Shown here piece by piece: positions 1 to 38,485 of a stretch of 38,485 bases of DNA. Positions within the stretch are counted from its first letter, which is position 1. Every line of letters begins with the position of its first letter. Both the position numbers and the translations under genes were made by a program. The notes under the pieces were generated by a model that saw nothing but the letters and a program-made list of their open reading frames with translations, made no database searches and was not told where the DNA came from. The stretch spans positions 1-38,485 of the forward strand of contig CALGKJ010000230.1 of the NCBI GenBank assembly GCA_937930535.1, given 5' to 3'. Source of the DNA: an uncultured Clostridia bacterium. Its GTDB lineage: Bacteria; Bacillota; Clostridia; Lutisporales; Lutisporaceae.

Positions 1-1
1 A

Positions 2-1237
2 CTAGTTTCTGGACTGATAATTGCATTTTTCATATATAAACTAGAAAACATAACTGTTAATAATATATTAAGCTCTAAACAAGTCAACAAGGAGTTTGAA
101 AAATTCATACAGGATGCCAGTGAGTTATATATTATAGGTAAAGATATTGATTTTCTTAAGAATTCGAATAAACAATTGAATAAAATGGAAGAGTTAAAAT
201 CCAACTGTAAGATACTATGTTCAGGCTCGGAAGATTCTAAACTAATAGATATTTATGATAGGCTAATGAAGAAAAGGGTAGATATTAGAAAGTATAATAG
301 CATTAATTCGGATAAAATACTCAACTTAAGGGGACAGTTAAAATACACCCCACAAAATGGATGGAGGGCTTTATTCGTACAAAAAACTAATAAAACAAAC
401 TTCTTCACAAGTAAAAGCAATGATAAATTTTACGAAAAGATTGATATAGAAGATCAATTTTTAATTAGTTCATTAGTTGATAAATTTATTAGCATACACA
501 CTGAGAGTACTAATCCTATAATTAAATATATTGTGCTTGATTTAGGAGGTGTATATTTTGATGGCGACTATAAAAAGGACTTTATAGATAGAATCAATAA
601 TATTCTGGGATTAAATCTTGAGTATAGGCATAACGATAAATTGGTATTAAGTGAAGATTTGAATTTGGGTAAAATTGATATTGTTACATATGTAGAAAAA
701 GAAATCACAAAGCAGCGCTATATAAAAAGTAAGCCTAAGCTTAAAGTTACTGATAAGCAAAAAATTAAGGATGTCTGGAGCGAGGTTTGGAAACCAAATA
801 AATATATGAGAAGCTTAATGAATGTATTATCGAAAATGGGTTATAAGATTATACTCTTTTCTAACTTAGACAAGGAAAATGGAGATAAATACCTCAGGGA
901 TGAATACTTTGATAAATTTGTTTATAAACGCTTTTTCTCATATAAAGATAAAATGTTAAAACCAGATGAGAAATATTTTAAGTTTTTGCAAGATGATATT
1001 AAATGTAAGTCATGTGAAATATTAATAATTGATGATAGAGAAGAAAATATTAATATGGCAAAGAGTTTAAGTTGGAATACTTTACAGTTCAAGATATCGG
1101 ATGGAGTAGAAAACCTAGCGAGAGAGTTAAAATCTAATTATAATATACAGTTTGTTGAAGCTTCGAGAGAAAGCATATATAAGAACCAAAAAAACACTGA
1201 TAGTATTATTTCAGATTTGAACGTGAGTAATATGTGA
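2..1237 (+). CDS. Membrane-anchored HAD-like protein with PLD-like N-terminal region (5' partial)
   Basis: The reading frame is open from the first base of the window, so the gene begins upstream; a TTG at 176 is probably not the real start. The visible N-terminus is a hydrophobic stretch (LVSGLIIAFFIYKL), likely the end of a membrane segment, followed by about 150 residues beginning ELYIIGKDIDFL that resemble the phospholipase-D-like fold but show no HKD motif (inference). The C-terminal half is a HAD hydrolase: motif I DLGGVYFDGD, motif II LFSNLD, motif III lysine in KMLKPDEKYF and motif IV IIDDREENI. In motif I the second aspartate expected two residues after the first is replaced (D-L-G), as in the epoxide-hydrolase N-domain-like HADs. 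It is followed by a radical SAM gene after 23 nt, so the two are probably co-transcribed. Substrate unknown. Confidence 0.75.
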   Translation, partial: LVSGLIIAFFIYKLENITVNNILSSKQVNKEFEKFIQDASELYIIGKDIDFLKNSNKQLNKMEELKSNCKILCSGSEDSKLIDIYDRLMKKRVDIRKYNSINSDKILNLRGQLKYTPQNGWRALFVQKTNKTNFFTSKSNDKFYEKIDIEDQFLISSLVDKFISIHTESTNPIIKYIVLDLGGVYFDGDYKKDFIDRINNILGLNLEYRHNDKLVLSEDLNLGKIDIVTYVEKEITKQRYIKSKPKLKVTDKQKIKDVWSEVWKPNKYMRSLMNVLSKMGYKIILFSNLDKENGDKYLRDEYFDKFVYKRFFSYKDKMLKPDEKYFKFLQDDIKCKSCEILIIDDREENINMAKSLSWNTLQFKISDGVENLARELKSNYNIQFVEASRESIYKNQKNTDSIISDLNVSNM

Positions 1238-1260
1238 ATGGTTAGTAAGGAGGGGATAAA

Positions 1261-2280
1261 ATGCTTTATGATAAAAAAGTTACGAGTAAAGACGAACTTC
1301 CCATTTGCTATTTTAGAACCTCAGTCAAACCACCATATAGAAAAGCTTTGATACAAATTACGGAACGCTGTAATCTGAACTGCGAACATTGCTTTGTAAA
1401 TGCCGAAAGCAGAGGAATTTATCTTTCGTTAGAAGAACTAAGAAAATACATAGTTCCAGCTTTAAAAAAATTAAATGTAGTTAAAGTCACATTAACGGGC
1501 GGTGAACCCTTCATTCATAGCGAAGTAATTGATATTATTGAATTATTGTCTTGTGAAGGTTTTTGTGTCGGCATATGTACTAATGGGACTTTAATTAATG
1601 ATGAAAAAATAATGAAGCTACGACGTTTAAAAAATATACATATTAATGTTAGCTTAGATGGGTTTAGAAAAGAAAGTCATGGAGTATTCCGAGGAAACTA
1701 TGACTGCTTTAACACTATTATTGATAATATTAAAAGTATAGCCGATAACGGCTTACTTCAAGGTATACTTGTTACACCAAATACCCATGCAGATATTAAT
1801 GAGTATACTGACATTTGTAAATTTGCCAAAGAAGTAGGCGCAAAATATGTTTTAATGAATCCTTTGTCCAATTTTGGGAGAGGAAATGACTGTAAAGGTG
1901 TAATTGGTACTTCTAAACAGCAGATGAAAAAAATAAAAGAAAATACTATTAGGTTAATAGATGATAAATTTGAAATAAATTATATTAGATTTCCAGAACA
2001 AAATAAAAAATATGGTGATTGTGAAGGTGGAAACATAATTTACATATTTAGTAATGGTGATGTTACTAATTGTCCTTATGTAGTTTTTGCATGTAAAAAC
2101 TCTAATAGCAGATACGATTATAGTAAGTATATATGTGGTAACGTATTTAAGGACACGATTAATATAGAACAGTTAGAAAAAATCAATTTTAACAATAAGG
2201 CTTGTAGCGGGTGTTTAGCTGCAATTATAAGTTCAGGTCAGAGTGAAGATGGAGTAGATTACGATATAATAGATGAATAG
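1261..2280 (+). CDS. Radical SAM protein with SPASM-like C-terminus
   Basis: 339 residues. The cluster motif CNLNCEHC places the [4Fe-4S] ligands at Cys37, Cys41 and Cys44; the SAM-binding GGEP motif follows (LTGGEPF), with the usual TNG and SLDG strands. The last 90 residues hold several cysteines (DCEGG, NCPYVVFAC, YICG, CSGC), which suggests an auxiliary Fe-S cluster of the SPASM/twitch type. Such enzymes often modify peptides or proteins, but no precursor peptide is visible nearby. The ATG follows a strong AAGGAGGGG site. It lies between the HAD-like gene and an EEP-fold gene only 13 nt downstream, so all three look like one operon. Function beyond radical SAM chemistry is not predictable. 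Confidence 0.88.
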   Translation: MLYDKKVTSKDELPICYFRTSVKPPYRKALIQITERCNLNCEHCFVNAESRGIYLSLEELRKYIVPALKKLNVVKVTLTGGEPFIHSEVIDIIELLSCEGFCVGICTNGTLINDEKIMKLRRLKNIHINVSLDGFRKESHGVFRGNYDCFNTIIDNIKSIADNGLLQGILVTPNTHADINEYTDICKFAKEVGAKYVLMNPLSNFGRGNDCKGVIGTSKQQMKKIKENTIRLIDDKFEINYIRFPEQNKKYGDCEGGNIIYIFSNGDVTNCPYVVFACKNSNSRYDYSKYICGNVFKDTINIEQLEKINFNNKACSGCLAAIISSGQSEDGVDYDIIDE

Positions 2281-2293
2281 CTAAGGAGAGTAT

Positions 2294-3031
2294 ATGAACA
2301 AACTTACGATTTTATGTTGGAATATTGGTAACCCCTCTATAGAAAGAGCGCAATCTCAAGCAACTTGGTTGTACAGTCTTAATCATGATATTTATGTATT
2401 AACTGAAACTAAAAATAGTAAGGGTTGTAAATATTTATATGATTATTTTAAAGAGAGAAATTTTTATATTGAGTACACTATTCCTCAAGGTAATGAATAT
2501 GGGGTAATGATACTAAGCAAAGTACAAATAGCAGAAAGTCTATTATCAAAGCGGTTCGATTACTTGAGTTCTAGAGTTAAGTCTGTGCACTTTGATTGGA
2601 TGGGGGAGCAGTATGAATTGATAGGAACGTATGTTCCGTCTAATGATAGAAAGCCAGAAAAATATCAAAGAAAAAAAGAATTCATTGAAGAATTAGATAA
2701 AAATTTAAGTGAGTATACGGATAACAGAATATTTTGCGGTGATTTAAATACTGTACATAAAACTCATATCCCCAAATATACAATGTTTAGGGAGTGGGAA
2801 TATGAGTTTTTGGATAACTTGGAAAGAAATAATTATTGTGATGCATTTAGCATATTGTTTAATGATAAGCAAGAATATAGCTGGATTGGACGAAATGGAA
2901 ACGGATATAGGTATGATTATTTCTTTATATCAAAAAATTTAAAAGATAAAGTTAAGAACTGTGTATATTTCCATGCTCCGGTACAGAAAGAACTTAGTGA
3001 TCATTCGGCAGTGATACTTGATATTTATTAG
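2294..3031 (+). CDS. Endonuclease/exonuclease/phosphatase family protein
   Basis: 245 residues spanning one EEP (DNase I-like) domain. Visible motifs are CWNIGNP near the N-terminus, the metal-binding glutamate in VLTETKNSK, CGDLNTVHK (GDxN), DYFFIS, and the catalytic SDHSAVI at the end. Members cleave phosphodiester bonds in nucleic acids, phosphoinositides or other small molecules; I cannot tell which. No signal peptide is seen, so it is probably cytoplasmic. An AAGGAGAG site precedes the ATG. It is the last gene of the HAD-radical SAM-EEP operon; no clear terminator follows. Confidence 0.85.
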   Translation: MNKLTILCWNIGNPSIERAQSQATWLYSLNHDIYVLTETKNSKGCKYLYDYFKERNFYIEYTIPQGNEYGVMILSKVQIAESLLSKRFDYLSSRVKSVHFDWMGEQYELIGTYVPSNDRKPEKYQRKKEFIEELDKNLSEYTDNRIFCGDLNTVHKTHIPKYTMFREWEYEFLDNLERNNYCDAFSILFNDKQEYSWIGRNGNGYRYDYFFISKNLKDKVKNCVYFHAPVQKELSDHSAVILDIY

Positions 3032-3143
3032 ATTATTAAAGAAGGTTAAACTACTGTATAAAATTATTAAACTAAATAAGTATATAGTATTATATTTAAC
3101 CTACCATTCTTACCCCACCAAAACACCTATTTCGGAGGCAAAC

Positions 3144-4004
3144 ATGCAAATACAATTCCAAAACATAGGACAAGCAAAAAAACAAAACCTAAAATACGCA
3201 GTAATTATTACACTTTACAAAAACAAATGGATATTTGTAAAGCACAAAGACAGAGACACTTGGGAGATACCGGGAGGGCGCAGGGAAATTGACGAGGATA
3301 TTAATGATACCGCCAAAAGAGAGCTTTTTGAAGAAACAGGAGCATTGAACTTTCAAATAAAGCCTGTATGTGACTACTGTGTTATTAGAAATGATGAAGC
3401 CTCATATGGAAGATTGTTTTATGCCGAGGTAGAGGAGTTAGGAGCTTTACCTGATTTGGAAATAGAGAAAATAGAGCTGTTTGACAAGCTGCCGGAAAAA
3501 CTGACATATCCAGATATTCAACCCCTTCTGTATAGGAGGGTAGTAGCAGAAATGACAAATATACGAAAAGCAAAACCCACTGAAGCCAATACGCTAACAG
3601 ATATTGCAGTAAAATCAGAGTCTTACTGGGGTTTTGATTCTGACTTCATGGAAAGCTTTAAATCCATATATAAGGTAACAGAGGATTTTATTAATACCAA
3701 TCCTACCTTTGTTATGGAAAAGGGCGAGTATATAGTTGGATTTTATAGTATCTTAGCCAGCAAGGATGAAGCTTCCTTGGAGTATTTTTATATTGAGCCC
3801 CAATTTATAGGAAAAGGCTATGGAAGACTATTATGGGAGCATATGCTTGAAAGCTGCAAAAACCTTGGCATCAAAGGTGTAGAAATAGTAACAAGTCCAG
3901 AAGCGGCAGAATTTTATATAAAAATGGGAGCAATACAAATTGGTAAAACAGAGTCACTGGTTAGAAAAGGGCGAAAAATTCCCAAACTTTATAGAAAGTG
4001 CTGA
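3144..4004 (+). CDS. Nudix hydrolase-GNAT acetyltransferase fusion
   Basis: 286 residues from the ATG at 3144, chosen because CGGAGG lies just upstream; the frame is open back to 3018, but the extra 42 residues have no ribosome site and look non-coding. Residues about 1-135 form a Nudix domain with a complete box (GGRREIDEDINDTAKRELFEETG). Residues about 140-286 form a GNAT domain, with the acetyl-CoA loop in IEPQFIGKGYGRLLWEHML. Nudix enzymes hydrolyse nucleoside diphosphate-X compounds, often damaged dNTPs; the acetyl acceptor is unknown. This gene is closely paralogous, at DNA level as well, to the Nudix gene at 25678 and to the GNAT relic behind it. Confidence 0.88.
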   Translation: MQIQFQNIGQAKKQNLKYAVIITLYKNKWIFVKHKDRDTWEIPGGRREIDEDINDTAKRELFEETGALNFQIKPVCDYCVIRNDEASYGRLFYAEVEELGALPDLEIEKIELFDKLPEKLTYPDIQPLLYRRVVAEMTNIRKAKPTEANTLTDIAVKSESYWGFDSDFMESFKSIYKVTEDFINTNPTFVMEKGEYIVGFYSILASKDEASLEYFYIEPQFIGKGYGRLLWEHMLESCKNLGIKGVEIVTSPEAAEFYIKMGAIQIGKTESLVRKGRKIPKLYRKC

Positions 4005-4171
4005 TGAATGTGTATAAGGTTTTTCAGGTATGAGCTTTCAAGCTAGCATCAAACACTTTGATGTAAACCATATAACCCTTGTCCATGCAAAACATATATA
4101 ATATTGAAAGACGTTATGTACTAGATAATAAACCAACAAATGCCCTAAGATTCACAAATCGCCTCCGTTAT

Positions 4172-4207
4172 AGTATAATAAGCATATAATAAGTATACAA
4201 TAATACT
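4172..4207 (+). promoter_or_regulatory. Promoter/operator region of the toxin-antitoxin pair
   Basis: An AT-rich imperfect inverted repeat (AGTATAATAA at one end, CAATAATACT at the other) lies directly before the antitoxin gene and contains several TATAAT-like hexamers. Type II antitoxins normally bind such repeats to repress their own operon, so this is a plausible operator. The symmetry is only partial, so confidence is low. Confidence 0.35.
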
Positions 4208-4226
4208 ACGAAACGAGGTGTTAAGA

Positions 4227-4514
4227 ATGATGAATATTAAGCCTTCTGCGGCAATCCGAAAAAACTACAATGAGATTTCCGAGTTGTGCAAGCAGTCGGG
4301 ACAACCGGTATATCTGACCAAAAACGGAGAAGGAGATCTGGTGGTAATGGATATTGAAGCCTTTGCCAGACGCGAAAGTATGCTGCGCCTTCGGGAAAAT
4401 CTGATTGCTGCGGAAGAAGACAGATTGAGCGGCAAAAAAGGATATTCCGTTGACGAGATGTCTAAGATGATGAAGGACGCTGTCAAGGAGGTATTGGATG
4501 CTCAACGAAAGTAA
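4227..4514 (+). CDS. Type II antitoxin, Phd/YefM family
   Basis: 95 residues from the ATG at 4227, which has GAGGTG about 8 nt upstream; a GTG at 4218 lies inside that site and is less likely. The N-terminal half has the Phd/YefM pattern: MMNIKPSAAIRKNYNEI, then PVYLTKNGEGDLVVMDIEAF. The C-terminal half is a charged helix that would wrap the toxin. It overlaps the toxin gene by 17 nt, the usual arrangement for such pairs. Base composition across the pair is visibly more GC-rich than the flanking genes, which suggests recent acquisition. Confidence 0.85.
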   Translation: MMNIKPSAAIRKNYNEISELCKQSGQPVYLTKNGEGDLVVMDIEAFARRESMLRLRENLIAAEEDRLSGKKGYSVDEMSKMMKDAVKEVLDAQRK

Positions 4515-4815
4515 GTTGTATAATGTGATTATCTCCCATGAGGCGGCTCAAATGCTGGTATCTCATTTCCGTTTTCTTGCACAGATCAGTGAAACAGCAG
4601 CCCTGCAACTTATTGTCGAGTTTAATGAAAAAGCAAAGTCCTTGGAGAAATTTCCAGAGCCAAACCCATGGCTTTCCGATCCGTTGGTGCCATCAGGTAA
4701 ATATCGTAAGCTCCTGGTTGCGAAGCGATATCTGCTGTTTTATCAGGTTAAGGACAGTAATGTATATGTAGATGCCGTGGTGGATTGCAGACAGGATTAT
4801 GGCTGGCTTCTGTAG
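4498..4815 (+). CDS. RelE/ParE-family toxin
   Basis: 105 residues. The sequence has the RelE/ParE layout: an N-terminal strand (YNVIISHEAAQML), two helices, then KYRKLLVAKRYLLFYQVKDSNVYVDAVVDCRQDY, which carries the basic residues and central sheet. RelE members cleave mRNA on the ribosome and ParE members poison gyrase; the two cannot be separated here. Its ribosome site AAGGAGG lies inside the antitoxin gene, so translation is coupled. It is followed after about 50 nt by a hairpin terminator, so the pair is a two-gene unit. Confidence 0.83.
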   Translation: MLNESKLYNVIISHEAAQMLVSHFRFLAQISETAALQLIVEFNEKAKSLEKFPEPNPWLSDPLVPSGKYRKLLVAKRYLLFYQVKDSNVYVDAVVDCRQDYGWLL

Positions 4816-4863
4816 ACATATTATTCATAAATTTCCCACCTTATCTTTATTATTTGTTGACTA

Positions 4864-4914
4864 AAATAAACAATATAAAGAATCTGGGTGGGATTTTATA
4901 TTGTTTATTTTTTT
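4864..4914 (+). terminator. Intrinsic terminator of the toxin-antitoxin operon
   Basis: A 16-bp perfect stem (4864-4879 with 4895-4910) encloses a 15-nt loop and runs into a T tract. It sits 48 nt after the toxin stop codon. Confidence 0.8.
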
Positions 4915-5036
4915 GTCGAACTCACGTTATTACCAAAAGGCTGTTTTTTATGCAGCAAAGACTTAATCAAGACTAGCACAAAACTGCAAATGTAAAATAC
5001 ACTGTATACTGGAGAAAAATATCACAGCATAAGCCA

Positions 5037-5333
5037 TATTCTCTTACTGATATAAAGCCATATATGGATGATAATGATACAAATGCCCTTGAAATGAATT
5101 GCAGGGTTATATATTACCCAATAGCTGATGACGAAATATGCGGGTTTGTATATATAAATTCATATCTTCCTCTTGAAAAACAAGTCTTTGCTGCGGCTCA
5201 TGAACTTTATCATATATGGTGTTCGGATATAAAGTATGTAGAGTTATTAAAAGCGTTGTTCTTGAAGAAGATATTGAAATTGAGTATATAAAGGAAGAAG
5301 ATCTTAGAGCCAATAGATTCGGTGCTGAATTTT
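5037..5333 (+). pseudogene. ImmA/IrrE-type metallopeptidase remnant, frameshifted
   Basis: A frame open around 5064-5291 encodes FAAAHELYHIW, the HExxH zinc-protease motif of the ImmA/IrrE (DUF955) family. After this motif the homologous sequence moves to another frame, where EEDLRANRFGAEF matches the family's E-x-x-ANRFAAE helix. That frame then ends at a TAG (5332-5334) where one missing T would restore AEFLVP. The gene is therefore broken by at least two frameshifts. No helix-turn-helix partner is visible. Such proteases normally cleave repressors of mobile elements, so this may be debris of one. Confidence 0.7.
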
Positions 5334-5697
5334 AGTACCTAAAGACATTCTTTTGAATGAAATGGAAATAAGAAGGATTACTAAAAACTCCATATAAAGC
5401 AAAATGCAGTAACTAGACTTATAAATATTAGATGGTAAATTGATCATGCGGAATGTGAGACAAATGAAGAAAGCATAAATATTATGTAATGAACCTTGTG
5501 TAGATATTATTGACTCAGTTCTCCATGAGCTGCTGCAAAAAGGAAAACGATATAAGATTCAAATAGCTCATAATTATCCCCAAAATTCTTCAGAATATCA
5601 ATTGTTGTAGTATAATGGCGCAGAATTGTTAATAGATTTGAAAAAGTATTAATCCCAAACTGCCTTGTAACATAAAATTAAAAATATTAAGCAAGAG
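5334..5697. other. Non-coding stretch with gene debris
   Basis: No intact gene is seen. Around 5487-5652 one + frame reads through LHELLQKGKRYKIQIAHNYPQ and then, after an in-frame stop at about 5608, YNGAELLIDLKKY. This looks like the remains of a small protein that I do not recognise. Together with the protease remnant upstream it marks a decayed stretch between the toxin-antitoxin pair and the biosynthetic cluster. Confidence 0.45.
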
Positions 5698-5726
5698 TAG
5701 ACAGGATTTATAACACTTGCTATAAT
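5698..5726 (+). promoter_or_regulatory. Predicted promoter of the biosynthetic cluster
   Basis: TAGACA (5698-5703) and TATAAT (5721-5726) are separated by 17 nt, a near-consensus vegetative promoter. Transcription would start near 5733, leaving a 5' leader of about 75 nt before the first gene of the cluster at 5809. Confidence 0.65.
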
Positions 5727-5808
5727 GTTGGTATTAAGTTTGTACAAATATGACACTGCATAGGCAATAAGGTGGAAATAAATTTAATTTTGTAAGAGGT
5801 ATAATTAG

Positions 5809-6717
5809 ATGTTTCATATATGTAATATAAATGGTTCGCATAATATTAATAACATTATAGAAAGTTTTGTGGAATCAATTAATATTAAACGTACAGATAG
5901 GGTATTAGTAAAGCCTAATCTAGTATCCTTAGAGGGATATCCATATACAACAGATATTTATATTATTAATACTATTATTAAGCAACTGAGGAAATTGGGA
6001 GTATATAATATCACTCTTGGGGATGGTCCCTGCCCAGATCAAGGTGTTGTATTTGATAAAACCTACGAGAATAAAGCCTTGGAAGTACAGGCCATCAGGG
6101 ATTTTCATTCGGGTTTAAGGAATACCAAAAGCTTTTCAGATGAATATAACTTCTATATGTCACATGAACAAAGTATAAATGCCTACCTGCGATTTTTTTT
6201 CAAACAGTTGAATAGTAATTTTGAACTTTATCCTGAAGTATCATTTACAGATTTATTTTCTGCTGAGAATGGCATCCCCATATACTCGGTAGAGTTATCA
6301 GATTATGGTATACTAAAACATTTAGATTTATCGCATTTTGATGTAATCATAAACCTTCCTGTTTTAAAGCAGCACACAACTGTGGGCTTTACTGCAACAG
6401 TGAAAAACTTTTACGGCATTATTACACCTTTTTGTAAGGTTTCTATACATAAGTACAAAAAGGTTGGAGCAATCTTAGAGTATTTAAGTAAATATCTAAG
6501 AGAATTTAATATTTACAGTCTTTTAGATTGTAGAAATATACCTGATGCGCAAAGACCTATATGGGGAGATTTGAGAATAGTAAAAACCAACTATATTATT
6601 TATGGGGATGATATTATTCAAATCGATAATGAAGCAAAAAAAATACTTGAATCCTATGGGTTGAAGAAGGGGGGCAGCGATGAGCATTACGTAAATTTTA
6701 TACAAGGAAAGTGTTAA
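5809..6717 (+). CDS. DUF362-family protein lacking ferredoxin cysteines
   Basis: 302 residues. The family signature is clear: RVLVKPNLVS, a TTD segment, a G-V-x-x-I-T-L-GDGP strand, and the late block LPVLKQHTTVGFTATVKNFYG. Many DUF362 proteins carry a C-terminal 2x[4Fe-4S] ferredoxin domain; this one has no CxxCxxC motif, so it is the short form. The family's chemistry is not established, though members turn up in biosynthetic gene clusters. AGAGG precedes the ATG. It is the first gene after the predicted promoter and is followed after 70 nt by an amidohydrolase, which places it in the cluster. Confidence 0.8.
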   Translation: MFHICNINGSHNINNIIESFVESINIKRTDRVLVKPNLVSLEGYPYTTDIYIINTIIKQLRKLGVYNITLGDGPCPDQGVVFDKTYENKALEVQAIRDFHSGLRNTKSFSDEYNFYMSHEQSINAYLRFFFKQLNSNFELYPEVSFTDLFSAENGIPIYSVELSDYGILKHLDLSHFDVIINLPVLKQHTTVGFTATVKNFYGIITPFCKVSIHKYKKVGAILEYLSKYLREFNIYSLLDCRNIPDAQRPIWGDLRIVKTNYIIYGDDIIQIDNEAKKILESYGLKKGGSDEHYVNFIQGKC

Positions 6718-6787
6718 TTTATATAAGTACACTATTTATACAAATGACTATAAAAATTTGCACACTGCTAGAAAGGTAGTTGATATT

Positions 6788-7582
6788 GTGAGAATAACAA
6801 TTGATGCACATATACATATAAATGGCACGCAAAATGAACAGGAAGAAATCCGAAAATCTCTGAACCTGCTATTTAATGAAATGGACGAGCTTAATATACA
6901 AAAGGCAGTATTGATGCCGAATAGCTTAGAACAAAGCAATGAGATGATATCAGAAGTATGTATGAGACATACTGAGAGATTAATCGGATTCTGCTGGGCG
7001 GAATTTAATGACAATATACCTTGCTGGCACATAGAGAGATTTGAAAAGTGTATTGAATTATTGAATTTTAGAGGTTTGAAAATACACCCCAGATATCAGG
7101 GCGTATCTATAAGAGATAAGAGGGTGGAGGAGCTTGTTGTAAAAGCAGGCATGTATGACGTGCCCGTTATGTTTGATTGTCTTCCATCAAGAGGGAGAGT
7201 ACCAGTGGCAGAGACGCTTCCATTGCTAGTAGACGAACTTGCATTTAAGCATCCGAAGACAAAAATAATAATATGCCATATGGGTGGTCACCATGCTTTA
7301 GATGCCTATGCAGCAGCTAAGAATAATGAAAATGTATACTTGGATTTATCAAACAGTATTATTAGATATCAGGGCAGCTCGGTTATATGGGATATTGAGT
7401 TTTTAATAAGAGAGCTTGCCCCCAAGGGCAAGCTTATATTTGGTTCTGATTTCCCAACCTACTCAATTGTAGAGACATATAAGTTATATCAGGATATTTT
7501 TACCAGGTCAAAATTACTTGAACAAGAGGTAGAAGGAATAATGGGATATACAATGTGTAAAATTCTTAAATCAAATACTTAA
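6788..7582 (+). CDS. Amidohydrolase-2 family metal-dependent hydrolase
   Basis: 264 residues from the GTG at 6788, which has AAAGG upstream and begins VRITIDAHIHING; a TTG at 6758 would add ten residues without a better ribosome site. The TIM-barrel metal site is complete: His8-x-His10 in DAHIHI, LKIHPRYQG after strand 4, the histidine in IICHMGGHH, and the aspartate in IFGSDFP. Family members (ACMSD, gamma-resorcylate decarboxylase, lactonases) hydrolyse or decarboxylate small acids, so it may act on a pathway intermediate. No signal peptide is seen. It lies between the DUF362 gene and the radical SAM gene. Confidence 0.83.
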   Translation: MRITIDAHIHINGTQNEQEEIRKSLNLLFNEMDELNIQKAVLMPNSLEQSNEMISEVCMRHTERLIGFCWAEFNDNIPCWHIERFEKCIELLNFRGLKIHPRYQGVSIRDKRVEELVVKAGMYDVPVMFDCLPSRGRVPVAETLPLLVDELAFKHPKTKIIICHMGGHHALDAYAAAKNNENVYLDLSNSIIRYQGSSVIWDIEFLIRELAPKGKLIFGSDFPTYSIVETYKLYQDIFTRSKLLEQEVEGIMGYTMCKILKSNT

Positions 7583-7654
7583 GACGAAGCAGAGTATTAG
7601 CTAAAATCACACTTATAAATTTGTTAAATTAAAAAAATAATTGGAGGTAATGCT

Positions 7655-8788
7655 ATGATCAAAAATATCGGTTGGTCTATAGGCAATTATTGCAACGCAC
7701 AGTGTAAACATTGTTATTCTTGGAAGACAAGGAGGACAAGCAAGGATGTTCTGACAAAGGACGAGATAGATACTATTATTGATAAACTGATAGCAGCCAA
7801 AATAGAGACTGTCAATTTCGGCGGAAATGAACCTATTTTTACTCAAGGACCAGATTTGGAAAAGACTATGCTCCCATATATAATAACACGCTTTAATGAT
7901 GCTGGAATAATATGTGGAATAACTACCAATGGTTTCACTGCTCATTATTTGCATGAACATCACCATGATGTTTTTATGATGGTAAATGATTGGGATTTTT
8001 CAATGGACTCACCTTTTGAGGATGAACACAACAGTAATAGAAGTGTATGTGATTCATATGAATTGATACTAAGCGGACTCAAGCTTTGCAGTGAGTATAA
8101 CAGACCAAAGAGCATAGTTATAGCTGGAATGAAGTGGAATATGGAGGAAAGATACCTTGATAGCTTTTTAGAGCTAGCGGTTACTTATGATACTGAATTA
8201 AGAATAAACACTTTAAAACCTATAGAACCACATCACTTTGACTTGCTGCCAGAAACTTCGAAGGTATATGATGCTTTTAAATATTTGTTTGAAAATACAA
8301 ATCTTATTACGCTTGGAGAATCGGTATTTGCAGCTCAAGCTGGGTTACCTGCTTCTGGATGCGCTTGCGGACTGCATTCTCTCCGAATACAATCTAAAAA
8401 GAATAATAGAGTTCCTGTGACACCATGTGTTTATTTGAGTATGGATGGCGGAGATATATTAACACAGGAGTTGGATGAGATTGTTAACTCCGAAACATTC
8501 AAGAAATTTAATGAAAGAAGAGAATACATACCTTCAAAATGTCGGGAAATAAACTGTGACATATTAGAATCATGCAGAGGCGGCTGTTATGCAAGAACTG
8601 TGCTTATGTATGAGGATACTAATTATCCGGATCCTTATTGCCCTTATGCAGCAAAAGAAAAGGGCATTGGACTTTGCAGCATACCTAAGGTTGTAAAGGA
8701 AGATGACAGCAAAGGCATAAGAGTACATGAAAACTATCTTTGCACTTGGATTGGAGAACCCAAAAATAAAGCAGCACAGCAGAAATAA
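7655..8788 (+). CDS. Radical SAM/SPASM-domain enzyme
   Basis: 377 residues, with GGAGG before the ATG. The radical SAM motif starts very near the N-terminus: CNAQCKHC at Cys13, Cys17 and Cys20. The SAM motif is GGNEP, a variant of GGEP. The C-terminal region is rich in ordered cysteines (SGCACGLHS, TPCVYLS, CREINCDILESCRGGC, DPYCPYA, GLCS), consistent with a SPASM domain binding auxiliary clusters. Enzymes of this class commonly modify peptides, and partner with a PqqD-type recognition domain. The next gene, 27 nt away, encodes a protein with a PqqD-like N-terminal region, so the two may work as a pair. Its substrate is unknown. Confidence 0.87.
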   Translation: MIKNIGWSIGNYCNAQCKHCYSWKTRRTSKDVLTKDEIDTIIDKLIAAKIETVNFGGNEPIFTQGPDLEKTMLPYIITRFNDAGIICGITTNGFTAHYLHEHHHDVFMMVNDWDFSMDSPFEDEHNSNRSVCDSYELILSGLKLCSEYNRPKSIVIAGMKWNMEERYLDSFLELAVTYDTELRINTLKPIEPHHFDLLPETSKVYDAFKYLFENTNLITLGESVFAAQAGLPASGCACGLHSLRIQSKKNNRVPVTPCVYLSMDGGDILTQELDEIVNSETFKKFNERREYIPSKCREINCDILESCRGGCYARTVLMYEDTNYPDPYCPYAAKEKGIGLCSIPKVVKEDDSKGIRVHENYLCTWIGEPKNKAAQQK

Positions 8789-8815
8789 TATAGTAAAGAA
8801 GGGGGCAGTTATTAA

Positions 8816-10195
8816 ATGAGTTGTTGTATAAGTAAAGAAAAGCCTATATTACTAGGAAAGCTAAGTAAGTTAGATGATGAAAATTCAGCTCTAACAGGTC
8901 ATTTGGGTGATGTACATGCTTTGACGATGCAGGAGTATAAGCTAGTTAAGCTAATGGATGGTTTTAGTTCCTTTGAGGAAATTGCTGCACTTAGCAATAT
9001 TGATACTGATTATGTTATAGGCGTATATGGAAAGTTAAAAGGCGAAAAAAGGCTTTCATTGCTCTCGGAATGGAATCAGACAGGCTGGTGTGGCGAATGT
9101 CAAACATATGTGGCAGGCGATATATGCGGCCTATGTGGAAGTAAAATAGAAAAAATTCAATTTGCACCTCCCTGTGACCCTTGGATATGCTTGGACGAAG
9201 AAAGAGAATTTATAGTAAACATACTTAATAAAAGATTTTCTTTAGACATACCTGAAGATATCTTTCTACTTGCCAACAATGGCTGCATGAACAATGAATT
9301 CTTCTGGGAGGTTGCATATAAAGATAAAATAATATTGAATGTAAGATTTTGTTCCACTGATGAAGACAGTTGGGAATATGATTTGCTTGTAAATGAACAT
9401 GAACTCAGCGCTGATAAAGCTTTAATATTAAATGCTGCTAGTATAGATAAAATGGTTGCTGCAAATGCAAAGCGCCAAGACCACCTGTTTAGAAACAGCG
9501 CAGCGTTCATTAAGGAACAATGTGAATTGTTTGAAACAAAGCCTTTAATTTATTTCAGCGGAGGCAAGGAAAGTGTAGTTATGTACTCGCTGTTTGATAG
9601 ATTGAAAATTTCTGCAAATGTGCTTACAGTAGCACCGGGAGCGGAGTTCCCTGATGATTTGGAGTTTATGCTGGAATATAAAAAGAAAATCGAGGCTAAT
9701 ACAAATTTCAAATATTATTTCTATCAAACAAGCGGGGAAAAAATTATAAAAGAGCTTAATGAAAGGAAAATATTATCTGCTAAAGATCCATGGTGCAGAG
9801 TTGACTTTAAAAAGGAGCTTAAAAATATTGGAACAAGAGAAATATATAAGGGCGACGATTTTGTAGCGTGTGAGGGCAGCAGATGGTATGAAAATGACTT
9901 CAGACGCAGACATCCAAAAGTAAACTTTATACAAGGATATCAGCATCAGGTTTGGATTCATCCCATAGCGGAATGGACATCCATTGATATTTGGATATAT
10001 ATGTTTGGCAATAAAATACCTATAAACCCTGTATACTATAAGGGCTTTCAAAGGACGACGTGTTGGATGTGTCCAATAGTTAACCCATTCCATTTGAGGT
10101 GCTCAAAGAAATACTATCCTGAGCTTTGGGAACAGATAAAGGATTGCAAGCTGGAAGCCTTTGGAGATGATAGTAGTAAGGATCTTCCTTATTAA
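8816..10195 (+). CDS. PAPS-reductase-like PP-loop protein with PqqD-like and zinc-ribbon N-terminus
   Basis: 459 residues with an unusual domain order. Residues about 10-85 resemble a PqqD-type winged helix (LTMQEYKLVKLMDGFSSFEEIAAL). Cys92, Cys95, Cys104 and Cys107 form a zinc ribbon. A middle domain spans about 120-215. The last part is a PP-loop domain of the PAPS reductase/ATP-sulfurylase-like group: SGGKES at 248-253, CEGSRWYEND, and a cysteine set at Cys416, Cys419 and about Cys430 (CWMCP, LRCS) that could bind an Fe-S cluster. Housekeeping PAPS reductases lack the N-terminal parts, so a role in sulfite production is unlikely. Adenylation of a substrate and sulfur transfer is a reasonable guess. 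GAAGGGGG precedes the ATG. Confidence 0.8.
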   Translation: MSCCISKEKPILLGKLSKLDDENSALTGHLGDVHALTMQEYKLVKLMDGFSSFEEIAALSNIDTDYVIGVYGKLKGEKRLSLLSEWNQTGWCGECQTYVAGDICGLCGSKIEKIQFAPPCDPWICLDEEREFIVNILNKRFSLDIPEDIFLLANNGCMNNEFFWEVAYKDKIILNVRFCSTDEDSWEYDLLVNEHELSADKALILNAASIDKMVAANAKRQDHLFRNSAAFIKEQCELFETKPLIYFSGGKESVVMYSLFDRLKISANVLTVAPGAEFPDDLEFMLEYKKKIEANTNFKYYFYQTSGEKIIKELNERKILSAKDPWCRVDFKKELKNIGTREIYKGDDFVACEGSRWYENDFRRRHPKVNFIQGYQHQVWIHPIAEWTSIDIWIYMFGNKIPINPVYYKGFQRTTCWMCPIVNPFHLRCSKKYYPELWEQIKDCKLEAFGDDSSKDLPY

Positions 10196-10218
10196 AGCAA
10201 TTTTCCATACTTAGAAAT

Positions 10219-10328
10219 TATAATTCAGTAAGTTTAATATGAAAATAAAGCTGCGTCTGTCTAGGGTCACTTCCTGAGACTTGCTTTCTTTTCATTGATT
10301 GCTGATGTAAAGTTGGGTAGACAACTTT
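10219..10328 (+). other. Structured leader with possible internal promoter
   Basis: This 188-nt gap is the longest inside the first half of the cluster. TATAAT at 10219-10224 could be a -10 element, but no good -35 lies at the right distance. Downstream, 10241-10250 (GAAAATAAAG) pairs with 10284-10293 with one mismatch, and GTCT/AGAC continues the stem inward; a second hairpin, AAAGTTG/CAACTTT, spans 10309-10328. No T tract follows. It may be a regulatory leader for the ilvD-like operon. Confidence 0.4.
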
Positions 10329-10383
10329 AAATACAGTTTAGGGAGATAAAAATAATTATCTTTTACTAAGGGGGTCAGGGAAT

Positions 10384-12114
10384 ATGACAAAGAGCAGGGA
10401 TGTTAGCGAGTTATCACAAGCTGTAATCAAGGGGAGACTTAGAACTCTGGGTTTTCTTCCTGATGAATTGGATAAGCCTATTATTGCCATTGCCAACACT
10501 TATAACGAGGTTGCCCTTCCACATAGAAACTTGCGGCAGGTAGTGGATTATGTAAAGCTCGGGATAGCCCAAGCGGGGGGAATAGGACTGGAGTTCAATG
10601 TTATTGCCATGTGCGATGGAATTTCCCAAGGGCTTAATGGTATGAAGTATGTACTGCCATCGAGAGAAATAATTGCAGATTCCATAGAAGCAATGGTAGC
10701 TGGACATCCTATGTTCAGCGGACTTGTTTGTATAGCAGGATGTGATAAGACTACACCAGGTATGCTTATGGCAGCAGCACGACTGGATATACCAACAGTG
10801 GTATTAGGTGCAGGACCCATTGTTCCCATAGGGCAAAAGGGCGGTCTTGATGAGAATAACAATAGAAGGCCTGTAGAGAAGCTGGATATAAATGATAAAG
10901 AGTTTGTAAAGGAGGCTTTTGAAGCAGGAAGAATACATGAGGAGGATTTTATCAAGCAGAGCTATTTAAAAGGACATATTAACAGAAACCAGCTTATAGA
11001 ATACTATGCTGACGCACTATCTACCTGCGGACTTTGTACATCAATGGCTACAGCAAACTCAATGGGTGTACTCAGTGAAGCATTAGGAATGAGCTTGCCT
11101 GGGAGCTTTCTTGTACCACTTGTGGCTAATCAAAAGCTTGCAGAGGCAAAGAAAGCAGGGCGGGCAGTAATGGAGGCTGTAAAGAAAAATCTAACTCCTA
11201 GAAAAATTATGACTCATGCTGCTTTCAGGAATGCTATAGCTTTAGATATGGCAGTAGGTGGTTCTATGAACACGATACTTCACCTTCTTGCTATTGCAAA
11301 TGAAGCTGGAATACCTTTAACCTTTGATGATTTTGACCAGATAAGCGGTAAGGTACCTTTTATTGTAGATGTTAAGCCCAACGGAAAGCACAACCTTATA
11401 GAGCTTTATAAAAGTGGAGGTACAACTGCTGTACTACACGAAATAAAAGCATATTTGGATCTGGATTGTATAAACGTAGAGGGCAGAAAATTAAAAGATA
11501 TTGTAGAATATAATGAACCTCTTGACCGAAAAATCATATATTCTGTAGATACTCCTATAAGAAAATCAGGAAGCATTCTTGTACTCAAGGGTAATATTGC
11601 AAAAGAAGGAGCAATAGCTAAGTCTGTGATTATGGGCGGTATAGAGGAGTTTAAAGGGAAAGCAGTTGTATTTGAATCAGAGCTTGAGTTTTACAATCAC
11701 GCAAAAGAAGGTAAAATAGAGGAGAATAGCATAATAGTAATAAGAAATGAAGGTCCTGCTGGAGGACCGGGAATGAGCGAAGGGCACCGAATATCTGAAG
11801 CATGCAGATCTATTAATGCTAAGAATATAGCAGTAATAACAGACAGCCGTTTTTCGGGAGCAACAATAGGTATTGTGGTAGGCTATATATCGCCAGAAGC
11901 TTCAACAGGGGGAGAATTATCCTTAATAGAAGATGGAGACATAATAAGTATCTCGATCAAGGACAAAAAATTGGAGCTGCTAGTTTCTGATGCAGAACTT
12001 GAAGAAAGGCGAAAAACTTACAAGTGTCAAAACCCTCGGAATGAGCTGAAAGGTTATCTGAAAAAATACGCAGCTACAGTAAAAGGTGCATCAAGGGGTG
12101 CAGTAACAGTGTAG
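10384..12114 (+). CDS. Dihydroxy-acid dehydratase family (IlvD/Edd) protein
   Basis: 576 residues, near full family length. Conserved blocks are PSREIIADSIE, the cluster-ligand GCDKTTPGMLMAAARL, a second cysteine region TCGLCTSMATANSMG, LGMSLPGS, and the catalytic-serine segment ITDSRFSGATIG. The family dehydrates 2,3-dihydroxy acids to 2-keto acids using an Fe-S cluster. It diverges from housekeeping IlvD in places: VGY replaces the usual IGH before SPEA, and the segment before the second cysteine is shortened. No other branched-chain amino acid gene is nearby; an aminotransferase lies three genes on. A cluster-specific dehydratase acting on a sugar acid or similar is therefore more likely than valine synthesis. 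AAGGGGG precedes the ATG. Confidence 0.87.
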   Translation: MTKSRDVSELSQAVIKGRLRTLGFLPDELDKPIIAIANTYNEVALPHRNLRQVVDYVKLGIAQAGGIGLEFNVIAMCDGISQGLNGMKYVLPSREIIADSIEAMVAGHPMFSGLVCIAGCDKTTPGMLMAAARLDIPTVVLGAGPIVPIGQKGGLDENNNRRPVEKLDINDKEFVKEAFEAGRIHEEDFIKQSYLKGHINRNQLIEYYADALSTCGLCTSMATANSMGVLSEALGMSLPGSFLVPLVANQKLAEAKKAGRAVMEAVKKNLTPRKIMTHAAFRNAIALDMAVGGSMNTILHLLAIANEAGIPLTFDDFDQISGKVPFIVDVKPNGKHNLIELYKSGGTTAVLHEIKAYLDLDCINVEGRKLKDIVEYNEPLDRKIIYSVDTPIRKSGSILVLKGNIAKEGAIAKSVIMGGIEEFKGKAVVFESELEFYNHAKEGKIEENSIIVIRNEGPAGGPGMSEGHRISEACRSINAKNIAVITDSRFSGATIGIVVGYISPEASTGGELSLIEDGDIISISIKDKKLELLVSDAELEERRKTYKCQNPRNELKGYLKKYAATVKGASRGAVTV

Positions 12115-12183
12115 TTGTTGCAAACAAGGAAAAAAATATATATAGTAAAAATACATAAAAAAGTTATAGGGAGGAAGAACTTA

Positions 12184-12609
12184 ATGATGGATGTAGTAAT
12201 TAAAAATTTTGAGATGAAGGATTATGATAGTGTATATGTGCTTTGGGAAAATATATTTCCAGACACAACTGACTCGTCTTACAGCAGAGAGCAAATAAAT
12301 TTTTTTCTTGATAGGAATCCGGGTACATCATTTTATGCAGAACATGAGGGTAAAGTAGTAGGTGCTGTACTTGTAGGATATGATGGACGAAGGGGGTACA
12401 TACATCATTTGGGTGTGCTAGACGAGTATCGCAGGAAAAACATTGGAAAGTTGCTTATGGACAAGGCAGAAGAAGCTTTATTAAAGGTCGGCATAGGTAA
12501 AACCCACCTATTTGTTTTCAAGGACAATACAAACGCAAAGGAATTCTATAATAGAATAGGCTATAAACAAAGACATGATTTAGATATGTTCAGCAAAACC
12601 TTGAAATAG
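12184..12609 (+). CDS. GNAT-family N-acetyltransferase
   Basis: 141 residues from the ATG at 12184, which follows GGGAGG; the frame is open back to 12115, but that part has no ribosome site. It is a single GNAT domain: GKVVGAVLVG in strand 4, the acetyl-CoA pyrophosphate loop YRRKNIGKLLM, and the C-terminal NAKEFYNRIGYK typical of RimI-like members. It would acetylate an amine, either as a biosynthetic step or for self-protection against the product. The gap to the next gene is 10 nt, so it belongs to the same operon. Confidence 0.85.
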   Translation: MMDVVIKNFEMKDYDSVYVLWENIFPDTTDSSYSREQINFFLDRNPGTSFYAEHEGKVVGAVLVGYDGRRGYIHHLGVLDEYRRKNIGKLLMDKAEEALLKVGIGKTHLFVFKDNTNAKEFYNRIGYKQRHDLDMFSKTLK

Positions 12610-12619
12610 CGGTACACCC

Positions 12620-13726
12620 ATGAAGTATACAAGCTATCAGAGATTATATGAAGCAGAGGGTATAGTGTTTGGCATAAATATAACCAATATTGATGCTAAA
12701 GACAGAATATTACAGACTACTGATGCATTTCTAATGGATTCTTTTACTGTCAGGTATGATGTGATTATGCCGGAGTATGAGATATGCGTAGAACAGACTG
12801 CAAAGGAAATCAGAACTTTACAGCAGTGCGAGGAAGTGCAATATATAGGCTTTAAAGCTCTAAGGGAATTAAATGAAGAAAATTTTCAATGCATTGTATA
12901 TTTTCCAGACTTAGGTCTACAAGTAAACTATCAGTACAAGCTGAAAAAGATGACTATAAGCTATAATGAAAATAACTCATGGTATCACTTTTATGTCGGA
13001 TGGATGATCCGAGAGTTGCTTAGAGCCAGCTTGATTTCACGGGGGAAGCTCCTTATACATTGCAGTGCGGTTGATTTGCATGGAAAGGCAGTACTACTAT
13101 GTGGAACAAAGGGTTCAGGCAAAACCTCACTACTACTGGAGATGATGGATAAAGGCAGTGGAATAATTGGTAATGATAAAGTATCATTAGATACATATAC
13201 AAAACCAATAAAAGTATCCAGTTTTCCTGTATTTGTATCAATAGGACTTGGCACATTAAATAGGTTTTCGGTACTAAAGGACTTTATGGAGGACTTTACT
13301 AAACTTAGTATCCCCCAGTATAAGCTTACTAGACAAAAAGATGATATCTTTAATTCCTTTAGCAATGAAAAAAAACTTATATTACTTACTAAAGAGCTGT
13401 TAGATAAGTTTCCTCAGAGCAAGCTGACGAGACGATCTGATCTGTCAGCTATTGTCAGCATACAATTTGATGACGATATTGAGTACGCAAGTCTTACAGA
13501 AGTAACTGATGAAAGGTGTAAGCTTGCAATACTTGATGAAAATATATGTCTAGGAGACGATGAAGTATTTTCAGATATATTTTCTTTAGCAAAATGCAGC
13601 CGACAGGTGGTAGAGGAAAATAAAAAAGCACTTATTAATAATGTTAAGTTCTATAGCTTGAAACAAAATTTAGAATGTATAGGAAGTTACGATATTATAG
13701 CACAAGCAATAGCTAAAAAGGGGTGA
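12620..13726 (+). CDS. HPr kinase-like P-loop protein
   Basis: 368 residues. The C-terminal two thirds carry the HprK-like core: LLIHCSAVDLHGKAVLLCG, a Walker A loop GTKGSGKTS at 162-170, and GNDKVSL where HPr kinase has SDD. The N-terminal 150 residues are poorly conserved and lack the HprK N-domain. True HprK sits with lgt or phosphotransferase genes; this one lies between a GNAT and an aminotransferase. HprK-like kinases without a PTS link are known from natural-product clusters, where they phosphorylate peptides or small molecules. Phosphorylation of a cluster intermediate is my inference. The next gene starts 4 nt after its stop. Confidence 0.7.
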   Translation: MKYTSYQRLYEAEGIVFGINITNIDAKDRILQTTDAFLMDSFTVRYDVIMPEYEICVEQTAKEIRTLQQCEEVQYIGFKALRELNEENFQCIVYFPDLGLQVNYQYKLKKMTISYNENNSWYHFYVGWMIRELLRASLISRGKLLIHCSAVDLHGKAVLLCGTKGSGKTSLLLEMMDKGSGIIGNDKVSLDTYTKPIKVSSFPVFVSIGLGTLNRFSVLKDFMEDFTKLSIPQYKLTRQKDDIFNSFSNEKKLILLTKELLDKFPQSKLTRRSDLSAIVSIQFDDDIEYASLTEVTDERCKLAILDENICLGDDEVFSDIFSLAKCSRQVVEENKKALINNVKFYSLKQNLECIGSYDIIAQAIAKKG

Positions 13727-13730
13727 AGCA

Positions 13731-14897
13731 TTGGGGTCATTAAAAAAAAATAAAGCACTTGATGAGCTTTCACATGTTAGTATCAGCAAGTTCATCAGTA
13801 AGGTTAATAATATTGAGGAGTGCTATCGCTTTGATATAGGACTGCCAAGAATTTTACTTAAGGATATTATGGCAGAGGAAAAACTAAGAGGGTTATTAGA
13901 AGCCACTTATTTGGACTATGCTCCAGCAAAGGGGATACTTAAACTAAGAAAAGCATTGTCGGAAAATATTAACAGCCATAGGAAAAGCTCATATATATCA
14001 GCCGAAAACATAGTTGTTACGTGTGGATCTATAGGGGGCCTGTATGCTGCTTTTAAAGCAATACTCAATTATGGTGATAAAGTGCTGGTACCTTTACCGG
14101 CTTGGGGCACATATAATAATGTCATAACCATAAATGGAGGACAGGTAGTAAATTGCGAACTAAATCTAAATGCGGAATATTTGGAGTTTGATATTGACAA
14201 AACAGTGTCTTCAATCACCGGAGGAATAAAGGCTGTAATAATAAATAATCCACATAACCCAACAGGAAAATTGTACTCGGCAAAATGTATTCAGAGTATT
14301 ATTGAGTATGCGGTCTTAAATGATATTTATGTTTTTATGGATGAAGCATACAGCGGTTTAGAGTTTGAAAAAGAAAAGAGCACAGAATATCCTTTTTTGC
14401 CGAATTTAATTTATTTTCGTTCCTTTTCTAAATATTACATGGTACCGGGGCTGCGTCTGGGATATGTCTATGGGAATAATGAGATTATAGAAAATGTAAA
14501 TACCGTCAACCATATCATGGCAAGTAATATAGATAAAGCAGCACAGTATATTGGATTAGAGCTTCTTACTGGAAGAAGTGAAATCTTTGAAAAACAAAAA
14601 AATGCATATTTAGAATGGGGAAAGCTTGCTAATGAGATATTTTCTGCAACCAATGACAGTATAAAGCTTATAAAGCCTCAGGGAACATATTATATTTTTG
14701 CTGAATTAAACAATAAAATAGACGTTAACCAGTACTGGGACAGGCTTGCCAACGAGTATAGGACTATTGTGCTTCCGGGATGGATGTTTGGGGCTAATAC
14801 AGCAAACTATATAAGACTGTCTATGGTTGAGAGGGAAGATAAGATTGAGAAGGGTCTGAGAAATATAGCTTCATGTGCTTTGGAGATGATCAAATGA
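13731..14897 (+). CDS. PLP-dependent aminotransferase, class I/II
   Basis: 388 residues from a TTG at 13731, supported by AAGGGGTG upstream. Fold-type I features are complete: NNPHNPTG, the aspartate in VFMDEAYSGL, the PLP lysine Lys234 in RSFSKYY, and the arginine-bearing GLRLGYVYG. The C-terminal YIRLSM supplies the substrate carboxylate arginine. It transfers an amino group to a 2-keto acid. Together with the upstream IlvD-family dehydratase, which makes 2-keto acids, it could form a non-standard amino acid for the pathway. The stop overlaps the next start as ATGA (14894-14897). Confidence 0.87.
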   Translation: MGSLKKNKALDELSHVSISKFISKVNNIEECYRFDIGLPRILLKDIMAEEKLRGLLEATYLDYAPAKGILKLRKALSENINSHRKSSYISAENIVVTCGSIGGLYAAFKAILNYGDKVLVPLPAWGTYNNVITINGGQVVNCELNLNAEYLEFDIDKTVSSITGGIKAVIINNPHNPTGKLYSAKCIQSIIEYAVLNDIYVFMDEAYSGLEFEKEKSTEYPFLPNLIYFRSFSKYYMVPGLRLGYVYGNNEIIENVNTVNHIMASNIDKAAQYIGLELLTGRSEIFEKQKNAYLEWGKLANEIFSATNDSIKLIKPQGTYYIFAELNNKIDVNQYWDRLANEYRTIVLPGWMFGANTANYIRLSMVEREDKIEKGLRNIASCALEMIK

Positions 14898-15595
14898 AAA
14901 AAGTGTTTATAGTAACAGCATCCTACAGGGAATCATCCCAAATAGCAGAATATTTTAAAGATGCAATAAGAACGGAAGTGGCAGGGCTTACAGTTTATAC
15001 TTTAAAAGGAAACATAGAGATAAGCCTTGCTGTGCTTGGAATAGCTAAGGTTAGCTTCGCGATAGGAACCCAGCTGATAGCTGATAGATTCCGCCCTGAT
15101 GTTATATATTCCTTAGGCTTTTGTGGAGCGATAGCCGATAATGCTGAGATTTTAGATATTGTTTTATGTATTGAAGCCTTCCAGTATGATGTATATACAT
15201 CTAGTCCCCAAATAGACAATCTGGATAGTCCGGAATACCGCAGACTTAAATGTTACCCTGGAAATCAGGAGATGCTGGAAAGAACCAAAAAAATTTTTAA
15301 AGATACCAAAATTCATATGCTTCCTATGGCAACGGCAGATAATTTTTTAGCAGATGAAAAAGTTACAAAACAGCTATTTGAGAAAAAGGGTCCTTTGGTT
15401 GTAGATCAAGAAACAGCAGCTTTTTATCAAAGCTGTTATTACTCTGATATAAAGGGACTTGCAATAAAGGTAATAACAGACAGATGTGACTGCACGTCCT
15501 ATCAGAGCTACTTTTCAAAAGAATATGATGCTGCTTCTAAATTATTATATATTTATAAAAAGTTGATTGAGTATGAATCTCAGACTGCATATTAA
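14894..15595 (+). CDS. MTA/SAH nucleosidase-like nucleoside phosphorylase
   Basis: 233 residues from the ATG at 14894, which has GGAG at the right distance; an ATG at 14873 is less well placed. The PNP/UDP-phosphorylase fold is visible: LGIAKVSFAIG, YSLGFCGAI, ATADNFLAD, VVDQETAAF in place of the family's DMEgaA, and ITDRCD in place of SD. Similarity is moderate. MTA/SAH nucleosidases can also cleave 5'-deoxyadenosine, the by-product of radical SAM enzymes, so clearing that inhibitor is one plausible role; a nucleoside intermediate is the alternative. It is coupled to the aminotransferase by a 4-nt overlap. Confidence 0.75.
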   Translation: MKKVFIVTASYRESSQIAEYFKDAIRTEVAGLTVYTLKGNIEISLAVLGIAKVSFAIGTQLIADRFRPDVIYSLGFCGAIADNAEILDIVLCIEAFQYDVYTSSPQIDNLDSPEYRRLKCYPGNQEMLERTKKIFKDTKIHMLPMATADNFLADEKVTKQLFEKKGPLVVDQETAAFYQSCYYSDIKGLAIKVITDRCDCTSYQSYFSKEYDAASKLLYIYKKLIEYESQTAY

Positions 15596-15606
15596 AGGAG
15601 GAGCAA

Positions 15607-16896
15607 ATGAAAGTTCTAGAAAAAATAGCGGAAAAGCTTAAGTCTGAAATTGTGCCGCTTCTGAGCGAGCTAATAAAATTTAAAACAGAAAGTCCTCCTT
15701 CACACACACGGGATATGGCTGAGTTCATTCAAAAATACTTAAAAAATTATGGTATAGAAATGGAATTGCAGGCAGCTGGTTGTACTGAAATGGTTAATGG
15801 TATAGCCCTACTAGAAGGAAAATCAGAAAAACCGATTATGGCAATGCATAGTCATCTTGATGTAGTTACAGCCTTAAATGAAAGTCAATGGAAGTACCCG
15901 CCATATTCAGGACATGAAAAATGTGGCTATATATGGGGGCGAGGTGCTATTGATATGAAGGGATATCTTGCGGTTCAGATGCTTACCCTTGTAGCACTAA
16001 AAGAAGCTGGTGAAAATTTGTACTGCAATCCAGCACTGCTGTTAACGGCAGATGAAGAAAGGGGTGGGATTACAGCTACTAGAATGTTGGTGGAGGAAAA
16101 TGAAGAATTACTAAAAAAAGTAAAGTGCGTTATTTCTGAGGGTGGATACATATACAGCGATGGAAATACCAGAATTGCATTGGTATCTCTTGCAGAGAAG
16201 AAAAGCTATCCGTTGACTATACGGATATTATCAGGAAAAAGTGGTCACGCAGCATTACAGGAAGATGATAACAACAATGTGATATTTGCTATACCAAAGC
16301 TGCTTGAAAAGATAAAAAAGTTTAATGACAGCCAAAATAAACTGGAACTCTTTAGCAACAGTAGTTTATATTCATTAGACAGCTATAAGGATTTGCCATT
16401 TTATAAAAATGGTCTGAAAAATACTATAACTCCCACCAAGCTAAATAGTGGACTTAAAGGTAACCTTATACCCGATGCTTTAGAATTAAGACTTGATTGC
16501 AGGCTTACTCCATACCAAAATGAAAAAGAATTCGTTAAGCTGCTTAGTGATTATTTACAGTTTAAAGGGTTTAATGTCATAGTAGACGATAAGCATCCTG
16601 CCTGTAGTGCACTTCCCAAAAAACCATCAATTAGCCAGGATTTTAAAACGATAGAAAATATTATTTTGAACTCACTGGGTATAAATACAGTACCAATATG
16701 TGCACCTTTTATGACCGATTTACAATACTTTAGAGAAAAGGGCATAACTTCATACGGGTTTATGCCTTTCTGTTTTGATAAAGAGGTTTTTAATTTATAT
16801 CATAACTTTGATGAAAGAATAGGTACAAACATTTTAAAAGAGGGTTTACTTCTAAATATAAAGCTTATTTACGAAGCTTGCCACAGTACATATTAG
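15607..16896 (+). CDS. M20-family metallopeptidase (ArgE/DapE-like)
   Basis: 429 residues, with AAAGGAGG before the ATG. Two-metal site residues are seen: H83-x-D85 in MHSHLDVV, the bridging aspartate in RGAIDMKG, and the catalytic pair in TADEERGG. The dimerisation-domain region KSGHAALQEDD follows, and a late HNFDER supplies the last ligand. Members remove N-acyl groups or hydrolyse small peptides. Within this cluster it might deacylate an N-acetylated intermediate made by the GNAT, in the manner of ArgE, or trim a peptide. No signal peptide is seen. The next gene follows after 16 nt. Confidence 0.87.
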   Translation: MKVLEKIAEKLKSEIVPLLSELIKFKTESPPSHTRDMAEFIQKYLKNYGIEMELQAAGCTEMVNGIALLEGKSEKPIMAMHSHLDVVTALNESQWKYPPYSGHEKCGYIWGRGAIDMKGYLAVQMLTLVALKEAGENLYCNPALLLTADEERGGITATRMLVEENEELLKKVKCVISEGGYIYSDGNTRIALVSLAEKKSYPLTIRILSGKSGHAALQEDDNNNVIFAIPKLLEKIKKFNDSQNKLELFSNSSLYSLDSYKDLPFYKNGLKNTITPTKLNSGLKGNLIPDALELRLDCRLTPYQNEKEFVKLLSDYLQFKGFNVIVDDKHPACSALPKKPSISQDFKTIENIILNSLGINTVPICAPFMTDLQYFREKGITSYGFMPFCFDKEVFNLYHNFDERIGTNILKEGLLLNIKLIYEACHSTY

Positions 16897-16912
16897 TTAA
16901 GGAGAATGAAAA

Positions 16913-18412
16913 ATGAATACAGCCTTCTTAAAACCGATACATAAAATTATTGAGGAAAAGTCTGCAAAGCAGCGGGAGAAAGCAGCCATAAAGGTTGAAA
17001 ATCAAATAATTACATATGACAAGCTTAACAATTATGCTAACTATATTGCAGAAATGCTAATCAAAGCTGGTTGTGGTATTGATTCTATAGTTGGAATAGT
17101 TATGGGGCGCACAAAGGAACTGCCAATAGCAATATATGCCGTGCACAAGGCAGGATGTACTTATGCACCTATGGATTCAGGCTGTAGCAGAGAAACTATT
17201 GAAGCTATAATTGAAGACACTAAGGCTCATATAATTCTCACAACTAAGCATCTTAGGCATCTGATTCCATATTCATACACAGGAATGGTAATAGAACTTG
17301 ATGAGATTTTGGAAAGCAGTATGCATAATGTAAAGGAAATAAGTGCTGATACACCTATGGATACTATAGCATATATAATGCCAACTTCCGGCTCCACAGG
17401 GAGACCTAAAGGGGTAATGGTTAAAAATATTGGATTATCCAATTACTTGTACTGGGCCGCAGAATATTACTGCATGGGTGAAAAAGCTAATTTTCCCATC
17501 TATAGTTCAATATCCTTTGATCTTACTATTACGAGCATTTACCTGCCGCTTATAACTGGAGGCACAATATATCCTATGCATGAAAAAACAGTAATCGAAG
17601 CAGCTAACCATCAAGAAGTGAATTTTTTGAAATTGACTCCTGCTCATTTAAGCATACTTAAAAACTTAGATTGTTCCAACTCGAAAGTAAAAAAAATTAT
17701 CGTAGGTGGAGAAGGGTTGAAAACACAAATAGCGCTAAAAGCCTATGAACGCTTTGGTAGAGATATAATGATTTACAATGAATATGGACCTACAGAAACT
17801 ACAGTAGGTTCAATGATAAAGAAATTCTGCCCTGAAGAAAAATATCCTTCAGTATCTATAGGCAAGGCAATAAATAATACTGCTATATATTTGCTGGACA
17901 ACAATATGAAGCTTGTAAGCCGGGGAAGTATAGGAGAAATATTTATATCAGGAGATGGCGTGGCAAAAGGTTACCTTAATCGCAATGAGGAAACTGAGGA
18001 ATGTTTTCTGCCAAATCCTTTTATAACTGGACAATATATGTATAGGACAGGCGATTTAGGAAGAGTTCTTCAAAATGGTGATTTGGAATATATGGGAAGA
18101 ATACAAACTCCTGAAACAGGATTAGTCATAGATGGAATAGATATTAGAGTAGATTATATTGAGAATACAGCTTTATCCTATTCTGGTATAGAAGAAGCTG
18201 TTATAGTAGCAAAAAGGAATGATGAAAACAAGCCTTATCTTGCACTATATTATTTGTCCCAAACGCAAGTAGTGGAGGACGCACTTAGAATATTTTTAGA
18301 GACTAAGCTGCAAAAAACTATTATACCAAACGTAATAAAACGCTTGGATAGTATACCATTGAATTACAACGGAAAAGTATTTCGCCCTTCACTAAGGGCA
18401 ATTAAGGATTGA
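16913..18412 (+). CDS. Stand-alone adenylation (AMP-binding) enzyme
   Basis: 499 residues, the length of one adenylation domain with no carrier or condensation domain. Core motifs are readable: A3 TSGSTGRPKGVM, A5 YNEYGPTETTVGS, A7 YRTGDLGR and A10 NYNGKVF with its catalytic lysine. It most resembles NRPS A-domains. It would activate an amino or carboxylic acid as the acyl-AMP, but no phosphopantetheine carrier is encoded in the window, so the acyl acceptor is unknown: a remote carrier, an amine directly, or the PP-loop system. AAGGAG precedes the ATG. It closes the second block of the cluster, with 117 nt before the transporter genes. Confidence 0.87.
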   Translation: MNTAFLKPIHKIIEEKSAKQREKAAIKVENQIITYDKLNNYANYIAEMLIKAGCGIDSIVGIVMGRTKELPIAIYAVHKAGCTYAPMDSGCSRETIEAIIEDTKAHIILTTKHLRHLIPYSYTGMVIELDEILESSMHNVKEISADTPMDTIAYIMPTSGSTGRPKGVMVKNIGLSNYLYWAAEYYCMGEKANFPIYSSISFDLTITSIYLPLITGGTIYPMHEKTVIEAANHQEVNFLKLTPAHLSILKNLDCSNSKVKKIIVGGEGLKTQIALKAYERFGRDIMIYNEYGPTETTVGSMIKKFCPEEKYPSVSIGKAINNTAIYLLDNNMKLVSRGSIGEIFISGDGVAKGYLNRNEETEECFLPNPFITGQYMYRTGDLGRVLQNGDLEYMGRIQTPETGLVIDGIDIRVDYIENTALSYSGIEEAVIVAKRNDENKPYLALYYLSQTQVVEDALRIFLETKLQKTIIPNVIKRLDSIPLNYNGKVFRPSLRAIKD

Positions 18413-18529
18413 ATATTATGACTCATATCAATAAAGGCTGTTGAATAACTATTTAATGCATGAGTACGTTTTTATAAATGGCAATTAAAAAACTGTATGT
18501 CTTAAATATTATCAGGGAGAGTGGTTAAA

Positions 18530-19498
18530 ATGCAATATGCAGTAGAAATAGAAAATCTCACAAGACATTATGTTAGCGGAAAAGGCATATTTGATAAGAA
18601 ACGAGAAACGGTAACCGCTGTAAACAACGTTTCCTTCAATGTAAAAAAGGGAGAAGCTGTGGGACTTCTAGGACCGAATGGTGCAGGTAAGACAACACTG
18701 ATAAAAATGCTTACAACCATTCTTATTCCTAGCTCGGGCAAAGCTAATATCTTGGGAATGGATGTAGTTAAAGACGCTGGGAAAATCAGAAGAAGGATTA
18801 ATGTAGTATATGGCGGTGATAAGGGTTTATATACGAGACTGACGGCTAGAGACAATTTAAAATATTTTTGTAACTTATACCATGTACCAGAGAAACTTCA
18901 ACAGAGTAAGATTGAAGAGCTTCTTTCACTTGTGGGTTTAAATCATGCTGCTGATAGAAGGGTAGAAAACTTCTCAAGGGGCATGAGACAGAAACTACAT
19001 ATAGCCAGAGGCTTGATAAATGATCCTGAAATACTATTTCTGGATGAACCTACAATAGGAATGGATCCAGTATCTAGTTTAGCTATAAGGGGTTTAGTAA
19101 AGCGGCTGAATGAAAAAGGAATGACAATATTTTTGACAACTCATTATATGCAGGAAGCGGAAGAAATTTGTGATAGAGTTGCTTTCATAAATAAAGGTAG
19201 CATAATACTGCTTGATAATATTGAAAAAATCAAGATAAAGTACAGGAAAAGTTTTAATGTTGACCTTATAGTACCTTCTGAACATAAGGTTAAGGCGGAG
19301 TCTTTAAAAAATAAGTATAAAAATCTTAAAATTGATGATAGCAACGAGGACTTTATACTGCTTAATATAAATACTATTGATATTAGTGATACTTTAAAGG
19401 ATATTACATCTGTTTTCGACAATATTGAAATTACCGACCTGAATGTAAGAACCAGCTCCCTGGAGGATGCGTATATACAAATTGTACAAAACAGTTAA
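18530..19498 (+). CDS. ABC transporter ATP-binding protein
   Basis: 322 residues from the ATG at 18530, with GGGAGAG upstream; a GTG at 18521 overlaps that site. Walker A GPNGAGKTT, signature NFSRGMRQKLHIARG, Walker B ILFLDEPTIGMD and the H-loop TTHYMQEAEE are all present, plus the C-terminal extension of DrrA-type drug exporters. Two ABC-2 permeases follow, so this is probably the motor of an exporter for the cluster's product, and may give self-resistance. Confidence 0.92.
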   Translation: MQYAVEIENLTRHYVSGKGIFDKKRETVTAVNNVSFNVKKGEAVGLLGPNGAGKTTLIKMLTTILIPSSGKANILGMDVVKDAGKIRRRINVVYGGDKGLYTRLTARDNLKYFCNLYHVPEKLQQSKIEELLSLVGLNHAADRRVENFSRGMRQKLHIARGLINDPEILFLDEPTIGMDPVSSLAIRGLVKRLNEKGMTIFLTTHYMQEAEEICDRVAFINKGSIILLDNIEKIKIKYRKSFNVDLIVPSEHKVKAESLKNKYKNLKIDDSNEDFILLNINTIDISDTLKDITSVFDNIEITDLNVRTSSLEDAYIQIVQNS

Positions 19499-19521
19499 GA
19501 GAATTGCAGGTGAGGTGTGAA

Positions 19522-20310
19522 ATGAAAAAAATAATTCAAGAAATAAAAGCATCTATTATTCTGACAACAAAGGATTGTTTGTCGCATTCAGCCTTGTTGT
19601 TTGAAATATCTCTGGGAGCAATTATATATTCTATAGTCTCAATTTACTTATATAAGGATCAAAGCAGTACAAATTCGGTATTTTATATGCTTTTAGGGGC
19701 AGGTGCTATGGGAGTTTGGGAGAGTACATTACTAGGAGGGGCATGGACTCTAAGGGATGAAAAAGAGCAGGGACTTTTAGAATATTACTTATGTGCTCCT
19801 TCAAATATGCTATCTATAATTTTTGGCAAATGTTTTGTCTATACTATAATCGGGCTTATAGTAATACTAGAGATTTTTTTGATCATATACTTTAGTTTTG
19901 ATTTGTCAGCAATATACGTAAATTATTACAAGCTTATTGCAGCTTTTTTTCTATTATTATTTAGTTTTTCAATTACTGGATTTTTACTAAGCTTTGGATT
20001 TCTTTTGGCAAGGTCTTTTTTAAATATTTCTAATTTTCTTTCTGATAGCATAAAGCTTTTTTGTGGAGTATTATTTCCTATAACTGTGCTTCCATATGGA
20101 TTTAGAGCTTTATCAGTGATACTTCCCCCTACATGGGGGGTGGAAATTATGAGAACTACTTTAATAAATAGAAGTGAATCCTATATATCCTTTGGTGGAG
20201 CAGCACTTATGATTATTTTATTGACGTTCCTTTATCTTTGTATTGCACTAAGCCTTTATAAGGTTATTGAAACAAAGATAAGACAGAAAGGCGAATTATC
20301 AAAATTTTAG
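19522..20310 (+). CDS. ABC-2 type permease (first)
   Basis: 262 residues from the ATG at 19522 with GAGGTG upstream. About six hydrophobic segments are seen, including LFEISLGAIIYSIVSIYLY, FVYTIIGLIVILEIFLIIYF and ALMIILLTFLYLCIALSLY. The cytoplasmic EKEQGLLEYYLCAPS loop after the second segment is the coupling element typical of ABC-2 permeases. It would pair with the second permease as a heterodimer driven by the preceding ATPase, 23 nt upstream. Confidence 0.87.
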   Translation: MKKIIQEIKASIILTTKDCLSHSALLFEISLGAIIYSIVSIYLYKDQSSTNSVFYMLLGAGAMGVWESTLLGGAWTLRDEKEQGLLEYYLCAPSNMLSIIFGKCFVYTIIGLIVILEIFLIIYFSFDLSAIYVNYYKLIAAFFLLLFSFSITGFLLSFGFLLARSFLNISNFLSDSIKLFCGVLFPITVLPYGFRALSVILPPTWGVEIMRTTLINRSESYISFGGAALMIILLTFLYLCIALSLYKVIETKIRQKGELSKF

Positions 20311-20313
20311 TTA

Positions 20314-20367
20314 TATAGAAAGTGCTAAGTACCTGTGTTAGCTAATTACTGACGTATACTTTCTATA
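20314..20367 (+). repeat. Inverted repeat between the two permease genes
   Basis: TATAGAAAGT (20314-20323) is perfectly repeated in reverse complement at 20358-20367, with 34 nt between. No T tract follows, so it is a weak terminator at best. It could attenuate or stabilise the transcript between the two permease genes. Confidence 0.4.
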
Positions 20368-20474
20368 AAATATAAATAGTAAGCTTATATTTTTGAATGT
20401 AATCTATTTAGTATCATTTATATAGCTATTGCTTATTGCATAAAAAGTAAAATAATTTCATGAGAGGGTAAGTT

Positions 20475-21257
20475 ATGAAAGAATTTAAAAGATTTATTGA
20501 AAATGTTTTCTTAAGCTATAAATCAATATATGGATGGATGAGCCTTCGTACTTACATATTTATGGTAGTACTTATTCCTTTTTCACAGACAGCGCTGTTT
20601 TCATATCTGAATTATTTTATAAAAGGAGAAGCTGGTATGAAATACGCTGCCTTAGGAAATTCCTTATATACTATTTGTATATTTGTAGTCTTCTCTATGG
20701 GTGCTTCAATAACAAATGAAAGACGTCTAGGAACTCTGCAAACTATATTATTTGCACCCCAAAACAAATTTATTTTTTTTATTACAAAATCAGTTCTCCA
20801 CATAGTAGAAGGTATAGTAACGTGCTGTTTTAGTCTTTTGATCGGAACTATTTTATTCAAGCTTGATTATTCTGATGTAAATTGGTTTTACATGGCAGTG
20901 GTTATTTTTACAACAGCTTCCATGATGATAGGTGTAGGATTATTTGCAGCTGTTGCAGGTTTGTTATTTAGAAAGGCTACTCCTATCTTAAATGCAATAG
21001 TACTTTTATTATTCCTACTGTGCGGCATCAACTTTCCAACCAGTAAGCTGCCTGGGGTGTTGCAGCTAGTTTCAAATGCTATTCCTCTAACTTATGGTAT
21101 AAGGCTTTTGAGAGCAGTGTATAGCAAGGGTGAAATATTTACTATGGATTTCTTAAATTTGTGTTTGACAGGGATAATATTCTTTATAGTAAGCTATAGT
21201 GTTTTTAAAATATCCGAAGCCTATTCCCGCAAGAGAGGTACTTTAGATTACTACTAA
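20475..21257 (+). CDS. ABC-2 type permease (second)
   Basis: 260 residues, with GAGAGGG before the ATG. Six hydrophobic segments are seen, and the loop NERRLGTLQTILFAPQNK is the same coupling element as in the first permease. The late LPGVLQLVSNAIPLTYGIRLLRA is typical of the ABC-2 family. It is separated from the first permease by 164 nt holding an inverted repeat, so the two may be expressed unequally. It should form the other half of the exporter. Confidence 0.87.
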   Translation: MKEFKRFIENVFLSYKSIYGWMSLRTYIFMVVLIPFSQTALFSYLNYFIKGEAGMKYAALGNSLYTICIFVVFSMGASITNERRLGTLQTILFAPQNKFIFFITKSVLHIVEGIVTCCFSLLIGTILFKLDYSDVNWFYMAVVIFTTASMMIGVGLFAAVAGLLFRKATPILNAIVLLLFLLCGINFPTSKLPGVLQLVSNAIPLTYGIRLLRAVYSKGEIFTMDFLNLCLTGIIFFIVSYSVFKISEAYSRKRGTLDYY

Positions 21258-21314
21258 AAATTAAATATATAATAGCTTAAGTACAAATCATTAGAAGAAC
21301 GAGGAGGCTGTTTG

Positions 21315-22544
21315 ATGGGTAATAATACTATATTACTATTAAAGGCGGGATTTCATAGAGAGTTTGCCTTAAAAACCTTATTTAGAAAGGGATTTGAGGT
21401 TATTATTATTGATAGTCCTTTTTCGAGAGAGCTTGCGTATGCTGATTATCCCTATATTACATCGGATATTTCGAATCCACAGAAGTTGTTTGAATTAGCT
21501 GTAAGCATATACAAAACAAGAAACTATAGCGGTGTATTTACTACAACAGATAGCTGTATTATAACACTAGGAATGCTGAGTGATTATTTTGAGTTGAATT
21601 ATTTTAGTGAAAAAACAGCTCGAATGTTAGTAAATAAGCTTGAAGTAAGAAAATACTTAAAAGCAATAGGAGCTGATAATACTGCATTTTTCGAAATAAA
21701 TTCGTTAAGTGATTTAGAAAAACGCAGCGTTGCTTTATCATATCCCTTTATTCTTAAACCTACGGATAGGAGTGCGGGTAAGGGTGTAGTGGTTATCAGG
21801 AGTGAAGAGGAATTAAAGGAAGCATATGACTATGTGCGTGGTTTTTCCAAAAGCAGCCCTCTTATAGCCGAGGAATTTATTGATGGAGAAGAGTATTGCA
21901 TTGAGGCAATTGTTTGCAACGGAGTGTGCTATACACTAGATATTAGTAAAAAGAAAGTAACTAACAGCAGATATTGTATTGAGCTGACAGATATAACACC
22001 AGCACCATTATCCAATGAGTGGAAAGAGGCAATAGAAGCATATATTAAGGATACAGTATCTGAGCTTGAAATCAGCAATGGGATTTTGCATATAGAATTC
22101 AAGCTCAATGGAAGCGGGCAGCCGAGAATAATAGAGATAAATCCAAGACCAGCAGGGGGAAACCTTATAGAAGCCATTTATGATTTAAAAGGGCTTAATG
22201 TATACGATTATGCATTTGATTTGGCAATGAAGCGGGAAATCCATGTAAACAAGCTAAAAGGACAAATAAGTCAGCCCATAGAAAAATTCGCTCTATTTAA
22301 TTCCTTTATAAGTCCGACGGGTAGCGGAATTATTAGCAATATAAGAGGAATAGACAAAGCAGCTGGGAAATTTGAAAACGACCATGAGAAGCTTATACTT
22401 TTCTATGGAAAGGGCGATTATTTGCCTGCACCTGAGACTAATGGCGAGGCCAGAGGTTCTATTTATCTTTTAGACTCTGATTTTGATAATATTGTTAAAC
22501 GTTCAGAGGAAATAGAAAATTCTTTAGAGTATCAATTTGAATGA
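21315..22544 (+). CDS. ATP-grasp ligase
   Basis: 409 residues from the ATG at 21315 with GAGGAGG upstream. The N-terminal pre-ATP-grasp domain is followed by the ATP-binding lysines in FILKPTDRSAGKGVVV, the acidic EEFIDGEEYCIEAIV, and the metal-binding segment IEFKLNGSGQPRIIEINPRPAGG. This is the carboxylate-amine ligase type that includes the dipeptide ligase BacD and carbamoyl-phosphate-synthase-like enzymes. It would make an amide or peptide bond through an acyl phosphate, and so is the best candidate for the joining step of the pathway. Its stop is 14 nt before the next start. Confidence 0.87.
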   Translation: MGNNTILLLKAGFHREFALKTLFRKGFEVIIIDSPFSRELAYADYPYITSDISNPQKLFELAVSIYKTRNYSGVFTTTDSCIITLGMLSDYFELNYFSEKTARMLVNKLEVRKYLKAIGADNTAFFEINSLSDLEKRSVALSYPFILKPTDRSAGKGVVVIRSEEELKEAYDYVRGFSKSSPLIAEEFIDGEEYCIEAIVCNGVCYTLDISKKKVTNSRYCIELTDITPAPLSNEWKEAIEAYIKDTVSELEISNGILHIEFKLNGSGQPRIIEINPRPAGGNLIEAIYDLKGLNVYDYAFDLAMKREIHVNKLKGQISQPIEKFALFNSFISPTGSGIISNIRGIDKAAGKFENDHEKLILFYGKGDYLPAPETNGEARGSIYLLDSDFDNIVKRSEEIENSLEYQFE

Positions 22545-22558
22545 AAGGTTCTGAGAAT

Positions 22559-24823
22559 ATGATACAAGATTTAAAATTTGTAGCTATTGAGAACAATATG
22601 AATTTAAAATGTATGGTGAAAGAGCAGGGTTTTGATGGAGCAAAGATATACCCAATATATACAAGCAATATACCACAAATAAGACGAAAATTCCCAAATG
22701 TTCATTTAGAAACATATTTGGAGTGTAGTGAAGAAAAAGTTGAATTATCTGATATACAAGAAAAAATGGATAAACATAATATGTTAATTTGTAATTTAAA
22801 AGATTATGTATTTCTCTGTTTAAATGAGGATGAGAATATATCAGATATCTTATTTGTTACTTATTTATATGCAAGGCTTACTAATAAAAAGGTAAGAGCT
22901 TATCATAATAAAAAGCAGTTACAGGACATACTTTCAACAGAAAATATTAAAAGCATGATGCTTATTACTTCTATGGAAACCTTTGACTTTAAGGAATATT
23001 TTGATCTTTCCGAAAAACATGAAAAGGTGGCAAAAGGCTGCATTCTATATACTGATAAGTATTTCTTGAACTTTTATCTGGCAAAGCTTATACTGCATAG
23101 CACTGCCAGCGTCCATAGAACACATATAATGATAAACAGAATAAGCTCGCCAAAAGCAAGTATGGAAGAAAGAATAAATAGTGAGGAGCAATTCTGCTAT
23201 TTGCCAAAACCATATTGCACCTATGATAATTTGAAAAAAAGCATATTTTCAGAAAAGGCAGTTTTAGAATTTAATTACTTGTCTCACAGCAGAGAATGCG
23301 CTTTATTTTTTAATGATTTTTACTTGTGCGGTTTGCAAAGCTGTAAAGAATATATTAATACCAACACTGCACTGGACAAATATAAGCATTACCCATGCTG
23401 TTATTATGATGAAAAGGATTGCAATATAACTAATAGGTCAAAAATAAATGCAGAAATGCTTAATGCAGATATTATGTTCCTGAATGGCTGTAATCTTGGA
23501 GATTTGAACAGAAGCTTTGTTCCGCTAAATTATACAGTCGTAGCAAATCTCATAAATAATAATGCGGTATCAGTAATAACAAGCCCCACAATAAAGGTTG
23601 GAAACATAGCGGAAAACGTGCTTGCCTATAACCTCTTAAAATATGGTTATTCAGAGGGAGAAAAGCTTTACTATATTAACAAGTTTCTAGATTATAGTCA
23701 TATTGAAGATAAATGTTATTTTCTTATAGGAGATCCATGCCTTATAGGTTCAGGACATCAATATAGAAAACTTGGAGATATAAAAGTAAAAAAAGAGATA
23801 GTAGACAACAACTCTTATTATTTAGATATAGAAGCTGCTAAGGGTGAAACCCTAATAGAGATTAGTTTGGGAGAAGGCTGGGATAAACCATATATTAGCG
23901 GAATTGATTTTTATAATAGCAATGAGAGTATATCTATAGAGGATTTATACTATTGCATCGTAGAAGATATATACTCCGATAATAAAAGTCTTATGCTTTT
24001 TTCTAGCAAAAGTTTTGATTTTGAACGAGTAAGGATCACACTAACCTTTAGGGACTATTTTCAGGATAAAATTGAAAAAATCACTGAGTATATGAGAGAT
24101 ATTCCGTTCTATAAGGATAATTTTGTAATGAGTAATAATCTTAAAGGGAATATGGAAAACCTTCAAAATAGTATTAAAAATATATATCCCCTGTATAAGA
24201 CCTGTAGATTTGATTTACAGGCAATAGATAAGCTGAGCAAGCTGCTGATAAAAATAGAAAAAAAATTAAGTATGGTACTAGAGGATATATTCAAATCCAT
24301 AGCAGATTATACATTATTCAAACAGGATAATTACTACGAAAGAATCTGTGAAAAAAGAATTCCATTGCAAGCAAACAGGATATCTATTCAGTGCATGAAT
24401 TGTAAATGTAAGGAACATATATACCCATACAAGATACTTACAATTGAAAGGGAATATTTTAGATATAGCAGTAAATGTATGCATTGTGGATTAATCAGGG
24501 ATATACCTGATGATAAGCTTGTTTTTGAAAGCTATGGTAGTATGAAATTCGGTAGTGAGGGAACAGAATGTGAAATCACAAAAATAATAAACAAGCATGA
24601 GTGTAACGTACCTATTAATATTGCTTGTATATGTATTGATACCTCGGATATAGTTGTAGAACCAGCAATCGTAAAAACACTGTTAAAGCCGGGCGAGGAA
24701 TATACATTAAAAGTGAAGCTGACACCAAAGACAGGTCTGAAAAAACACTTTTATTTATTCTCCTTTTATGTTATGGCAGGCAGCAAATTTTATTACTACT
24801 CAAAAATGTTTGGTTATAAATAG
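22559..24823 (+). CDS. Large protein of unknown function, possible caspase-like fold
   Basis: 754 residues from the ATG at 22559, which has AAAGG upstream; an ATG at 22541, overlapping the previous stop as ATGA, would add six residues. I do not recognise it with confidence. Residues about 90-400 resemble a clan CD (CHAT/gingipain-like) peptidase: a histidine at 243 (YLSHSRECALFFND) and a cysteine at 311 (IMFLNGCNLGDL), followed by LIGDPCLIG. A coiled region follows, then a zinc ribbon (Cys612, Cys615, Cys640, Cys643) and a C-terminal beta-rich domain (about 665-754) that may be Ig-like. No signal peptide or membrane segment is seen. It may cleave or recognise a pathway product or protein. Confidence 0.6.
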   Translation: MIQDLKFVAIENNMNLKCMVKEQGFDGAKIYPIYTSNIPQIRRKFPNVHLETYLECSEEKVELSDIQEKMDKHNMLICNLKDYVFLCLNEDENISDILFVTYLYARLTNKKVRAYHNKKQLQDILSTENIKSMMLITSMETFDFKEYFDLSEKHEKVAKGCILYTDKYFLNFYLAKLILHSTASVHRTHIMINRISSPKASMEERINSEEQFCYLPKPYCTYDNLKKSIFSEKAVLEFNYLSHSRECALFFNDFYLCGLQSCKEYINTNTALDKYKHYPCCYYDEKDCNITNRSKINAEMLNADIMFLNGCNLGDLNRSFVPLNYTVVANLINNNAVSVITSPTIKVGNIAENVLAYNLLKYGYSEGEKLYYINKFLDYSHIEDKCYFLIGDPCLIGSGHQYRKLGDIKVKKEIVDNNSYYLDIEAAKGETLIEISLGEGWDKPYISGIDFYNSNESISIEDLYYCIVEDIYSDNKSLMLFSSKSFDFERVRITLTFRDYFQDKIEKITEYMRDIPFYKDNFVMSNNLKGNMENLQNSIKNIYPLYKTCRFDLQAIDKLSKLLIKIEKKLSMVLEDIFKSIADYTLFKQDNYYERICEKRIPLQANRISIQCMNCKCKEHIYPYKILTIEREYFRYSSKCMHCGLIRDIPDDKLVFESYGSMKFGSEGTECEITKIINKHECNVPINIACICIDTSDIVVEPAIVKTLLKPGEEYTLKVKLTPKTGLKKHFYLFSFYVMAGSKFYYYSKMFGYK

Positions 24824-24865
24824 TGGATTCCCATAAATACATATATGATAGTGAGGGCAAATATT

Positions 24866-25624
24866 ATGATAGTACTTTTTGATAACGATTTTAAAATAAA
24901 TAAATTTGAAGCTCTTAAAATAAAAGCAAAAGGATTTCTTGAGGAACAATTAAAAAAACAACATGGGGTTGCTACTAACTCTCTGGATAATTACCGAGGG
25001 TTTAAATCAAATACCGCTTCTTTAAATGAATTGCCGTATTATATATTAGGTTCTCACCAATATAAATATCTGCATTCAATAAATGTATCAAAGAATTGTG
25101 TAAGGCTTGCGGAAATAGAGGGCAATACTTCGGTGCAAGTAATGGAGCTTGTAGGATTATTGCATGATGTCTCCTATTTTGGATGTGAATACAAAAAACA
25201 TGGGACTAAATCTGGAAATATTACAGCAGAATTTTTGAGTAAGGAATCTGACTTGAGAGAGGATGATATTGCGAAAATATCCAGAATAGTAAGCTCACAC
25301 TACCCAGAGGATGATACTTTAGAATGCTATTGCTGCAAGGAGAATATTTCTCTTGAAGAAGTATTATTAGTAGAAGCTGATTTTCTTGAAAAGGTGAATT
25401 TAAAAAGCGGAATACAGGTTCTTTTGGAATGTGGAAATAGAAAATTTGATCTACAGACTTCATTAAAGCAGTTTGAAGCAAGAATAATAGAGAAGTCTAA
25501 TGAGTATATAGCATGTTCCAACAGAAAAGGATATTGCAGCTGCACAGATTCATTTTTCCAATTAGTAGAAGAACAGCTGGAATGTACTAAAAAGTTTATT
25601 GATGATTTAAGAATGTACCTATAA
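24866..25624 (+). CDS. HD-domain phosphohydrolase-like protein
   Basis: 252 residues from the ATG at 24866, which has GAGGG upstream; an ATG at 24845 is also in frame. The HD metal site is visible in order: the histidine in YKYLHSINVSKN, LLHDVSY, the histidine in KKHGTKSGN, SSHYPED, and the late aspartate in VEADFLEKV. A cysteine-rich segment (LECYCCKENI, GYCSCTD) is odd for the family. HD proteins hydrolyse phosphate esters, often of nucleotides, though some are oxygenases. It is the last gene of the collinear cluster; no terminator is visible before the Nudix gene that follows after 53 nt. Confidence 0.78.
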   Translation: MIVLFDNDFKINKFEALKIKAKGFLEEQLKKQHGVATNSLDNYRGFKSNTASLNELPYYILGSHQYKYLHSINVSKNCVRLAEIEGNTSVQVMELVGLLHDVSYFGCEYKKHGTKSGNITAEFLSKESDLREDDIAKISRIVSSHYPEDDTLECYCCKENISLEEVLLVEADFLEKVNLKSGIQVLLECGNRKFDLQTSLKQFEARIIEKSNEYIACSNRKGYCSCTDSFFQLVEEQLECTKKFIDDLRMYL

Positions 25625-25677
25625 GTGTCATTAGTTAAAAATAGATTAATAACCTTTAATATTTTTCGGAGGCAAAT

Positions 25678-26427
25678 ATGAAAGTAGAATTCCAAAACAT
25701 AGGACAAGTAAAAAACGAAAACCTAAAATACGCAGTAATCAGTGCTGTTCATGAGAAAAAGTGGGTATTTGTAAAACATAAGGAAAGAGATACTTGGGAG
25801 ATACCGGGAGGGCGCAGGGAAACTGATGAGGACATTAACGATACTGCCAAAAGGGAGCTTTTTGAGGAAACGAGAGCGAAAAATTTTCAAATAAAACCTA
25901 TATGTGATTATTGTGTTATAATTGACGATAAAAAATCCTATGGCAGACTATTTTATGCTGATATAAAGGATTTTGGTGATTTACCTGATTTAGAAATAGG
26001 AGAAGTAAAACTATTTGAAAAGCTGCCGGAAAAATTAACGTATCCTAGTATTCAACCGCTTCTGTATAGAAAAGCACTAACAGAAAAAATGATTACAGAA
26101 TACTTAGGTAGAGAAGTTAAGGCAACTATGGATAGACCGTTAGGCTCTAAGCACCCTCAGCATAATTTTATATACCCCATCAACTATGGATACATTCCAG
26201 ATACAGTTTCTGGGGATGGAGAAGCTATAGATGCCTATATTATCGGAGAATTTGAACCATTAAAGTTTTACACAGGATATGTTGTTGCAATAATAAATAG
26301 AAGAAATGACGATGAAGATAAACTGGTGGTTTGTAAAAGTTTGGATTTATATAATAGAGATCAGATAAGAGCTTTAACTGAGTTTCAAGAGCGTTTTTTT
26401 GAATCTGATATTATTAGTGCATACTAA
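25678..26427 (+). CDS. Nudix hydrolase fused to inorganic-pyrophosphatase-like domain
   Basis: 249 residues, with CGGAGG before the ATG. Residues 1-138 are a close paralog of the Nudix domain encoded at 3144. Its box reads GGRRETDEDINDTAKRELFEETRA: the catalytic glutamates remain, but the final glycine is arginine. Residues about 139-249 resemble a family I inorganic pyrophosphatase: the block around HNFIYPINYGYIPDT, then GDGEAIDAYIIGEF in place of DGDPLDV. Both domains act on diphosphates, so the enzyme may couple nucleotide cleavage to pyrophosphate removal (inference). A decayed GNAT relic directly downstream shows that the ancestor was a Nudix-GNAT fusion. Confidence 0.82.
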   Translation: MKVEFQNIGQVKNENLKYAVISAVHEKKWVFVKHKERDTWEIPGGRRETDEDINDTAKRELFEETRAKNFQIKPICDYCVIIDDKKSYGRLFYADIKDFGDLPDLEIGEVKLFEKLPEKLTYPSIQPLLYRKALTEKMITEYLGREVKATMDRPLGSKHPQHNFIYPINYGYIPDTVSGDGEAIDAYIIGEFEPLKFYTGYVVAIINRRNDDEDKLVVCKSLDLYNRDQIRALTEFQERFFESDIISAY

Positions 26428-26448
26428 CAGGTAGTATCGAACCTCTAA

Positions 26449-26555
26449 GGGTAGTAGCAGAAATGACAAATATGCGAAAAGCAAAGGCTATGGAAGAATA
26501 TTATAGGTGCAATATAAATTGGTGAAACAGAGTAACTGGTTAGAAAAGGGCGGAA
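26449..26555 (+). pseudogene. Relic of a GNAT domain
   Basis: Three short blocks match the GNAT half of the gene at 3144 in order: 26449-26485 matches 3538-3574 with one mismatch, about 26483-26504 matches the region near 3813, and 26509-26555 matches about 3932-3979. Two internal deletions have collapsed the domain, so no reading frame survives. It is the remnant of the C-terminal half of the second Nudix-GNAT copy. Confidence 0.8.
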
Positions 26556-26657
26556 ACCCCCCATTTAGTGTTCACCACTGAAAAGTAAAAATGCATAGTT
26601 TGGTCATATATTACTGCAACCTATGTATTCTTAAATCTATATATTTCGGAGAAACTT

Positions 26658-27626
26658 ATGAGCATATACGAAAACAACTCAACTAAATCAAAAATCAACG
26701 AAACCATAATAAGCGACTTAAGAAGGAAAATCCGCAGCGAAAAAATATTAAGCTGTCTTATATTGAAAAATAATCAACTTATATTTGAACACTACAAGAA
26801 TAACAAAACCTCTAATGCTGTTCAGACCATTAATTCATGTACTAAAAGCATAATATCCGCACTGATTGGCATCTTAATTGACAAAGGCTTGATTAAGAGT
26901 GTGCATACTTCGATAACAGAGTTTTTTGGTGATATAGTTAATAATCTGCTTGATGAGAGATTGAAAAATATTACAATCTACCATTTGCTAACTATGACAC
27001 CGGGGTTTGACTGGCCGGAATTTGGGGCTTGGAATTGCTTTGCCCCAATGGTATACAGCAGTGATATAATCAAGTTTATACTAAAAAGACCTATTGTTAC
27101 AGAGCCTGGACATGGTATGAACTATAATTCCGGCTGTTCACATTTGTTATCGGCTATTATAAGCAAGATTACAGGTGTTACTGCTGATGAATACGCCAGA
27201 GAGCACCTTTTTAAACATATTGAAATATCAAAATCAGTATGGCATGAAAGGCAAGGGATTAGTCTCGGGGCAGATGGGCTTAGAATCACATCAATGGATA
27301 TGCTAAGGTTTGGCAGCTTATATCTGAATAAGGGTTTTTGGAAAGGCAAGCAGATTATTTCAAGTGAATGGATTGAAGAATCTACAGCCCCCCGATACAA
27401 AACATATAAACAGATTGGCAGTTATGCGTATCACTGGTGGGTATCATCATTTGAAAATGCTGATATAAATGTTGAATATTACTTCGCTTTGGGCTACGGA
27501 GGTCAATACATTATTGTTGTACCAAAATTTGAAATGGTTGTGGTTTTTACTAGCAGGATTTACAATGACTCCTTAAGACCTATGTACTACTTTGAGGAGT
27601 TTATATTAAAGGCAATTGAAGCTTGA
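26658..27626 (+). CDS. Serine hydrolase, beta-lactamase/DD-peptidase fold
   Basis: 322 residues, preceded by CGGAG. The nucleophile motif S-x-x-K is Ser60-Lys63 in NSCTKSIIS, the second motif lies in MNYNSGCSHLL, and a late GYGGQYI fills the third. The ITIYHLLTMTPGFDW stretch is typical of the class C-like/EstB group. No signal peptide is visible, so a cytoplasmic esterase, amidase or peptidase is more likely than a secreted beta-lactamase. It stands alone, followed by a terminator at 27729. Confidence 0.87.
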   Translation: MSIYENNSTKSKINETIISDLRRKIRSEKILSCLILKNNQLIFEHYKNNKTSNAVQTINSCTKSIISALIGILIDKGLIKSVHTSITEFFGDIVNNLLDERLKNITIYHLLTMTPGFDWPEFGAWNCFAPMVYSSDIIKFILKRPIVTEPGHGMNYNSGCSHLLSAIISKITGVTADEYAREHLFKHIEISKSVWHERQGISLGADGLRITSMDMLRFGSLYLNKGFWKGKQIISSEWIEESTAPRYKTYKQIGSYAYHWWVSSFENADINVEYYFALGYGGQYIIVVPKFEMVVVFTSRIYNDSLRPMYYFEEFILKAIEA

Positions 27627-27728
27627 GAACTGGTACAAAGCTAGACCACATTCTTATTTTAATGTAAGCCTATTTTAGATGGTTTTTGCAAGTAAAAAAT
27701 ATTAATAGGATTATCAAAATAATATATG

Positions 27729-27769
27729 CCTTTAGACAATGCACTTGTATAGTCTAAAGGATTTTTTTT
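27729..27769 (+). terminator. Intrinsic terminator after the serine hydrolase
   Basis: The stem CCTTTAGAC (27729-27737) pairs perfectly with GTCTAAAGG (27752-27760) and is followed by A and eight T. It separates the serine hydrolase from the regulator cassette. Confidence 0.85.
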
Positions 27770-27859
27770 ACATTCCGGCACCCAACAAATCAACCAAACT
27801 AACATTGTAAGCTATACTAAAAAAATCCACTTTACCTACTTCCATTGTATTGGGAATAA

Positions 27860-27881
27860 TGGTATAATTTAATCGCGATTT
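27860..27881 (+). promoter_or_regulatory. Extended -10 promoter and palindrome before the RRNPP-like regulator
   Basis: TGGTATAAT (27860-27868) is an extended -10 element with no good -35. Just downstream is AATCGCGATT, a 10-bp palindrome; its TCGCGATTT is repeated at 30195-30203 before the acyl-CoA dehydrogenase gene. This could be an operator. Confidence 0.5.
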
Positions 27882-27901
27882 AAATTATTAGGGGTGTTGA
27901 G

Positions 27902-29158
27902 ATGAAAAAGCTTACAAAGGATGATATAAAGCTGTTGGGCGAAGGACCGCAGATTAAGAAATACATACTGCTTCGCTACAAATCTGTTGCAGATTTTTAT
28001 GATAATAATCAGCTATCCATTACCCTTGATTCCCTGAGAACATACCTTGCAAGGAAAAAAATCTATTCTGAGACACTAAAGTTAATAATAGTAAACTGCT
28101 TTAATGTAGGCTACTCAGATATTGTGCTTACTGATCAGGAGCAGGCAAGGCGATTCGCATGGGATGTTAATGCAAATATAAAGCTTTATAACGAAAGAGA
28201 AGACTTGGATACATTTAGAGCTATTGAGCAGCTTCTTGAAAAATTTGATCTGCCGGTGGAAAAGGCAATGATGCTGAGAGCAAAGGCTAATAACTGCTTT
28301 TATAGGAATGTCATCAGCCAGTCCATAGAATGGTATGAGATGGCTATAGAAAGAATGGGCAGACTAGATTTAGACAGGCTGGTACAGCTATACTGTGAGC
28401 TTGCAGATGTTTTGGGACGCGAACAGCTTGATAATAAGGCATTAATGTACTTTGATATGGCAGAGGAAATAATAAAGGACAACAAAATACGAGAGGATAT
28501 GCTTTTCAGATACTATTACTGGAGAGGCAAATTTGAGGTTGACAGAAACAATACCGCTGCTGCAAGAGAGCTGTTTTTAAAAGCAAGTACCAATGCATCA
28601 AATCTGGAGGAAAGAACTGTTGCCTTGCAGAACATCGGTTCTACATATTTTAAGGAATCCAATTATAAGGAAGCTATAGAAATATATGATAAAGTAATAG
28701 GTATGTATGACCCTAATGACTATGTACGTATTAGTACTGTACTAAATAATAAGGCTATGGTAATGATAGACATGGAGCTTTATGCAGAGTCAATACAGCT
28801 TAGTACAAAAGCACTATTCTATGTAGATAGCACTAATGATTATAAAAGATACATACTATACAAACAAACCTATACAAAGGCAAGATATTTAATGGGCTAC
28901 AAGGAGGAGTGCCTTGACTATTTTGATGACTTAAAGCTTGCCAGCACAAAGCTGGTGGATAAAAGCTGTCTCATAGAGGATATCAATGAGCTAGCAGCCC
29001 TAATAAATGAAAAATATTTATTGCAACGCTTTGCTGATGCTATCCTGCAAATGGAGGATAATCAGACTCAGGGTTATAAAAAGGATTACATAGTAAACCT
29101 TCAAAGCTGCGTTGCACTAATTTATAAAAAAATAAGAAGGTTAGAAGGAGTGGGATAA
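27902..29158 (+). CDS. RRNPP-like TPR regulator
   Basis: 418 residues. The N-terminal 90 residues have helix-turn-helix character (KSVADFYDNNQLSITLDSLRTYL, then KLIIVNCFNVGYSDIV). The rest is a string of TPR-like helices, for example SIEWYEMAIERMG, YKEAIEIYDKVIGMYDP and YAESIQLSTKALFYV. Length and layout fit the RRNPP group (Rap, NprR, PlcR and clostridial Qsr types), whose TPR domain binds a re-imported signal peptide. Two tandem small secreted peptides start at its stop codon, as expected for such a pair. Whether it binds DNA or a protein is not certain. GGGGTG lies before the ATG. Confidence 0.8.
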   Translation: MKKLTKDDIKLLGEGPQIKKYILLRYKSVADFYDNNQLSITLDSLRTYLARKKIYSETLKLIIVNCFNVGYSDIVLTDQEQARRFAWDVNANIKLYNEREDLDTFRAIEQLLEKFDLPVEKAMMLRAKANNCFYRNVISQSIEWYEMAIERMGRLDLDRLVQLYCELADVLGREQLDNKALMYFDMAEEIIKDNKIREDMLFRYYYWRGKFEVDRNNTAAARELFLKASTNASNLEERTVALQNIGSTYFKESNYKEAIEIYDKVIGMYDPNDYVRISTVLNNKAMVMIDMELYAESIQLSTKALFYVDSTNDYKRYILYKQTYTKARYLMGYKEECLDYFDDLKLASTKLVDKSCLIEDINELAALINEKYLLQRFADAILQMEDNQTQGYKKDYIVNLQSCVALIYKKIRRLEGVG

Positions 29159-29296
29159 ATGAAAGCAATAAAATCCATAACATGCGTCATACTAATATCA
29201 ATACTAACACTATCCCTAACAGTAACAGCATTTGCTGGCCTTGATACAGACCCTTGGGGCAGAAGCTGTTCAGTCATAGTAGAATTTGAAAAGTAA
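29159..29296 (+). CDS. Secreted signal pro-peptide 1
   Basis: 45 residues, starting right at the regulator's stop, with AGAAGGAG upstream. Residues 1-26 form a signal peptide: MKAIKS, a hydrophobic core and an AFA cleavage site before G27. The remaining 19 residues (starting GLDTDPWGRSC) would be exported. It shares DPWGRSC and almost the whole signal peptide with the next gene. The arrangement fits a Phr-like quorum-sensing precursor read by the upstream regulator. Confidence 0.75.
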   Translation: MKAIKSITCVILISILTLSLTVTAFAGLDTDPWGRSCSVIVEFEK

Positions 29297-29309
29297 AGGA
29301 GCAGGATAA

Positions 29310-29447
29310 ATGAAAGCAATAAAATCCATAATATGCGTCGTACTAATAACAATACTAATACTATCCCTGACAGTAACAGCATTTGCTGGTCATGACAGTG
29401 ACCCTTGGGGCAGAAGCTGTATTAAAGCAGTAGAGGCTGTAAAATAG
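29310..29447 (+). CDS. Secreted signal pro-peptide 2
   Basis: 45 residues, with AAAGGAGC upstream, 13 nt after peptide 1. The signal peptide again ends AFA before G27, and the exported part begins GHDSDPWGRSC. It is clearly a tandem duplicate of peptide 1: the core DPWGRSC is identical, while the residues after it differ (SVIVEFEK in peptide 1, IKAVEAVK in peptide 2). Conservation of the core and divergence of the tails suggest that the core is the signal. Confidence 0.75.
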   Translation: MKAIKSIICVVLITILILSLTVTAFAGHDSDPWGRSCIKAVEAVK

Positions 29448-29532
29448 AAGTCTCTATGATGACTATATTGCACTAATGCAAAGACTCCTTACATAATGGA
29501 TTCAAATTTAACTACATAACTGTAATACAAAA

Positions 29533-29574
29533 AACCTTTAGATTATGTAAATATATTAATCTAAAGGTTTTTTT
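29533..29574 (+). terminator. Intrinsic terminator of the regulator-peptide cassette
   Basis: A 13-bp perfect stem (29533-29545 with 29557-29569) is followed by a run of T. It ends the regulator plus peptide transcript about 85 nt after the second peptide. Confidence 0.85.
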
Positions 29575-29699
29575 ATATGCAAAAGCTTAAAGCATAAGAC
29601 CGATTTTTTATAGAAAAAACAGCAAGTGTAAATGTATATAATGTGCAATTTGGTAATGGGAAAATATTGTTACGAAATGAGTAAAATGCCAAAAAAATG

Positions 29700-29728
29700 T
29701 TGTAATACAATACATTTTATGCTACTAT
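29700..29728 (+). promoter_or_regulatory. Predicted promoter of a possible small RNA
   Basis: TTGTAA (29700-29705) and TACTAT (29723-29728) are 17 nt apart, a fair vegetative promoter. No gene follows within 500 nt; the predicted transcript holds a hairpin and ends at a T tract near 29902. Confidence 0.45.
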
Positions 29729-29734
29729 ATAAAG

Positions 29735-29905
29735 GAAATAAATATCGGTTGCATCAACTAATAACAAGAAATAGTAATTGAAATTTACAATTGTTTTGCG
29801 TGAAATAAGAATTAAATCCATAAATTGTTCAACTTCTTGGTTGAATCATTTATGGACTAGCAACGCAGCAAACTTGTGCTATTTGCTTTGCCGTTTTTAT
29901 TATAT
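29735..29905 (+). ncRNA. Candidate structured small RNA
   Basis: From the predicted start near 29735, about 170 nt without a reading frame contain a long hairpin in which CCATAAAT...GTTCAAC (about 29818-29834) pairs with GTTGAAT...ATTTATGG (about 29840-29855). A second imperfect hairpin (GCAAA near 29870, TTTGC near 29883) runs into GCCGTTTTT, like a terminator. I do not recognise a known RNA family. It could be a small RNA or a leader/riboswitch of the downstream operon. Confidence 0.4.
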
Positions 29906-30232
29906 ATAAAACTTAGTAGTTATTATAGCTGTGCTTGCCCATCATCTAACTCCAATCATAAGCAGCTCATTTATTGCAATATTTTCACCTTATACATTCC
30001 TTTATTCCCCCTATATCAGTTAGACCTACAACTATGAATAAAAATCTCATTGACAAATCAGTTGAAAGGAGAGTGAAATCACGAATCTGATTACATGTAT
30101 GTGATGATGTTCTATAAAACCCTATAGCATCTATTAAGGCTATAAAAATTATAAACACAGTTAGGAAAAGCTTGACAAAAGCATAACCATATTTTCGCGA
30201 TTTCCTAGCGAGTATGTAGAGGAGGAAATATA
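29906..30232. other. Intergenic stretch before the acyl-CoA dehydrogenase gene
   Basis: No gene is seen. The only notable site is TCGCGATTT at 30195-30203, shared with the region before the RRNPP-like regulator. A TTGACA at 30172 lacks a -10 at the proper distance. Confidence 0.4.
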
Positions 30233-31384
30233 ATGAATTATGATAAAATACAAGCTGCCATTGTTGAAGAAGCTGAAGCTTTTGTAAATGATGAAATACG
30301 TCCGTATGTAAATGAATTTGAGGAAAAAGGCGGAATACCTAGAGAGTTGATTAGCAAAATGGCAGCTAAAGGATATTTAGCTGCACCTTTCCCAAAGCAG
30401 TATGGGGGTTTGGAACTTGATCCTGTATATTATGGCTTGTTCACAGAGGCATTCGGAAAAGGCTGTGTTGCAACAAGAAGCCTTCTTACAGTTCACAGTT
30501 CTCTTGTTGGAGAGACTATACTCCGTCTGGGAACAGCAGATCAAAAAAATAAATGGCTGCCTCTTATGGCACGTGGAGAAGCGATTGGTGCCTTTGGATT
30601 ATCAGAGCCAGATATCGGATCCGATGCAAAGGGTATCAAGACTACATGGCATGAAGAGGATGACTGCTATGTTATAAATGGAGCCAAAAAATGGATTACC
30701 TTTGGACATTTAGCAGATGTATTTATTATTATTGCAGCAAATAATGGCAGGAGTACTGCATTTTTAGTGGAAAGATCCTTCCAAGGACTTGAGACGAAGC
30801 GTATAGAGGGCTTAATGGTTGCTCGTGCAACATATCTTGCTGAAATCTATCTTAATAATGTTAGAGTTCCCAAGGAGAATGTAATAGGAAAGCTTAACTT
30901 CGGCTTTGAGTATGTTGTTTCCACAGCTCTTGATTTCGGACGCTATAGTATAGCTTGGGCAGGTGTGGGATTAGCACAGGAAGCACTGGAGGCAATGGTA
31001 ACGTACTCCCGTAACCGTTCGCAGTTTGATCAGAAACTAAGAAACTTCCAGCTTATCCGAGGCATGATTGGCGATGCTGTCACCAAGATCCATGCAGCCA
31101 GAGCCCTCTGTCTGAGAGCGGGTCAATTGAGGAGGGATAAAGATCCTGAGTCAATCATTGAAACAACTACATCAAAATATTTTACCTCAAAGGTTGCAGT
31201 AGAGGTGGCAAATGATGCATTACAAGTACACGGTGCCAATGGCTTTACAAATCAGTATCCTGTAGAAAGACTCTACAGAGAAGCAAAGGTATTAGAGGTA
31301 ATAGAAGGTTCATCTCAAATGCAGCAGGAGATAATTTCAAACTATGGTTTACAGCACTATTATATAAGGAATAAAAAGAAATAG
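30233..31384 (+). CDS. Acyl-CoA dehydrogenase family flavoprotein
   Basis: 383 residues, full family length, with GGAGG before the ATG. Visible features are the FAD/substrate block GAFGLSEPDIGSDA, KKWITFG, the region FGRYSIAWAGVG, the RNRSQFDQKLRNFQLIR helix and the late catalytic-base region VIEGSSQM. The QVHGANGFTNQYPVERLYREAK stretch (split here by reading) is typical. No electron-transfer flavoprotein genes adjoin it. The next gene encodes an FkbH-like protein; in methoxymalonyl-type pathways an FkbI-like dehydrogenase of this family oxidises a glyceryl-ACP loaded by FkbH. A specialised role of that kind is more likely than beta-oxidation. Confidence 0.88.
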   Translation: MNYDKIQAAIVEEAEAFVNDEIRPYVNEFEEKGGIPRELISKMAAKGYLAAPFPKQYGGLELDPVYYGLFTEAFGKGCVATRSLLTVHSSLVGETILRLGTADQKNKWLPLMARGEAIGAFGLSEPDIGSDAKGIKTTWHEEDDCYVINGAKKWITFGHLADVFIIIAANNGRSTAFLVERSFQGLETKRIEGLMVARATYLAEIYLNNVRVPKENVIGKLNFGFEYVVSTALDFGRYSIAWAGVGLAQEALEAMVTYSRNRSQFDQKLRNFQLIRGMIGDAVTKIHAARALCLRAGQLRRDKDPESIIETTTSKYFTSKVAVEVANDALQVHGANGFTNQYPVERLYREAKVLEVIEGSSQMQQEIISNYGLQHYYIRNKKK

Positions 31385-31448
31385 GACTATTAATACATAG
31401 AAAGACGAAAGCTTCCAAAAACATAATATTTGGGGAAGGGGAATACTT

Positions 31449-32489
31449 ATGGATGAAAAAAAAGATATAAAATGTATTGTTTGGGATCTGGATAACACCT
31501 TATGGGATGGAGTTTTAATTGAATCTGGTGATGTTCAATTAAAGCCAGGAATTATAGAGATTATAGAAACCTTGGACAAACGGGGCATACTCCAATCAGT
31601 TGCTAGTAAAAACGACTATGATTTGGCAATGTCAAAGCTTAAGGAATTCGGTCTGGATGATTATTTTCTTTATCCTGAAATCCACTGGAATGCAAAATCC
31701 TATTCCGTGGAGCGAATTCAGAAAAATATAAATATAGGTATGGATGCTATCCTTTTTGTAGATGATCAGGAGTTTGAGCTTGAGGAGGTAAAAAATACAC
31801 ATCCAACAGTAAATTGCATTAATTCAGAACTATATCAGACGCTTTTAGATAATCCTCGTCTGAACCCTAAGTTTATTACAGTTGATTCAGCCCGAAGACG
31901 TAAAATGTATCAGGCTGACTACATAAGAAAGCAGCTAGAGGAAGAATATCAAGGACCAGCAGAATCCTTCCTTGCTTCGCTTAATATGAAATTTACAATC
32001 AGCGATGCTATGGAAGAAGATTTAAAGCGTGCAGAGGAGCTTACAGTAAGAACAAATCAGTTGAATGCCACAGGCAAAACCTTCAGCTATGATGAGTTAA
32101 ATGAGCTGCGGCTATCTGAAAATCATAAGCTGCTTATTTGTGAGCTGGAGGACAAATATGGAACCTATGGCAAGATAGGTCTTGCCTTAGTAAACATGAT
32201 GGAAGATCATTGGAGGCTTGAAATGATGCTTATGTCATGCCGCGTAGTGTCAAGAGGTGTAGGCACAGTTCTATTGAGCTATATTATGAAGGAAGCAAAA
32301 AAGAACAATAAAACATTATTAGCAAATTTTCGTGACACTGGGCGCAACAGGATGATGAATGTAAGCTTCCGATTTTCGGGCTTTCAAGAAAAGTCTTCTG
32401 ATGGAAATGGAAACTACATATTCGAGCATACCTTGGATAATATAGCCGAGTTTCCAGAATACATAGAGGTTTGCATAAACACACTATAG
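31449..32489 (+). CDS. FkbH-like HAD/GNAT-type protein
   Basis: 346 residues, with GGGGAAGGGG before the ATG. The N-terminal HAD domain has the FkbH motif VWDLDNTLWDG (Asp13, Asp15) and FVDDQEFELEEV. The C-terminal half is the GNAT-like domain that always follows in this family (RTNQLNATGKTF, then SCRVVSRGVGTVLL). FkbH proteins dephosphorylate 1,3-bisphosphoglycerate and load the glyceryl group on a carrier protein; some act on other acyl groups. No acyl carrier protein is seen in the window, so the acceptor must be elsewhere or different. It sits 64 nt after the acyl-CoA dehydrogenase, probably in one operon. Confidence 0.87.
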   Translation: MDEKKDIKCIVWDLDNTLWDGVLIESGDVQLKPGIIEIIETLDKRGILQSVASKNDYDLAMSKLKEFGLDDYFLYPEIHWNAKSYSVERIQKNINIGMDAILFVDDQEFELEEVKNTHPTVNCINSELYQTLLDNPRLNPKFITVDSARRRKMYQADYIRKQLEEEYQGPAESFLASLNMKFTISDAMEEDLKRAEELTVRTNQLNATGKTFSYDELNELRLSENHKLLICELEDKYGTYGKIGLALVNMMEDHWRLEMMLMSCRVVSRGVGTVLLSYIMKEAKKNNKTLLANFRDTGRNRMMNVSFRFSGFQEKSSDGNGNYIFEHTLDNIAEFPEYIEVCINTL

Positions 32490-32635
32490 AAGTTATAGGT
32501 TTTTATGAAAAGAGTTATACAAGCTTAGGCTAATCAAAATGGAATTTATTTTTCAGCAATGGAGCTATTGAAAAATTTATGGATTATTGATAATCTATAG
32601 ATGTTGTTTTTAATATTAGATAAAAAGGTGGATAT

Positions 32636-33430
32636 ATGAAAGATATAATTAAAGTTGCGTGTATTCAAATGGACTGTGAGATCGGCAATGTAAAGGCAAA
32701 TCTCGAAAAAGCTCGAAGCCTTCTGATAAAGGCCAAAGAAAATGGGGCAGAGTTTGCAGTTTTACCTGAATTGTTTAATGTAGGCTACCAATTAGATATA
32801 CTTAATAGTCTGGATTATGACTTCTGTGATACTGCTCAGGAGCTTTCAAATATATCTCAGGAGCTGAATATTTATATTGCTGCGGGTGTTTTTGAAAAAT
32901 ACGAGGGGAAGTATTATAATTCTACAGTTGTATATAACAATAAAGGGGAATTAATAGAAAAGTACAGGAAAATAAATCTATTTTGCTTAAGTAATGAAAA
33001 AGAAGTATTTGAAGCCGGTAACGAAATAAAAGTGTTTAATATAGGCAGCTTCAAATTTGGTATACTCATATGCTATGATATAAGATTCCCAGAGCTAAGC
33101 AGAAGATATCTAAACGAGGGATGCTCGGCATTAATAGTTTCATCAGCATTTCCATTTCCAAGACTAGAGCACTGGAATACCCTTTTAAAAGCACGAGCTA
33201 TTGAGAATCAATCATATGTTATTGCATCCAATAGATCGGGAAGGGATGGAGATATGAGGTTTCTCGGCAACAGCTATATAATTGATCCTTGGGGAAGCAT
33301 TTTGGCTAATGCCAGTGACTCAGAGGATACTGTTTTGGTGCATGATATTGATATAAAAGAAGTTGACAGAGTCAGGACACATATTCCCTGCATCAAGGAT
33401 AAAGCATGGCTTGAAGCTGTTCTGAAATAA
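32636..33430 (+). CDS. Carbon-nitrogen hydrolase (nitrilase superfamily)
   Basis: 264 residues, with AAAAGGTGG before the ATG. The catalytic triad is complete: Glu45 (LPELFNVGY), Lys112 (KYRKINLF) and Cys146 (ILICYDIRFPE). The length and the ARAIENQSYVIASNR block suit the amidase branch (omega-amidase-like) rather than true nitrilases. It would release ammonia from a small amide. It is separated from the FkbH-like gene by 146 nt without a terminator and is followed by a strong one, so it is probably the last gene of the operon. Confidence 0.88.
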   Translation: MKDIIKVACIQMDCEIGNVKANLEKARSLLIKAKENGAEFAVLPELFNVGYQLDILNSLDYDFCDTAQELSNISQELNIYIAAGVFEKYEGKYYNSTVVYNNKGELIEKYRKINLFCLSNEKEVFEAGNEIKVFNIGSFKFGILICYDIRFPELSRRYLNEGCSALIVSSAFPFPRLEHWNTLLKARAIENQSYVIASNRSGRDGDMRFLGNSYIIDPWGSILANASDSEDTVLVHDIDIKEVDRVRTHIPCIKDKAWLEAVLK

Positions 33431-33452
33431 AGATAACCCAAATAAACTAAAT

Positions 33453-33503
33453 AAAAGACATGTTATTCTTCGTATCTTAACCGAAGGATAACATGTCTTT
33501 TTT
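33453..33503 (+). terminator. Intrinsic terminator after the C-N hydrolase
   Basis: A 20-bp stem with one G-T wobble (33453-33472 with 33482-33501) and a 9-nt loop runs into T. The flanking A and T tracts mean it could work in both directions. Confidence 0.88.
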
Positions 33504-33644
33504 ATAAAGAGAAACAACTACAAAATTAAATATATCCAGTTGCTTCTCACAAATAGATTAGCAACTCTTAACGAAAAGTAATTTGAGTTTTAGAGTTGGT
33601 TATCTATAAGAGATTTATAAAAAAATATAAAAGAGGGAACTGTA

Positions 33645-33722
33645 ATGAAGAAAAAATTAAATGTGTTGAAGCAGGCTTATGAGTTTGATATAGTTGTTTA
33701 TAAGTTCGTTTTTGAACTTTAA
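33645..33722 (+). CDS. Possible 25-residue peptide
   Basis: A short frame starts at an ATG with AGAGGG upstream and encodes MKKKLNVLKQ followed by a mixed hydrophobic tail ending FVFEL. It lies alone in the 373-nt gap between the terminator and glyA. It could be a leader peptide or chance; nothing in its sequence is recognisable. Confidence 0.25.
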   Translation: MKKKLNVLKQAYEFDIVVYKFVFEL

Positions 33723-33803
33723 AAGATCCAAAAGCGAAGTGGAGCAAAAAAAACAGCAATTAATGTACTAAATATAGTTATACTGGGAAAGGAAATGATC
33801 TAA

Positions 33804-35036
33804 TTGAGCTATGAAAATCTAAGAAAATATGACCCTGAAATATATAAGACTATAGAACTGGAGGAAGAAAGACAATACAACAAAATAGAGCTTATAGCCT
33901 CTGAAAATTTTATAAGCAAGGCAGTAATGGAGACCATGGGTTCACCCCTTGCAAACAAGTATGCAGAGGGATATCCAAGCAAGAGATACTACGGCGGCTG
34001 TGAATATGTAGATATATCAGAAAACATTGCAATAGAAAGACTAACCTCACTTTTCGGAGCAGAGTATGCAAATGTTCAGCCTCACTCCGGCTCTCAAGCC
34101 AATATGGGGGTTTATCTAAGTGTCCTGGATCCTGGTGATAAGGTTTTGGGGATGGATTTGTCTCATGGAGGACACCTTACCCATGGAAGTCCTGTAAACT
34201 TTTCAGGCAAGCTGTTTAACTTTATTTACTATGGCGTTGACGAAAAAGGCTTTATAGACTATGAGGAGCTTAGAAAAATAGCTGTAAAGGAAAAACCCAA
34301 AATGATTGTAGCTGGTGCCAGTGCATATCCAAGAATAATTGATTTTAAAAGAATAAGAGAAGTATGCGACGAGATAGGTGCATATATGATGGTTGACATG
34401 GCGCACATTGCTGGCTTAGTTGCAGCAAATGTGCATCCAAGTCCAGTGCCATACGCAGACTTTGTTACAACAACAACACATAAGACCTTGAGAGGACCAA
34501 GAGGCGGAGCTATACTATGCAAGGAGAAGTATGCAAGGGATATTGATAAGGCAATATTCCCAGGTATACAAGGAGGGCCGCTGATGCATGTAATAGCTGC
34601 AAAGGCAGTATGCTTTAAGGAAGCGGCATCTGATGAGTTTAAGGAATACCAGACAATGGTTATAAAAAATGCAAAGGCACTTGCAAAAGCACTGATGGAA
34701 AGAGGTTTTAAGCTGGTATCAGACGGCACAGACAACCATTTGATGCTGGTTGATCTGAGAAACAAGGACGTAACAGGCAGAGAAGCAGAGCATCTGCTTG
34801 ATGAAATAGGCATTACTGTAAATAAAAATACTGTACCCTTTGAAACACAAAGTCCTTTTGTAACCAGCGGTATAAGAATAGGTACTCCTGCAATTACTAC
34901 AAGAGGATTGGCTGAGAAGGATATGGAGGAAATAGCAGACATCATCAATTGGACTATAGACAATAAAGATGCTGATAAGACTCCAGCAATAAGCAGAGTA
35001 AAGGCTCTTTGCGATAAATTTATAAGGCAGGCTTGA
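33804..35036 (+). CDS. glyA: Serine hydroxymethyltransferase
   Basis: 410 residues from a TTG start with AAAGGAA upstream. It is a standard [34 protein letters not shown], the PLP lysine Lys227 in [14 protein letters not shown], and [13 protein letters not shown]. It interconverts serine and glycine with tetrahydrofolate in the cytoplasm, supplying one-carbon units. The RtcB-type ligase gene follows after 4 nt, so the two are co-transcribed. Confidence 0.96.
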
Positions 35037-35040
35037 TTAA

Positions 35041-36231
35041 ATGATAGAACTACAAGGAAAATACAACACCGCAAAGGTATACACAGACAATCTTGAGCAG
35101 GAAGCGGCTGCTCAGATTATTGAGCTGTGCAATCAGGAATTAGCACAGGGAAGCAAAATCAGAATAATGCCGGATACCCATGCAGGGGCAGGCTGCACCA
35201 TTGGTACTACAATGACCATCAGCGACAAGGTAGTGCCTAATCTTGTAGGCGTGGACATAGGCTGCGGCATGGAGACTATACGAATAAAGCAGAGTAATAT
35301 TGAGCTTCAAAAGCTGGATAAGTCAATCTACAGCTTGATACCCTCCGGCTTTGATATAAGGCAGAAGCAGCATAAGTATGCAGAAGAAATCAACTTTGAC
35401 GGTTTGGCATGTAAAAAGCATGTTAACCTAAATAGAGCAAAGCTGAGCATAGGAACACTGGGAGGTGGAAACCACTTTATAGAGGTGGGCAGGGATGAAG
35501 AAGAAAATCTATACCTTATAGTACATTCCGGCAGCCGCAATTTGGGAAAGCAGGTGGCAGAATATTATCAGGAAAAGGCATATAAGGAGCTTGTCAAATT
35601 AAATGAACTAAAAGACGAGCTTGTAAATAAGCTAAAAGCAGAAGGCAGGGAAAAAGAAATACAAGATGAGCTGAAAAAGCTGAAAGCCACAAATGTAAAC
35701 AAGGCTTTAGCGTACTTGGAGGGTGAAAGCTTTAATGACTATATAAATGATATGAAGATTGTTCAAGCCTATGCAGCCTACAATAGAAAAGCCATAATAG
35801 ACGAGCTTGTCAAGCATAATAAGCTTAAGGTAGTTGAACAGTTTACTACCATTCATAATTATATAGACATGGATACTATGATACTTAGAAAAGGTGCTAT
35901 CTCAGCGAAAAAAGACGAGAAAGTGCTAGTCCCTATCAATATGAGAGATGGAAGTCTTATTTGTATCGGCAAGGGAAACCCTGACTGGAACTGCTCAGCC
36001 CCTCACGGAGCAGGCAGACTGATGAGCAGAAGCAAGGCAAAGCAGGTAATAACCCTAAAAGAATATGAAAAATCGATGGACGGTATATTTACCACCTCTG
36101 TAAACAAATCCACTCTGGACGAAGCACCTATGGCTTATAAGCCTATGAGCGAAATAATCGAAAATATCAAGGATGCAGTTGACATTATGAAAGCTATTAA
36201 GCCCCTATATAATTTTAAAGCGGCAGAATAG
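35041..36231 (+). CDS. rtcB: RtcB-family RNA ligase
   Basis: 396 residues, shorter than E. coli RtcB (408) but complete. Metal-site and catalytic features are MPDTHAGAGCTIG, VGVDIGCGME, GGGNHFIEV, VHSGSRNLGK, and the guanylylated histidine in NCSAPHGAGR. RtcB joins 2',3'-cyclic phosphate or 3'-phosphate RNA ends to 5'-OH ends using GTP, for RNA repair. No archease gene accompanies it. It lies 4 nt after glyA, an unusual pairing. Confidence 0.92.
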   Translation: MIELQGKYNTAKVYTDNLEQEAAAQIIELCNQELAQGSKIRIMPDTHAGAGCTIGTTMTISDKVVPNLVGVDIGCGMETIRIKQSNIELQKLDKSIYSLIPSGFDIRQKQHKYAEEINFDGLACKKHVNLNRAKLSIGTLGGGNHFIEVGRDEEENLYLIVHSGSRNLGKQVAEYYQEKAYKELVKLNELKDELVNKLKAEGREKEIQDELKKLKATNVNKALAYLEGESFNDYINDMKIVQAYAAYNRKAIIDELVKHNKLKVVEQFTTIHNYIDMDTMILRKGAISAKKDEKVLVPINMRDGSLICIGKGNPDWNCSAPHGAGRLMSRSKAKQVITLKEYEKSMDGIFTTSVNKSTLDEAPMAYKPMSEIIENIKDAVDIMKAIKPLYNFKAAE

Positions 36232-36241
36232 GATTTTGATA

Positions 36242-36270
36242 TTGAAAAAGGAACAAATGTTCGCTATAAT
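36242..36270 (+). promoter_or_regulatory. Promoter with LexA (SOS) box
   Basis: TTGAAA (36242-36247) and TATAAT (36265-36270) are 17 nt apart. The spacer contains GAACAAATGTTC (36251-36262), a perfect match to the Gram-positive LexA box GAAC-N4-GTTC. Binding of LexA would block this promoter until DNA damage. Confidence 0.8.
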
Positions 36271-36303
36271 TATAACATCAGTAAATGGAAGGATGTGCTA
36301 ACG

Positions 36304-37302
36304 TTGAGTAATATTTATAGCGAAATATCCATAAAAAGTTTGGAGCCTATGAAAGTAGCAAGCTATCGCATTATTAGTCAAAATCCCGAAGAAGAAGTCA
36401 TGGAATATATGAATAACTGGGCAAGAAAAAATGAACTAAACAAACAGGAAAATATGAGAAACTTTGGATTCGACGTACCTGTCAGTAAAGAGCAGGCAGA
36501 AAAAGGGCTGAGAGGATATGAGTACTGGCTTACTGTGTCCGATACTGCTGTTGAGTCCGATAAAGTAAAAATAAAATATATTGAAGCAGATGAGTACGCA
36601 GTACTAAGGATAACCAATCCCTTTGAAAACCCCTTTGATACCATTCCACAGGGTTGGAAACAGCTTAATGACTGGGTAATGAATGGGGAATATAAGACTA
36701 CTAACTATAATAATAGATATTGGCTTGAAGAAGTTATACAAGAGGGAAATACTACATATATGGATATTTACTATCCGGTAAAGGACGGAGGAAGAAAGCC
36801 AAAGGCAGAAATCGTAAAGTTTTCCGTAGTTGAGCTTGAATCCTGCAAGCTGATAGGAAAGGAAATCCGCTGTATGATGGGACATCCTCAAGGCAACCCT
36901 ATACCAGCCTTTTGGGAAAAATGCAATGAGGACGACACTATGAAAAGCATCCAAAAACACCCCGACAGAGTATACAGCAATGCATGTGCAGGCTGGATGG
37001 GCAGATTTGACCCCGCTGACAACACCTTTTCCTATATAGTGGGCATATTCGTAAAGCCAGACGCTGATGTACCAGAAGGACTAATCAGCATCCACATGCC
37101 CAAATGCCGCTGTGCCGTAGCCACTATGCAAGGTATAGAACCAGACGTGTATATTAATGCACACTGCTCCACAGAAGCAGAAATGAAAAAGCAAGGCTTG
37201 CAATTTAATGAAAGCCTAGGCTTTGAAATGGAATGGTATGACGAGAGATTCGCTCAAAATGAGGGATATAAGGTGATTGATCTGTATATGCCTGTTTTGT
37301 AG
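36304..37302 (+). CDS. Tandem GyrI-like small-molecule-binding domain protein
   Basis: 332 residues from a TTG at 36304, about 11 nt after GGAAGG; a GTG at 36295 is also in frame. There are two GyrI-like (AraC effector-binding) domains in tandem, about residues 1-160 and 165-332; the second ends in a strand of the YDERF...VIDLYMPV type. No helix-turn-helix is present, so it is not itself a transcription factor. Stand-alone GyrI-like proteins bind small molecules, and E. coli GyrI (SbmC) protects gyrase and is SOS-induced. The LexA box in this promoter supports a similar protective or hydrolytic role. Confidence 0.75.
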   Translation: MSNIYSEISIKSLEPMKVASYRIISQNPEEEVMEYMNNWARKNELNKQENMRNFGFDVPVSKEQAEKGLRGYEYWLTVSDTAVESDKVKIKYIEADEYAVLRITNPFENPFDTIPQGWKQLNDWVMNGEYKTTNYNNRYWLEEVIQEGNTTYMDIYYPVKDGGRKPKAEIVKFSVVELESCKLIGKEIRCMMGHPQGNPIPAFWEKCNEDDTMKSIQKHPDRVYSNACAGWMGRFDPADNTFSYIVGIFVKPDADVPEGLISIHMPKCRCAVATMQGIEPDVYINAHCSTEAEMKKQGLQFNESLGFEMEWYDERFAQNEGYKVIDLYMPVL

Positions 37303-37476
37303 GAGATATGGTTGGTTTTAAGAACAGTATAAAGCAAAACTATTTCACACACCTTTTGTAGATTTAAATTTATAATTATTGTTGTTACAATTCATCCCAC
37401 TGTGATATTATTACCATATTATCAAGTTTATGTTATTCGGCATGGAATTACGATTACTTATGATAAACTTAAGCAT

Positions 37477-37517
37477 AAAATGTATATGATGTACATAAAG
37501 TACATAGTGTACATTTT
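37477..37517 (+). promoter_or_regulatory. Palindromic operator of the Phd-HicB/HicA pair
   Basis: A 41-bp near-perfect inverted repeat opens AAAATGTA and closes TACATTTT, with ATGTAC and GTACAT arms inside. An extended -10, TGGTATAAT, lies just downstream (37527-37535), so the palindrome covers the -35 region. It is the expected site for autorepression by the antitoxin. Confidence 0.7.
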
Positions 37518-37559
37518 ACGTAAATATGGTATAATGGAGGTGAACAGGGGGTGTTTAAA

Positions 37560-37985
37560 ATGTTAGCAGTAAATGCTACCGATATGAGAAAAGACTTTGG
37601 CGGCTATATAGATAAAATTATTAGAACTAAACCTATATTCGTAAAACGCTCCAGAGATTATTTTATGGGAATTAGTTTAGAAATGGCTAAAGAGCTGGTT
37701 GAAGATGTCATTTTTCATATAGATGAATACATAGAAGCAGATGGAACAATTACTTTATCACTTGAAGGCTTTGATTTAGTTGTAAATGGTGAGAGTAAAA
37801 AGGAAGCCATAAATTCTCTAATACAGGATTTAAGAGAATATGCTCTTGAATACTACCAAGATATAGAATTTTGGTCAAGTGATATAAATAGAAGAAAGCA
37901 AATAAAAAGTATACTAAAAGTTCTCTTAATTGAGGATGATAACGAGTTAAAGGAAAGCTTTTTATGCCAAGCTGGAAAGAGTTAA
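37560..37985 (+). CDS. Antitoxin with Phd-like and HicB-like regions
   Basis: 141 residues from the ATG at 37560, with AGGGGG upstream; a GTG at 37551 is too close to that site. The first 50 residues look like a Phd/YefM DNA-binding domain (VNATDMRKDFGGYIDKII, then PIFVKRSRDYFMGIS). The middle, GTITLSLEGFDLVVNG followed by ESKKEAINSLIQDLREYALEY, resembles the partial RNase H fold of HicB. It therefore joins features of two antitoxin families. It overlaps the HicA-like toxin gene by 22 nt and is probably self-repressing through the palindrome upstream. Confidence 0.78.
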   Translation: MLAVNATDMRKDFGGYIDKIIRTKPIFVKRSRDYFMGISLEMAKELVEDVIFHIDEYIEADGTITLSLEGFDLVVNGESKKEAINSLIQDLREYALEYYQDIEFWSSDINRRKQIKSILKVLLIEDDNELKESFLCQAGKS

Positions 37986-38182
37986 AAAGATTTTGTGACA
38001 GAGATGGCTGGGAACTTTACAAGGATACTGACCACTACTACTACAGAAAAGTAGAAACAGATGGAATCATAAGAAGAACAAAAGTATCCAAAGGCTCAGG
38101 AGAAATCAAGCACCATCTTTGGAGAGAAATATTAAAAAAGCAACTAGGTGTAACACAGGAGTACTTTAATAATAGAATATAA
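37964..38182 (+). CDS. hicA: HicA-like toxin
   Basis: 72 residues, with AAAGGAAAG before the ATG, inside the antitoxin gene. The double-stranded RNA-binding-like fold of HicA is seen: SWKELKRFCDRDGWELYKDTDHYYYRK carries the catalytic-type histidine, followed by a strand and the REILKKQLGV helix. HicA toxins cleave mRNA. Here the histidine is followed by Y-Y-Y rather than the usual H-x-x-Y, so it is a divergent member. Confidence 0.78.
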   Translation: MPSWKELKRFCDRDGWELYKDTDHYYYRKVETDGIIRRTKVSKGSGEIKHHLWREILKKQLGVTQEYFNNRI

Positions 38183-38190
38183 TATTATTG

Positions 38191-38238
38191 AAAAGCATGT
38201 CACATTATGCTAGTATATCCATAATGTGACATGCTTTT
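38191..38238 (+). terminator. Intrinsic terminator of the toxin-antitoxin operon
   Basis: A perfect 19-bp stem (38191-38209 with 38220-38238) and 10-nt loop, starting AAAA and ending TTTT, lie 9 nt after the toxin stop. It can probably act in both directions. Confidence 0.88.
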
Positions 38239-38262
38239 ATATTTCGGTAATAGGTTGGGGGG

Positions 38263-38485
38263 ATGAATGTGCGTTATGAATATCCTTTTATTTATTGGGG
38301 TAACTGGGGAATAAAATACACCTTCGCTATATTTTTAGTCGCTTTATTACTATTGTTTTCCACATATTCCTTATTTAAAAAAAATCTTAAGATAATTTTT
38401 AAATATAACCTGAGTAAATTTTTCACAATAAAAATTCTTATACCATACTTACTACTAATACCATTCTATTGGTGGGAATATTTGA
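38263..38485 (+). CDS. Small membrane protein, 3' partial
   Basis: The frame from the ATG at 38263 stays open to the window end (74 codons). Two hydrophobic segments are seen (YTFAIFLVALLLLFSTYSLF and ILIPYLLLIPFYWW), joined by a basic loop, so it is an integral membrane protein. A G-rich site (GGGGGG) precedes the start. I do not recognise its family. Confidence 0.55.
   Translation, partial: MNVRYEYPFIYWGNWGIKYTFAIFLVALLLLFSTYSLFKKNLKIIFKYNLSKFFTIKILIPYLLLIPFYWWEYL

Follow-up and report, generated by a model that had tools for sequence, protein, structure and literature searches.

A cassette of one regulator gene and two small peptide genes, which lies in the window analysed here (the whole stretch of DNA, 38,485 nucleotides), very likely represents an RRNPP(A)-type peptide signalling system, and it is one of around 30 such cassettes that constitute a lineage-specific family in a Clostridia genome. 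In order, the cassette encodes a TPR regulator of 418 amino acids and two peptides of 45 codons each. The features of the unit and its borders are:

26658-27626: gene before the cassette, encoding a beta-lactamase-fold protein
27729-27768, plus strand: terminator-like hairpin with T-run that closes the preceding gene (MFE -15.8 kcal/mol, z -5.28)
27840-27868, plus strand: probable promoter of the unit, TTCCAT, 17 bases, TATAAT (27863-27868), read by eye with the paralogs as a guide
27902-29158, plus strand: regulator (ATG at 27902, stop TAA at 29156-29158), with an N-terminal helical domain (HTH-like, residues 14-74) and around nine TPR helix pairs; putative peptide receptor
29145-29150, plus strand: ribosome-binding site of peptide gene 1, AAGGAG, read from the sequence
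29159-29296, plus strand: propeptide 1, 45 aa, signal peptide ending AFA, predicted exported tail GLDTDPWGRSCSVIVEFEK
29296-29301, plus strand: ribosome-binding site of peptide gene 2, AAGGAG, read from the sequence
29310-29447, plus strand: propeptide 2, 45 aa, signal peptide ending AFA, predicted exported tail GHDSDPWGRSCIKAVEAVK
29535-29578, plus strand: terminator-like hairpin with T-run that closes the cassette unit (MFE -11.5 kcal/mol, z -5.08)

Both flanking hairpins fold better than all of 200 shuffled sequences, and since the cassette is bounded by these terminator-like structures it looks like an autonomous transcription unit. The preliminary description was accurate with respect to the two 45-codon genes, their own ribosome-binding sites, the near-identical signal peptides (a hydrophobic helix led by Lys and closed by AFA) and the 19-residue tails that share DPWGRSC. 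Its statement that the peptide genes start directly at the regulator stop applies to the first, the ATG of which is the base right after the TAA; the second starts after a gap of 13 bases behind the stop of the first.

The remainder of the window contains several features of separate interest. A dense run of biosynthetic-looking genes lies on either side of the cassette (5809-25624 and 30233-32489) and includes radical SAM, PAPS-reductase-like, aminotransferase, adenylation enzyme, ATP-grasp and ABC transporter genes, followed by those for an acyl-CoA dehydrogenase and an FkbH-like protein. Two genes (3018-4004 and 25678-26427) have very similar NUDIX-type N-terminal halves and different C-terminal halves, one acetyltransferase-like (by eye) and one pyrophosphatase-like (Pfam), which is a case of domain shuffling within one window. 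Finally, 33497-33613 is a copy of a dispersed, imperfect repeat of around 110 bases (AGAGAAACAACTTCAAAATTAAATTT...GTTGCTTATCTATA) that also occurs near several regulator paralogs and is possibly a miniature mobile element.

The host Clostridia genome (4.69 Mb, 252 contigs, 97% complete) was searched with the window regulator, which yielded 34 matches, 33 of them regulator-sized (from 69% down to around 23% identity) and one a remnant of 34 residues. As some of the 33 are contig-edge fragments, and as the copy on contig C40 has in-frame stops, the number of cassettes is given as around 30; a special status of the single window cassette is not supported. Loci for which sequence was available for the 3' end of the regulator and for no fewer than 170 bases beyond it were considered readable (n = 27). 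In 23 of these, the regulator is directly followed by a small ORF that encodes a strong hydrophobic helix and an A-X-A site, and an adjacent short propeptide with a Sec-type signal is a feature of RRNPP(A) systems. Co-occurrence of such peptides with homologous regulators, on which the earlier proposal of an RRNPP-like receptor/propeptide pair had been made to depend, was thus found throughout the host genome as well as in relatives, and the proposal is supported. No peptide gene was visible after the regulators of the other four readable loci (L022, L024, L025 and L031), an absence that may reflect a detection limit. Peptide starts mostly overlap the regulator end, often by 17 bases, or fall within 5 bases of it. 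Two peptide genes are found in just six of the 23 cassettes (L001, which is the window cassette, L003, L007, L011, L017 and L033), with loss of the core from the second copy in L011 and a degraded third copy in L007, while L021 has a single propeptide with two cores. In a tree of 32 regulators the window copy, L003 and L033 form a well-supported clade, and the tandem-peptide cassettes do not form one group. The tandem arrangement, which had been put forward as a possible mark of a new family, is not supported as such, and it has a published precedent in aloP10 alpha/beta of Paenibacillus, where one Alo system has two peptides (PMC7425212). Two further observations concern individual loci. At L034 (C40:1099-2348) the regulator is broken by in-frame stops and the peptide gene (core DPYGKN) is intact, which may mean that the signal has outlived its receptor, or that the assembly is in error. 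A c-di-AMP riboswitch (RF00379, 82.7 bits; L104, 1302-1471) is located around 2 kb upstream of paralog L007.

When anchored on [DEN]P, the peptide tails yield the consensus A-G-D-x-S-D-P-x-G-[KR]-[NS]-[CS]-I. The anchor is present in 28 of 29 peptides and lies five residues after the Ala of the A-X-A site in 27 of those 28. DP itself occurs at the fixed place in 26 of the 29, as compared to a mean of 3.25 and a maximum of 10 for shuffled tails (5000 shuffles). Within the 28 anchored peptides, Pro is found in all, Asp in 26 and Gly at +3 in 21, and ten have one Cys at core position +6. Conservation concerns D, P and G, and a terminal Trp was encountered in one peptide only (L010). With a [DEN]P-x-G core that keeps a constant distance to the Ala of the signal peptide, the peptides look like a new type, as had been suggested earlier.

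Within the tandem pair of the window, the core is conserved down to each of its 21 bases, and differences are found at five of the eight residues that follow it. Of the seven core residues, 7, 6, 7, 5 and 4 are kept within the pairs of L001, L033, L003, L017 and L007, respectively, and between cassettes the core varies at the x positions. The peptide ORFs of four intact tandem pairs out of five show a dN/dS of 0.10-0.40; in the window pair, where sites are few, it amounts to 0.75 over the entire peptide and to 0.40 over the tail. Because the core is kept within pairs and varies between cassettes, we infer that it carries the message, the identity of which is set by the variable positions. Moreover, the cores differ sharply from one cassette to another and are nearly identical within pairs, which suggests a separate channel for each cassette, in which a tandem copy would mainly raise the dose. 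Divergence of the receptors correlates with that of the peptide tails (Mantel r 0.39, 0 of 5000 permutations), and divergence of the signal part with that of the regulator (r 0.83). The correlation between receptor and tail would follow from joint inheritance or co-evolution, and joint inheritance alone could produce it.

On the side of the regulator, the window copy contains a Pfam TPR_12 domain (39.3 bits, cut-off 30.1), and TPR families were recognized by profile in all 24 paralogs. An AF2 model made from the 24 paralogs (pLDDT 93.6, pTM 0.87) predicts helices at residues 14-25, 29-36, 42-49, 57-67 and 71-74, followed by around nine TPR pairs. Profile, model and structural matches all agree with the concave superhelix of 5-9 tandem TPR motifs that is characteristic of RRNPP(A) receptors. 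The top match in VIA-align is Rap in complex with the competence and sporulation factor (4gyo; Z 24.3, 314 residues, 4.3 Å), and Rap proteins with pheromone occupy all of the first five places (Z 23.9-24.3; four of them phi3T Rap), followed by NprR (Z 22.5) and AimR (6jg9; Z 19.1). Many unrelated TPR proteins that bind peptides or proteins are interspersed among these matches (Z around 20-23). The predicted fold thus supports, without proving, a role as peptide receptor. Asparagines on the inner TPR helices of RRNPP receptors hold the peptide backbone, and the paralogs show little or no variation at N244, N282 and N283. With the exception of Rap, RRNPP(A) receptors carry an HTH domain for DNA binding at the N-terminus. 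The first five predicted helices (14-25 to 71-74) are arranged as in an XRE-type HTH. Since the N-terminal domain matched no HTH profile, nor a PDB sequence, the putative DNA-binding domain is based on these predicted helices. No RRNPP-specific family was among the Pfam, NCBIfam and PHROGs matches of the regulator, and the matches of two paralogs to PHROG 5208 were weak and concern a family of unknown function. When the regulator TAA was read through into peptide 1 and the product was folded in cis with AF2, the tail was disordered (pLDDT around 25) and unplaced, a result that says nothing for or against binding.

Upstream of many paralogs a promoter of the form TTGTAA-N(17)-TATAAT could be discerned, with a conserved spacer end CATAAAATGC. 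The motif TTGTAA..CATAAAATGCTATAAT was recovered at 12 sites in the genome (at most 3 mismatches), 11 of which precede regulator paralogs; at the twelfth, on C49, the contig breaks off where a regulator-type stretch resembling a ribosome-binding site begins. The reversed control pattern was found at none in the whole genome. The window clade (L001, L003 and L033) has its own spacer version, unlike most other paralogs. In the window itself an exact match to the cassette's own motif is located at 27851-27868, and a generic consensus scan proposed other sites. One further weak match to the window promoter motif is found in the window at 14471 (3 mismatches), and as many matches occurred in 2 of 100 shuffles. 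No target gene outside the cassettes was found to carry the cassette promoter: every site with 0-1 mismatch is that of a regulator or lies at a contig end where a regulator probably begins, and the six non-regulator sites among those with 2 mismatches are a number compatible with chance. Given that the spacer is kept beyond the two hexamers and is private to the regulator genes, its sequence suggests an operator for autoregulation.

The distribution of the family is narrow. At E < 1e-20 the regulator family is present in 5 of the 22 genomes of the host family, which in this set make up the whole order. There was no match outside the host family at a cut-off of 1e-60 among 391 genomes across the class, and a second profile gave none at 1e-40 among 397 other genomes across the phylum. 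A profile of the paralogs had no match in a contig collection, and a broader profile recovered ten loci from the same collection. The named relatives are Clostridia MAGs and Anaerosolibacter carboniphilus DSM 103526; several of the intact copies have short secreted-type peptides at their 3' side, with varying cores (TDNPD, HDNP, TDPRG and NDPIG). We conclude that the cassettes form a peptide/receptor family of the RRNPP type that belongs to a single, narrow lineage of Clostridia. One of the records (L060, JAJGRE010000002.1) is named 'Calditrichales bacterium MX18-03' and matches G014, a genome placed in the Clostridia family of the host; the public name of this record is probably wrong.

As to the way in which such a system would operate, the propeptides may be exported by Sec and cut after AFA, upon which the tail, or a processed piece with the D-P-W-G-R-S-C core, would accumulate outside the cell. 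An oligopeptide permease would then take the peptide back in, and the host genome encodes four oligopeptide-type binding proteins (SBP_bac_5). Inside, the peptide would bind the concave TPR surface of the regulator and change its control of transcription, presumably via DNA contact and including its own gene.

It is very improbable that the peptides are instead secreted effectors, bacteriocin-like or surface-acting, with the TPR protein as regulator or immunity partner and not as receptor. The short tails, their frequent single Cys and the tandem copies that are common for such peptides would fit, but the flanks listed for the cassettes have no recurring processing, export or modification gene, no bacteriocin family was matched, the peptides are as long as RRNPP propeptides and the regulator model fits peptide receptors best. 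Equally improbable is an origin of the cassettes in mobile or viral elements, as arbitrium-like switches between lysis and lysogeny. The order of regulator, peptide and third module resembles aimR-aimP-aimX, a DPG motif has been reported for AimR-type and subfamily-08 peptides (PMC12700828), and the cassettes are numerous and dispersed; yet no relative was found in 50,697 phage records, the plasmid set or viral contigs, the flanks are ordinary chromosomal genes and the two closest copies are homologous over little more than the unit itself. That the active product would be the signal peptide, a hydrophobic helix of around 20 residues that causes membrane stress like a type I toxin, with an incidental tail and a regulator that limits expression, is very improbable as well, as the strong conservation of Pro and Asp in the tail is not expected of a spent remnant and the A-X-A cleavage site is conserved as well, despite the weak, chance-level matches of the small hydrophobic ORFs to TisB and PsbN and the close tracking of regulator divergence by the signal part.

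Comparison of the cassette neighborhoods exposed a structured element of around 100 nt with three helices, for which no match was found in Rfam. A covariance model recovered 15 copies in the host genome (E < 1e-3), two of which (on C117 and C146) were outside the set used to build the model. Compensatory changes were observed at 15 of 24 base pairs, as compared to 6.7 in shuffles, and 84% of the cells in the alignment pair versus at most 51% when it is slid, although this alignment was fitted to the model and is thus biased its way. The element is an undescribed structured RNA. Of the 15 copies, nine follow a regulator on its strand at a distance of 0.48-1.03 kb, where 0.06 would be expected, with the reservation that paralogous cassettes are not independent. 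In most cases a small acidic ORF bearing the motif YADIELP comes after the RNA, and all four genome members of a family of proteins of 200-230 aa adjoin such RNA/acidic-ORF modules. The C-terminal Spo0E-like domain of this family scores above the Pfam cut-off in the C123 member and just below it in that of C215. The locations are:

RNA element, copies L136-L150: contigs C123 (twice), C134, C39, C65, C72, C169, C40, C33, C69, C210, C117, C120, C136 and C146
200-230 aa family: L132 (C123:26762-27364), L156 (C215), L157 (C117) and L158 (C40)

Because one AloR system of Paenibacillus controls a spo0E-like gene (PMC7425212) and other RRNPP systems adjoin spo0E-like genes (PMC10075063), sporulation timing would be the most reasonable output of the module-bearing cassettes. 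The RNA element was not found in the window, the cassette of which is without the module and likely regulates itself. A more far-reaching view, which we put forward tentatively and consider rather doubtful as a whole, is that of a lineage-private network of at least 23 parallel DPxG channels with their own receptors, many of which feed into the structured RNA, the YADIELP protein and the Spo0E-like gene, and by which sporulation timing is controlled via RNA.

With its around 30 cassettes, the host genome points to an unusually extensive repertoire of private signals between cells. Provided that the pairs function as receptor and signal, a single genome offers a panel of more than 20 cognate sets on a common scaffold and with a shared peptide core, and the long-standing question of how RRNPP receptors distinguish near-identical peptides would become directly testable, with the downstream RNA/Spo0E module as a concrete, testable output.

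Among known systems, AloR/AloP shares the many receptor paralogs per genome, each followed by a short Sec-type peptide, the occasional tandem peptides and a link to a spo0E-like gene. In AloP, too, a short Sec-exported peptide follows each HTH-TPR receptor, sometimes overlapping the receptor gene (PMC7425212). However, AloR/AloP belongs to the Paenibacillaceae, thus Bacilli, whereas the present family is clostridial. Furthermore, the mature AloP peptides are located at the C-terminal end (e.g. SHGRGG), while the conserved DPxG core of the present peptides is positioned 4-5 residues behind the signal cleavage site and is, unlike in AloP, followed by 10-15 or more variable residues; the two were set apart on the basis of description. 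The QsrA-H/Qsp and QssR systems of solventogenic Clostridium share the clostridial HTH-TPR regulator followed by a propeptide of 39-50 aa, and the link to sporulation (PMC7376267, PMC7206700). The active heptapeptide of QspB, AEPTWGW, is internal (PMC7376267, PMC7206700), a position that the present core seems to share. Nevertheless, Qsp peptides have a conserved L, P and C-terminal W, where those studied here have D-P-x-G and as a rule no terminal W (Qsr was compared by description). Rap/Phr and NprR/NprX are the best structural matches and likewise have the propeptide encoded just downstream, but identity in the structural alignments is only 11-14% and no RRNPP-specific Pfam domain was matched. 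AimR/AimP is similar in fold, in the DPG motif and in the third module, present downstream in around one third of our cassettes, and differs in its location in temperate phages, as opposed to the chromosomal flanks without phage or viral relatives seen here, and in its degenerate TPR repeats, which in the present regulators are recognized by profile.

The copy number in the host is not a record, as P. polymyxa has 16 AloR receptors and P. terrae 40, 27 of which with a peptide (PMC7425212). In the RRNPP literature covered, nothing comparable in number was found described for Clostridia, the solventogenic species having five to eight Qsr/Qsp-type systems per genome (PMC7376267, PMC7206700). The kind of system is therefore known; the present branch and its peptide motif appear undescribed and, if our reading is true, extend to Clostridia the mass paralogy known from Paenibacillus.
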